Shown: positions 1 through 64,000 of the stretch, piece after piece | How the letters are laid out: each line of letters opens with the position of its first letter | Position numbering within the stretch: the stretch's first letter is position 1 | From: Styela clava | Lineage: Eukaryota > Chordata > Ascidiacea > Stolidobranchia > Styelidae | DNA length: 64,000 nt | Assembly (NCBI RefSeq): GCF_964204865.1 | Contig: NC_135260.1 | Span: 3,100,001 to 3,164,000, forward strand | Reading direction: 5' to 3' | Notes under the pieces: generated by a model | Seen by the model: the letters and a program-made list of their open reading frames with translations, nothing else | Database searches by the model: none | Told to the model about the DNA's origin: nothing | Position numbers and translations under genes: made by a program

Positions 1-22
1 TAACTTAACATAGACTTTCTAG

Positions 23-251
23 GGTGCTCCTGAAGTATGCGAACCAAGATGGCGGGCATCGGAACGTAACATGGGTAACAGGTTAGGGTTAAGAGATAAT
101 TTTTTTCCAATTTTCCTTATTTTAGTCCTATTATCAGTTCGAAGACTAGCCTCCCGTAGTATTTATACCTAAAATTATGGCCTAACCCTAATCTAGTACA
201 CATATTACATTCCGATGTCCGCCATCTCGGTTCGCATACTTCGGGAGCCCC
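23..251. repeat. MITE with inverted termini (family CTCCYGAAGTATG)
   Basis: Both ends carry inverted copies of a terminus reading GGTGCTCCTGAAG on the left and GGGGCTCCCGAAG when the right end is reversed. The homology extends inward through a CAAGATGGCGG-like block. The flanks CTTTCTAG (15-22) and CTTCCTAG (252-259) form an 8-bp target duplication with one mismatch. Relatives with the same termini lie near 24797, 53516 and, more distantly, 40256 and 52125. There is no coding potential, so it is a non-autonomous DNA transposon; the superfamily is not certain. Confidence 0.7.
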
Positions 252-274
252 CTTCCTAGTAGTGGCATACACAA

Positions 275-505
275 AATATGTTGGGTATTGATCTTATGAC
301 ACGCGTTGTTCGTTTCGCACATGCTAGCTGTTAGGGCATTGTTACGTCATAGGCATAGATAATGAATTGGACTCAAGTAAAGGCTTTGCAATGCAAAGGG
401 AATCACTCGCACTTATCAAACTAAATTAAATTCTTGTCTTGTGGGCCGCAACATTTAACTTATGGGCCGCATTTGGCCCGCGGGCCACAGGTTGCACACT
501 CCCGA
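275..505. repeat. hAT-like MITE, copy in the gene 1 downstream block
   Basis: This repeats the element seen downstream of genes 3, 4 and 5 (34109-34293, 37093-37278, 41953-42124). Shared parts are the TTAGGGCATTG block, the GTGGGCCGCAAC block and a right end reading GGTTGCACACTCCC. The right flank TTTATGTC (506-513) equals the target duplication of the other copies. The left end is degraded. The sequence beyond it, to about 660, also matches the region downstream of gene 3. Confidence 0.6.
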
Positions 506-1229
506 TTTATGTCAATACTCCATGTACACTGTGAATTGCTAGCACAAATTCTTCTAGGGTGTCTCTTGAAATGAAAACTTGAAAGTCCATTCGTGCCTTT
601 TTTCATAATTTGGCAGCTGTGTTGTTAGCGTATTTACAAAAAGGTAAAAAAAATGAACAATTAATTAATTAGCGATACTTTTTTATTCGCGTATTGGGCA
701 ATCTGAGAGAGGGTGCAATAATTTTTAAGATGGCAAAATTGCAAAATAGAAAATCTACATTCAAAATTCATTTTTTTAACGGTGTCTCGTTTGGTTTACA
801 TTTTCACTTCATATAATCTAAAAAAAAGGACGTTGATAAAAACAACTCAATATTATGGAAAACCATCTTTTTTTTTTTTTTTTTTCAATTTCAAGACATA
901 TTATATCCTGGCATATAAGATGAGTTTGAAACTCGAAAAGTTGCCAAGTTGGGTCGGCTTATACTTATACCGGCTATTATTATAAAAGTTTGGTAATGTC
1001 TACCTTGATACTGTTCAACTCTTCAACCATAAAACTCAATGAACTGTGACGGGTCAGAATAATCACATTCCAATAAGGAATTGTCATTGATGATTCTTCA
1101 TTCTTCATTGATTATAAAGTTACGAGGTTGAATTATACCAAAGTAGACGAAACTTAAAATGTTTTCCGAGGTATGGAATACTTCAGCTTTATGGCTTTAA
1201 GACAAAATGTTTGAAAATTTTCTACTCTC
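506..1229. other. Non-coding 3' flank of gene 1
   Basis: The first part (to about 640) is homologous to the downstream flanks of genes 3 and 5, with the shared TTTGGCAGCTGTGTTG block. The rest is AT-rich with a T17 run near 870. I see no convincing gene; the small open frames here have no recognisable features. Confidence 0.5.
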
Positions 1230-2123
1230 TTATACAGGATTATGTGATGCATGAGCTGTATATTCTGGCGGGTTCTGGTTCGCTTGAGCTTCTTGTTCTT
1301 TTGTCATTTGAGAGTTTGGTGTCTGCGGGTACGGAGGAACGGCCACTCCTGGTTGAGGAGGCATCTGTGAACCGGGGTAATATGAAGTTCCTGGTGCATA
1401 TCCCTGAGCAGGTATCATAATGAATTGGCCGTTTGCAAGCTGAACCATTTGTTGTTGTGGATAAGCAGGGTGAGCTGCGTATACAACCACGCCCTGAGGT
1501 TTTTTGCGGCAACAGACACCAGCGCAACAATATGCTGAATGAATGATACAGATAATCATCCCAGCAAATCCAATGACAGCCATAATAGAATGAACGGCAA
1601 TGATTCCTCCATTTCCTTCACGTGGGTAAGTGTCTCCAGCACATATCGCAGACATTATACACAACGTAGCCATGAAGCAAGAAGTTACAATACTGACTGC
1701 CATATTCGCATTATATAAACAGATTGAAGGTTTTCTTCTAACTTTGAATCCAAGAATTCCAGATGCAATAACAATAGCGCCGCACCATATTCCGTGAGAA
1801 GCATACGTAATGCTATACCGGATTCTATAAACAGACGTTGTGTTATCAAAAGTCCAATGATAGACATAAGTCTTCTTTGTGCTTGCGATGATCAACGTCA
1901 CGATGCACAAAATGACAGATAAAGCGCCAATAACAATTTCAGTAACTCCAAGTCGATACAAAACAAGTTTGTATTTTTCTCTTGGCTTCGTCTGAGAGGT
2001 TGACGAATTCGTTGCTTGCTGGGGTGGCAAAGTAACCTGACCCTGTTGAGGGCTTGCTGTCCCACCATCTGGTTCAACAGCTTGATCAAGCCTTGAATAT
2101 AAGCCAGCTGGAGATTGAGCCAT
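1230..2123 (-). CDS. CD20/MS4A-like four-transmembrane protein, paralogue 1
   Basis: Intronless, 297 residues. The start at 2123 (MAQSPAG...) is the first in-frame ATG and is kept in every paralogue. Visible order: hydrophilic Pro/Gln-rich N-terminus (1-50); TM1 about 53-80; loop 1 about 81-107 with an N-glycosylation sequon NTT at 94-96; TM2 about 108-127 (motif HGIWCGAIVIASGILG); TM3 about 137-162; TM4 about 172-197; a cysteine-rich juxtamembrane stretch (YCCAGVCCRKK), possibly palmitoylated; then a Pro/Gln/Tyr-rich tail with VQLANGQF at 227-234 and a PPEY motif at 285-288, a typical WW-domain ligand. The four-helix layout and the G-x-W-x-G signature in TM2 resemble the CD20/MS4A/TMEM176 group, which are plasma-membrane scaffold or channel-associated proteins. 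That assignment is by pattern only. Both ends are intact, and this is the best candidate for a functional copy of the family. Confidence 0.75.
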   Translation of the reverse strand: MAQSPAGLYSRLDQAVEPDGGTASPQQGQVTLPPQQATNSSTSQTKPREKYKLVLYRLGVTEIVIGALSVILCIVTLIIASTKKTYVYHWTFDNTTSVYRIRYSITYASHGIWCGAIVIASGILGFKVRRKPSICLYNANMAVSIVTSCFMATLCIMSAICAGDTYPREGNGGIIAVHSIMAVIGFAGMIICIIHSAYCCAGVCCRKKPQGVVVYAAHPAYPQQQMVQLANGQFIMIPAQGYAPGTSYYPGSQMPPQPGVAVPPYPQTPNSQMTKEQEAQANQNPPEYTAHASHNPV

Positions 2124-2685
2124 AATGCAACAAAATAAAGTAGTATCTCTTGTAATTATTTTACTATAAGCTTTGAACACAAAGAAATGAAAATTTAGTG
2201 GTGCTCCTAAGCAAGGGTACGGGATCCAATTTTAAATTAGTTTCAAAAATAGATTTTTCATATTATTCTGGTGAAAGGAAAGTCAATAAGATGGCTTGAC
2301 AATTTAGGCCCCTCGTCCAGTTATCAGTCCTTGTCAGATATAGGATTCGTTCCGATGCATGGGCTTGACACAAGGTAATCAAAGTGTGGTGGCAAGTGTG
2401 TTCCTAATGCCTAATCCAAACACAGCTCAATCATTATTTCATATTGCACAACTCAAGCTTGTAAGCACACACTCGAAAACCAGAAACATTCTTGCTATAA
2501 TGAATTTTTCAATCGTATATATAGAAGAATTATGTCATGCTGCTTGTGCTGTGTATGCTGGTTGTTCTGGTTCTGTAATTCATGTAAAATGTAGAAAATG
2601 TTTTTCAGAAGTGTAAAATAACTTCAGCTTTACGGCTTCAAGATAAAATGTTTTGATTTTTTTTAAAATCTCTTATACAGAAGGA
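2124..2685. other. 5' flank of gene 1, with a degraded SINE
   Basis: The 90 bases upstream of gene 1 are conserved upstream of genes 4 and 6 (block AGAGATACTRCTTTATTTTG on the coding strand), so the promoter or 5' UTR is probably here. Bases about 2260-2440 look like a decayed reverse copy of the tRNA-derived SINE (GGCCCCTCGTCC, GTCAGATATAGGATT, GTGGTGGCAAGTGTGTTCCTAA). The same decayed copy sits upstream of gene 4 (38320-38480), so it predates the gene duplication. Confidence 0.5.
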
Positions 2686-3422
2686 TTATGTGATGCATGA
2701 GCTGTATATTCTGGCGGGTTCTGGTTCGCTTGAGCTTCTTGTTCTTTTGTCATTTGAGTTTGGTGTCTGCGGGTACGGAGGAACGGCCACTCCTGGTTGA
2801 GGAGGCATTTGTGCACCGGGGTAATATGAAGTTCCTGGCACATATCCTTGAGCAGGTATCATGATGAATTGGCCGTTTGCAAGCTGAACCATTTGTTGTT
2901 GTGGATAAGCAGGGTGAGCTGCGTATACAACCACGCCTTGAGGTTTTTTGCGGCAACAGACACCAGCGCAACAATATGCTGAATGAATGATACAGATATT
3001 CATCCCAGCAAATCCAATGACAGCCATAATAGAATGAACGGCAATGATTCCACCGTTCCCTTTACGTGGGTAAGTGTCTCCAGCACATATCGCAGACATT
3101 ATACAAAGTGTAGCCATGAAGCAAGAAGCTACAATACTGACCGCCATATTCGCATTATAAAAACAAACGGAAGGTTTTCCTCTAGCTTTGAATCCAAGAA
3201 TTCCAGATGCAATTACAACACCGCCGCACCATATTCCGTGAGAAGCATACGTAACGCTATAACGAATTCTGTAATCGTACGTTCTGTTATTCCAAGTACT
3301 ATGATAGACATAAGTCTTCTTTGTGCTTGCGATGATCAACGTCACGATGCACAAAACGACAGATAAAACGCCAAGAACAATTTCAGTAACTCCAAATCGA
3401 TACAAAACAAGTTTGTATTTTT

Positions 3423-3637
3423 TGTTGATATTGTAATATTTGTACTATTTCGTTTTGTCTATTTCTGGCAACACTGCCTGTTAACTTCTTTCATTGTTAT
3501 TGTTTTACGCTTCATTGATTTTGTATCTGCTGCTTCTTGCTTCGGATGATTGCAGCATGGGTGCTGTGCAAGCTAATATATATCTATTCTGATCGTGTAA
3601 TATAAGGTTGTATTATATGATAATAGTCGAATTAACA
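3423..3637 (+). repeat. Left LTR of the copia element
   Basis: 215 bp, starting TGTTGATATTG and ending GTCGAATTAACA. It is matched at 7861-8075 with no difference seen by eye. It should hold the element's promoter; TATATATC occurs near 3579. Confidence 0.93.
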
Positions 3638-3638
3638 T

Positions 3639-3651
3639 TGGTAGCAGAGGA
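3639..3651 (+). promoter_or_regulatory. Primer-binding site, initiator Met tRNA
   Basis: TGGTAGCAGAGGA starts one base after the LTR. It is complementary to the 3' end (…CCTCTGCTACCA) of animal initiator methionine tRNA. Use of the full 3' end contrasts with Drosophila copia, which uses an internal half of the same tRNA. Confidence 0.85.
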
Positions 3652-3653
3652 AA

Positions 3654-6600
3654 ATGACTGCAAAACAACTTCAACCACCAAAGTTTGGTGAAGATTTGAC
3701 CTACATGGAGTGGGTAAATAAACTGGACATGTGGAAAGCGGTGACTGAGATACCGGTGAAAAAACAAGGAATTTTGGTGCGACTTTTGTCTTTAGATGGC
3801 AATTCTAAAGCTGAAAAGGCTGTTTCTGATCTAACAGCGGATGAACTGAATGTGGATGATGGTCTAAGCCTACTTATTGAAAAATTGGATGTTGCTTTCA
3901 AATCAGAGAAGACTGATTTAGCCTATGATGCATATACTGCATTTAATTCCTACACTAGGCCAGCCGGTCTAGCAATGGCTGATTATATATTAGAATTTGA
4001 GCATTTGAATTCTAATTTGGTAAAGTTTGATATGAAATTGCCTGATGCAGTTTTGGCATTCCGAATTATGGATGGTGCACTATTAACTGAAGAACAAAAA
4101 CAGCTTGTATTGACAGTTGGCAGTGATTTAAAATATGAGTCAATGAAATCTGGATTAAAAAGAATTTTTTCAAAACATAATTGTACCGGTAGCATCGGAG
4201 GAAGTTTGTTGTCTTTATCACAAACAAATGATGCATTTGTGTCACAAGGTGCAGCTTCAACTGAACTACCGATACCGGTAACTTCAAGAAGAAGATATAC
4301 TGGGAATACCGGTAACAAGTTTACCAGGAAATCTGATTATCAGGTGAAAAGTAAAAAGGATTTTGATAAAAACATGAATCCAATTGACAGAAATGGCAAT
4401 ATATCAAGATGTTCCATCTGCGACTCAAAAATGCACTGGGCTCGCAAATGCCCTCATCAAAATCGGGAAGTTTTCTGTGCTGATGACTCGGATGATGAAG
4501 AATGTGAAAATGTGCAAATGGCATTAATGACCAATGAAAACTGTCAAGAAATCTTCATTTCAGAAAATGCTGAATATGCTATAGTTGATACCGCATGCAC
4601 AAAAACTGTGGCAGGAAAAACCTGGTTTGAGAAATACATTGAACTTTTGGAGCCTGAGATGCGCGAAAACATCAAGATATTTCCCAGTAGTCGAACCTTC
4701 AAATTTGGAGATGGCCGCACTGTTAATGCTATTAAAAGAGTAGTAATTCCCATTCAAATTGGCCGTAAAATTTTGGAATTGGAAGTGGAAATCATAGACA
4801 CCCATCTTCCATTGCTGATGAGTAAAAGATCTCTGAAGAGAGCAGAAACTCACCTGAATATGAAGAATGATACGGCTATGATGTTGGGACAGGAAATTGC
4901 ACTCCATTTATCCAATAATGGCCACTACACAGTCAAAATACTGCCTAGGAAAAGGCGTTCAAAAGGTCACAAAACTGAAATTTTATTATCAGAAAACGGG
5001 TCAAAAAGTTACAGCAAAAATGATATATTGAAAATTCACAAACAATTTGGGCATGCATCGAAAGAAAATATGAAAAGATTGATAACTAATACTGGAAAAT
5101 ATCGTCCTGAATATAGTCAGATTATAGATGAAACTGTTGATAGATGTGAAATATGCACCAAATATAAAAGGCCTTGTCCACGTCCTGTGGTTGGCTTATC
5201 TTGGGCTACGGATTTCAATCAGACTGTAGCATTGGATCTCCATCAGTTAGAACAAAATGTGTGGTACCTCCATATTGTAGACGAATTTACTCGTTACAGC
5301 AGCGCTGTTGTCATTCATAATAAAAAGACTTCCACGATTGTTGAAAAATTCATGCAACACTGGATTAGCATATTTGGAGCACCAAACAGAGTACTTTCAG
5401 ATAATGGTGGAGAATTTGATTCTGCTGAATTTCATGATATGTGTGAGAATTTTGGCATCAAAATTTCTACTACTCCGGCATATTCTCCATGGAGCAATGG
5501 ACTGTGCGAGCGTCATAACAGAATTCTTTCTGAAATTCTTCTCAAGGTGAGAGATGAAAATAATTGTAATTGGGAAACAGCTCTGGCTTGGGCACTTAGT
5601 GCTAAAAATAGTCTTATCAATACTAAAGGATTTAGCCCTAATCAACTTGTTTTCGGTAGAAGCATCAGACTACCATCTGTTATTCATGAAAATCTTCCAG
5701 CACTAGAAGGAACAAGTACAAGCATGTATGTGGCAAAAAACATATTGGCTCTTCATATTGCTCGGAAAGCATTTATTGAGTCGGAATCATCTGAAAAGAT
5801 TCGAAGGGCACTACGAAAACAAACGAGAGAGACGGTTGATGCCTTCACAAAGGGAGAGTATGTGTATTATAAAAGAGATGAACAACAGAAATGGAAAGGA
5901 CCTGGACGTGTAATTGGTCAAGATGGGCCTTTAATCTTTATTCGGCATGGAGGCCAATGTGTGAAAGTGCATTCTTGCAGAGTCCAACATGTGGCGGAAC
6001 CTACCGAGATGACTATTTTGCCTGATAATTCCAATGACAAAAATAAGGCTCCAATATTACAAACTGCTCAAGCAGATGTTAGTGACGTCAGTGGAGATGA
6101 TTCAAATACGAATGTTACAAACAGGGACGATGACAGTGATATTTCATGTCACTTAGCAAGAGGTAAAATTGTCACATATTCGCATGATGGTATGGATTAT
6201 GAAGTGGAAATTATAAATCGAGCTGGAAAAGCAACTGGAAAATATAAAAATTCTTTCAATGTGAAATATCGATCACCAGAAAGCATTAAGGGAAATACTG
6301 GATATGTTGATTTTGAGCAGGTCGAAAACCTACAAGAAGAACTCCAAGCACCTACAGAAAATGTTCTGGTTACAAAAGATGTTAACTTTGACGACGCAAA
6401 ATTATCAGAGTTAAAAAGTTGGAAAGAAAATAATGTTTATGAAGAGGTTGACAACACTGGACAAATAACTATTTCAGTACGATGGGTCTGTTCTCTAAAA
6501 TCTACAGAAGATGGTGTTGTGCCTAAAGCACGACTTGTGGCAAGAGGCTTTGAGGAAAACAATGACAGTGTCTTAAAAGAATCGCCAACATGTTCTAAAG

Positions 6601-7835
6601 ATTCCCTCCGCTTGCTGTTGGCAATTGTCGCTCAGAAAAAATGGAAATTGAATACCATTGACATAAAGACTGCCTTTCTGCAAGGCGAAAATTTGGATCG
6701 TGAAATATTCCTGGTTCCCCCTAAAGAAGCTGGCTCCAACAAACTCTGGAAACTAAATAAGTGTGTTTATGGACTGGCTGATGCATCTTTGAAATGGTAT
6801 AAAAAGCTCAAAGATTTTATATTGAATAATGGGGCAAAAATGTCATGCGGAGATTCTGCTTTATTTCACCTAAACAGTGATAACAACTTGCATGGAATTA
6901 TGGGAATTCACGTTGATGATATCATTTGGGCTGGAACACAGAATTTTGAAAATACATTTATAACAAGCTTGCGTTCCACTTTTCAGATTAGTCGTGAGAA
7001 AAACGAGGCTTTTAAATATCTTGGTCTTAATATTCAACAAAATAAAACAGCAATAACAGTAGATCAAGAAACATATATTGAGAGTCTTAAAAATTTTACA
7101 TCAAGTTCAAATGAAAATGAGTTGAATGAAAAAGACAGGGATGCATTGAGAGCTATAGTTGGTCAATTGCTTTGGACATCGAATCAAACCCGGCCAGATG
7201 TGAGTTATGATGTCTGCCAACTTGCCACAAATCTAAAAGAAGGCAAACAGAAAGATGTTCATCATGCCAATAAAATAATTAGAAAACTGAAAGCTCGAGA
7301 AATGAAGCTGAAGTATCAATATCTGGGAAAAGACCAATCACTCAGGATTGTGGTATTTGCAGATGCTGCATATGGGAATTTAATTGATGGAGGTAGTCAA
7401 GGTGGACACCTAGTATTTCTAGTTGGAGATGATGACAAATGCTCATTGCTAACATGGCAATCGAAACGGATTCGTAGAGTGGCCAAAAGCACTTTGGCAG
7501 CTGAAACACTTTCACTATCTGACGCCGTGGATAATGCTGTATTTGTTAAGAGCATGCTGTCAGAAATTTATTTTGCAAACTCATTCAATATACCAATTTA
7601 TGTAATGACAGATAATTGCTCACTTCGAGATGCATTATACTCCAGTAAAAATGTTTCCAACAAAAGACTTCGAATTGAAATTGGAATGCTCAAAGAAATG
7701 ATTATGAAGAAGGAAATTTGTGGCGTAGAATGGTTGCAGTCAAAATACCAGTTAGCTGATGTGCTCACAAAGCATGGGGCTTCTTCAGAAAGATTAGTCT
7801 CTATAATTTGTGATGGACTACTTTACCTCTGTTAA
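3654..7835 (+). CDS. Copia Gag-Pol polyprotein
   Basis: 1393 residues in a single frame from ATG to TAA. In order: Gag-like N-terminus; zinc knuckle CX2CX4HX4C (residues 253-266); aspartic protease centred on D312 in VDTACTKTV, where the usual DSG/DTG reads DTA; integrase zinc site H462/H467 and C498/C501; integrase core D528, D583, E619 with 35 residues between the last two; reverse transcriptase with IDIKTAFLQGE and the catalytic HVDD at 1086-1089; RNase H with D1237, E1284 and D1320. The order PR-IN-RT-RH is diagnostic of Ty1/copia (gypsy elements place IN last). Gag and Pol are fused with no frameshift or stop between them, so Gag excess must come from protease processing or splicing, as known for other copia elements. 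No inactivating lesion is visible. Confidence 0.95.
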   Translation: MTAKQLQPPKFGEDLTYMEWVNKLDMWKAVTEIPVKKQGILVRLLSLDGNSKAEKAVSDLTADELNVDDGLSLLIEKLDVAFKSEKTDLAYDAYTAFNSYTRPAGLAMADYILEFEHLNSNLVKFDMKLPDAVLAFRIMDGALLTEEQKQLVLTVGSDLKYESMKSGLKRIFSKHNCTGSIGGSLLSLSQTNDAFVSQGAASTELPIPVTSRRRYTGNTGNKFTRKSDYQVKSKKDFDKNMNPIDRNGNISRCSICDSKMHWARKCPHQNREVFCADDSDDEECENVQMALMTNENCQEIFISENAEYAIVDTACTKTVAGKTWFEKYIELLEPEMRENIKIFPSSRTFKFGDGRTVNAIKRVVIPIQIGRKILELEVEIIDTHLPLLMSKRSLKRAETHLNMKNDTAMMLGQEIALHLSNNGHYTVKILPRKRRSKGHKTEILLSENGSKSYSKNDILKIHKQFGHASKENMKRLITNTGKYRPEYSQIIDETVDRCEICTKYKRPCPRPVVGLSWATDFNQTVALDLHQLEQNVWYLHIVDEFTRYSSAVVIHNKKTSTIVEKFMQHWISIFGAPNRVLSDNGGEFDSAEFHDMCENFGIKISTTPAYSPWSNGLCERHNRILSEILLKVRDENNCNWETALAWALSAKNSLINTKGFSPNQLVFGRSIRLPSVIHENLPALEGTSTSMYVAKNILALHIARKAFIESESSEKIRRALRKQTRETVDAFTKGEYVYYKRDEQQKWKGPGRVIGQDGPLIFIRHGGQCVKVHSCRVQHVAEPTEMTILPDNSNDKNKAPILQTAQADVSDVSGDDSNTNVTNRDDDSDISCHLARGKIVTYSHDGMDYEVEIINRAGKATGKYKNSFNVKYRSPESIKGNTGYVDFEQVENLQEELQAPTENVLVTKDVNFDDAKLSELKSWKENNVYEEVDNTGQITISVRWVCSLKSTEDGVVPKARLVARGFEENNDSVLKESPTCSKDSLRLLLAIVAQKKWKLNTIDIKTAFLQGENLDREIFLVPPKEAGSNKLWKLNKCVYGLADASLKWYKKLKDFILNNGAKMSCGDSALFHLNSDNNLHGIMGIHVDDIIWAGTQNFENTFITSLRSTFQISREKNEAFKYLGLNIQQNKTAITVDQETYIESLKNFTSSSNENELNEKDRDALRAIVGQLLWTSNQTRPDVSYDVCQLATNLKEGKQKDVHHANKIIRKLKAREMKLKYQYLGKDQSLRIVVFADAAYGNLIDGGSQGGHLVFLVGDDDKCSLLTWQSKRIRRVAKSTLAAETLSLSDAVDNAVFVKSMLSEIYFANSFNIPIYVMTDNCSLRDALYSSKNVSNKRLRIEIGMLKEMIMKKEICGVEWLQSKYQLADVLTKHGASSERLVSIICDGLLYLC

Positions 7836-7860
7836 ACTAAAAGTTAAAACAGAGTGAATA

Positions 7861-8075
7861 TGTTGATATTGTAATATTTGTACTATTTCGTTTTGTCTAT
7901 TTCTGGCAACACTGCCTGTTAACTTCTTTCATTGTTATTGTTTTACGCTTCATTGATTTTGTATCTGCTGCTTCTTGCTTCGGATGATTGCAGCATGGGT
8001 GCTGTGCAAGCTAATATATATCTATTCTGATCGTGTAATATAAGGTTGTATTATATGATAATAGTCGAATTAACA
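7861..8075 (+). repeat. Right LTR of the copia element
   Basis: 215 bp, identical by eye to 3423-3637, followed directly by the TTTTT target duplication (8076-8080). Confidence 0.93.
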
Positions 8076-8225
8076 TTTTTCTCTCAGCTTCGTCTGAGGG
8101 GTTGACGTATTCGTTGCCTGCTGGGGTGGCAAAGTAACCTGACTCTGTTGAGGGCTTGCTGTTCCACCCTCTGGTTCAACAGCTTGATCAAGCCTTGAAT
8201 ATAGGCCAGCAGGACATTGAGCCAT

Positions 8226-8927
8226 AATGCAACAAAATAAAGTAGTATCTATTGTAAATATTGTACTTATTACGCTTTAGATACAGAAAAATGAAGTTGA
8301 TTTTCAATCAAGAAAAGGACATCTGTTTTAAAATTAGTTCTTATGATGGATTTTTATATTTATCCAGGAGCTTGCTAGTTATTGCTGTTCTCACCTCAAA
8401 ATGGTTTACTTCTCTCACACTGTGGTAAAGATGACAAATTCTGTTTTAAGCATTTATTCTGATCTATCTATATTATTATGGCCTGCGAACTGTGTGCCGC
8501 GGCCCAATCGTGGGCCACATTTTCTAGTGGGCCTCCAATAAATTTCAATTATGGCAGTGATAACTAACAATAATACCTCTTTAGGTATCACACCTAGAAC
8601 AACTAAAAAATATACAATATAAATATACTGCGGTATAAACATCTATAACACCTGTATAACAACAATGTATCATAAAAATTACTACAACTAACACCAGACT
8701 AGTAAAAGCACTGGAAAGGACATTAGACAATTACCCAATAGTATTGCTAACCCATTTAATACAGAGATGTCGAAAACCAGACTATCTAATTCTCTCCAAT
8801 ATCATTTTGACAATTCTCAGTATTGTTCAAGTGTCCTTGGGTTGGACACCTGGGAATCTCTGTATTTATCCAAACTATGTTTGAAAATATTCACAGATGC
8901 ACTTTGCCTCACATATAACGGTAATCT
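8226..8927. other. 5' flank of disrupted gene 2
   Basis: Homologous to 38610-39080: shared blocks include TGCTAGTTATTGCTGTTCTC and AATTTCAATTATGRCAGTGAT. So the flank was duplicated together with the genes. Around 8480-8540 is a GTGGGCC-rich patch that looks like a hAT fragment. No gene seen. Confidence 0.5.
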
Positions 8928-9606
8928 GGATAGGATAGGATTTACATATTTATCCCGGGGGAGAGGAAAGCCGATAAGACGGCTTTTCCATATGGCGAAC
9001 CACGGCCTCTCGTCCGGTTACCATTCCAAGTCGGGTATGGGATTAGTTATATTGTTTGTTTTCGGAGGCATGGACTTGGTGGTGGAGGAAGCCGTAACCC
9101 AGTGTTTTTCAACCGGGGTGCCGCGGCACACCGGTGTGCCGTAAAATAATGTCAGGGGTGCCGTGGGAAATTCTCCAATTTGTGTGTCTATGCGTTGTAG
9201 CGCAGAATGTGGCAGCAGTAGGTGGCGATTTGCCTTTTTTCCTTGTTTTATTTGATTACTATTCAAGATGTCCAATTCAACATCTTTCTTCAAAGTTAAA
9301 AAAGCTTATATTAACAACATAACACTTAAATTGTGAATATTAGGTCTTTTCCCCACATTTAATGCTGGGGGTGTGCCGCGGGATTTTCTCATTGAAAAAG
9401 GTGTGCCTTGGCTCGAAAAAGGTTGAAAAACACTGCCGTAACCGACCAGCGGTTACGTGAACCACCCAACGACGGTGAGGAGTCCAGCAATCCTCTCGCA
9501 CATAACCATCCCTGCATGGGTTCGAACCTGCGAACCCACGCAGAGTAATTAGAGGTGCGGTGGCGAGCGTATTCCTAACGCTTAGCCCGTTGAGCCACAC
9601 CGCCGC
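8928..9606 (-). mobile_element. tRNA-derived SINE, reverse copy, interrupted by a hAT element
   Basis: Read on the minus strand it runs from a head with Pol III box A (GTGGCTCAACGGG) and a box B region (GGTTCGAACCC) near 9600-9515, through a conserved body, to a tail GGGATAAATATGTAAATCC plus (TATCC) repeats at 8928-8955. The hAT element 9100-9435 interrupts the body. Removing it leaves about 335 bp, the full length of the family. Confidence 0.85.
9100..9435. mobile_element. Non-autonomous hAT element nested in the SINE
   Basis: 336 bp with perfect 15-bp inverted termini (CAGTGTTTTTCAACC) and a perfect 8-bp target duplication CCGTAACC (9092-9099 and 9436-9443), diagnostic of the hAT superfamily. 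Subterminal repeats of GGTGTGCCG/GTGCCGCGG are present. There is no transposase frame. Confidence 0.92.
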
Positions 9607-10708
9607 GCCAGTATTTTGTTACCAAAAAAGTTTGGACGCTGATTTTGCCTTAGATTACAAGTTCAAGAAGACATGTTGAAAAATTGTTGCCCATATGTAG
9701 ATAGATAGATAGTTTATTTTGAAAACTCCACAATATGACAATACAAACAAATAAAAAATGGAGAATTCTGGAGAGCGCGCAAAACCTTCAAAAAAGTTTA
9801 AAACAAGATGAGTATCATGTGCCCGCTCACCAACACGCATTCACAAAAAAAAAACACGAACTTTGTTAAACAAGGCTTGGGCCAAAAATGAACATACAGA
9901 AAATACGCGAATGTGATAAACTTCCGGGCTGTTGTTAACTTTTAAAATACCCAGGCTAATAAGGACCAATTAGATCTGATACAATGACAACGTAAGTAGG
10001 TGTAATGTAATGTGATAAGGTGACGAAAAGGTCAAAAACCATGAAAACTACATTGATTTGGCATTGATGACAATGTGATACAGCGAATCAAGATACATAT
10101 AAACAAATCAAAACAATGCTGGTAAATTCTGCGCTCAGGCAAATAATTATAAAAACAATTATCAGGAAAACACTAACTGACTAATCACACGTAAACATGT
10201 AGGCCCATATATGTTTATGGCCCATAATAATGTTGTCAGTCCTCTCATAAGTTTGTCCTCTGTAGCAGCTTATTTGTGATACACAAAAAAGTTCTATAAA
10301 TAGAACATTCAGACATTTCATATAAAATTCTTATCAAACGGTTTTTGTTCATATATCAAAGACTATGCATTCAGAATTCAGACTTTACATTATTTCAACA
10401 AAACAAATTAAATGTCCTTTAATGACTAATAATGATAAATATTAGGCCTAACGGTGCTAAACTGACAGACTGAACAACACTCTCAAAGCATCAGGTCTAC
10501 TTCTTTTTTTAGTTTAAAAAAAATCGGTTGATACCTAAATCTGCAATTTCAGAATTTACAGTAAAGGTATGCTGAAGAGCTTCTGAACAATGTACCGGTA
10601 TCTATTAAATGCAATATTATTCCAACCTTTCTTCCAGTTCTGCAGTTACAAATATTCAAGTTCAAAACACATGCCACTCGGCAGCTCGACGAAAAACACA
10701 AAAAAATG
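9607..10708. other. Non-coding host sequence left of the foldback element
   Basis: A TAGATAGATAGATAG microsatellite at about 9698-9714 begins what may be a reverse LINE or SINE 3' end (a similar one is near 60745). Bases about 10300-10708 are homologous to 39090-39390 (blocks AACAAAACAAATTAAATGTCC and TTATTCAAGTTYAAARCAYGCCAC). No gene recognised. Confidence 0.45.
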
Positions 10709-10999
10709 GTGCAGAAAACCTCTGTGAAGCTAGCAGCAAAACACGAAATTGTGACTGACAGAATCGCAGAAAATACCCACGCGTACAATTAAATGTTCCC
10801 AATGATTTTTAAAGAAGAAAGTGTATATTTTGATTAGTTTCACAATAGCAATTAAAGCAAAACAATCATTAACTACACTCCTCGTATTGTTAATATATAG
10901 TAAACAAGCTAAAGCGACTGTTACAGTGCACAAAATTTTTTTATAATTCTTTGAGAGATGTTTAAAAATGACTGAATTTTCGTCGTGTAACATGGTCGT

Positions 11000-13900
11000 T
11001 TCATGAAAACCTCCAATAAAGGCGGCATTGCAACACCATTGGTGAAAAGTAGAAACCTCAAAGATTCGATTTCATTATGTCAGAACAGTCTCAGCACGTT
11101 TTGACTTGACCATATATAATACTAAACATAGCGTATATTCTTCAATTTTTAAAACAATGTATATACAACAAATTTGAAACTGATTTTGTATTTCAACTAA
11201 ATTTACTGGATAGTTCATCAAAGAAGATATTTTTCTCTTTGTCACACAACAATAATGCATTTCATTAAAAGTAGAATAAGTTGAGGAAAGTCTGAAATAT
11301 CGAAAAAAAATTTACGCCCTCTTGTCGATTCTTTGATAAATTTCACAAAATTATCGTTTTTGAAAGGGCGATTTCTCAAAAACCGCCAATAAAGGCAGCA
11401 CTACGACACATTCGAAAAAAAGCAGATACCCTATAGATTCGATTTTAATATGTCAGAACAGTAGCAGCACGTTTTAACTGGCAATACATGATACCAAACA
11501 TAGCATATAATTTTCAATTTTATTAACTATGTAGATGTAAAATAATTAAAAACGGTTTGGTATTTCAACTAAATTTACTGGATAATTCATCAAATACTTT
11601 TCTCTCTTGGCCATATATCACAACTGTACGTTCATTAAACTTGGAATAAGTGGCAAATCTGAAAATAACAAAAAATGATTTTACGCCCTCTTGTTGATTT
11701 TTTTCGGGATTTCAAAAAAATATCGTTTTTGAAAGGGCGATTTCTCAGAAACCGCCAATAAAGGCAGCACTACGACACATTCGGAGAAAAGCAGATACCT
11801 TATAGATTTGATTCCATTATGTCAGAACAGTAGCAGCATGTTTTGACTTGGCCATATATAATACCAAACATAGCGTGTATTCAAAAAGTTATAAACAATG
11901 CAGAAGTAACATATTCAAAAAACGTTTGGTATTTCAACTAAATTTACTAGACAAATTATCAAACATCTTCTTTGGCCATACATATATACTGTACGTTCAT
12001 TAAACTTGGAATAAGTTGCGGAAAGTATGAAATACGAAAAAGCATTTTTTGTCCTCTTGCGGATTATTTTCAAAATTTCAAAAAATTATCGTAATTGAGA
12101 TAGCGATTTCTCGAAAACCGCCAATAAAGGCAGCACTACGACACATTTGGAGAGAAGCAGATACCTTATAGATTCGATTTTAATAAGTCCGAACAGTAGC
12201 AGCACGTTTTGAGTTGGCCATATATAATACCAAACATAGCGTATAATTTTCAATTTTATCAACTATGCAGACGTAACAAATTTAAAAACGGTTTGGTATT
12301 TCAACTAAATTTCCTAGATAATTTATCAAACATCTTTCTCTCTTGGACATACATATATACTGTATGTCCATTGAACTTAGAATGAGTTGCGGAAAGTATG
12401 AAATAACGGAAAATCATATTTCGCCTTCTTGTTGATTATTTTCAAATTTTCGAAAAATTATCGTTTTTGAAATAGCGATTTCTCAAAAACCGCCAATAAA
12501 GGCAGCAATACGACACATTCGGAGAAAAGCAGATACCTTATAGATTCGATTTTATTATGTCAGAACAGTAGCAGCACGTTTTGACTTGGCCATATATAAT
12601 ACCAAACATAGCGTATAATTTTCAATTTTATCAACTATGTAGATGTAACATATTTAAAAATGGTTAGGTATTTCAACTTAATTTACTGGATAATTCATCA
12701 AACACTTTTCTCTCTTGGTCATACATCAAAACTGTATGTTCATTAAACTTGGAATAAGACGGCGAATCCTGAAATAACAAAAAAAAATGATTTGACGCCA
12801 TCTTGTGGATTTTTTTCGAAGTTTTTAAAAAAATATCGTTTTTGAAAGGGCGATTTCTCAAAAACCGCCAATAAAGGCAGCACTCCGACACATTCGGAGT
12901 AAAGCAGATACCTTATAGATTTGATTTCATTATGTCAGAACTGTAGCAGCACGTTTTGACTTGGCCATATATAATACCAAACATAGCGTGTATTCAAACT
13001 TTTATGAACAATGCAGACGTAACATATTTAAAAACGGTTTGATATTTCAAATAAATTTTCTAGATAATTTATCAAACATCTTTTTCTCTTGAACATACAT
13101 ATATACTATACGTTCATTAAACTTGGAATAAGTTGCGGAAAGTATAAATACCAAAAAGCATTTTACGTCCTCTTGTGGATTATTTTCAAAATTTCAAAAA
13201 ATTATCGTTATTGAAATAGCGATTTCTCGAAAACCGCCAATAAAGGCAGCATTACGACACATTTGGAGAGAAGCAGATACCTTATAGATTTGATTTTAAT
13301 AAGTCAGAACAGTAGCAGCACGTTTTGACTTGGCCATATATAATTCCAAACATAGCGTATATTATCAATTTTATTGAAAAATGTAGATGTGACATATTTA
13401 AAAACGAATTGGTATTTCAACTAAATTTACTGAAAAATTCATCAAATACTTTCTTCTCTTGGGTATACAACAAAACTGTACGTTCATTAAACTTGGAATT
13501 AGTGTGCAAATTTTAAAATGCCAAAAAATGATTTGACGCCCTCTTGTGGATTTTTTTCGAAGTTTTTAAAAAAATATCGTTTTTGAAAGGGCGATTTCTC
13601 AAAAACCGCCAATAAAGGCAGCACTACGACACATTCGGAGAGAAGCAGATACCTTATAGATTCGATTTTAATAAGTCAGAACAGTAGCAGCACGTTTTGA
13701 CTTGGCCATATATAATTCCAAACATAGCGTATATTTTCAATTTTATTAAAAAATGTAGATGTGACATATTTGAAAACGGTTTGGTATTTCAACTAAATTT
13801 ACTGAAAAATTCATCAAATACTCTCTTCTCTTGGGTATACAACAAAACTGTACGTTCATTAAACTTGGAATTAGTGTGCAAATTTTAAAATGCCAAAAAT

Positions 13901-16900
13901 GATTTGACGCCCTCTTGTGGATCCTTTTCGGAATTTCAAAAAATTATCGTTTTTGAAAGGGCGATTTCTCAAAAACCGCCAATAAAGGCAGCACTACGAC
14001 ACATTCGGAGTAAAGCAGATACCTTATAGATTTGATTTCATCATGTCAGAACAGTAGCAGCTCATTTTGACTTGGTCATATATAATACCAAACATAGCGT
14101 GTATTTAAACTTTTATAAACAATGCAGACGTAACATATTTAAAAACTGTTTGGTATTTCAACTAAATTTTCTAGATAATTTATCAAACATCTTTTTCTCT
14201 TGGACATACATATATACTGTACGTCCATTGTACTTGGAATGAGTTGCGGAAAGTATGAAATAACGGAAAATCATGTTTCGCCTTCTTGTTGATTATTTTC
14301 AAATTTTCGAAAAATTATCGTTTTTGAAATAGCGATTTCTCAAAAACCGCCAATAAAGGCAGCACTACGACACATTCGGAGAGAAGCAGATACCTTATAG
14401 ATTCGATTTTAATAAGTCAGAACAGTAGCAGCACGTTTTGACTTGGCCATATATAATTCCAAACATAGCGTATATTTTCAATTTTATTAAAAAATGTAGA
14501 TGTGACATATTTGAAAACGGTTTGGTGTTTCAACTAAATTTACTGAAAAATTCATCAAATACTCTCTTTTCTTGGGTATACAACAAAACTGTACGTTCAT
14601 TAAACTTGGAATTAGTGTGCAAATTTTAAAATGCCAAAAATGATTTGACGCCCTCTTGTGGATCCTTTTCGGAATTTCAAAAAATTATCGTTTTTGAAAG
14701 GGCGATTTCTCAAAAACCGCCAATAAAGGCAGCACTACGACACATTCGGAGTAAAGCAGATACCTTATAGATTTGATTTCATCATGTCAGAACAGTAGCA
14801 GCTCATTTTGACTTGGTCATATATAATACCAAACATAGCGTGTATTTAAACTTTTATAAACAATGCAGACGTAACATATTTAAAAACTGTTTGGTATTTC
14901 AACTAAATTTTCTAGATAATTTATCAAACATCTTTTTCTCTTGGACATACATATATACTGTACGTCCATTGAACTTGGAATGAGTTGCGGAAAGTATGAA
15001 ATAACGGAAAATCATGTTTCGCCTTCTTGTTGAATATTCCAAATTTTCGAAAAATTATCGTTTTTGAAATAGCGATTTCTCAAAAACCGCCAATAAAGGC
15101 AGCACTACGACACATTCGGAGAAAAGCAGATACCTTATAGATTCGACTTTATTATGTCAGAACAGTAGCAGCACGTTTTGACTTGGCCATATATAATACC
15201 AAACATAGCGTATAATTTTCAATTTTATCAACTATGTAGATGTAACATTTTTAAAAACGGTTAGGTATTTCAACTTAATTTACTGGATAATTCATCAAAC
15301 ACTTTTCTCTCTTGTTCATACATCAAAACTGTATGTTCATTAAACTTGGAATAAGACGGCGAATCCTAAAATAACAAAAAATGATTTTACGCCCTCTTGT
15401 GGATTTTTTTCCAATTTTTATAAAAAAAAATATCGTTTTTGATAGGGCGATTTCTCAAAAACCGCCAATAAAGGCAGCACTACGATACATTCGGAGTAAA
15501 GCAGATACCTTATAGATTTGATTTCATTATGTCAGAACTGTAGCAGCACGTTTTGACTTGGCCATATATAATACCAAACATAGCGTGTATTCAAACTTTT
15601 ATAAACAATGCAGACGTAACATATTTAAAAACGGTTTGGTATTTCAAATAAATTTCCTAGATAATTTATCAAACATCTTTTCTCTTGAACATACATATAT
15701 ACTATACGTTCATTAAACTTGGAATAAGTTGCGGAAAGTATAAAATACCAAAAAGCATTTTACGTCCTCTTGTGGATTATTTTCAAAATTTCAAAAAATT
15801 ATCGTTATTGAAATAGCGATTTCTCGAAAACCGCCAATAAAGGCAGCATTACGACACATTTGGAGAGAAGCAGATACCTTATAGATTCGATTTTAGTAAG
15901 TCAGAACAGTAGCAGCACGTTTTGACTTGGCCATATATAATTCCAAACATAGCGTATATTTTCAATTTTATTAAAAAATGTAGATGTGACATATTTAAAA
16001 ACGGTTTGGTATTTTAACTAAATTTACTGGAAAATTCATCAAATACTTTCTTCTCTTGGGTATACAACAAAACTGTACGTTCATTAAACTTGGAATTAGT
16101 GTGCAAATCTTAAAATGCCAAAAAATGATTTGACGCTCTCTTGTGGATCCTTTTCGGAATTTCGAAAAATTATCGTTTTTGAAAGGGCGATTTCTCGAAA
16201 ACCGCCAATAAAGGCACCATTACGACACATTTGGAGAGAAGCAGATACCTTATAGATTCGATTTTAATAAGTCATAACAGTAGCAGCACGTTTTGACTTG
16301 GTCATATATGATACCAAACATAGCGTGAATTTAAACTTTTATAAACAATGCAGACGTAACATATTTAAAAACAGTTTGGTATTTCAACTAAATTTACTGG
16401 ATAATTCATCAAACATCTTTTTTTTTGGACGTACATCAATAATGAACGTTCATTAAACTTGGAATAAGTTGCAAATTGTATAAAACAACAAAAAAATGAC
16501 TTACGCCCCATAGTAATTTTTTTTTAATATCTCGAACATACCGTTTTTGGAGTGGCGATTTCCCCAAAACCGCCAATAAAGGCAGCACTACGACACATTC
16601 GAAGAAAAGCAGATACTCCATAGATTCGATTTTTATATGTCAGAACAGTAGCAGTATATTTTGACTTGGCCATATATAATACACAATATAGCGTGTATTC
16701 ACAATTTTATAAACAGTGTAGACGTAACATATTTTAAAAAGATTTTGTATTTTAACTAAATTTACTGGATAATTCATCAAATATATATATTTTTTAGACA
16801 TACATCAATACTGTACGCTCATCAAACTTGGAATAAGTTGCAAATCGTATAAAACAACAAAAAATGTCTTACCCCCTATATTCATTTTTTTTTTAATTTA

Positions 16901-17490
16901 TCAAACATACCGTTTTTGGTAACGAGTTTCCAAAAACCGCCAAAAAAGGCAGCAGTACGACACATTCGGAGAAAAGCAGATACCTCATATATTCAATTCT
17001 ATTATATCATAACAGTAGCAGCACGTTTTGACGAGACCATATATAATACCCAATATAGCGTATATTCTCCAGTTTTAAGAACAATGTGGACGAAACAAAT
17101 TTAAAAAGGGTTTGTGTTTCAACTTAAGTTGCTGGATTAGTGATCAAATATATTTTTCTCTTTGTCGCACATCGATATTGTACGTCTATTGGACTCAGAC
17201 TAAGTTGCGGAATGTATAAAATAATAAAAATCATTTTACGCTCTCTTGTGGATTCTTTTCATAATTTCAAAGAAATATGGTTTTTAAAAGGCGATTTCTC
17301 GAAAACCGCCAATAAAGGCAGCATTACAACACATTCGGAGAAAAGCAGATACCTTATAGATATGATTTTATTATGTCAGAACAGTAGCAGCTCGTTTTGA
17401 CATGGCCATATATGATACCAAATATATCGTATATATTTTCAATTATTTAAATTGCGTAGATGTTCACATATTTTAGAAGGCTTCATTATT
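11000..17490 (+). repeat. Left arm: about 18 tandem copies of the ~370-bp repeat
   Basis: The marker block ACCGCCAATAAAGGCAGCAC recurs near 11010, 11382, 11751, 12119, 12489, 12866, 13236, 13607, 13978, 14347, 14717, 15087, 15464, 15830, 16201, 16570, 16937 and 17305, a period of 366-377. Units fall into subtypes (for example TTGAAAGGGCG versus TTGAAATAGCG before the marker). Near-identical stretches occur 741 bp apart (13690-14430 against 14431-15010), a two-unit repeat, and about 2598 bp apart (12420-13190 against 15018-15790), a seven-unit repeat. Outer units are more diverged than inner ones. Confidence 0.93.
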
Positions 17491-18649
17491 CACTATTCAA
17501 TTTCATTATTCATCAAAATTCTTGTTTATAACAGATTTAAGGAAAGGTTTTAAGTCAATTATTCAAGTTTCAAGGTTACTGAATATTTAAGCTATTAGCT
17601 TCAAAAAGAGTTATTCCATGCACAATACATTTAAATGAGTTGAGGATTTTATAAAATACCTCAACGACATCTGTCTTTTTTTTCTTTTCTGCCTATTTAA
17701 TTTACTTATCAGTAATTTCTCCAAATCTACCAATATAGGCAGAATTACTCCTTATTCAGAAAAAAAGAAGAACACTTAGAAATTTGATTTTATTGTGGCA
17801 GAACCAGTAGCAACACTTTTCGATTTGGCTATAGCATATATTCTATGATTGTCAAACAATGTAGATGTAACATACTCCAAAGACCAACTGCATTTCAAAT
17901 ATTTCTAACAGACAATTACGCAATTATCTTTACTTAGTTTGTCTTAATTCATAAAATTTGTAAGTAGTCTCGAGTATTATATCCAAAATTTTAAAAATGT
18001 TCGATATTTTTCTAAGTGTAATTTCTCAAATAAAAAAATTGGTCAATAAAGGATGCTTTAGGAGTCAATGACGTAGAGGGAAAAAAACGCCATAACATAA
18101 CAAGCACGTTTTGGCATAGCTATTAAGGATGAAATTCCTCTGAAAGAGTTAAATAAATGAGAAATCACTTTGAAATTCCTCATTTATTAGGTACATTTCA
18201 CAGCATTTCCATAAGCATGATTAGTGAATTCTATGTTATACCAGCTTGTTGCAGATCATTTTGAAAAGGAATCCTCTTTTAGACAACGATCATCAGACAT
18301 TGGGGTGATAAAATAACCATGTTACTATAGAACAGAAAAATAACAACATGCTCTAACATGTCCACACGTAATGTCTATTTTTTTCAAGGTAATTTCAATT
18401 CAATTTCAAGATAAAAACTAATCTAGAGTATATTTTTAAAGTTTTGAACAGTAATGCTGAAAGATATTTTGAAGATATCGTGAATTATATCTATAGCTGA
18501 TTTAACCAGCAGGGAATTCGCAATATTTGCATGTTGAAAATTAAACTTTTAGTATTTTACAGCGTCGTAAAATGAAAAACAATCTCATTTAAAATAGTAC
18601 ATATAAGAAAACACATACAAGAAACAGCCTAAAAATAATAAAATACAGA
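17491..18649. repeat. Spacer between the two arms, with decayed repeat units
   Basis: Two strongly diverged forward units can be traced, with CTACCAATATAGGCAG near 17709 and GGTCAATAAAGGATGC near 18047, followed by GTAGCAACAC and AAGCACGTTTTGGC blocks. The remainder, 18130-18650, shows no match to the unit and no gene. It is the centre of the foldback. Confidence 0.65.
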
Positions 18650-21600
18650 AATTTTGAGCAAAATTTTTGAGAAATCGCTATTTCAAAAACGATCATTTTT
18701 CGAAAATTTGAAAATAATCAACAAGAAGGCGAAACATGATTTTCCGTTATTTCATACTTTCCGCAACTCATTCGAAGTTCAATGGACGTACAGTATATAT
18801 GTATGTCCAAGAGAAAAAGATGTTTAATAAATTATCTAGGAAATTTAGTTGAAATACCAAACCGGTTTTAAATATGTTACGTCTGCATTGTTTATAAAAG
18901 TTTGAATACACGCTATGTTTGGTATTATATATGGCCAAGTCAAAACGTGCTGCTACTGTTCTGACATAATGAAATCAAATCTATGAGGTATCTGCTTTTC
19001 TCCGAATGTGTCGTAGTGCTACCTTTATTGGCGGTTTTTGAGAAATCGCCCTTTCAAAAACGATATTTTTTTGAAATTCCGGAAAAAATCCACAAGAGGG
19101 AGTAAAATTATTTTTTCTTATTTTTAGATTTGCCACTTATTTCAAGTTTAATGAACGTACAGTTGTGATATATGGCCAAGAGAGAAAAGCTTTTGGCTTT
19201 TTAAGATTTGCACACTAATTCCAAGTTTAATGAACGTACAGTTTTGTTGTATACCCAAGAGAGGAAAGTATTTGATGAATTATCCAGTAAATTCAGTTGA
19301 AATACCAAACCGTTTATAAATATGTCATATCTACATAGTTAATAAAATTGAAAATATACGCTATGTTTGGAATTATATATGGCCAAGTCAAAACGTGCTG
19401 CTACTGTTCTGACATATTAAAATCGAATCTATAAGGTATCTGCTTTTTTCCAAATGTGTCGTAATGCTGCCTTTATTGGCGGTTTTCGAGAAATCGCTAT
19501 TTCAATAACGATAATTTTTTGAAATTTTGAAAATAATCCACAAACGGACGTAAAATGCTTTTTGGTATTTTATACTTTCCGCAACTTATTCCAAGTTTAA
19601 TGAACGTATAGTATATATGTATGTCCAAGAAAAGAAGATGTTTGATAATTTGTCTAGTAAATTTAGTTGAAATACCAAACGTTTTTTGAATATGTGACGT
19701 CTGCATTGTTTATAACTTTTTGAATACACACTATGTTTGGTATTATATATGGCGAAGTCAAAACGTGCTGCTACTGTTCTGACATAATGAAATCAAATAT
19801 ATAAGGTATCTACTTTTCTCCGAATGTGTCGTAGTGCTGCTTTTATTGGCGATATTTGAGAAATCGCCCTTTCAAAAACGATATTATTTTGAAATTCCGA
19901 AAAAAATCCTCAAGAGGGCGTAAAATGATTTTTTCGGTATTTCCTACTTTCCGCAACTCATTCCAAGTTTATTGGACGTACAGTATGTATGTATGCCAAA
20001 AGAAAATGATTTTTGATAAATTATCTAGTAAATTTAGTTGAAATACCAAACGGTTTTTCAATATGTTACGTCTGCATTGTTTATAACATTTTCAATACAC
20101 ACTATGTTTGGTATCATATATGACCAAGTCAAAACGTGCTGCTACTGTTATGACATAATGGAATCAAATCTATAAGGTATCTGCTTTTCTCCGAATGTGT
20201 CGTAGTGCTGCCTTTATTGGAGGTTTTTGAGAAATCGCCCTTTCAAAAACGATATTTTTTTAAAAACTTCTAAAAAAATCCACAAGAGGGCGTCAAATCA
20301 TTTTTTGGCATTTTAAGATTTGCACACTAATTCCAAGTTTAATGAACGTACAGTTTTGATGTATGACCAAGAGAGAAAAGTGTTTGATGAATTATCCAGT
20401 AAATTTAGTTGAAATACTTGACCGTTTTTAAATATGTTACATCTACATAGTTGATAAAATTGAAAATTATATGCTAGGTTTAGTATTAAATATGGCCAAA
20501 TCAAAACGTGCTGCTACTGTTCTGGTTTGGTGAAATCGAATCTTTAACGTATCTGCTATTCTCCAAAAGTGTCGTATTGCTGCCTTTATTGGCCATTTTC
20601 CGAGAAATCGTCACTCCAAAAACGGCATGTTTGGGAAATCAAAAAATTATATATAGGTTGTAAGACATTTTTCATTGTTTTATACAATTTGCATCTTATT
20701 CCAAGTTTAATTAACACACAGTATCGGTGTTTGAAAAAGTAAGAAAACGGAATATTACGATATTAGGGGAGTTTATTTGAAATACCAAACATTTTTAAAA
20801 TATGTGAACATCTACGCTATTCAAATAATTGAGATATACGCTATGTTTGGTGTTATAAATGGCCAAGTCAAAACGTGCTGCTACTGTTATGGTATAGTGA
20901 AGTAGAATCTAAAAGGTATTTGCTTTTTTCTGAATGTGTCGTAATGCTGCCTTTATTGGCGGTTTTCGAGAAATCGCCCTTTCAAAAACGATTATTTTTT
21001 TGAATTCAGAAAAGAACCCATTATAGAAAGCGTAAAATGTTTTTTTTTATATTTTAAACTTTCCCAATTAATTCTTAGTTTAATAAACGTACAGTATTCA
21101 TTTGTGACAAAGAGGAAAATATATTTGATCAATTTTCCAGCAGCATCAGTTGAAATACAAATCCATCTTAAATTTGTTACGTCGACATTGTTTATAAAAC
21201 TGAGAATACACGCTATTTTGGTATTATATATAGCCAAGTCAAAACATGCTGCCACTGTTTTGTTATAGTGAAATCAAATCTATAGGGTATATACTTTTCT
21301 CCGAATGTGTCGTAGTGCTGCCTTTATTGGCAGTTTTCGAGAAATTGCCCTTCCAAAATTTTTTTTGGTATTTTATACCTTTCTTCTGCAACTCATTCTA
21401 AGTTTAATAGACGTACAGTATTAATGTGTTCCAAAGAGAAAAATATATATTTTATCAATTGTTCAGCAAATTTAGTTGACATTCAATTCCTTTTTAATTT
21501 TGTTTCGTCTACATTGTTCATAAAATTGAAGAGTATACGCTATGTTTGGTATTATATATGGCAAAGTCAAAACATGCTGCTACCGTTCTGACATAATAAA

Positions 21601-22430
21601 ATTGAATCTATAAGGTATGTGCTTTTCTCTGAATGTGTCGTGATGCTGCCTTTATTGGCGGTTTTTGAGAAATCACCAATCCAAAAACGATAATTTTCGA
21701 AATTCTCAAACTAATTCAAGGGGGTGCGCAAAATTTTTTTTAATATTACTTTATACTTTCTGAAACTTATTCTAACTTTAATAGACGTACAGTATTGATG
21801 TGCGACAAAGAGAAAAAAATATTTAATCAATTATCCTGCAACTTTAGTTGAAATACAAACCTTTTTTAATATGTTACGTACCTTTGTTTTAAAAATCGAG
21901 GAATATACGCTATGTTTGGTATTATAAATGGCCAAGTCAAAACGTGCTGCTACTGTTATGGTATAGTGAAGTCGAATCTAAAAGGTATTTGCTTTTATCC
22001 GAATATGTCGTAGTGCTGCCTTTATTGGCGGTTTCCGAAAAATCACCATTTTAAAAACGATAATTTTTTGTAATCCAGGACAGAATCCACTAGGAGTCGC
22101 AAATGTTTTTTTGCTGTTTTATACTTCCCGCAACGTATTCCAAGTTTAAAAGTTGTACAGTATTAATGTGTGACAAAGAGAAAATATTTTGATATTTTAT
22201 CCATTATCTAGCAAATTTAGTTGAAATACAAAATCAATTTTAAATTTGTTACGTCCATGCCGTTATTAAAATTTAGATTACACGATATGTTTGGTAATAT
22301 ATATGGTCAAGCCAAAACGTACTGCTTCTGTTCTGTTATAGAAAAATCGAATTTATAGGGTATCTGCTTTTCTACAAATGTGTCGTGGTGCTGCCTTTAT
22401 TGGCGGTTTTCGAGGAATCGAGGTTCCGAA
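18650..22430 (-). repeat. Right arm: about 10 inverted copies of the ~370-bp repeat
   Basis: The reverse marker TGCCTTTATTGGCGGTTTT recurs near 19022, 19468, 19840, 20209, 20579, 20945, 21319, 21649, 22017 and 22392. Spacing is about 370 except 446 at 19022-19468, where part of a unit (AAGTTTAATGAACGTACAG) is duplicated, and 330 at 21319-21649 (deletion). The same subtypes occur as in the left arm: the block around 18720-18830 mirrors 14280-14200 and 15000-14940. Confidence 0.93.
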
Positions 22431-22707
22431 AAGGATCATTTTCCGAAACTTTGTATTTGCGGAATACCTGAAAATTCATTTTTCGCTTAGTTAGACTTTT
22501 TTTAAACACTATTTTCTTGTTAAATTTATTGTATTCATTCAGTTTAAAGATTTTTCATCTATTTTCGTGCCAATATTATATTTTGATCAGCATTTTCAAT
22601 TTTCATATTTACCTATAAGTGAACATTATATGCGCGTGGAACCTATATTCAATGTGTAAAAATATTCTGGCTGAAAGTGCTGCTAGCTTCACAGTGGTGT
22701 GCAGAAA

Positions 22708-22963
22708 CGCCCACTTCTGCGATTTGTTTATTGAACGGGGGACTTTAACTTGCGATTGCCGGCAGGACAAACGTCTGACTAATCTTGAAATATATATCAG
22801 TATCGATACACTCCTAAAGTTCATACTGCTTTGATATCAGACTTACCTTTTGCTAGGCTTTTTTAAACTCTCAGAGATTTTTGCAGTTTTCCGAAGAAGT
22901 CTAGCACAGTAATGTGTTTACTTCACTGCACTGGTGATTTTGACGTCATTTGTTTTGTTTCTC
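22708..22963. other. Host sequence right of the foldback element
   Basis: Continues the homology to 39400-39530 that stops at 10708 on the other side (CGCCCACTT; GTCTGACTAATCTTGAA; GATACACTC). This places both flanks as one formerly continuous sequence. Confidence 0.65.
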
Positions 22964-22979
22964 GATATGCCTGACGTGA

Positions 22980-23219
22980 TTTGAAGATTTGGATAATTTC
23001 CAATCAGTTATGAGAATAATTTTTAAATGTAAAATTAGAGGGATGCTGAAAAATATGGCATCAAATATGAAAAATAGCTTTTTGGAGGATGGAAGAATTG
23101 AAAACTTGTTAGAAAAGTCGGTAATGTCATAGCTTTTGATAGTACATTTTTAAGATTGACTAGTATTGATAATATTGACTGTTTTTATAAATAATAAAAA
23201 AAAAAAAAAAAAAAAAAAA
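22980..23219 (+). mobile_element. Retroinserted RNA copy with poly(A) tail and 16-bp target duplication
   Basis: 240 bp ending in about 25 A's (from about 23195), with TATAAATAATAAAA just before the tail. It is flanked by perfect 16-base copies of GATATGCCTGACGTGA (22964-22979 and 23220-23235), the signature of LINE-mediated target-primed reverse transcription. The body has no recognised coding similarity. It could be a 5'-truncated LINE, a SINE or a processed transcript. Confidence 0.85.
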
Positions 23220-23235
23220 GATATGCCTGACGTGA

Positions 23236-23783
23236 CCTTTGTGTATTTCGACTTTGTCGAAAACCAATCTTAAACTTACAGAGTTTTATAAGGACTTTCG
23301 TTCTTTTCAGAACTAAATGGATCGGGATTGAAAATATTGGAATGGGAATTTAGAACAAGTCAAAATCATGCATTAACCTTGAATTATGGAACTAAAGGAA
23401 TACCAAGAAGAAGCTTACAGACTGTGCGAAGATGAGAAGGGCATTAGAGCAACATATCAGAATCGAAACACATCGGAATTGAAATTCAACTGACAGACTG
23501 ACGGCAGAAACTGCAAATTCTACATGAGAAATAAATGAGAATTTGAACAATCTCTTTGTAACCATGCCAATTTGCAACATTTTTGGACATGTCAGTGTAC
23601 ATAACGGACGTTTCAATATTATGTTGTTGGACACGTTTAGTGGCCATAACGATCGTTTCAAAATTTTGTTGTTATTGTTATTTTCTTTCGTCATTATCAA
23701 TAAAAAAATCGCTTTTCTCTTCGAATACTGGACCAATTGCTTTGAAATTTTCAGTGGTTAAAGATAAAATTTTTCTCCAGAAG
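23236..23783. repeat. Non-coding; dispersed repeat at 23572-23771
   Basis: Bases 23630-23771 are closely matched at 58730-58868 (GGACACGTTTAGTGGCCATAA; TCTTCGAATACTGGACC; TTCAGTGGTTAAAGATAAAA). The family is unknown. The open frames across this stretch are low-complexity and not recognisable. Confidence 0.55.
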
Positions 23784-24121
23784 GCGGCGGTGTGGCTCAA
23801 CGGGCTAAGCGTTAGGAATACGCTCGCCACCGCACCTCTAATTACTCTGCGTGGGTTCGCAGGTTCGAATCCCATGTAGGGATGGTTATGTGCGAGAGAA
23901 TTGCTGGACTCCTCGCCGTCGTTGGGTAGTTCACGTAACCGCTGGTCGGTTACGGCTTCCTCCACCACCAAGTCCATGTTTCCGAAAACAAACAATATAA
24001 CTAATCCCATACCCGACTTGAAATGTTAACCGGACGAGAGGCCGTGGTTCGCCATATGGATAAGCCGTCTTATTGGCTTTCCTCCGCCCCGGGATAAATA
24101 TGTAAATCCTATCCTATCCTA
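23784..24121 (+). mobile_element. tRNA-derived SINE, full length
   Basis: About 338 bp. Box A-like GTGGCTCAACGGG at 23792, perfect box B GGTTCGAATCC at 23862-23872, a family-specific body (ACGAGAGGCCGTGGTTCGCC) and a tail ending CCTATCCTATCC. It is 5'-complete. Compared with the 45869 copy it has an 8-base duplication (GTTCGCAG) in front of box B. Confidence 0.9.
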
Positions 24122-24794
24122 AAACAAAGACCTTCGAAATAAGGACAAATTCTAAAAATAAGGACGTTGTGGCAGCCCTGATTATAGGTCAAGTGGAGAA
24201 AAAACTTCTGTGAAAGCTACAATGAGACCAAAATGCTGTGCTCCTAAGCGTTTTTTTTATATATAAAGTACAAAGTATTCATTTTCGTCACCACTTTACC
24301 TACATCTACCTACAGGGCCAGTGATTTGCGCACTGCAGCTTTTGGGAATGTGACAACAATCTGGAATGCATAGGTAGAGCAGCAATTTCTGTTAACAATG
24401 CAACCCAGAAACACAAGGCTCTGCTCCAGAAATTAATCAAACCAATCTATAAATAACTTTTTTAAGAGTCAATGCTTATACAAAGGCTCAACACATGCAA
24501 GCAGCTGAAATTTATTTCCATCATCTCATCATTGAACATCCGACACTTGACATAAAAGAAAAATATTTTCAAATCATTCATGAGCGAATACCTATTAACC
24601 AATGTAACTGAATGTCAAGATGTAACAAAACTACTTGAGAAAGTATTCAAAAAATTTGAGCAAATGTATACGCAAAGTACTGCAGCCAAAATAATAACGA
24701 CAAGATGGACAATAGGAATCATGGAACACGAAACCAATTGAAGAAACACGGCAGCTAGAACGAAGATTAAGATGTATGTGATTACAGTCAAGTT
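24122..24794. other. Non-coding; weak hydrophobic open frame at 24615-24790 (-)
   Basis: On the minus strand 24790-24615 encodes about 58 residues with two hydrophobic stretches (ITYILIFVLAAVFLQL and IPIVHLVVIILAAVLCVYI) ending in a stop. It could be a terminal exon of an unknown membrane protein. However, its upstream side is the MITE at 24797 and no splice context is convincing. Otherwise nothing seen. Confidence 0.2.
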
Positions 24795-24796
24795 TC

Positions 24797-25018
24797 CGTA
24801 CTCCTGAAGTATGCGTATACCAAGAAAGGAGGACACCGGAACGTAGTATGTGTACCACGTTAGGGTTAGGCCAAAATATACTTATTTTAGTTCTATTACG
24901 CGTTCAGGGACTAACCAAGTGAGTTTCGTAGTAATTGTACCCAAAAGTATGGCCTAGCCTGGTACACATACTATGTTCCGTTGTCCGTCATCTTGGTACA
25001 CGTATTTCTTGAGTACCC
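24797..25018. repeat. MITE, CTCCYGAAGTATG family
   Basis: The left terminus GTACTCCTGAAGTATGCG and the right terminus CGTATTTCTTGAGTAC are inverted copies. The interior shares ATTTTAGTYCTATTA and TATGGCCTA blocks with the copy at 23-251. The flanks (AAGTTTCC, AAGTTTTT) may be a decayed target duplication. Confidence 0.65.
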
Positions 25019-25022
25019 AAGT

Positions 25023-25904
25023 TTTTTTCTCAATAATCCATAAGTATACAAATTATTATTTTAATTACTAATGTGAATAAACACTGACTATCGAGTTATA
25101 TTTAATAGTGGTATTGATGTATTTTAAGGCTTTGGGAGTGGTTCTTAGCTGGAGTAAAAAGGCAATTTAGGTTCTATCACGTGGACATTGCTACATTTTT
25201 CTTTGCCGCTTTTCAATCAACTGGAGCACCGATGGATTCCCAGCCCCGCGACCTGCAAAATATGCATCTTTTAAACTAAAAATCTTTTGGCGATTCATTC
25301 AATATTTAGGTTGAGGCCCTACGGGCATAGTTGAAGATTTTGAAGTGGGGGGGGGGGGAGGGGAGGTGTCTGAAATCTTTAATTAACAAGTTAGACCAAA
25401 ACACCTGGCAGGTCTGATCGCAAATGTTAGTTTATAATAGTCCCGGTGGTCTAACTCTGAAAAGTGTCCAGTGTGTAAAATAATTTAGGAAATTTTAGCT
25501 GATCCACTGCAGTCTTTTGTCTCCAGATGAGAGTAGTAGTAGATTTCCGTTTTTGAGGGAAGCCACGTCAGTAGTGCTGTTGCATATGTCAAAAAAGGTA
25601 TTTTCCAGTTTGCAAAACTTGGCGTTGCTTCAAAATCAGACCTCTTCGAAATCCTAGCAACAGATGCAGGAAGAACCTACAAAGAAAAATATCCCCGGTT
25701 CATCTGTTATTAATGACCTGAATACCGTTGGTAATTTTAGAAATATTAATCATGATCCAAGTATTCAAATGCTCAATAGAAGATAGATAGAAAAATACAA
25801 ATGAATTAATACCAAAACAATTCTTTGTGCTATACCTGTGCTTAATATTTACAGAGATTTTTATCAAGCTATTGAGTAAAACATGTTGGTCTGAAACTGT
25901 AGAG
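25023..25904. other. Non-coding
   Basis: Contains a G-run at about 25347-25365. No gene, RNA or element was recognised. Confidence 0.4.
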
Positions 25905-26579
25905 CAGGGATGGCGAACCTTTTTCAATGAAGGGGTCAAAAATTATATTTTTTATCGCGGAAAAGAAAAAAGTGGGTCACATATATTTAATCATTGTTTG
26001 TATCTATAAGAAACTACTAAAACAAATCGCACAAGCTTATGTCGGTGTAGCTTTGGGTTTTACTTATGTAGCGCTTCTATCAGGGACTTTTTAAGGCACT
26101 CGATTTTATGAAATTAAAGTACGAAAACACGCATATGAATTATCAAAAACGTTTGGGATGACGGGGCAAATTATTTTACGGTTCCAAGAAGTTTGGAGGG
26201 AATGAACATATCAATTGCATTATTATATCATGAACGATGTCAGAGCCAATAGTCGGATACCGGTATACAGCGGTGCAGACATGCGAACAAGATTGGGGGT
26301 TTTGAAAATTACCATACCGGTCCGACAATGATGTAAATATAAGTCAAAGGACCCAGTCCTATTTTCAAGGGAACGCCGTATAAGCGATCGCAGCCTTGAC
26401 TCAACTGCCCAACTGACGGCGCATTATAGTTCGATTAATTTAGGGCTGACTTTATCAATTTTTTTCACTGATATTTCAGCATCTTTATTTTATTTGCGCC
26501 TTTATTTTATTTGTGCGGGTCACGAATAAAACGCGGTGGGTCACTTTGTGACCCGCGGGTCAGTGGCTCGCCATCCCTG
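25905..26579. mobile_element. Non-autonomous hAT element
   Basis: 675 bp. The ends CAGGGATGGCGAACC and, reversed, CAGGGATGGCGAGCC match at 14 of 15 positions. The flanks CTGTAGAG and CCCTAGAG form an 8-bp target duplication (6 of 8). Subterminal GTGGGTCAC and GTGACCCGC repeats are typical of hAT ends. No transposase frame was found. Confidence 0.85.
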
Positions 26580-26587
26580 CCCTAGAG

Positions 26588-28670
26588 GATCGGCCTGGTC
26601 ATGAATGGCTAATCTGTGTCATAATTTGGGATTATGGCTAAATTAAATGTATTTTGGGGGGTCAATAGTATTTCATGGTGGTCTGCATGTGAACAAAACC
26701 AATTTCAAAACTCAAAATGTTTGAGTTTAAATTATCCATGCTGATTCCGAGTGTTCTTAATTACGGTGACGTCATCCTATTTTTTTATGTATAATTTTTA
26801 TTTTGCAACAAGGTCAATTTTATTTGTATAAGTATTTCAAAGCTTAAAAATAAACAAAGTATCTGTTGTTAGTTGAAAACGAAGTATTTTGAACGCGCAA
26901 GCAACGTTCTCCGGCTCATAATAAACAGACAAAGATACCAGACAGCACGCGATCAAATGCTCTTCGATAAAACGAATATCACTTCACTTACAAATCCCAC
27001 TTTTGTTTTATTTTGAAGGTGACGTAAAGCTCTTCCGAAAGAGAACTCTTTCTCTCGCATATCAATCAGGTGTCGACCACAGCGTTAAAAGTGAGAAACT
27101 TTTTCTCGAAATTTTTTGAAATTTCTCTCTTCTTACCGGCGTACGGCCGTACACATTTGCGCTACGTAATTTGGGCGCGTTTTAGTGGAAAGCGACGAAA
27201 ATAAGCTTTTTAAGGACACATTGATAATGTCTTTGGCATTTTTGGTTGGTGAAATATTAAAAAAACTATAGAGGGGTGTCAAAATGACCCAGGAACACCA
27301 GCGGTCATTAGTTAGTTTACATGGCTGTTTCAAATGTTTTAGACTTATCTTCATAAATTCCCTCCAAAACCCCATCTGGTGACAGCAAATCATTCTTCAA
27401 AAGTGAGTTTCGAGACGTCTGCAAAAATTTATATTTTAGTTACGATATTTTGAAATAAATTGCCCACAACGATTGAACCTTGTCTACCATCTAAGCATGT
27501 ATGTGTTTATATATAAGTATAACAGCCACTTTGACAAAGTATTATTTGAAACAAAATGTAAATACCCCACAAAACAAATTGGAATTAATAAAATGTAAGT
27601 AACGGTTCCAGGAGAAATATTAATGCATTCAATAAAGGTGGTGGATTTTGCAGTAGCAAAAAAGTTATTGCTATTGATCACAAATCAATAATTTAAAAAC
27701 ACTCGACAAAATAATTCTAAACTTTTTGGTACATCTAAAATTATTAATATATATATATGTTGAAGCCATGTTTAGATAATGGCAATAATAGGTATCAAAT
27801 TTATGTGAAAAAGGTTATTAGTACCAGCCTGAAATCAAGCAAAATGGATTATCATGGCAAACGCAAAACACCTCTTATGTTGTACATGCAGCTGGTGACT
27901 TCGTATACAATGACAGAATGAGTATGAGAAAAAATTATCAAGATCAGTAGAACTCCATCATAAAACACTGATTAATTGAAGTTAAAATATGTGTGTTTAA
28001 TTTCTGTTTTTCATACGGACGTCACAATTTCAATCACCCATCAGTCAATTTATATTCTTGCTTACTGCTTTAATAACGCAGCATAAATCCTCACACTGCA
28101 ACTTTTTTATAATCCGAAAATACACTTATCTCTTATCAAAATTTACATTTCTTGACAAATCAGTACTGTATTGGGTACCTATAAGAACATTTACAACTTA
28201 ACAATCGTAGCACAAAGTGGCTCTCCACTAGACTACATCTACTCATGGGAGCTTTAAAGTGAATTTAAAATCTTACTGTCAATGTGCTTTCGAGTGCTGA
28301 ACCGGTCCTAGGGCCTTCCCACTCAATTGATTGTCCCTCTATTTTGTTTTGTAATCTGTATTCTATCAGTTCTATAGTCAAATATATTATGTAATATTCC
28401 ATGTGCACAACTAACTAAATATTTATAAGTCACTCACTTAATCTTGACGCGAGACAGCGCCGTCAGAACACAGAAAAACGCAGGAAGTCGCACGATGATT
28501 TTCGAAGCAATAATAATCTGTTTGCACCAAGTCAAGCGTGTCGGCGAATTCAACATCGGGAGAAATTTCCGGAGTTACACGGGGTTGCATAAACGATGTT
28601 TGCAAACCACTGCATTACGTCCAGCGCTGTGGCGTCATTTTTAAATGTAAAATCACTCGATTGTACTAGT
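26588..28670. other. 2-kb region without a recognised gene
   Basis: AT-rich, with a perfect 12-base palindrome GTACGGCCGTAC near 27140. Short open frames have no family features. It may contain unrecognised exons, but none can be supported. Confidence 0.35.
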
Positions 28671-29464
28671 GCAGTGGTTCTCATCCAAGGGCTCCCTACA
28701 GGGGCCACGAAGCAGATCGAGAGGGGCCACGACACAAGACTAATAATTTATTATATAGCGACTTCGTTTGCATACTTTCCACGGCAGTTTCATTACCTGA
28801 ATAGGATTATTTGCGATCACATTGAAATTGAAATCTACCAATGAAAATAGTTCGCCGGTAGGCCGTCTGGTCTAACCTGCAGAATGGCAGTTCCACTCGA
28901 CTGCGAGATAACCTTCGTTAGCGTATAATAGACTCAATTACGAAAATTGAACTACAGTCGGCTGCCGTTTTGGATGAACACATGAATAGCTGCGTTCCTG
29001 GGCCTTCAAGCACAGAAAGGTGTACTAACAACAACAACAACAGTTTCGTTGACTTTACCAAAGTAAATTGAGATGCCAGAGAATGTGATTAATGCTGGCA
29101 TTGCTCGTATGTAATGAGCAATAAATCATCAATAAATCCCCATTCCCTTTGATTGTATACTGGAGAGCGTTTACTTTCTTGTCTGTGGTTTGATTTTGCA
29201 TTCCATAATAGATCGTAAACACATAATACAATCCAACACGTTTCGTTTTTTGGAATGGCGAACACGGAGACCGCGAGTGCAAATAGGCGCTGGAAGGGGA
29301 CCACGAGCCATAAAACACCTGGTTTGGACGTATATCTTGTGTAATATTTTGGCTTCATTGGTAAATTAGGTCGTTTAATGTGACTGCCTTGGTTCATTTT
29401 AAATGTTTTTCCGCTTCGTTTAAAACGTTTTGCCGCCCTTCAGCAACGTGCCGCCCAAGATCCA
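28671..29464. repeat. Mixed transposon debris with unpaired hAT ends
   Basis: A hAT-type left end CAGTGGTTCTCATCC starts near 28672, followed by GGGGCCACG repeats. A probable retroelement 3' end with an (AAC)n tail ends at about 29042. An unpaired right end TAGTTACGCCACTG lies at about 29471-29484. No complete element could be delimited. Confidence 0.4.
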
Positions 29465-29985
29465 ATGGGTAGTTACGCCACTGCCCTAGACCCATTAGCT
29501 CTGAATGACCTTTTTATCTCTGATATCATCGACGACGACCAGGGCGAAATAGCCTCAGGTCTATGCGATTGTCAATATATAAGTACAAACGATATTGAAG
29601 AGATTTGTCCAAGCTCAAAGCGAAATGGTTATCTTTTCACAATGTGCGCAAACATGCGTTCACTTGCAAACCCAAAAATTTTTGCCAAACTGGAAGTTTT
29701 GTTAGGCGGGCGCGTACTCTTACGTTTTTTAACTTTATTTTAAGTTATGCTCGCCTTCCAGGTATCTCTGCATTTTGTTTGTTTGTCCAGTTTTTGTGTT
29801 GTTTTGTTTTCATGTCAGAGTACCGAAATAAATGATTGATTGATTGATTGAATCAATGACTAGTCGACCCGATATAATTGCGGCTAACGAAACTTGGCTT
29901 AGACCCGACCAAGTTGGCGCACATATAAATTTACGTGATTACAGATTCATTTCAAATGAAGGAAGCAGCCATAAATATCTCCGTT
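29465..29985 (+). pseudogene. Fossil LINE ORF2 fragment, endonuclease region
   Basis: Two pieces of one reading frame. 29507-29704 encodes a stretch ending YLFTMCANMRSLANP...KLEVLL, resembling the HxNxRSL...L start of APE-type endonucleases in CR1/L2/Jockey-like LINEs. 29850-29985 encodes RPDIIAANETWLRPDQ...DYRFISNEGSSHK, resembling the PDIIxxxETWL motif that follows it. They are separated by a 146-bp insertion. The frame then decays and no reverse transcriptase follows. The assignment is by motif memory only. Confidence 0.5.
29705..29850 (+). mobile_element. Short retroelement 3' end with (GATT)n tail inside the LINE fossil
   Basis: Interrupts the LINE frame between KLEVLL and the PDII motif. 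It ends AAATAAATGATTGATTGATTG, with a polyadenylation-like AATAAA followed by a GATT microsatellite, as at the 3' ends of several LINE clades. It is probably a heavily 5'-truncated LINE copy. Confidence 0.45.
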
Positions 29986-31059
29986 TGACTAACTATGTCA
30001 TCGTGGATGCAACCAACTCCCATTGCTCAGGTAGCAAGTCTCGGGCAACCCACTGATCTATTGTCTTTAGTTTCTGCATATTTTTATGGTTTATTAGCTT
30101 TGTACAGTTACTTCGTTGGATCATCGCTAATGAAAAGATCATCTTAGACATATTTAAATTTATTATGCTGAGACGTGTTGACAATAAATTCCACAAAATA
30201 GCACCTACGAAATTGACCTGCATTTTATGCCAGACTCTATTGTTCTCATTTCTTTTGTCGCATACAACTTCTGATTAACAACTGTGTGAAAGAATTTTTA
30301 CATATGTCGTTTCTTGTTTACCTTCTTAGAACCTAATCTTTTTGTGTTGTGGTCCGACCCAACGTTGGTTTTTGGCAAGTTCATGTCTCGAACAAATTTT
30401 TACTTGTTTCGTACAATCTTTTGTAAAAAACACAAAAATGCGATTTATGCTCTATTCCCATCCCTCCACATCAGAACCTGGGACATGAACGTGCCATAAA
30501 CTGCCTATTGTACATATCATCGTGGTGCCGTACCTCTTTGTACTGTGTATTGTAAAGAGTTTTATTTGTATATTTCATGTCTGTTGTCCTACTATAACGC
30601 AGCAGTCCTAAACTTCAGTTATACTTGTTGGGGTGCATGTCCACATCTGTGTCTTAGGCCAGTAACGTCTTGCACATGTATCCCGTCTCTTTTACACCGT
30701 TTAACTATTATGCAGATACTGTTACATTTTTGAGGCAAATAAACATAGCCTACATACTTGCATTGCCTATTTGTTTTAGTGTTACGGAAAATCGAAATAA
30801 ACGTTACTAACCGTGCGTTGCGTCTATATTACAGTATTATGTTTGTTACCGAGCGTCGTGGGTTGTTAATGTATGTGCCCCGTACTGGGTTCGATACTGA
30901 TTGAGACGTCCTATCGGATTTCAGCGCCGTCGGAATATAACTACTGATTTAAATCTGCCCCAATAGCCTTTTAAAACTACAAAAATTATGCTTGTTTGCG
31001 TTACACTACTTGAGTCGAATGATCGGAAATGGAGTCCATATGACGCCATAATGGGACAA
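29986..31059. other. Non-coding
   Basis: May be further decayed LINE sequence downstream of 29985. No motif is recognisable on either strand. Confidence 0.3.
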
Positions 31060-31270
31060 GTTAGTTCTACGGGGTTGGCTGAACCTACTAGAAGTTATTG
31101 AGGTACGAAATTTCTCCCATAGCGTACTCGCAAGAGTAATTATTACAGGTTTAATATTGTCGCTACCGGTATTATTGGCCAGGCTCTATTTCGTGATTGT
31201 GACGATGCAGTGACGTAATTTTTGGATGGCGAAGTTAGCTGTAGGCCGGCGGATGAATCGCATTTTGTAC
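31060..31270. repeat. Fragment related to the MITE in the CRYM intron
   Basis: Shares GTGACGTAATTTTTGGATGG (near 31210) and the CTACTAGAAGTT...AGGTACGAAA block (near 31087) with the inverted-repeat element at 62496-62922. The ends are not clear. Confidence 0.5.
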
Positions 31271-32469
31271 TGCTCGGTCTTGAGTTGAGTTAAAAATTTT
31301 AAGTAAGCTATTAACCACTTGTATATTCTTACCATAGATAGTAATTTTAGTTGAGCACTAGCTCATATATCGTTGTTAAATAGGTACGAGGAACTTTATC
31401 AGAAGTCGCTGCGAACTAGGTTGTATGCAGCCCCGAAATCGCAAAAACAATGGTAAGACACGAAGTCACCGCCACACACAATACGGTATCTAAAGTCTTC
31501 ATACTTAGGTTTCCCGCAATGCTTCTTGCAAAATTCTTGTATTTTGTGGTAATATTGTGGCCACTAATTGCAGCAGCAGTGAGCATAGCTCTTACCCTTC
31601 GACATTAGCAAATCCCTTTTCATATTCAAAACGGAACTCGCTTAGTCATTGTCTAAATTGTGGTTTGTCCCTAAAAACAGTATCCTTAAAAGCAGCAACT
31701 ATTGTAAGTTTGTAACTGTGTCACAGTTTGCCTGGAAATACCGCAAACCCCTACCGTTAACAGAAACAGTTCGCGCTGGGAGTGAGCGGGTCCGAGACAT
31801 GAGGTCACGGTGGAACGTAGCTAATTGATACGTCACAATAATAAAACAACGAATCGCGATAATAATAAACACAGCCCTCGTTTCCACGGGAGCTCTGTAC
31901 GCAAAACAAGAACGAGTCATCCATGTTTCTAAGACAAAATAAGCACGTAACTCAAAAATAAGCACTTCGCTTAGAAATAAGCACATCGTTACTTTATAAG
32001 ACACGGACTAGAAAATAAGCACATAAGCACGATATGGTAACCCTACATATGCCCCAAACAACGAAACGGTATTTTCATGCTTGTATGAATGGTTTATGAT
32101 TAATTTATTGACGATTCTTGAGTATTCAGCAGACTTATACTACTATATATGCTACAGCATATTTGATTGAGAAAATAATGACCTTTTGTGTAATGCACGT
32201 TTGTGAGAAAGAGAAACCAATTTTACTAAAGTCAGTTTGTCTAAATTCATAAAATGGACAAGTACGGTACCTGGGCAGAAATGATATTGATAAGTCATGC
32301 AGTAGTTTAAAGAAATGAAGCGACTGAGAGGTGAGAAATCATGTATCAAGTTGTCGGCTGACATTTGATGTTTTAAAATATACAGGGCATTTCACACTGT
32401 GTGATTCATCGAGATCAGTGTAGATATAGTTTATTATGCAAACTGCAGTGTGTGGACTGTGGTACATCA
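31271..32469. other. Non-coding
   Basis: A short irregular repetition of AAATAAGCAC occurs four to five times at about 31935-32035. No gene seen. Confidence 0.35.
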
Positions 32470-32792
32470 GATAGGATAGGATTTACATATTTATCCCGTT
32501 GGAGAGGAAAACCGATAAGACGGCTTATACACATGGCGAACCACGGCCTCTCGTCCGGTTACCATTACAAGTCGGGTATGGGATTAGTTATATTGTTTGT
32601 TTTCGGAAGCATGGACTTGGTGGTGGAGGAAGCCGTAATCGACCAGCGGTTACGTGAACCACCCAACGACGGCGAGGAGTCCAGCAATCCTCTCGCACAT
32701 AACCACCCCTGCATGGAATTCGAACCTGCGAACCCACGCAGAGTAATTAGAGGTGCGGTGGCGAGCGTATTCCTAACGCTTAGCCCGTTGAG
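32470..32792 (-). mobile_element. tRNA-derived SINE, reverse, truncated at the box A end
   Basis: Tail (ATAGGATAGGATTTACATAT) at the left, body and box B region intact. It stops inside box A (…TAGCCCGTTGAG) and joins unrelated sequence at 32793, so the Pol III promoter is incomplete. Confidence 0.85.
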
Positions 32793-32821
32793 ATCAAATG
32801 CATTAATTTATTGCACCGCTC

Positions 32822-34440
32822 AATAAATTAAAAAAGTACACTACAGTTTCTGTGATTTAAATTTGGATAATATTTAATGCTAGCAAGAAGAGCTGCATAA
32901 ACGGTTTGCTCACCATTGACATTATCTAAGTGTTCAATCCTAGAAAAATATATAAAGAAAGCTATGGTGATGAATCAAAGGCAAATTTAGCAAAATTATA
33001 TGCAGATGTATACCACAATAAAAAGCAAGTTAAAATCATAAAATCTCAAAATATTTACAAAAACTGCAATTTCAGTGCACCAGAGGTAAATCTTCTAAAA
33101 CCAGTAAATTTAAAATATATGATTTAAAAAAAACATATTCAAACAAAAATAATTTGGCATTTTTCGACGAGAAATGATACTTAAAAAACAAAAATCTCAT
33201 ACTTTCTATAATTCCTGAAAAAGAGAGTCTTTGGTAATCACTGATAGAGGCAACAAGGCAGATTTTTTAAACAAATCTACTTATGGCACGATCACAAGCA
33301 CTCACTCAGAAGTTGAGAGAGATCATTCTATGAACAACCCTAACGGAAACAAGTGAAATGCTAACAGATACTGAAACTAAATAGATTTATGGTGGTGCAC
33401 TCACTCAGAAGTTGACTAATCTCTGAATAAAGATGAGGGCAACTGCTGAAATTCTAAGAGCTGCTGAAAATATATAATATTGTAGTGGTGCATTACGAGC
33501 GCAGTATCAGTAGTTAAGGAGACCCATTACCAGTCACTGAAACTAAACAGCATTATGGAGGTGCTTTATATACTCATTTGAAAAACGTCATTTTTTATGT
33601 AAAATATATTCTTACAGTATAAAAAAATAATTGCTGAAATTTGGTTGAACATGATAAAAATTAAGAATATATGTACAGGAAAGAATATTCAGCTTCGCTA
33701 CTTCAACCAATTTATTTCTTTCCTAATCCGAGCTGATTTCACCTCACCAGTTTTTACCAAGACCCAGACTATGGCTTAAATATATTTATAAAAGAAATTA
33801 TGTTTTTATTCTATGTTTACTATTGCACTAAGAAATAAAATTTGTATATTCAAGTGAAACATAGACAGCAATATAAGTTTAGACAGTATAACTGTGGTCA
33901 TGTCATGAAATTGTGTTTGAAATAACAAATAAAATTATGACGCAATATGTGTTTTTCCAAAAAAACAAAACATACGAATGTTTAGTAAAGTAGTAAGCGA
34001 TGATTTTCAAAAGGAATTCTTTCAGAGTAAAACATGCACTCACTGAACCGCCAAAATCTCCTCAGACTTCAAGGAATGATAGCAGAGAATTGCATGTTAG
34101 TTAATGTCAGGTGTGTGCAACCTTAGGGCATTGTAACATAATAGATAATAAATTGGACTCGGGTATAGGCTTTGCAACGCAAAGGAGATTTACTCACCTT
34201 AATAAATTCAACTAAATTAACACTCATGTCGTGGGCCGCAACTTCAAACTTTGGGCCACATTTGGCCTGCGGTCCGCAGGTTACACACCCTTTTTTATGT
34301 CAATGCTCAATACACTAAGTTGCTAGCACAAACTTTTTTAGCTGTCATTTGAAAACGTGAAAGTATTTCAATTTGGCAGCTGTGTTGTTTGCGTATTTAC
34401 AAAAAGCAACGCTTGAGCTGTGTATTCTAGCGATTCTGTT
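32822..34440. repeat. Downstream block of gene 3 (duplicated unit)
   Basis: Nearly the same as 36126-37350 (downstream of gene 4) and, reversed, 41820-43340 (downstream of gene 5). Shared blocks include AAAAAGTACACTACAGTTTC, GGCAACAAGGCAGATTTTTT and GGAGACCCATTACCAGTCAC. It contains the hAT-like MITE 34109-34293. At 34408-34436 it holds a fossil of the PPEY-TA tail coding sequence of other paralogues, now beyond the gene 3 stop. G/T runs lie at 34459-34497. Confidence 0.75.
34109..34293. repeat. hAT-like MITE in the gene 3 downstream block
   Basis: Left end AGGTGTGTGCAACC, right end GGTTACACACCC. The target duplication TTAATGTC / TTTATGTC is shared in position with the copies at 37093 and 41953, so one insertion preceded the duplications. 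Confidence 0.7.
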
Positions 34441-34515
34441 TCGAATATTCTTAGACAATGTTTTTTTTTTTTGGGGGGTGGGGGGGGGGGGGGGTTGGGA
34501 TGAAATAGCCTCAGC

Positions 34516-35358
34516 TTAAATAACTTTCAGCTTCTTGTTCATTTGCTGGTTTGATGTCTGTGGGTACGGAGGAATTCCCACTTCTGGCCGAGGAGACGTT
34601 TGTGCACCAGGGTTATATGGAGTTCCTGGCACATATTCTTGAGCAGGTATCATAATGAATTGGCCGTTTGCGAGCTGAACCATTTGTTGTTGCGGATAAG
34701 CAGGATGAGTTGCGTATAGAACCACGCCTTGCGATTTTTTGCGGCAACAAACACCAACGCGGTAGTATGAAGAATGAATAATACAAATAATCATTCCAGC
34801 AAATCCAATGGCAGCCAAAATACAATGAACAGCAATGATGCCTCCATTATCTTCACGTGGGTAAGTGTCTCCAGCACATATCACAGACAATATCCACAAC
34901 ATAGCCATGAAGCAAGAAGCTACAATGCCGACAATCATGTTCGCATTATAAAGACAGGCAGATGGTTTTCTACTAGCTTCAAATCCAAGAATTCCAGATG
35001 CAATAACAACAGCACCGCACCATATTCCGTGAGAAACGAACGTAATGCTGTATCTTATTTTGCGAACGTACGTTCTACCGTGGTGATTATCGTGATAGAC
35101 GTAAGTCGTCTTTGTGCTTGCGATGATCAATGTAAAGATGCACAAAATGACAGATAAAACGCCAAGAACAATTTCAGTAACTCCAAGTTGATACAAAACA
35201 AGTTTGTATTTTGCTCTGAGCTTCTTCCGAGGGGTTGATGTAGTCGTTGCATGCTGGGGTGGCGAAGTAACCTGACCCTGTTGAGGGCTTGCTGTCCCAC
35301 CCTCTGGTTCAACAGCTTGATCAAGCCTTGAATATATGCCAGCTGGAGATTGAGCCAT
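34516..35358 (-). CDS. CD20/MS4A-like four-transmembrane protein, paralogue 3
   Basis: Intronless, 280 residues, starting at the conserved MAQSPAG ATG. Four hydrophobic segments lie in the same places as in gene 1, including SHGIWCGAVVIASGILG in TM2. Loop 1 is different (DNHHGRTYVRK) and lacks an N-glycosylation sequon. The tail keeps VQLANGQF but ends NQQMNKKLKVI, the ending shared with gene 4 and, slightly changed, gene 5; there is no PPxY. A recognisable remnant of the PPxY-coding sequence lies beyond the stop (34408-34436), so the loss is derived. The C-terminal side of TM4 reads YYRVGVCCRKK, with fewer cysteines than gene 1. Open frame, presumably functional. Confidence 0.72.
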   Translation of the reverse strand: MAQSPAGIYSRLDQAVEPEGGTASPQQGQVTSPPQHATTTSTPRKKLRAKYKLVLYQLGVTEIVLGVLSVILCIFTLIIASTKTTYVYHDNHHGRTYVRKIRYSITFVSHGIWCGAVVIASGILGFEASRKPSACLYNANMIVGIVASCFMAMLWILSVICAGDTYPREDNGGIIAVHCILAAIGFAGMIICIIHSSYYRVGVCCRKKSQGVVLYATHPAYPQQQMVQLANGQFIMIPAQEYVPGTPYNPGAQTSPRPEVGIPPYPQTSNQQMNKKLKVI

Positions 35359-36125
35359 AATGCAACGCAAAAAGCAGTATCTCTTGTAAATATCGCACTA
35401 TAAATTTTGAACACAAAGAAATAAAAGTTTCTTAGTCCAGAACAATCCAAATATTAAAATAGTTTGAAACTGGGTATTTTGGTATATAGGGTTAGTCTTG
35501 GAATTTATTAAAATTACAAAGGAGATTTTATGATACCACATAGTGTTTTGTCCCTCACAGACGTATCAAATGAAGTAAAAATACTGATTAAAAAAACAAA
35601 TCTGGTTGAGATCTATTGAGAACTGACTTCATAACAAAATTAAAAAGTGTAAACTTTATGGACACCCTGTACTGAAGCACTCCAAAGTCTCTTTTCATAG
35701 CTCGGTCACAATTTTTTTTTGTTCTGAGTCTAATGCCAGCAATCGATCCATTTTTAAGTAGTTTATATCAACTCTTTTTAATATGGTTGCAAGTCAAAAA
35801 CATAATTCGGAGAAGGCTAAAAATTTTTGATATAAGAGCCGCATACATCAAGTCAGAAATATGTGGGAACTGCATAATTTTGAAAATTATCAATATTGGA
35901 CTTATTAAATCATTTTGCAGTGCAACTGTTACATTGATACCAGTTTGGGGAACGCGGAAAAGGGTTTTGGGCTATTGACTACGACAATATTAGCAATTTT
36001 CCTTATGACAGGATACAGTCAGAGTAATATTTAACACGATCAATATTACATACTATAACAAAACGCCACACCAATTTTCATACTAAAACTTAGTTTGTCT
36101 TAATCAATGAAAATTTATTGCATCG
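35359..36125. other. 5' flank of gene 3
   Basis: Homologous (reversed) to 43560-44014 upstream of gene 6: TGTTTTGKCCCTCACAGA, CTTTATGGACACCCTGTACT. It continues directly into the downstream block of gene 4. No separate gene. Confidence 0.6.
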
Positions 36126-37350
36126 CTTAATCAATTGAAAAAGTACACTACAGTTTCATTTTGAAAAAACAAAAATCCTATACTTTCTATAATCCCTGAA
36201 AAAGAGGGTCTTGGTAATCACTGATAGAGGCAACAAGGCAGATTTTTTAAACAAATCTACTTATGGCACGATCAGAAGCACTCACTCAGAAGAGAGATCA
36301 TTCTATGAACAACCCTAACGGAAACAAGTGAAATGCTAACAGATACTGAAACTAAATAGATTTATGGTGGTGCACTCACTCAGAAGTTGACTAATCTCTG
36401 AATAAAGGTGAGGGCAACTGCTGAAATTCTAAGAGCTTCTGAAAATATATAATATTGTAGTGGTGCATTACGAGCGCAGTATCAGTAGTTAAGGAGACCC
36501 ATTACCAGTCACTGAAACTAAATAGCATAATGGAGGTGCTTTATATACTCATTTGAAAAACGTCATTTTTTATGTAAAATATATTCTTACAGTATGAAAA
36601 AATAATTGCTGAACTTGGTTGATTGAACATGATAAAAATTTAGAATATTTGTACAGGAAAGAATATTCAGCTTCGCTACCGCTACTTCAACCAATTTATT
36701 TCTTTCCTAATCCGAGCTGATTTCACCTCACCAGTTTTTACCAAGATCCAGAGTATAGCTTAAATATATTTATAAAAGAAATTATGTTTTTATTCTATGT
36801 TTACTATTGCACTAAGAAATAAAATTTGTATATTCAAGTGAAACATAGACAGCAATATAAGTTTAGACAGTATAACTGTGGTAATGTCATGAAATTGTGT
36901 TTGAAATAATAAATAAAAGCAAAACGCAATAGGTGTTTTTACAAAAAAACAAAACATATGAATGTTTAGTAAAGTAGTAAGCGATGATTTTTAAAAGGAA
37001 TTCTTTCAGAGTAAAACATGCACTCACTGAACCACCAAAATCTCCTTAGACTTCAAGGAATGATAGCGGAGAATTGTATGTTAGTTAATGTCAGGTGTGT
37101 GCAACCTTAGGGCATTGTAACATAATAGATAATAAATTGGACTCGGGTATAGGCTTTGCAACGCAAAGGAGTTTTACTCACCTTAATAATTTCATTTAAA
37201 TTAACACTCATGTCGTGGGCCGCAACTTCAAACTTTGGGCCACATTTGGCCTGCGGTCCGCAGGTTACACACCCCTTGTTTATGTCAATACTCAATATAC
37301 TGAGTTGCTAGAAAACGTGAAAGTCTTTCAATTTGGCAGCTGTGTTGCTT
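36126..37350. repeat. Downstream block of gene 4 (duplicated unit)
   Basis: Second copy of the block at 32822-34400, with only scattered differences by eye. It includes the MITE at 37093-37278 and the TTTGGCAGCTGTGTTG block before the gene. Confidence 0.75.
37093..37278. repeat. hAT-like MITE in the gene 4 downstream block
   Basis: Ends AGGTGTGTGCAACC and GGTTACACACCCCTTG. The flanks TTAATGTC and TTTATGTC are an 8-bp duplication matching at 7 of 8. Confidence 0.72.
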
Positions 37351-37367
37351 GGTGAAGTAACCTCAGC

Positions 37368-38195
37368 TTAAATAACTTTGAGCTTCTTGTTCATTTGCTG
37401 GTTTGACGTATGTGGGTACGGAGGAATTCCCACTTCTGGCTGAGGAGGCGTTTGTGCATCTGGGTTATACGAAGTTCCTGGCACATATTCTTGAGCAGGT
37501 ATCATAATGAATTGGCCGTTTGCGAGCTGAACCATTTGTTGTTGGGGTAAAACAACCAAACCTTGCGGTTTCTTGCGACAACGAACACCACCACTGCCGC
37601 AGTAGGAAGAATGAATAATACAAATAATCATTCCGGCAAATCCAATGCCAGCCAAAATACAATGAATACCAATGATGCCCCCATTATCTCCACGTGGGTA
37701 AGTGTCTCTAGCACATATCACAGACAATATACACAATGTAGCCATGAAGCAAGAAGCTACAATACTGACAATCATGTTCGCATTATAAAGAAAAACGGAA
37801 GGTTTTCCTCTAACTTTGAATCCAAGAATACCAGATGCAATAACAATAGCACCGCACCATATCCCGTGAGAAGCGAACGTAGTATCGCTGTACATTATTC
37901 TGCGAACGTTCCTGTTGCCGTAAAAATCGTGATGGACGTAAGTTTTCTTTGTGTTAGCTATGATCAATGTAACAATGCACAAAACGACAGATAAAACGCC
38001 AAGAATAATTTCAGTAACTCCAAGTTGATACAACACAAGCTTGTATTTTGCTCTGAGCTTCTTTCGAGGAGTTGACGCAGTCGTTGCCTGATGAGGTGGC
38101 GAAGTAACCTGGCCTTGTTGGGGGCTTGCTGTCCCACCCTCTGGTTCAACAGCTTGATCAAGCCTTGAATATGAACCAGCTGGAGATTGAGCCAT
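37368..38195 (-). CDS. CD20/MS4A-like four-transmembrane protein, paralogue 4
   Basis: Intronless, 275 residues from the conserved ATG (MAQSPAGSYSR). Four membrane segments as in gene 1. Loop 1 is again distinct (HHDFYGNRNVRRIMYSDTT), without a sequon. The tail is shorter because about eight residues (YAAHPAYP in paralogues) before PQQQMVQLANGQF are missing. It ends NQQMNKKLKVI like gene 3 and lacks PPxY. After TM4 the Cys cluster is altered (CGSGGVRCRKK). The frame is open. It is divergently oriented to gene 5 across 2.7 kb. Confidence 0.72.
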   Translation of the reverse strand: MAQSPAGSYSRLDQAVEPEGGTASPQQGQVTSPPHQATTASTPRKKLRAKYKLVLYQLGVTEIILGVLSVVLCIVTLIIANTKKTYVHHDFYGNRNVRRIMYSDTTFASHGIWCGAIVIASGILGFKVRGKPSVFLYNANMIVSIVASCFMATLCILSVICARDTYPRGDNGGIIGIHCILAGIGFAGMIICIIHSSYCGSGGVRCRKKPQGLVVLPQQQMVQLANGQFIMIPAQEYVPGTSYNPDAQTPPQPEVGIPPYPHTSNQQMNKKLKVI

Positions 38196-39089
38196 AATGC
38201 AGCAAATTAAAGCAGTATCTCTCGTAAATATAATACTATAAACTTTGAATACAAAGAAATAAAATTCAGTGTTGCTTTCAAGCAAGTGATGGGATTCGTT
38301 ATTATATTAGTTTCAAGAATAGATTTTTCATATTTATTCTGGGGAGAGAAAAGACAATGGCTTAACAATATAAGGCCTCTTGTTCAGTTATCAGTCCTTG
38401 TCAGATATGGGATTAGTTTCGACGCATGGACTTGATAAAGGAAATTAGAAGTGTGGTCCTAACGCTGAAGCCTTATTTGGTATTGCACAACCCAGGCTTG
38501 CAAGATTAAATATGAAAATAAGCAACATTCTGGCAATCATGAATTTTTCATTTGAATACACAGATATGGATTCTGTGATGCATGAGCTGTATATTCTGGC
38601 GTTGATTTTTAATGAAGGAATGGACATTTGTTTCCAATTAGTTTTTATGATAAACTTCTATATTTATTCGGGGCATGCTAGTTATTGCTGTTCTCAACTC
38701 ATAATGGTTACTCTTCTCATACCGCGGTAATTCTGACAAAATCCAGTTTTATCCAAGCTTCCATTCTCGAAAAAATTGCACACAACCTGATTACAAAGTG
38801 AAACGCCTGAGTAATGACTGCCGTGAATATTCATGTTTATTTTGTTTGTGACTTGTTTTCTTGCTCCGGTAAGTGAACACGTTGAATAATACGTTTTAAA
38901 CTTATTTTATTAGGTTTCGTTCACTTTCCCAATTCTTCGCCTTAATCTTTTGTGTATGGGGTATATGTTTATTTTGTTTTTACAAATGAATCAAAATAAA
39001 ACCTTATCTTATGCAGTGATCGGCAAACTGCGGGACTTGACCCAATGAATTTCAATTATGACAGTGATACACAAAAAAATATGAATTTT
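38196..39089. other. 5' flank of gene 4
   Basis: 38286-38560 matches the 5' flank of gene 1, including its decayed SINE. 38610-39080 matches the 5' flank of gene 2. Between them is a fragment of a gene 3' end (next entry). Confidence 0.6.
38572..38606 (-). pseudogene. Relic: last codons of a lost CD20-like gene
   Basis: The plus strand reads GTGATGCATGAGCTGTATAT, then TCTGGCG, exactly as at the 3' ends of genes 1 and 2 (tail PEYTAHAS). It then jumps straight into sequence that lies upstream of gene 2. The body of one gene copy has been deleted between its 3' tail and its 5' flank. Confidence 0.75.
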
Positions 39090-39540
39090 TGCCAAAAGGT
39101 TTTTGTTCGTATATCAAATGATTACACATTACGTTATTTCAACTAAATAAATTAAATGTCCCTTGACAAGGACAAACAATGACAAATATTATCCCTGACT
39201 GTGTTAAACTGACCAATACTTCCTTTTTTAGTCTAAAAAAAAATGGGTTACTGAATTCAGAAATCTGTAATCACCAAATGCTGAAAAGAGCTTTTGAACT
39301 AATATTATTCTGTTATTCCAGCATTTTTTCCAGTAACAATTATTCAAGTTTAAAGCATGCCACTGGCAGACTGGACCAAAAACACAAACTGATGCAAAAA
39401 CGCCCACTTTTTGACTTCATTGAACTGCTGAAACACAGCCTTAGGCTAAAACTTATTGTTGCCGACATGACGGATGTCTGACTAATCTTGAATTTATACT
39501 GATATATTGTTGATACACTCTGAATTTCATACTGAAATTT
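39090..39540 (+). other. Related empty site of the foldback insertion, copy A
   Basis: The first part matches 10300-10708 and the second part matches 22708-22840. They meet at GATGCAAAAACGCCCAC, with no foldback sequence between. It serves as a diverged reference for the pre-insertion locus. No gene seen. Confidence 0.7.
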
Positions 39541-39909
39541 CTGGCTTTAGCTTTTTGAGTATGGCGAAAGTATGTTTTATTCAAAAAACATGGTTTGAAA
39601 ATATGTGAATGGAACGTAAATAATGAAATAAATGAAAACTTTAAAAAACAAGCAAAATTTTCAGTTGTTTTTGGCTGACAAAATAAGAAATGTAAATATC
39701 CGAAATAAGGCGGGCAAGATCAAGTCTGACAAGTATTTTTATTTAGCTTCATGCTCCCTTGTCACAAAAGTTGTCTACACCCTCTTTGCGGGCCACTGGT
39801 CTGGAATATGTTCCAAATGACCACACGAAAATGCCTATCACAGCAAATGGTTGCAGAAAAAATTAGTGCAAGCCAAATTTTTGGTTCAGAAACTTCTTTT
39901 TTAGTTGTA
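39541..39909. other. Centre of the inverted duplication
   Basis: Lies between the two inverted empty-site copies. A short AT-rich open frame (39632-39820) has no recognisable family. This is the approximate axis separating gene 4 from gene 5. Confidence 0.35.
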
Positions 39910-40020
39910 GTAATAAAATGGCGTTCCTGCACCACCATTTTTTTTGTGTTTCGACGAGTTGCATGTTTTAAACTTGAATAGTTGTAACTGGGAGAAATGT
40001 TGGCCACAATCATTGCAGCA
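39910..40020 (-). other. Related empty site of the foldback insertion, copy B
   Basis: On the minus strand it reads CAGTTACAACTATTCAAG, ACACAAAAAAAATGG, then TGGTGCAGGAACGCC. That is one copy of the foldback target (GTGCAGGAA) joined to the right-flank bases, without the element. Confidence 0.7.
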
Positions 40021-40255
40021 TATGTGATTCACCATCGCTAATTTATTTTAGTAACATTTTGTTGTGTTGTCTGACTCCCTCAGATAAGCATATTCCAATG
40101 GTGCGTTTGTATTAATGCACAGCAGGAGTTTGAATCTCTTAGAATAGGTATCTATATTCTTGATTACAATAGTCATAATATTGCTTGTTATTATGTTTAG
40201 GCTTACAAGCTAGATTTGCACGTTGTAAAATTATTTATCAAAAAAATCATATTGG

Positions 40256-40460
40256 CGTTCCGGAAATGTGTGTACCAATATGGACGTAACTAATTTTGTT
40301 CGCCTATTTTACATCAAGTTGTGTAAAGGGACTGAAATCTATGGGCAGGTATATTCACTTGGCCAACACAGACTGTCCGCGAACTCGTAATAGAACTAAA
40401 ATAAGAAAAAACAAAATAAAATCATGACCTAACTTTAACCTGGTACACATACTACGGGAG
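40256..40460. repeat. MITE related to 52125-52297 and to the CTCCYGAAGTATG family
   Basis: Reverse relative of 52125-52297 (CTAATTTTGTTCGCCTA; ACATCAAGTTGTGTAAAGGG) ending ACACATACTACGGGAGTACC, with a start GCGTTCCGGAAATGTGTGTA that is roughly its inverse. Confidence 0.55.
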
Positions 40461-40614
40461 TACCATTTTATTAGCCATTCAGCAAACGAACACAAAGAGG
40501 TAAAAATGCGAGAATTAAAAAAAAATACATATATAAATACTCATGCTTTTTCCGGAATGGACAGTTTAACTGTGAACTGACCTTTTGGATTACTAGTCAG
40601 GGGTTACCTCAGAA

Positions 40615-40775
40615 CAGTGGTCTACAAAGATTGATAAGTGGGCCGCAGATAGTAACATAGTAAAGGTTTCTATGCACAACAATTTTGTTGGAAATTTCAA
40701 ATTTACTCACATAATAAACTTCTTAATGGACATTTAGTTTGCTTAGTTTAAATGCACACAGTTTGCAGACCACTG
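40615..40775. repeat. Short hAT-like MITE upstream of gene 5
   Basis: 161 bp. Ends CAGTGGTCTACAAA and, reversed, CAGTGGTCTGCAAA, with a GTGGGCCGC block inside. The target duplication is poor. Confidence 0.6.
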
Positions 40776-40929
40776 TATTAGAATGAATGCTTGGGTAAAA
40801 ATTAAAAAACAGAATTTGTCAGAATTACTAAATTGAGAAAAAATTAACTTAAAAAATTAACCACTTTTCTGTAATGAAAGCATAAATAGTACAATATTTA
40901 CGAGAGATACTACTTTATTTTGTTGCACT

Positions 40930-41753
40930 ATGGCTCAAGCTCCAGCTGGCTTATATTCAAGACTTGATCAAGCTGTTGAACCAGAGACTGGAACAACAAG
41001 CCCCCAACCGGGCCAGGTTATCTCGCCACCTCAGCAGGCAACAACCAAGTCGACCCATCGGAAAAAGCTGAGAGAAAAATACAAACTTGTTTTGTATCGA
41101 CTTGGAGTTACTGAAATTGTTCTTGGCGTTTTATCTGTCGTTTGTGCATCGTTACATTGATCATCGCAAGCACAAAGAAGACTTATGTCTATCACGAACG
41201 ATGGACTAACAATACACAAGTTTCTAAGATCCATTATAGCATTACGTATGCTTCTCAGGGAATATGGTGCGGTGCTATTGTTATTGCATCTGGAATTCTT
41301 GGATTCAAAGTTAGAGGAAAACCTTTCGTCTGTCTTTATATTGCGAACATGATTGTCAGTATTGTAGCTTCTTGCTTCATGGCTACGTTGTGTATAATGT
41401 CTGTGATATGTGCTGGAGACATTCACCCACGTGAAGGAAATGGAGGCATCATTGCTGTTCATTGTATTTTGGCTAATATTGGATTTGCTGGAATGATTAT
41501 TTGTATTATTCATATTGGATACTGCTGTACTAGTGTCTATTGCGGAAAGAAACTGCAAGGTGTGGTTGAATACGCAGCATACCCTGCTTACGTGCAACAA
41601 CAAATGGTTCAGCTCACAAACGGCCAATTCATTATGATACCTGCTCAAAGATATGTGCCAGGAACTTCGTATAACCCTGGTGCACACACCCTGGTGCACA
41701 TACGCCTGTTGGCTTCAAACCAGCAAATGAAAAATAAGATCAAAGTTATTTAA
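40930..41753 (+). pseudogene. CD20-like paralogue 5, one-base frameshift in TM1
   Basis: Starts with the conserved ATG (MAQAPAGLYSR) and runs 76 codons before the frame is lost at about 41141. There the paralogues read GTNGTTTTGTGC and this copy has one T fewer. From 41142 the other frame resumes at CIVTLIIAST and stays open to the stop at 41753. Loop 1 is distinct (ERWTNNTQVSK, with a sequon). The tail contains VQLTNGQF and a short CCCTGGTGCACAC duplication that alters the proline-rich part, ending NQQMKNKIKVI. Either a recent pseudogene or a homopolymer sequencing error; everything else is intact. Confidence 0.8.
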
Positions 41754-43725
41754 GCTGAGTTTTTTTACACCCCCCCCCCGAAGAAAAACATTTTCTACTC
41801 TTAAATATGAATATTCAAACCAGCAGCTAAAGCTTTGCTTTTTGTAAATACACAAACAACACAGCTGTCAAATTAAAAGACTTTCAAGTTTTCAATTGAC
41901 AACTAAAAAAGTTTGTGCTAGCAACTCTGAGTGTATTGAGTATTGACATAAACCAGGGGCCCGCGGGCCAAATGTGGCCCACAAGTTTGAAGTATCAGCC
42001 CAGGAGATGAGTGTTAATTTAGTTGAATTTATTAAGGTGAGTAAAACTCCTTTGCGTTGCAAAGCCTATACCTGAGTTCCATTTGTTATCTATCATGTTA
42101 CAATGGCCTAAGGTTGCACACACCTGACATTAACTAACATGCAATTCTCCGCTATCATTCCTTGAAGTCTAAGGAGATTTTGACGGTTCAGTGAGTGCAT
42201 GTTTTACTCTGAAAGAATTCCTTTTAAAAATCATCGCTTACTACTTTACTAAACATTCATATTTTATTTTGCTTTTTTGTAAAAACATATATTGCGTTAT
42301 AAGTTCATTGGTTGTTCCAAATACAATTTCATGACATGACCACAGTTATATTATCTAAACTTATATTGTTGTCTGTTACGCTTGAATACACAAATTTTAT
42401 TTTCTTAGTGCAATAGTAAACATAAAATAAAAACGTAATTTCTTTTACGAATATATTTAAGCTTTACTCTGAGTCTTGGTAAAAACTGGTGAGGTGAAAT
42501 CAGCTCAGATTAAGAAAAAATTAATTGGGTTGAAGTAGCGGTAGCCGAAGCTGAATATTCTTTTCTGTACATAAATTCCCAATTTTTATCATGTTCAACC
42601 AAATTTCACCAGTTATATTTTCATACTATAAGACTGTATTTTACTTGAAAAATGATGTTTTTCAAATGAGTTCTGTAGTATATGAAGCACCTCCATAATG
42701 CTATTTAGTTTCAGTGACTTTTCACTGGTAATGGGTTAGAGGTAAGATCGGGCCCAAAAAATCCACCCCTACTCGTCCCAGGCGGGTGGGTATTAAATCC
42801 GACCAAGCCTGACTCATTAAATGTATTTGCAGGCCCGAAGCAATCCCAAAATTTGAAATTTTATTTAGTTCATTGAATTGTCATTGCAAAAGTTTAGTAC
42901 AGTATGTGTCACTTTGATGAGACAACTTCTGTTTTTTCTTTGCAGAAAAGGTCTCTCGTGGACAAAACACGACCGAAACGACTCATTAAAAAAAGTCAGT
43001 GATAGAGAAGCCCGGCCTAACGTAATGATTGATATTTCAGGCCCAACCCGGTCGGGCCTGGGCTTCAGATCTTAGCTCTATAATGGGTCTCCTTAACTTC
43101 TGATACAGCGCTCGTAATGCACCACTACAATTTTATATAATTTTTTATGGTTCTTGACATTTCAGTGGCCCTCGCCTTTATTCAGAGATTAGTCAATTTC
43201 TGAGTGAGTGCTTGTGATCGTGCCATAAGCAGATTTGTTTAAAAAATCTGCCTTGTTGCCTCTATCAGTGATTACCAAGACCCTCTTTTTCAGGGATTAT
43301 AGAAAGTATGGGATTTTTGTTTTTCAAGTATTATTTCATTTCCAAAAATGCCAAATTATTTCTGTTACAATATGTATTTATTGAATCATATATTGATTTA
43401 CCTCTGTTGCACTGAAATTGCACTTTTTGTAAATTTTATGAAAAATATTTAGAGATTTTATGACTTTAACTTGTATCATCATATTGTGGTTTACATCCAG
43501 CCTTTGCTAAATTTGCCTTTGATTCATCACCATAGCTTTCTTTATATATTTTTAGGTTTCAATCAAAACTCTAGATTATGTTTTTGACTTGCAACCATAT
43601 CAAAAAGAGTTCAAGTAAATTGATTACTGGCATTAGACTCAAAACAAAAAAATTGTTACTGAGCTATAAAAAAAGACTTTGGAGTGCTTCAGTACAGGGT
43701 GTCCATAAAGTTTACAATTTTGAGT
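41754..43725. repeat. Downstream block of gene 5 (duplicated unit, inverted)
   Basis: Reverse-complement relative of 32822-34440 and 36126-37350. It carries the MITE at 41953-42124. Around 42735-43080 it holds an extra insertion rich in GGCCCAACCCGGTCGGGCCTG-like pieces that the other copies lack. It continues to 43700 with sequence found upstream of gene 3. A C-run lies near 41772. Confidence 0.7.
41953..42124. repeat. hAT-like MITE in the gene 5 downstream block
   Basis: Inverted relative of 37093-37278, with flanks GACATAAA (41945-41952) and GACATTAA (42125-42132), the same target site reversed. Confidence 0.7.
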
Positions 43726-44014
43726 TTATTAGGTCAGTTCTCAATATATCTTAACCAGATTTGTTTTTTCAATCAGTAATTGTTCAAGTATTTTTACTTC
43801 ATTCAATACATCTGTGAGGGCCAAAACACTATGTGGTATAATCAAATCTTCTTTGTAATTTTAATAAATTTCAAGACTAATCCTATATACCAAAATACCC
43901 AGTTTCAAATTATTTAAATATTTGGATTGCTTTGGACTAACCAACTTTCATTTCTTTGTGTTCAAAGCTCATAGTAAAATAATTACAAGAGATACTGCTT
44001 TATTTTGTTGCATT

Positions 44015-44890
44015 ATGGCTCAATCTCCAGCTGGCTCATATTCAATGCTTGATCAAGCTGTTGAACCAGAGGGTGGGACAGCAAGCCCCCAACAGGGTCA
44101 GGTTACTTTGCCACCCCAGCAGGCAACGACTACATCAACCCCTCAGACGAAGCCGAGAGAAAAATACAAACTTGTTTTGTATCGACTTGGAGTTACTGAA
44201 ATTGTTCTTGGCCTTTTATCTGTAGTTTTGTGCATCGTTACATTGCTCATTGCAAGCACAAAGAAGACTTTCGCCTATCATAGCTCTAGGAATAACATAA
44301 CATGTTATTACTGGTATACTATCAACTACAGCATGGCGTATGCGTCTCACGGAATATGGTGCGGTGCTATCGTAATTGCATCTGGAATTCTTGGATTCAA
44401 AGTTAGAAGAAAACCTTCAATCTGTTTATATAATGCGAATATGGCAGTCAGTATTGTAACTTCTTGCTTCATGGCTACGTTGTGTATAATGTCTGCGATA
44501 TGTGCTGGAGACACTTACCCACGTGAAGGAAATGGAGGAATCATTGCCGTTCATTCTATTATGGCTGTCATTGGATTTGCCGGAATGATTATTTGTATTA
44601 TTCATTCCGCATATTGTTGCACTGGTGTCTGTTGCCGCAAAAAACCACAAGGCGTGGTTGTATACTCAGCTCACCCTGCTTATTCGCAACAACGAATGGT
44701 TCAGCTTGCAAACGGCCAATTCATTATGATACCTGCTCAAGGATATGCACCGGGAACTTCATATTACCCCGGTGCACAAATGCCTCCTCAACCAGGAGTG
44801 GCCGTTCCTCCCTACCCACAGACACCAAACTCTCAAATGACAAAAGAACAAGAAGCTCAAGCAAACCAGAACCCACTCTTGCATGCATAA
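44015..44890 (+). CDS. CD20/MS4A-like four-transmembrane protein, paralogue 6
   Basis: Intronless, 291 residues from the first in-frame ATG (MAQSPAGSYSM). The core is almost the same as gene 1, including KVRRKPSICLYNANMAVS and the Cys-rich YCCTGVCCRKK after TM4. Loop 1 is longer and different (SSRNNITCYYWYTINYS), with one sequon (NIT) and an extra cysteine. The tail shares MTKEQEAQANQN with gene 1, but small deletions replace the PPEY end with PLLHA and a stop, so PPxY is lost independently of genes 3-5. The 5' flank (43730-44014) is shared with gene 3 and with an orphan copy at 46503-46740. Confidence 0.75.
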   Translation: MAQSPAGSYSMLDQAVEPEGGTASPQQGQVTLPPQQATTTSTPQTKPREKYKLVLYRLGVTEIVLGLLSVVLCIVTLLIASTKKTFAYHSSRNNITCYYWYTINYSMAYASHGIWCGAIVIASGILGFKVRRKPSICLYNANMAVSIVTSCFMATLCIMSAICAGDTYPREGNGGIIAVHSIMAVIGFAGMIICIIHSAYCCTGVCCRKKPQGVVVYSAHPAYSQQRMVQLANGQFIMIPAQGYAPGTSYYPGAQMPPQPGVAVPPYPQTPNSQMTKEQEAQANQNPLLHA

Positions 44891-45859
44891 GAGATTCGAA
44901 AATTTTTCAACATTTTATCTCAAAGCCGTAAAGCTGAAGTTATTTCAGATTATGTTACGTTTTAAAAATCATCGCGTGCTATTTTACTAAACATTCATTT
45001 ATTTGTTTTTTGTAAAAACACATATTGCGTTAAACACAATTTCATGACATCACCACAGTTATACTGCCTAAATTTATATTGCTGTCTCTGTTCCACTTGA
45101 ATACATAAATTTTATTTTTTAGTGCAATAGTAAATACAAAGTATTTAAATTTATTTTAGCTGTAATCTGGGTCTTGGTGAAAACTGGTGAAGGGAAAGTG
45201 AGAAACAAGGAGGATTATCTAATGAAGCAGGTGTTCCCAAGCTTTTTTCGGGACGACTCCAAGAACAACTTTCAAGTGTCCAGTGCGACCCCAGGTCAAT
45301 GTATATATATTCCATCAAACTTTAGAGCTTCTTCCACTGGACTTTTGAGTTTGGTCATGTGGTGGCGTCAGGGAAAATAAGCTAAAACGAAACAGTGATG
45401 GCATAGTAAGCACCTACATTCGCTATAGCATAAGCAAGAGCAATGTCTATTGGCCTGTTTCACAGTAAGCCATGGTACAAACTGCTGAATATAACATGGT
45501 TTGTTAAATCTGAGATGTTTTGTACATCTATCCCCTGCCATACCTCAGCGACCCCACCCACCCCATGACCTGTTTGCGACACCACCTACTTATCACCCCA
45601 GACCCCAGGTTTGGGAACTCCTGTAATAAAGAATCATTATCAGAATTGATCTTGCCCCCTTTTTTTTTTGGATATTCACATTTTTTTATTTCGGATATTT
45701 ACTACGTTCTATCCACGATTATTTCGCTTACTATCTGTTTGTAGTTTTATTTGTAGTTATTTTTCAGGCGGGTCCGAGGATTGGTAAATTCTAAAAAGGG
45801 GCGTTGCTTAAAAAGTTTGAGAACCGATGTCTGAACAATGCCAAATTATTTCTGTTTGA
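44891..45859. other. Partial downstream block of gene 6 and non-coding sequence
   Basis: 44945-45190 matches the inner part of the gene 5 downstream block (CATATTGCGTT, TTAGTGCAATAGTAAA, GTCTTGGTGAAAACTGGTGA). The remainder to 45840 is unmatched and without a recognised gene. Confidence 0.5.
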
Positions 45860-45868
45860 ATATGTTGA

Positions 45869-46199
45869 CGCGGCGGTGTGGCTCAATGGGCTAAGTGTTA
45901 GGAATACGCTCGCCACCGCACCTCTAATTACTCTGCGTGGGTTCGAATCCCATGCAGGGATGGTTATGTGCGAGAGGATTGCTGGACTCTTCGCCGTCGT
46001 TGGGTGGTTCACGTAACCGCTGGTCGGTTACGGCTTTCTCCACCACCAAGTCCATGCTTCCGAAAACAAACAATACAGTAAAAACTAATCCTATACCCGA
46101 CTTGGAATGGTAACCGGACGAGAGGCCGTGGTTTGCCATATAGATAAGTCGTCTTATCGGCTTTCCTTTCCCCCGGGATAAATATGTAAATCCTATCCT
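45869..46199 (+). mobile_element. tRNA-derived SINE with target duplication
   Basis: 331 bp. Box A at about 45878, box B GGTTCGAATCC at 45940-45950, tail GGGATAAATATGTAAATCC plus TATCC. Flanked by ATATGTTGA at 45860-45868 and 46200-46208, a perfect 9-bp duplication that defines both ends of the family. Confidence 0.93.
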
Positions 46200-46208
46200 A
46201 TATGTTGA

Positions 46209-46745
46209 TTGATTCGTCACCATAGCTTTCTTTATATATTCTCAGGTTTCAACACTTGGATTATCTTTTGGACTTATAAAGTCTATACAACAATTAGGAC
46301 TGGACATTTCGAATAGTTTATTATTCGAATGGGTTCGGATAAGAATTTGGAATCGCGGCCATATTGTTTTTTGACATAAGACTTTTTTCTTTGTTGTGAG
46401 ATATTGATGAAACATGTTTCTTGTTGTGTTGTGTGACTGAACAAAAAAACCTTTGACTCTAGCGTACTTATTCGTAGAGACTTTACTTCAGGGGGTTCAT
46501 AAAGTTCCTTCACAATTTCAATTTTGTTATAATGTCAGTTCTCAATATATCTTAACGTAACGTAATATATCTTGTTGTTTTTCAATCAGTAATTGTTTAA
46601 GTATTTTTACTTCATTTAATACATGTGTGAGTGCCAAAACAATATATGGTATCGATAAATTCTCTTTGGAATTCTTGAAAATTTCAAGACTTCATGGACA
46701 CCCTATATATTAAAAATAACCAATTTCAAATTTATTTGGATCGGG
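46209..46745 (+). other. Orphan copy of a CD20-like gene 5' flank
   Basis: 46520-46740 repeats 43730-43925, which leads into gene 6 (CAGTTCTCAATATATCTTAA; GTATTTTTACTTCAT; AATTTCAAGACT). It stops at TTATTTGGAT and runs into unrelated sequence, with no gene behind it. It marks a lost or never-duplicated coding part. Confidence 0.65.
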
Positions 46746-47830
46746 ATGGATGTCTTCTGTTCGAAGATTTTTAAACAAATAATTTGTCAATCATGGGATA
46801 TTTGATGACTTCGATATCGGCATGATAATAATCTGCAACATTGGCATTCTTTTCTCTTTCTACTTATGTGACAGGGCAACAATCGGTGGCAATGACATCA
46901 ACAGTCATATGATGTTCAATTCCAAGAACAAAAAATTATGGCAAATTAAAAAATCTTTTACCATGTTAGGGTGAATGTTAAATTATGTTTGTTATACATA
47001 TTTCATGCTTGGCCCATGCATATGTAATGTATCTTGTTATTTGGGAATATCTAACCAGTAATTTTATCACATGAGTATAACTCTTTGCAACCAATTCTGC
47101 AGTAATTAAAACTCGTGCCTACTTTTATCACAAGACGGGAATGAAGCTTTGCAACCAATACTGTGGTAATGGAAATCCATAAAAAGGCATTTGCTTTCCC
47201 TATATTTCATGCCAGAGTGAGGGTATATTTTATGGCTAGGTTTTCTGCTATTCCGAATACATTCATTGCAAGTCATGTCAGTATCAGGTCATGTTTTTCA
47301 ACAAAGAAATTATGTACAAATCATTCGTTATTCATTGAGAATGAAATAAAATATTTAACTATTCCAAATACGTTCTGATGTGATCTTTTCATTTCACACA
47401 TGATATATTATCAAATATATTGTAAAATTGTTTTTGTTCAAAAAAGTAATTTTGTAAATGATAGAAATATAATTCAGTATTGCAAAAATACTTGATCTGG
47501 AATGCCTTATCAATTAATTGTGGTTCTATCACATGGTAATTTTTTTCAAAAACAAAAAGCGTAATTTTGGTAATATTATTTCATAGAAATTGTCCAGTCT
47601 CGTGTTAATAGTCTTAAGTCTTGTGACTTGCATTAGAATCACGAGTTTTCGATTTGTTTCATTTATCATGCTCGCCTCAGGGCATGTCAAAAATTACGGT
47701 ATGTTCATGTCGCTTTAAAAGTAACTGCACACTACTGGCTGACATGGTCTATAAACTGGATAAGAAGGCGTAGTTTGGTATTTGAGTGAGCCACGGAGTA
47801 AATATCGTATCCTATTAGAAATATCTAAAG
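46746..47830. other. Non-coding
   Basis: No gene or element recognised; two AT-rich open frames lack family features. Confidence 0.35.
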
Positions 47831-49320
47831 CTGTGGTTGCCAACCTGTTATTTATCGTGGTCCCCTTCAGAAGGGTTTTAGCTCTCATGTTCCCCTTGCT
47901 TATCATTACAGTAGTATTTATAGTGTTATTTTGATCGGTAAATTCGAATCCCATCATGTTCAAACAATTTATGCACAAAAAAGTGAAAACACCCTGTGAA
48001 ATAACCTTGTCAAGCAATAAAACTAGGAAGAAACAGGGAGTTTTCTTGTGAAGTGAAAAGTAAAATCAGTTTAGTGGCTAGCATTGTGCTTCCCTCCAGG
48101 GAACTTTTAGCACTCATGGCCCCCCTGTTTATCATTTCAGCAGTACAGGGGTCGGCAAACTTTTGTCGCTTGTTGGCCAAAATTAAGGGTTGCAAGTCAT
48201 TGGCAGGCTGCACATATTTTTAGAAATTTGAAAACTGAACGGATGATACTTTTCATAATAAAAATCAAGGAGTGATACATCTCTCGAATAGAATATAGAT
48301 TTATTTCCTCATTGCATTGCATCTCAAATAATGCCATTTGAGTAATTTCGGCATTTTTTTTTTGAGTATAATTCAGTGAAGCGTTGCGGACGGATCCGGC
48401 TCGTGGGTCATAGGTTGCCGACCTCCGCAGTAGTATTTATAGTGTTATTGTGATTGGTAGATTCGAATCCCGTTATGTTCAAACAATTTATGCACAAAAA
48501 AAGTGAAAACACTATGTAAAATAACCTTATCAAGCAATAAAACTAGCTTTCTTGTGAAGTGGAAAATAGAATCAGTCTTGGGCTAGCATTGTGCTCAGGG
48601 AACTTTTAGCTCTTATGCCCCCCCCCCCCCTGTTTATCATTTCAGCAGTACTGGGGTCGGCAAGCTTTTGTCGCTTGTTGGCCAAAATTAAGGGTTGCAA
48701 GTCATTGGCGGGCTACACATATTTTTGAAAACTGAACAGATGATACTTTTTATAATAAAAATCAAGCAGTGATACATCTCTTGAATAGAATATAGATTTA
48801 TTTCCTCATTGCATTGCAAAAAATGCCATTTGAGTATTTTCGACGCCATTGAACCCTTTGCACTTACCAACAACTTTTCCATGTTTTTGTTGCCATTTAT
48901 CTAATTATAAATAAATTATAGGCTCATTATTAAACTAGTAATTGTGAATTTTATACTTGTAATATAAAGTAGTCTACAAGTGTCTCACAATAAATTCTGT
49001 TACGTAAATAGTATAATCGTCAAAACAGCTGTAGTATAATCGTCAAAACAGTGAAGCGTCGCAGGCCGGATCCGGCTCGTGGGCCGTAGGTTGCTGACGT
49101 CTGCAGTGTTATTGTGATTGGTAGATTCCAAATCCCATTATGTTCAAACAATTTATGCACAAAAAAGTAAAAAATCCTGGGAAATACCCAAATCAAGCAA
49201 TAAAACTAGGAAGAACGGCAACTATTTTTGTGAAGTGAAAAGTAAAACCAGTTTAGTGGCTAGCATTGTGTCGTGTCCCCCCTCCACCGCAGCTGGCCCC
49301 CAGTTTGGAATCGCTGGAGT
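47831..49320. repeat. Three tandem copies of a ~240-bp unit, two carrying a hAT element
   Basis: The sequence GTTCAAACAATTTATGCACA, then AAGCAATAAAACTAG, recurs from about 47909, 48428 and 49104. Copies 1 and 2 each end in GTCGGCAARCTTTTGTCGC hAT sequence. Copy 2's hAT has a longer interior (48654-49103). The outer borders (TGTGGTTGCCAACCTG at the left, CAGTTTGGAATCGCTGG at the right) look like decayed ends of an enclosing hAT element. C-run at 48619-48630. Confidence 0.65.
48146..48427. mobile_element. Short hAT element
   Basis: 282 bp. Ends CAGGGGTCGGCAAAC and, reversed, CGGAGGTCGGCAACC. Flanks CAGCAGTA (48138-48145) and CAGTAGTA (48428-48435), an 8-bp duplication at 7 of 8. No coding frame. 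Confidence 0.8.
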
Positions 49321-50393
49321 TTAGAAAAAATATATATTTGAATTAAAAAAATAACTGTTTCATATATATCATGATTGGCCTTTAATCGAGCGGTCTTATC
49401 AATTTTTTCGTTCCCCTGTGATAAATATGATAATCATATCCTTCTAGACATGTCTAAAAAAATCGGGATATATACAGGGTATTCGAAAAAGTTCACTTGA
49501 TTTAATAGTAATAACAATAAAAATTGGTTTGTCTTAGTTTATTAATAGTTCTTATTGTAGTTATCATACAATGATATTTTGCAATTGTTATTACTATAAA
49601 ATAGGGCGAAATTTGACACCATGTATACCTGTTTCAACTAGTATTGAAGTTTGAATTCCATAGGCCTACCAGTCATTTTTTTTGTATTTCTTGCTTTTTT
49701 ATGACTTTTTGTATTTTAATCTTTTGTGTATATTTGAAACATCCAATATATGTTTTGCATATGCTTATTAATTGCATTTCATTTTTAATCCTGCTTTGTT
49801 AAGTTTATTCATGCGTTGCAAGAATTTTATTCCTCATTCATAGATTGTTGCCAGATTTAATATAATTATAATAAATTACCTGCCTGAAATAGCACTGATC
49901 TAATAATAATAGCTGCAAGAAACTGGCAACCATCAAACCAGAAATTTCAAGGAGGTAATATAGAAGAATAAATGTAGATTCCCTGTCAACTGCGTCTGTG
50001 AGTAGCTCTTTAAAAAATCAGTGGTTGCTTGTAGTGGGTCAGTAGTTGCTTACAGCCTGGCTATCAATACTCCAGTTGTTTCGAGTCAGTTATCAACTTC
50101 TATCTACAGACTTCTTTGTCGAAAGAAATCTTTACAACTTCATCTTAGAATTTCAGTCAACGGCTTGGGTCCTAAAAACGATTGAACATTTGGATTTGAG
50201 AAAAAAAAGAAACATTTGTATTCCAGTGGTTCCCATAACTCTATCAGTACGCCCAACTTTAGTTAAGGGCTGGACTAAGAAGCAAAAGTTTATTTTGACT
50301 CTATAATCAGCATATTAAGCCATGAACTAATTAAATAATTCGACTTGGAGTTGAGACCTTACTCTAAACATATATAAAAAAGGATACAATATT
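49321..50393. other. Upstream region of gene 7
   Basis: 49376-49445 looks like a decayed SINE tail (GGTCTTATC...CTGTGATAAATATGATAATC). The rest is AT-rich. TATATAAAAA at 50371-50380 sits only about 14 bases before the gene 7 ATG. Confidence 0.4.
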
Positions 50394-51500
50394 ATGGCTG
50401 CGAATCCAGGCACCAGTTACCCCAAGCAATTTGAAACTCCAGCGCAGAATTCTGTAATGTCAACTGCAAATGTTCAACCACAACAACAAGCTCCAGTCGG
50501 ACAAGTTACGATGGCACAAACTCAACCACAAGGGGCAGCAATGAGTCAACTCAAACCACGGAAAAAATACAAAAATGTTCTGTTTTATCTTGGAACAGTG
50601 GAGATCATTTTAGCGGTACTCTGTGGCATTTTTTGTGTTGTGACCCTTATCCTGGGAGCAATAAATTCTCCCTCTTATATTGTCCATGACCGTTGGAATG
50701 ATCAACACCATGAATATAGAGTCACATATGGCACCAATACGGTGGCACACGGAATATGGTGCGGCGCTGTCCTTCTAGTATCTGGCATCCTGGGATTGAA
50801 AACTAAGCACCATACATCACCGTGTATGTACCGGGCTAACATGACTTTCAGTATTTTGGCAGCAATTTTTATGGTGATTCTACTCTGTTTGTCTGTCATG
50901 AGTATTTTGACGATTTACCCACGTTCATATAGATACATAGTTATGCCTTTCCATATTATCCTTGCCATCCTTGGATTTATAGGCATGACAATCTGTATTA
51001 TCCATGCAGCGTTTTGCTGTGCTGGAATTTGCTGTCGAAATAAGTTCCAGCAAATTAATGTAACTTACACAGCACAACAAGGTCAAACGGTGCAACTTGC
51101 AAATGGTCAGTATGTTATGATGCCACAAGGTTGCCAAACATCAAGAGCTATGTGTTTTGCACCCACAACTGTGCCTGTCCAGGCTGGAGGAGCCTCCTCA
51201 ATGCAGTATGCGGCGACCGCCATTCCCACTCAAGTGGGTGGAGCCCTGACAATGCAGCCACCCCCTATGCCCACCCAGGCTAGAGCTCTACCGCAAGGGC
51301 AGTATGCAAACATGCCAGCTCAAACTGGAATAACCCCCGTACCAGCTCCCATGTCTTCCCAAAGCTCTGCAGCATTTCCCGCCGGACAATCATCTCAGCA
51401 AGCTACAGCTCCTTATTCCACAATGCCCACGCAACCCTTAATAACCGAAGATCGAGAAGACCAGATTAGCGCAAATCCTCCAGAATATAATAAGAAATAA
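50394..51500 (+). CDS. Divergent CD20/MS4A-like four-transmembrane protein, paralogue 7
   Basis: Intronless, 368 residues, starting MAANPGTSYPKQ. TM1 about 62-90, TM2 about 118-136 (HGIWCGAVLLVSGILG, as in the others), TM3 about 148-174, TM4 about 182-208, then FCCAGICCRNK. Loop 1 (HDRWNDQHHEYRV) has no sequon. The tail is much longer than in genes 1-6, and rich in Pro, Gln, Ala and Met, with loose repeats of PTQ/PxQxGGAxxMQ. It keeps VQLANGQY at 233-240 and ends with PPEY at 362-365. With gene 1 it is the only copy retaining PPxY, so that motif is probably ancestral. The divergence and lack of shared flanks suggest it is the oldest member here. Confidence 0.78.
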   Translation: MAANPGTSYPKQFETPAQNSVMSTANVQPQQQAPVGQVTMAQTQPQGAAMSQLKPRKKYKNVLFYLGTVEIILAVLCGIFCVVTLILGAINSPSYIVHDRWNDQHHEYRVTYGTNTVAHGIWCGAVLLVSGILGLKTKHHTSPCMYRANMTFSILAAIFMVILLCLSVMSILTIYPRSYRYIVMPFHIILAILGFIGMTICIIHAAFCCAGICCRNKFQQINVTYTAQQGQTVQLANGQYVMMPQGCQTSRAMCFAPTTVPVQAGGASSMQYAATAIPTQVGGALTMQPPPMPTQARALPQGQYANMPAQTGITPVPAPMSSQSSAAFPAGQSSQQATAPYSTMPTQPLITEDREDQISANPPEYNKK

Positions 51501-51608
51501 TTCAAAATATTCAAAGTTTTGTCAAAAAATATTCTGAACTGGGGAGATATATGCAGTAATGCATGCATAACTGTAAGAAGCAAACGATATAGTCTACCTA
51601 ATGTGATG

Positions 51609-51840
51609 ATAAGATATGATTTACATATTTATCCCAGGGGAGAGGAAAACCGATAAGACGACCTAATCATATGGCGAACCACGGCCTCTCACCCGGTTAC
51701 CATTCCATGTCAGGTATGGGATTAGTTGGCCAGTTATTTATTTCTGATGCATGGACTTGGTGGTGGAGGAAGTCGTAATCGACCGCGGTTATGTGAATTA
51801 CCTACGACTGCGAGGAGTCCAGCAATCCTCTCGCTCCTAA
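51609..51840 (-). mobile_element. tRNA-derived SINE, reverse, truncated and decayed
   Basis: Begins with the tail (ATGATTTACATATTTATCCC), then GCGAACCACGGCCTCTC and GGACTTGGTGGTGGAGGAAG. It ends before the tRNA-like head at CTCTCGCTCC. Confidence 0.75.
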
Positions 51841-52436
51841 GAACATAGATATTGAAATAATTACGGTTCTTATTTCTCTTTTTTTTTATTTTTAATCATA
51901 GTGCATTATTTTGTTTCATAAATCTTATGTTTGTTCCAGATAGTACCTCAATATTCACCATACTTGCCATATATTTCTTACTATTCGCAATATATCTTTC
52001 TACCAAAGAAGTTTGATTTCAATTTAGAGTAATTTTTGTTGCAATAATTAGAATTTTGAGTTGAAAATGGTTTTATGTTGGGCCATAAGAATTCACGAAT
52101 GAATCTTTATTAGGTTAATGTTTGATTGTAACGTACTTCCGTAGTATGTGTACCATTTTACTCTGAGACTTTTTGTGTTAACTAAGTGAATATACCTCTG
52201 CCCATAGGTTTCAGTCCCTTTACACAACTTGATGTAAAGTAGGCGAACAAAATTAGTTTCCGCCATATTAGTACACATACTTATGGAGCGCCAAATGTAC
52301 ATTGTTGGCACAGTTGATGGTCAAAAATATTTCATAATTCTAATTTTCGTACACAATGCTATGCTTCTCCTTATCCATATCTTATTAGCACATCGCTATA
52401 TCATATAGTAATTTTGAAATTGTAGGCCTATTGCAA
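51841..52436. repeat. Non-coding, with a MITE at 52125-52297
   Basis: The MITE runs from CGTAGTATGTGTACC to GTACACATACTTATGGAGCG, roughly inverted ends, and is the reverse relative of 40256-40460. No gene. Confidence 0.5.
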
Positions 52437-53230
52437 ACCGTAAATGCTCGTTTTATCGCCCAATCTTGATTAAGAGCCCGTTTGAATAGCCGCCTGTGTG
52501 ATCGGAACATAAAAATAAATAGGGGCCGGTGCTTGAATACCCGCCCGATGTAAAAGCTGATTTTTCAGTGCTGGTAGAGAACAATAGGAAATAAGAAGCG
52601 CTTTTGTCATCACGCTGTTGAATTTTTGAATTTTTTCGAAAAAGTCGCCGATAACGGGTACGATTGCCTTTTGCTAAAAAAATACGTATCAAAATTAAAT
52701 ACATCAGGCAGCTTATCTCATATTTTTATGTCCACGGATCGCCGTGGTATTTTAGAGAAATAATGTTTTTATTTTGACGTAAGAAGTCGCAACCGCTAGT
52801 TACGTTGGACACAATTAAATTAATATATAAGGACATTTTAGCATTTCGTAGTTGTCATGGATTGAATAATTTAAGCAACAGAAAAATCATTATACGCTGA
52901 AAAGGCAGCTCTTTTAACGAGCACGTAATCGAAATTTCCGATTTTGAAACCCCTCTCTTTTGAAAGTCCTGGCTGCGCGCCTGATTACGTAACACCATGG
53001 TTCTCAAACTGGGAGTCGCAAAACTTTTCTTTCTTTGCGGATTTGTACCTGCGGTGCGTGGAAAAAGTCAAAATGTTCATTATTCTCGTTTAAATCATAC
53101 TTGAGAACTGGAAATAACAATATATTAATTATTGATCGAAAATAACAAGCGTCCGTGCTTGAATAAGGGCCCGGTTAGTGAGTTGGTTGAAAAAAATATG
53201 GGCCCGGGCTACAAAACGAGCAAATACGGT
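52437..53230. mobile_element. DNA transposon remnant with ~25-bp inverted termini
   Basis: Left end ACCGTAAATGCTCGTTTTAT, then CGCCC; the reversed right end begins ACCGTATTTGCTCGTTTTGT, then AGCCC. Subterminal CCGTGCTTGAATA/CCGGTGCTTGAATA occurs on both sides. A hAT-like end (TGGTTCTCAAACTGGGAGTCGC-type, near 52993) is nested inside. No transposase frame. The superfamily is unknown. Confidence 0.6.
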
Positions 53231-53515
53231 ATATATATATATATAGGTTATATGATGTCTTAAAATTTTGCTGGCGATTCATTCCGATTTCAATCAATTA
53301 TTATCGCCGTACCTATCATATGTTATTGTTTCTTATGTTGGGATAATAGTATAATTACCGTAATATCAATTTAAAATGCTTGAAATTGAATTTGCTATTA
53401 ACTTAAGAAAACAGTATTTCTTCCCAAGTGGCATCAGCCTTTTTTCATACTTTTGCATGGTTTTTAATTTTTTTTATATAAATCTTACCTTCTGATGCAA
53501 ATAGTACATGATCCG
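53231..53515. other. Non-coding
   Basis: AT-rich with an (AT) run at 53231-53244. Nothing recognised. Confidence 0.4.
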
Positions 53516-53620
53516 CACTCCCGAAGTATGTGCACAAAGATGGCGCACAACCTGAACCATAACCTGGTTCACTACTATGTTCAGGTTGTGTGCCATCTTG
53601 ATTCACATACTTCGGGAGGT
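53516..53620. repeat. Short palindromic MITE, CTCCYGAAGTATG family
   Basis: About 105 bp, almost entirely a hairpin: ACTCCCGAAGTATGTG and AAGATGGC with ACAACCTGAAC on the left, mirrored by GTTCAGGTTGTGTGCCATCT and CACATACTTCGGGAG on the right. Confidence 0.75.
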
Positions 53621-53844
53621 CTCATTGTCCCCATACTTGCCATGAGATTTTTTTTCCTTTATTAAAATATCAATCAGAAATGGTCATATATCGGTATATA
53701 CAGTATTTATTATCTTTGGTGTAAAGAATGGTACATAGCGCCAAACAGTTTCATTTAACCTTCTTATACAGGTATTGCAGTAATTTACAAAGAAGGTTTT
53801 AAATTTTTTTTTTGCATGTTTCCCATTTCAGCATCCTTGTTTAT

Positions 53845-54085
53845 TACTTATCGATGTTAAGATCGGTAAGTATATTGATAGGTATTTGTATGTATGTCTG
53901 TGTGTGTGTGTGTGTGTGTCTGTTAGATGAACGCGATATCTCACGAACGCGTGGTTGAATCTGCTCCAAATTTTGCATGTGCATGCACCTTACCTCGGAC
54001 CAGACGCCTATCGATTTTGGGTTAATTATGTCGTATAATTAGCGAGTTATTAACTAATTACCGATCTAAGATCGATAAGTCTTCG
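53845..54085. repeat. Inverted-end repeat with (TG)n core
   Basis: ACTTATCGATGTTAAGATCG at the left is loosely mirrored by CCGATCTAAGATCGATAAGT at the right. A (TG)n run lies at about 53899-53918. The body block ATATCTCACGAACGCGTGG is GC-richer than its surroundings. No coding frame. Confidence 0.45.
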
Positions 54086-54566
54086 GTCTCCGACCGATAT
54101 TCTCGTTTCCATGTTACAGTTTATATATTTCTTTAGTTATCACAAATCTTTAGACTGGACAGGTGGTGCAACAGCCAGCAATGGCCATATATTGGTATTT
54201 AGTATATATACAGTATTATCTTCATATATTTCACTATACTTTTTGTTGCAATTACGTGGTACGTTATCGGCATTCTTGCCGTAAGCCTCTGTACTCCGCT
54301 ACTTTTCAATCTTGTTGTGAATACAATCAGTGCATTAAAACGGTTTTATTTGTATTTCTTATACAGTTACTGCAATAATTTACAATGATTGGTGTTTGAT
54401 TATATTTGAACAATATACATATAATAATATATACATACTCTCTAATTTGACTTTGAACTTTCGGAACCTCTTTTGTTTTCAATGTTAGATTGAGCGAACC
54501 GACATTTGTGGCGATTAAAACTTCAATAGGGATGTTACTTTTCAGAATTACCAATTTTTCTGTCTT

Positions 54567-54653
54567 TGGATAGGATTTACATATTTATCCCAGGCGAGAG
54601 GAAAGCCGATAAGACGGCTTAATCATATGGCGAACCACGGCCTCTCGTCTGGT
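54567..54653 (-). mobile_element. tRNA-derived SINE, 3' fragment, reverse
   Basis: Only the tail and the CGATAAGACGGCTTAATC / CGAACCACGGCCTCTCGTC part remain. It joins unrelated sequence at 54654. Confidence 0.8.
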
Positions 54654-56007
54654 TTAGCCTTTAGTCACACCAATGACATTAAACAACATGATGCGCAACT
54701 CCGGCATTTTTGTCCGAAGATCGTATTCGATAGCACGCTCCAATGCACATACTTGACGAGACGAAAACGAGCGGATGTGTGCTGCTTTCAAGGCGTAGCA
54801 CGAATGGTGTTCGTGCCTGCTTTGACAGTTGTTGTCGATTTTAATGATATTTTTGAAAGTTGGGGTAAAAAGAAATCGGTAAAAGGTAAGGTGAATACTA
54901 TTGTTGTATATCACACCCGGGCATCGCACTGTTAAGTACATGTGGGAAAGCCAGCCTTTGTCAAATACTACGAAGTTATTAAATCAGTACGGTACGTAGT
55001 TGCCCATTTGCCGAAATTACATATTTACTTACCCCTTATGGTTTCAAATAGTTCATGCACCTCCAGTTAGATTTTTTTAATCAGTGAGGATATATACTCA
55101 TTGTTGATTGCTGCTCATTGTAACATACTATTACGCATTCACTTTTATTTGCGTATTGAATCAAAGTGTTAACAAGTTCACCTAACATTTCACTCATACC
55201 GGTCTATATTGTATAGTCTGATTTCTCAAGTATTTGGAGCCACGAATGCTTGTAATTTTCTGACTAAACCCTTTTATTAGTTGGTTTATATACCAAATTC
55301 AGTAAAATATTTTTTAAATAAAACATGAGATATTGGATTTATTAGCTTTTCCATTCTGAATCATATAGACTGCTTTATTTATTCTTAGCGAAAATTAATA
55401 AATCTCCTCTCTTTCTTCAGATGTGAAAGTTGTGGACAAACCTGTCTAAGCATTGTGAGACTCTTGCAGCACAAGAGGCAATAGCAGAAATAGTAAGTAT
55501 ATCAATCAAGAAATTAAGCCGACATAAGGCAAAACTTTCAACTATTCGTCTAATCTCAATTTCCTATTATTTATTCACAGGACAACTATAGCAGACGGGG
55601 AGATATCAGAAGTCTGGCGACATATCAGTGACAGTGTGATTCCAAGAAATATAATGCATTTGAAAATAGAAAATTGCAATAGAAAAACAACCTATGGAGG
55701 CATGCAAAGACATTTGACCCTCCGGTAGAGTTGTGTATGGCCCCCACATCCTGCAGGGCTTGAGGAAAATAACTAAAAATTCCAAAGCGTAAGATTGCAT
55801 AAGCGGTCTTATTTGTAAAAAGGCACAAAACACGCCAGACATACTTAAAACAGCTTTGGAAATGAGGATTACGGGTACCTCACTGCACCTGTGTTATATT
55901 TGGTTCATCAACTTTTGGTAGTACTATAGAAGAAATTCCGGAAGGGGTATAATCATCATTCATGATAAAATACTATCATATATTTTTTGAACAACTTCAA
56001 TCTAGAC
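54654..56007. other. Non-coding; dispersed repeat at 54655-54830
   Basis: On the minus strand 54830-54655 shares GTATGTGCATTGGAGCGT and ATCATGTTGTTTAATGTC with 58385-58490 (+), an unclassified dispersed repeat. The remainder (AT-rich, to 56007) has no recognised gene. Confidence 0.4.
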
Positions 56008-57189
56008 CAGGGATCTCAAACTCGCGGCCCCAGAGAAGTGCGGCCCTCGAACGCTTAACAATAATTGTAATAGTATTTTGGAAGTTTTTTTTTTTATCTA
56101 AATGTAATAGATTTTTCAAACCTTCTAAAGTGAAATTGATTATTCACACAGAAAACAATTTACTGAAAGTAGTTTTGGAATATTGATTTTTTTTGTCCAC
56201 ATTTTGACCCTATTAAGAATACACATCAAGCTAGCAAAAGAATACTTGAATAAAACACTTGAGTAATTAAATTAAACGCAAAGTACATGAAGAAGGTGGC
56301 ATTTTCGAAGAAAATGGGAGTTGTAACATTTCTGCTCTTCACAAAATTCTGAAGCACATTGTTTAATTTGTCATATTTCCATCAATACAATCAAAAAACA
56401 CAACAAGCTCAGCAGTCAATATGACAAATTCGAAGACCAACTTCGAACAGAAAATTTCCATGTGTTTGTATATTAATATAATTATACAACGACTTAGTTA
56501 CTAAAAATCAATATCAATAATAATTCAAGCAATCCTATGCCACGCAATGTAGTGCGAAATGTCTTGTCGAAAAAATCTGTCATTTGTTTTTTTACTGATC
56601 TATACATGAAATGATAAAAGTAACTTTTTTGCATTACTGGAATTAATTAGACATTCGTAAAGATCCAGATAAACCCATGATCATGTGGCCTCGTTAGTTA
56701 GAGTTGGTACTATAAAATCATTTCAGACTGGCCTTAGTATGCTGGTGACACAAAAAAGATGCCAAACGCCAGGACAAATGTAATTATTAAAACATTGAGT
56801 TTATACTGTAGTATTTTTGTTAATTTTAGGTTCATATATTTAGATTAAGTTATTTTTAGTGTATGTATTATTCTTTCCTTATTCAAAGCTTGTTCAAAAA
56901 TGATTTTGATGGTTGTACATAGAATTTTACGATTTTTTATAATAAATACTGTAACTTGCAAATGTTGCAATAATAGTGGAATGCAAATATTAATATGTAA
57001 TTGCATTTGAAATTGAAGAAAATAATAAAACTTAATCCAACTGTTTAGTTGCATCACAATATCTGTCACAAACTAAAACTATCTTAAAAATATCTTTCAA
57101 GTATACATTATCAAAAACTGTTTGCGGCTCTTTTTACAATTTTCAAAATGCAATGCGGCTCTCGAAAACCCATGAGTTTGACACCACTG
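56008..57189. mobile_element. Non-autonomous hAT element, 1.2 kb
   Basis: Ends CAGGGATCTCAAACTC and, reversed, CAGTGGTGTCAAACTC (13 of 16). Flanks ATCTAGAC and ATCTATTC (6 of 8). Subterminal GCGGCC / TGCGGCTCT repeats at both ends are typical of the group. The interior is AT-rich without a transposase frame. Confidence 0.75.
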
Positions 57190-59345
57190 ATCTATTCTAG
57201 ACGATTCAAGCATTGCTTTGGGAAATTATATCACTTCAATTAAATTGAAATAATCTCGCTATATTAAATACAAAATCGTTGCTATCATAAAGGTAAACCA
57301 ATTCAGCCACTCGAAATATACTGGCCTTCACAAAGCAATGGAGGCAAAATTGAGAGTTCATGAACTATGAACATTTGTTCTTTTCTTTGTCTTGAACTTT
57401 CCATACTCCACAGCCCCTAATAGTTTTTTTTAATTTTAATTACCATGTGATGGTCATACATATCTTTAACTTGTATTTTCTGTCATGATGTATTATCTCA
57501 ATGTGCCAAACTATTAATTAGTGTGCATATTTTGCTTCCAGATGACATAAATGTATTGTCATGTTTATTACCTCAGCTTGGAGTATTGACAAGAAAAAGG
57601 TGCCAGTAAATTAGGTAAAAAAATTTTCAACTCATTGTTATAATCAGAATTCACAATCAATAGGAATTATAAACAGCCAACAATCAGTGAGAATTATATG
57701 CGAAATCCCTCAGAATAAATTTGTCTAAAATCGGAGGAAGGCAAAAAATATAGGTAGTTTCCATCCACACAAGCATTTCAAGAAGACTTGCTCGAGCCAA
57801 ACTAAATGAGCATCGTCAGGTGATCGGTAAGGCTGCAAGTTAAATTCAGCCCTGCAACCTCCTGCATAGAAGATAATATTAATTAGTGGGCTATGAGCTA
57901 AATTCCTAAATTTAAACAAACCTATCTACGATGCATTATGTACCAGCAATGTTACCTACGATTAACTGAATATGTAATATGTCTAATAAATTCACCTACA
58001 AAAGCAAGTTCGATAGGTGCAAACGTTGTGTTATGGAATAGTATCGCAGCACAGTTTTGTATGACACCCTCTTTAAATGAAATTTCAATGATTAAGCGCA
58101 AACATTAAAATTACTAACTTTGAACTTTGTCATTATCTGCAAAATGTTCCACACAAATCTTTCCGCTATCGCGTTTGTAATCTTCTCTGATAAAAAAAAA
58201 CGTCTATGATGTCCAGAATTGCTCTTTACAGCTTGCCTGTTATTCCAGCTTTCCAAGTAAGCAAAACTTCTTAGATATAGAGATTATTTTGTTTCGTTAC
58301 AGGCGCAAAAAGGCAGGTACTACACGTAAAAAAGACGCCGAGTAGCAAGAGCGAGCGGAAAACGGACGCGAAAGGCGACGAGAAATATGTGCATTGGAGC
58401 GTATCATGAAATACAATGTTTTGCCTGTAGTCTTATGGAGTGACGTCAGAGTTGCCTATCATGTTGTTTAATGTCATTGGTCACACATGCTAAATGTTTG
58501 ACATTGCTCTCTTTTTATCTGCGTGGGTTCTCCGGGTGGAATCATATGGGGTATAATAACAGGATAAGATGAAACGACACGTATTACAGACCAACTATGT
58601 GGCAAACACCATGCCCCTAGTTCTGGTTTGGCGTGACAGGAAGCGATTGCCTAACGGTTAAGTCAAGGTTGTGCAACCTTTATATATATATTTTTAAGTA
58701 AGCCTCGACCCACTGATTTTTACCTTGTTTTTTGGACACGTAGTGGACATAACGATCGTTTCAATATTATGTTGTTGTTGTTCTTGTTCTTTGACACGTT
58801 TTAAAAAGTCGCTTTTCTCTTCGAATACTGGACCAATTGCTTTGAAATTTTCAGTGGTTAAAGATAAAAGAAGGCTATTACTTTTTTTTTCGCTATGACG
58901 TCATCAAAATTATGTGACTCTACGTGTCCATATATTTGAGCATAGCTCTCTTGTTTTATACTTAAGTCTTTGTAGGGGAGGCTGACAGAAGGTCTTTCCT
59001 TTAAGATGGTCTTTCCTATAAGTGAGGTAAAATAAAATGCACCAATAGAAAACAGATGTTCAGATTCGACGCAAATTTCCGTGACGGAAGAGAGTTTGGA
59101 GAAATGCACCTTGATGCACACTCATGTCTCTCTCTCTGCCACGTGATGTCCGTCTCCTCCAGGAAAAAAAATAATATAGTAAGAAATATAGGAGAGAATA
59201 GTAGAAAAAAGATGAGAGAGAGAAGGAAGTTATAGTAAGAAAATATTAATAGGAAATAAACAGAAACAAAAATCTTCACCAAAAATATGAAAGAGCCAGG
59301 ATTCTGGTGTATATGGCGTTTAGTTATATGGCGTTTTTAGTTATA
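57190..59345. other. 2.1-kb region without a recognised gene
   Basis: Contains the repeat 58385-58490 (related to 54655-54830) and the dispersed repeat 58730-58868 (related to 23630-23771). A purine-rich stretch lies at 59160-59280. No coding sequence can be supported. Confidence 0.4.
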
Positions 59346-59346
59346 T

Positions 59347-59382
59347 GGCCGGGATAAATATGTAAATCCTATCCTATCCTAG
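59347..59382 (+). mobile_element. SINE tail fragment
   Basis: CCGGGATAAATATGTAAATC followed by CTATCCTATCC, the terminal 36 bases of the SINE only. Confidence 0.75.
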
Positions 59383-59399
59383 TTAGTTAGTGATTGCGG

Positions 59400-59645
59400 C
59401 ACAAAATTTTGGTTATTGATCTTAAAGCATGCGCTGTTCTGTTCGCACACGCTATCTTTTAGGGCATTGTAACGTCACATGCGTAGATAATAAATTGGAA
59501 TCAGGTATGGGCTTTGCAAGGCAAAAGGATTGGAATTACTGAATACAGTATAAAACTCGTTTAACGGGCCGCACATCATTCAAAATTGGCACTTCTCCGC
59601 GGGCCACACAAGTTTTTCCTGAGGGCTGCAGGTTTTACACCCATG
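59400..59645. repeat. Diverged copy of the hAT-like MITE
   Basis: Shares TTTTAGGGCATTGTAACGTC, AGATAATAAATTGGA, GGGCTTTGCAAGGCAAA and GCGGGCCACA blocks with 275-505 and the copies downstream of genes 3-5. Confidence 0.55.
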
Positions 59646-59653
59646 GGTTAAAG

Positions 59654-60320
59654 CAGGGTCGTTCAACCCGTGGCCCGCCGAGGAGTTTTGAGTGGCCCGC
59701 GCTGTATTTTCGGAATTAAATGAAAAAAAATTGAGTAAAACTTCTATTTTTCGAGTGATGTAGTTAATATAGGGTTTTGATACAAACAATTTGTTCATTT
59801 TTCTGAAATTCGCTCTGCTAGCCCTTTCAAACGAGCCATGAGTGCCATTTGGATTCGAAACCAACTGGAAGATATCGATATATAAATAGTCGCTTATACA
59901 CTTGGACAGAATGGCAGTTTTAATGACTTCAATATTTGGCAGCACTTACTTGTACAAGCAAGTTTTTTCACAGATAAACCATGTCAAATCCCCTGTGAGA
60001 TCACTAATTTCTGACAGTCATATGGAAAATTCGCTTCGCATTGCTACATCGTCCATTTCAGCAAATATTGACAAACTTGTTAGCGAAAAACAGTGCCAAA
60101 CTTCACACTAAAATAGCTACGTGTAGAAAAGCTTTGTTGACTTCACTGTATCTTCGTTTTTTATTGTTCTTATTATTGAGAAAGTTTGGTGCGAGTTTTT
60201 TTTATTTTATTAACTTTTAGTCAGTGTAGCAAAACTAGACATAATTACTATGTTAAGTGGCCCGCGCAATTATTAGTGAACAAAATGTGGCCCGTCGGCC
60301 AAAAAGGTTGGCCGACCTTG
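59654..60320 (+). mobile_element. hAT element with residual transposase
   Basis: 667 bp. Ends CAGGGTCGTTCAACC and, reversed, CAAGGTCGGCCAACC. A perfect 8-bp target duplication GGTTAAAG lies at 59646-59653 and 60321-60328. GTGGCCCGC subterminal repeats are present. It contains the C-terminal end of a transposase (next entry), so it is an internally deleted derivative of an autonomous hAT. Confidence 0.92.
59911..60111 (+). pseudogene. Fragment of hAT transposase, C-terminal dimerisation region
   Basis: Encodes about 66 residues reading ...FGSTYLYKQVFSQINHVKS and ...ISDSHMENSLRIATS, ending EKQCQTSH and a stop. This resembles the hAT C-terminal region of the ZBED/GTF2IRD2/EPM2AIP1-like transposase group (pattern: YxCEQxFSxMNxxKSxxRxxLxDxHLxxxLRIA...KQCQxSH). 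Only this end survives; the catalytic core is absent. Confidence 0.75.
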
Positions 60321-60328
60321 GGTTAAAG

Positions 60329-62062
60329 CATTGCCATCACATGTTCGGCATCTCTGGTTGAAACAATATGCTCACCCCTTCAGTGTATAACAAATCCAGC
60401 AGGCGATGACAAACCCAAAAGATTCCGTCCCTTTCAAAAATATTAGCTCCTTGCATATCAGTGGACGCTTGGACATGTCCTTGTTCGTGGCGAATAACCG
60501 TCGTATAAAAAAATTCATTGCAATATATCAATATTCGTTATCCCACATGTGTTCTGTTGGAAGGTTAAGTTTTGTGGGCTTGACGGTTAGTTGATCGTCC
60601 ACGTATCGTTCGTTGGAGCAATGACCATTGGTTGGAGTAGCGTGAAGTAGCGCGTCGTAACTTTCCCCGGATTGATGTTGATCAATTATGTGACGACACG
60701 ACGAGGAATTAAAGATAAACGTTTTCTGACAAATTTATTGGGGATAGATAGATATATTTTGAACAAACAAACATAATTAAAAATGCATTTCGGTGTGAAG
60801 AGAACCTCGATATACCAGTGATGGTTATCGAGCAGCGTCACCTATACCTTTTAGCCTACACAGGTAATAACATTTTTCACGAATTATAAAAATTGAGGTC
60901 TCTTCTTCATTTGTAAATGAAAAATCGTTTACATAATAAAACACAGTTACCGGCAATACCTTGGTTTGGTCCATGAAATGTCCAACCCCTTTTAAAATTT
61001 ATCCACTTGTTAAATTGACGTTTAATCCATATTCTATAGTTAGGACTTGGTGTTAATTTATTTCATATAATAGGAAATTTGGGGATATTGCACTGAAAGT
61101 AAATTTTACAAGAAAGAGCGAAGTCGTGACCCATTTATGAACACATTGAACTGTGCCAAAAATCAGAGTGCATGTTGCGCGTGTCACTAGCTAATGATAC
61201 ATTAACGATTGAGGAGGGAGAAAGGGAAGAGTTCAATAAGAAGGAATATATCATGAAGTTTGGAATCCACTGTTCTAAAACTTACCCTATAGCCTTTGTA
61301 TTTCAAGTGAGACCCACGGAATTGCAACATTGCACCTCTGATTGACCTGCGGGTTTGCAGGTCAATGCGAAGTCATTGCAAGTCCATGTTCCAAAAAACA
61401 AATAACTGGCCAACTAATTCCATATCCGACTTGTAACCGGACGACCCGATCCAGGATCAAATCCTGTGGAGGGTAATTATAAGTGCGAGGGAATTGTTTT
61501 ACTGCCGTCTTCGTATGGATCGGTGCCCCACAAACTAAAGCATATTACTGACATTGCTCTCTTGTTTTTACTGTCCTCATTTAACGGCACCATATGTATT
61601 CGTGTTCATGGTTCAGACTTCGGATAAATAACAAAATCAATCGATGAAGCCTCCCTCAACCGGACTAATATTTATGACTCCATACAGCACTGCCATCTTG
61701 TTTTTTGTTGTGCAGCCATTGCGTGAATTGCTTGCGAATTGTTTCCGTATCAAATTTACATTTATTCAATAGCAACAAAAGGCATAGCCTACGTAACGTG
61801 TTTAGTTATGGGAACAATAACAGAAGAACTGTCTGACAGTGCTGCATCGGGCTAGAGTAACTTTGGTGTTTTTTTTTAATTTGCTGTTCAATGCTGTTTT
61901 CTCTTTCGTGTTTTGTACAGTTTTCAGCAAGAAGGAAGAGTCTTCTGGTCTTGAGTTGATATGTTTTGATAAACAAGCCATTTCATCATTTTAGGATATG
62001 TTGATAAACTTCATTTTTGCATTCTACAGTTCTACAGACACTACTGGTATTCAATTATTAAA
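60329..62062. other. Upstream region of CRYM
   Basis: 61325-61530 contains decayed SINE-related words (GCACCTCTGATTGACC; CAAGTCCATGTTCC; AACTGGCCAACTAATTCC). A TAGATAGATATATTTTG run near 60745 resembles the reverse retroelement end at 9700. Possible splice acceptors (TTTTGTACAG at about 61920, TTCTACAG near 62035) precede the ATG, but no upstream exon can be assigned. Confidence 0.4.
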
Positions 62063-63951
62063 ATGGAAACAATACCATTAATTAGTCAGGTCGTAGTCCA
62101 AAAAAATTTGAAATATTCGGAACTAATACCAGCTGTTCGACAAGCTCTTGAGGAATATACATTAAATCGAGCTAGTCAACCATTACGAGTTTCGTTACCA
62201 GTCGGCGATACGAACGGCACTTTTCTAGCGATGCCGAGCTACAGCACCTCTAGTGACACTCTCGTAACAAAGCTGGTGTCTATGTATCCTGATAACGCTA
62301 AGAAAAATCTTCCGACTCATATCTGTTATATCACTTTGTTTGACCCAGATACTGGAGCCTTGGCTTGTTTGATGGACGGAGAATTGATAACTGCAATGCG
62401 AACGGCTGCTGCTTCTGTTGTAGCTACTCAGGTAAATCCTGCATTTTATTTGAATCTGTAGTTAAAATTATAGGTAGTGGAAACGAAGTGTTAATCGGGT
62501 CTCGTGTAGTTTTGCATAACAATTTTTTGATATGTCAATCCTAACCCCCATCTGACTACGCCATCCAAAAATTACGTCACTGCGACATCACAATTATGTC
62601 ATAGAGCTTGCCAAATATACGTACGATCGCCCGAAATGGCATTGGCGCCTACGATAAAGAACTGACTCATGTTATCGATCTCTTTCCTATAGGAATCGTT
62701 GCGACGAAAAAACGAGAGAAATATCTGTTCGATTTCGGGTGCTCGTTTGCCCGTCTCGGATAGCAGTTTGTATAGTTTGAAGGGCTCTATTATGTCACTG
62801 TGATGTCGTAATGACGTAATTTTTGGATGGTGTAGTCAGGTGGGGGTTAGGATTGATACGTGAAAAAGTTGTGATGCTATGCCCACTAGAAGTATGTTAG
62901 GTACGAAACTACATGAGACCCGTATTGATCCTCCGGTTCTCAAGCAGTGAGCCGCGGAAATACCTTCAGATAGGCCACAAACCTACTAAAATTGCTTATT
63001 GATAAATAGTAGTAGCTATGAATGATGTTGTTTTTGCTACTAAGTGGTAATTTTCATTTTAATGATAGTGGAAGGTTTTTTTTTGCGAAATAATTTAATA
63101 ATTTTCTTGTAGTTTTTTTCCCTTGCAAGATAATGGGCCACATAATTTTGTTGAACAAAAGTGGGCTACGATACAAAAGAGGTTGAGAACCACTGTATCA
63201 ATCATAGCAGAATTCCCTGATGTGACAGTTGCACACCTATAGTGCTATAGTGTTCTCAAATAAATGGGACCAAATTTTATAAATTATTATAAATTACCAT
63301 ATATTTTAGAATGTATTTAGAATATTACATTATTAGGCTTTTAGAGAAAATTGTTATTATGCATGTATATTTATGTTTCAGGCAATTGTATCTGAGACAC
63401 CAAAGACTATTGCCGTTCTTGGATCCGGTGTGCAAGCTAGGAGTCATATTCTTGCCTTCAACGAAACATATAAACTCGAAAAAATGAAGATTTGGAGTCG
63501 TAACCATGACAACGCACAAAAATTATGCGAAGAATTGAAAGATTCACCATTGCAGAATTGCAAAAGTGTTGAGGAGGCCGTCTGTGACAGTGACGTTGTT
63601 ATAACAGTAACTTCAGCCACAGAGCCCGTTCTTTTTGAAAAATGGTTGAAACCTGGATGCCATATCAACTGCGTTGGAGCGTGTCGTCCTACCTGGCGCG
63701 AATGCGACGATGAATGTATGCAAAATTCTACAGTGTATGTTGACAGCCGTGAATCCGCAGAAAACGAGTCTGGAGACGTCATTCTCTCAAAATGTGACGT
63801 CTACGCAGAAATTGGGGAAATTTTGTTGAAACAAAAACCTGTTCAACAAGGGAAATTTACTTTCTTCAAATCTCTAGGAATTGGACTACAGGATGCGGCT
63901 GCAGCTAAATTAGTTTGGGATAATTGCAAACATGAAACTGACATACAATAA
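62063..63951 (+). CDS. CRYM: Ketimine reductase mu-crystallin, two exons
   Basis: Exon 1 is 62063-62431 and exon 2 is 63382-63951. The 950-bp phase-0 intron (GTAAAT...TTTCAG) joins ...VVATQ to AIVSE.... The product is 312 residues, close to the vertebrate length of 314. The ornithine cyclodeaminase/mu-crystallin fold is evident: LMDGELITAMRTAAAS (residues about 104-119, with the substrate-binding Arg of RTAA); Rossmann nucleotide motif VLGSGVQARSH; IWSRNHDNAQK after the second strand; ITVTSATEPVLF; HINCVGACRPTWRE; VDSRESAENESGDV; and FKSLGIGLQDAAAAKLVWD near the end. Known family members reduce cyclic ketimines with NAD(P)H, and the vertebrate protein binds thyroid hormone T3 in the cytosol. 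Having only two exons contrasts with the many-exon vertebrate gene and suggests intron loss. The intron holds two transposons. Confidence 0.95.
62496..62922. repeat. MITE with long inverted repeats in the CRYM intron
   Basis: 427 bp. CGGGTCTCGTGTAGTTT at the left mirrors the reversed right end CGGGTCTCATGTAGTTT. Homology continues for over 100 bp per arm, with CAATCCTAACCCCCA and CCATCCAAAAATTACGTCA on both. A related fragment lies at 31060-31270. Confidence 0.85.
62932..63195. repeat. Decayed hAT-like element in the CRYM intron
   Basis: The right end reads GAGGTTGAGAACCACTG (63179-63195), the inverse of the common hAT end CAGTGGTTCTCAACC. The left end CCGGTTCTCAAGCAGTGAGC (62933) is degenerate. 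GGGCCACA blocks lie inside. Confidence 0.55.
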
Positions 63952-64000
63952 CAATTCTAAAACTTATTGGCTTGGTTTACTCTATAGTACAATTCTGACT
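63952..64000. other. Start of the CRYM 3' flank
   Basis: 49 bases after the stop codon. No polyadenylation signal is visible before the window ends. Confidence 0.5.

What the first reader, a model, noticed from the sequence alone, without database searches (positions are those of the whole stretch)
10718..22698. A 12-kb foldback-like transposon made of opposed 370-bp tandem repeats
Seen: about 18 forward and about 10 inverted copies of one ~370-bp unit, enclosed by ~21-bp inverted termini with one mismatch and a perfect 9-bp duplication GTGCAGAAA. Known: 9-bp duplications mark Mutator-like and Foldback elements, and Drosophila FB arms are built of tandem repeats, though those units are much shorter. 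Inference: what looks like a satellite block moved, or grew, inside a transposable element. Such an element could both seed satellite arrays and promote inversions.
Basis: partly seen in the sequence, partly recalled or inferred. Interest (0 to 1): 0.9.

Follow-up and report, generated by a model that had tools for sequence, protein, structure and literature searches.

The report
Transposon carrying opposed satellite repeat arrays
A 12-kb stretch of eukaryotic DNA is a jumping element that carries two opposed blocks of one 370-base repeat, and a related stretch in the same window still shows the site without it; close relatives of this design are known in fruit flies and a flour beetle, so it is an unusual variant and not a new kind.

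Summary
10718-22698 is an 11,981-bp insertion with 21-bp inverted ends (20/21) and a perfect 9-bp target duplication. A diverged paralogous empty site lies in the same window (39084-39534), with one copy of the 9-mer. Inside: 17 full forward units, one truncated, one decayed, a 1.15-kb centre, 10 inverted units; none found elsewhere in the window. No open frame of 120 aa or more. Best reading: a non-autonomous transposon, probably of the Mutator/Foldback/Rehavkus group; its left end matches the published Drosophila FB4 terminus at 12 of 20 bases in register. It is not a textbook Foldback: between ends and arms lie 267 bp (left) and 179-267 bp (right) of terminal sequence, unrelated to each other. 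Two abrupt array edges lie in matching phase, so the arms may come from an inversion inside one array, but unit F01 argues against that. Tetris and Rehavkus-1_TC also carry satellite-like units in inverted termini. The whole genome could not be searched, so copy number, host and transposase are unknown.

The parts
10709..10717 (.). left target-site duplication GTGCAGAAA
   Evidence: single-copy counterpart ATGCAAAAA in the paralogous empty site
10718..10738 (+). left 21-bp terminal inverted repeat
   Evidence: 20/21 match to the right end; only two pattern matches in the window, none in 100 shuffles
10739..11005 (+). left subterminal domain (no unit found; no similarity to the right subterminal domain above shuffles)
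11006..17517 (+). forward array: 17 full ~370-bp units F01-F17 and truncated F18 (17302-17517)
   Evidence: TRF, BLAST, profile
17518..18668 (+). centre: decayed unit at 17727-17932, otherwise no convincing unit; no Pfam match in six frames (17523-18668)
18669..22410 (-). inverted array: 10 units R10 (inner) to R01 (outer), R03 and R09 partial, extra partial at 19040-19194
22411..22498 (-). weak, decayed partial unit at the outer edge of the inverted array
   Evidence: E=0.0028; BLAST of the innermost ~50 bp
22499..22677 (-). right subterminal domain without units
22678..22698 (-). right 21-bp terminal inverted repeat
22699..22707 (.). right target-site duplication GTGCAGAAA
39084..39534 (+). 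paralogous empty site: aligns to 10326-10717 joined to 22708-22828, single 9-mer ATGCAAAAA at 39392-39400
   Evidence: right flank alone scores 35 vs shuffle maximum 19, left 82 vs 23 (500 shuffles each)

Best explanation
A non-autonomous cut-and-paste DNA transposon that inserted, with a 9-bp target duplication, into one paralogous copy of a segment of a CD20-like gene cluster. A transposase supplied from elsewhere, most likely of the Mutator/Foldback/Rehavkus group, would recognise the 21-bp ends. Each internal unit may carry a sub-site (TAGCAGCAC, also in the right end), so the arrays could act as extra binding sites. The satellite-like array was probably mostly diverged when the element inserted, and it has also been reshuffled more recently in blocks of 2 and 7 units, as unequal exchange would do. 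The opposed orientation probably arose by rearrangement inside the element, perhaps an inversion within one array. Shown: ends, TSD, empty site, array anatomy, block duplications. Inferred: transposase class, sub-sites, relative dates, inversion.
For: TSD and TIR. Empty-site paralog with one 9-mer. Units found only in the element within the window. No ORF of 120 aa or more and no Pfam match in the centre (arrays and terminal domains not scanned), hence non-autonomous. 9-bp TSD is in the MULE (8-11) and Rehavkus (9) range given in PMC6446971. FB4 terminus printed in PMC9682801 matches the left end 12/20 and the right end 11/20 in register from base 1; of 127,960 window 20-mers 77 reach 12 and 389 reach 11; 216 of 200,000 shuffled left ends reach 12; control ends (P, hobo, roo) match ours at 0-6 of 20. 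Unit positions 1-120 are more conserved among 14 units that I chose as divergent (0.85 vs 0.73; 4 of 2000 block permutations as good), and block 81-100 holds TAGCAGCAC, intact in 19 of 27 units. Units 17-22% apart vs 1/30 in TSD+TIR: P 0.027-0.005 if equally old. Lag-2 units 99%, lag-7 units 95-99% identical.
Against: No transposase and no second copy could be examined. The first base of the end is A, while most arthropod MULE ends are said to carry conserved G/C in the first three bases (PMC13359780 passage). The FB4 comparison was prompted by memory, so its odds are post hoc. The TIR-unit motif match is weak: the right end scores 9.5 and 93 of 2000 shuffled right ends reach 9; the left end scores only 8, which 358 of the same 2000 reach. 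The single TIR mismatch may predate insertion, and the 1/30 estimate has a 95% interval of 0.1-17%, whose top meets the forward-unit divergence.
Confidence: 0.72

Rival explanations
1. The opposed arms come from an inversion inside one ancestral directly repeated array: R01-R10 then F01-F19 were continuous, and the F part plus the centre flipped. The element was then a plain short-TIR transposon with one satellite array, and looks foldback only secondarily.
For: Two array edges fade (R01-R05 outer, F15-F19 inner) and two are abrupt (F01 outer, R10 inner). The abrupt ones are in matching phase: the unit start was set at F01, and R10 ends at model position 371 of 372; both junctions lie at a short A run. 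Distance from the edge correlates with identity to consensus better in the un-inverted order (rho 0.59) than for two separate arrays (0.47) or the order F01-F17 then R01-R10 (-0.10). F and R units interleave in the tree (8 changes, shuffled mean 8.4, 245 of 500 as low).
Against: F01 would have been an interior unit but is as diverged as edge units (84% to consensus, long branch), while R10, at the other break, is not. The F part alone shows no significant gradient from its inner edge (rho 0.20, p 0.43; R alone 0.82, p 0.004). The consensus rests on 17 forward and 10 inverted units, which favours forward units. Phase agreement has roughly a 3% chance by my own estimate (no call). The order test is not decisive.
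Confidence: 0.4
2. A true Foldback history: arms are ancient terminal inverted repeats that expanded internally, with outer domains diverged beyond recognition and unequal unit gain and loss.
For: Opposed arms with unit heads facing outward on both sides; FB4-like end; Rehavkus-1_TC and Tetris have arrays in inverted termini.
Against: Outer domains unrelated (264 vs 224 bp compared), although units deeper in have best matches of 76-96% and the 21-bp ends match 20/21; colinearity of R06-R10 with forward units no better than permuted order (1802 of 5000).
Confidence: 0.35
3. Assembly artefact: chimeric fold-back read or misjoined satellite contigs.
For: Repetitive arrays are assembly-prone; lag-2 units are 99% identical, so unit number could be miscounted.
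Against: Arms are not near-identical mirror images: best inverted-forward unit identity is 96%, and R01-R05 have best matches of 76-82%. TIR, TSD and empty site are independent of the array.
Confidence: 0.04
4. A satellite array inserted by a non-transposon route (e.g. re-integration of an extrachromosomal circle) that happens to sit between short inverted sequences.
For: Units are satellite-like.
Against: 21-bp TIR at exact boundaries plus perfect 9-bp TSD and empty site; the array does not reach the junctions. No Rfam family at gathering threshold in the window and only seven chance-like hits in the element (E 1.3 to 8.5, no hammerhead), so no retrozyme signature.
Confidence: 0.03

Closest known systems
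Rehavkus-1_TC of Tribolium castaneum (three passages of PMC10218199; Rehavkus table row and section 8 of PMC6446971)
   Same: ~9.5-kb DNA transposon, satellite monomers (164-bp TCsat23) in inverted termini in unequal numbers (mostly five and eight); Rehavkus listed with 9-bp TSD.
   Different: Unit 164 bp vs ~370; Rehavkus is listed with a PHD-finger transposase and TIRs of 26-400 bp; here no ORF of 120 aa or more, 21-bp TIR, about 18 and 10 units.
Tetris of Drosophila virilis (PMC4079207; abstract and sections 10, 11, 16 part 1 seen)
   Same: Non-autonomous, 8-10-bp TSD, tandem ~220-bp units in opposed arms, units 87% alike inside complete elements, array growth by unit duplication; authors suggest the Mutator superfamily.
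   Different: Tetris TIRs (up to 1,735 bp) have an inverted outer flanking domain of up to 866 bp; two alleles of one copy have three and four units in the left arm; here the terminal domains are unrelated and there are about 29 units.
Drosophila FB/FB4 (end sequence in one passage of PMC9682801)
   Same: End in register 12/20; opposed repeat arms and 9-bp TSD (recalled for FB).
   Different: FB sub-repeats are tens of bp and its TIRs begin at the terminus (both recalled).
Tm1 of root-knot nematodes (PMC3169594, abstract and passages)
   Same: Mostly 9-bp TSD, arms with variable tandem repeats, non-autonomous copies, Phantom-like Mutator transposase in some members.
   Different: ~14-bp repeats.
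Galileo (PMC4168063 seen as a listing; remarks in PMC4079207 section 16)
   Same: Tandem repeats in arms with additional transposase-binding sites.
   Different: P superfamily.

Membership tests
TIR DNA transposon | terminal inverted repeats at exact boundaries | tested here: met
TIR DNA transposon | target-site duplication and empty site | tested here: met
TIR DNA transposon | further copies in the genome | not tested
   The genome search unanswered 13 times; only one copy in the window
Mutator-like (MULE) | 8-11-bp TSD | tested here: met
   9 bp; range from PMC6446971
Mutator-like (MULE) | MULE DDE transposase in the element or a sibling | tested here: inconclusive
   none in the centre; siblings not searchable
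Mutator-like (MULE) | conserved G/C in the first three terminal bases | tested here: inconclusive
   ends begin ACC; trend stated for most arthropod MULEs
Foldback (FB) | long TIRs beginning at the terminus and built of tandem repeats | tested here: not met
   21-bp TIR, then unrelated domains; arrays internal
Foldback (FB) | FB-type terminal sequence | tested here: inconclusive
   12/20 in register, 77 of 127,960 window 20-mers as good; post hoc
Rehavkus | 9-bp TSD | tested here: met
   family value
Rehavkus | satellite in or next to the TIR | tested here: inconclusive
   arrays on both sides, but 267 and 179-267 bp away from the 21-bp ends
Rehavkus | PHD-finger transposase | not testable with these tools
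   no autonomous copy reachable
Rehavkus | TIR 26-400 bp | tested here: not met
   21 bp; range
Retrozyme/hammerhead satellite | hammerhead ribozyme in the unit | tested here: not met

The most novel reading that the evidence does not exclude
A short-TIR transposon carrying one satellite array became foldback-shaped through a phase-matched inversion inside the array, and each unit carries a copy of a transposase sub-site that keeps part of the unit conserved; foldback architecture would then be a secondary product of satellites inside transposons, not of terminal-repeat growth.
Probability: 0.25. Interest if true: 0.6.

Novelty: new variant of a known kind. Interest (0 to 1): 0.42.

Why it matters
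How satellites and transposons feed each other, and how foldback elements arise, is still argued. This locus offers an element with large units, a probable order of events (unit divergence before insertion, with younger block duplications) and an in-window empty site. It also suggests an alternative route to the foldback shape that sibling copies could test at once.

Tried and rejected
Rejected: retrozyme or hammerhead satellite; assembly fold-back; extended TIR beyond 21 bp; a recognisable transposase in the centre; mirror or higher-order colinearity of R06-R10 with the forward array (not significant); inverted units as a separate lineage. Nothing found: the end pattern and a 19-base unit pattern in viral contigs (0 each); plasmids, distant mode, first 8,000 of 11,981 bases (none). 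A five-term literature query (four required, with PHD finger): 0 papers. Other literature searches. Dropped before counts: the unit matrix, tree and gradients use 27 units; F18, F19, the extra partial at 19040-19194 and the outer partial at 22411-22498 were left out, while partial R03 and R09 were kept. The conservation test used 14 of the 27 units, picked by me as divergent. Pfam was run on six frames of the centre only (17523-18668), not on the arrays or terminal domains.

Full report
What is there. The window is eukaryotic by content: a cluster of CD20-like genes (of two scanned, one reaches the Pfam cut-off narrowly, 28.2 vs 27.9 bits, the other is below it at 23), a copia retrotransposon and an ornithine-cyclodeaminase/mu-crystallin gene. 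Host unknown. At 10718-22698 sits an 11,981-bp block bounded by 21-bp inverted ends (20/21) and a perfect 9-bp direct repeat. The end pattern with up to 3 mismatches has two matches in the window, both at these ends, and none in 100 shuffles.

Insertion shown inside the window. When the flanks are joined, 10326-10717 plus 22708-22828 aligns with 39084-39534, where the 9-mer is single (ATGCAAAAA at 39392-39400, 7/9 to the TSD). Left flank alone scores 82 (shuffle maximum 23) and right flank alone 35 (maximum 19), 500 shuffles each. The element therefore entered one of two diverged paralogs, or left the other precisely.

Anatomy. Left end, 267 bp without units, 17 full forward units plus a truncated and a decayed one, a 1.15-kb centre, 10 inverted units with an extra partial, a weak outer partial, 179 bp without units, right end. 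The two terminal domains (264 and 224 bp compared) show no similarity beyond base 21 (276 of 500 shuffles score as well). No unit was found elsewhere in the window (E up to 1e-3). No open frame of 120 aa or more lies inside, and six frames of the centre have no Pfam match at E up to 1. No Rfam family reaches threshold in the window.

History of the array. Mean identities are 83% forward-forward, 78% inverted-inverted and 80% between arms. TSD plus TIR differ at 1 of 30 positions; the chance of at most one difference at 17-22% divergence is 0.027-0.005, so most unit divergence is probably older than this insertion. This rests on few sites: the 95% interval of 1/30 is 0.1-17%, and the TIR mismatch may be older than the insertion. 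Younger growth is visible: F08-F09 and F10-F11 are 99% identical, F05-F07 and F12-F14 95-99% (long high-identity blocks at lags 741 and 2599 bp). Arms are not separate lineages: the label needs 8 changes on the tree, shuffled mean 8.4.

Origin of the opposed arms. Edges fade at the outer end of the inverted array and the inner end of the forward array; the other two edges are abrupt and in the same phase at an A run. Undoing an inversion of F01 through the centre gives one continuous array with faded edges (rho 0.59 against 0.47 for separate arrays). Against it, F01 is strongly diverged while R10 is not, and the forward part alone has no significant gradient. Five-unit colinearity between arms is not better than permuted. 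I keep the inversion beside a true Foldback history as an open rival, not as a result.

Function of the units. Positions 1-120 are better conserved than the rest in 14 chosen units (0.85 vs 0.73; 4 of 2000 permutations). Block 81-100 contains TAGCAGCAC, intact in 19 of 27 units, present in the right end and, but for its last base, in the left. The motif match alone is weak (93 of 2000 shuffled right ends reach 9, observed 9.5; the left end scores 8). This would fit extra transposase-binding sites as discussed for Galileo in PMC4079207 (section 16 part 1). Inference.

Comparison. Tetris (PMC4079207: abstract and sections 10, 11 and 16 part 1) and Rehavkus-1_TC (three passages of PMC10218199; PMC6446971 passages and section 8) already show satellite-like units in opposed arms of transposons with 8-10-bp or 9-bp TSDs. 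Tm1 (PMC3169594, abstract and passages) shows arms of ~14-bp repeats and a Phantom-like transposase. FB4's end as printed in PMC9682801 (one passage) matches our left end at 12/20 in register. PMC8277862 (passages) links FB4's repetitive arms to template switching. PMC13359780 (passages) gives the G/C trend of MULE ends, which ours does not fully follow. So the kind is known; the variant features are ~370-bp units, about 29 of them, and arms that stop short of unrelated terminal domains.

Limits. The own genome could not be searched, so copy number, autonomous partner and host are open. One locus in one assembly cannot exclude miscounted units.

Noticed in passing
window 3423-8077: A copia-type retrotransposon (RVT_2 and rve domains) with identical 217-bp terminal stretches, a 1,396-aa stop-to-stop open frame and a probable TTTTT duplication interrupts a CD20-like gene copy (2595-3422 continues at 8075-8302): apparently a very young insertion.
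   Followed up: partly
window 9100-9435: A ~336-bp element with perfect 15-bp inverted ends (CAGTGTTTTTCAACC) and an 8-bp duplication (CCGTAACC), hAT-MITE-like by recalled terminus, sits inside a copy of a ~330-bp dispersed repeat (other copies or pieces at 23784-24118, 32470-32792, 45870-46201, 51608-51840, 54568-54654).
   Followed up: partly
window 1230-3444, 34516-35397, 37368-38306, 40886-41762, 43868-44890, 50355-51500: Cluster, in both orientations, of CD20-like (MS4A-like by recall) genes or pseudogenes, 78-92% alike in DNA, with a more distant member at 50355.
   Followed up: no
window 10718-22698: CpG observed/expected is 1.23 inside the element against 0.81 outside, and its GC is 31%; the units are not CpG-depleted, odd for an old repeat if the host methylates repeats.
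   Followed up: no
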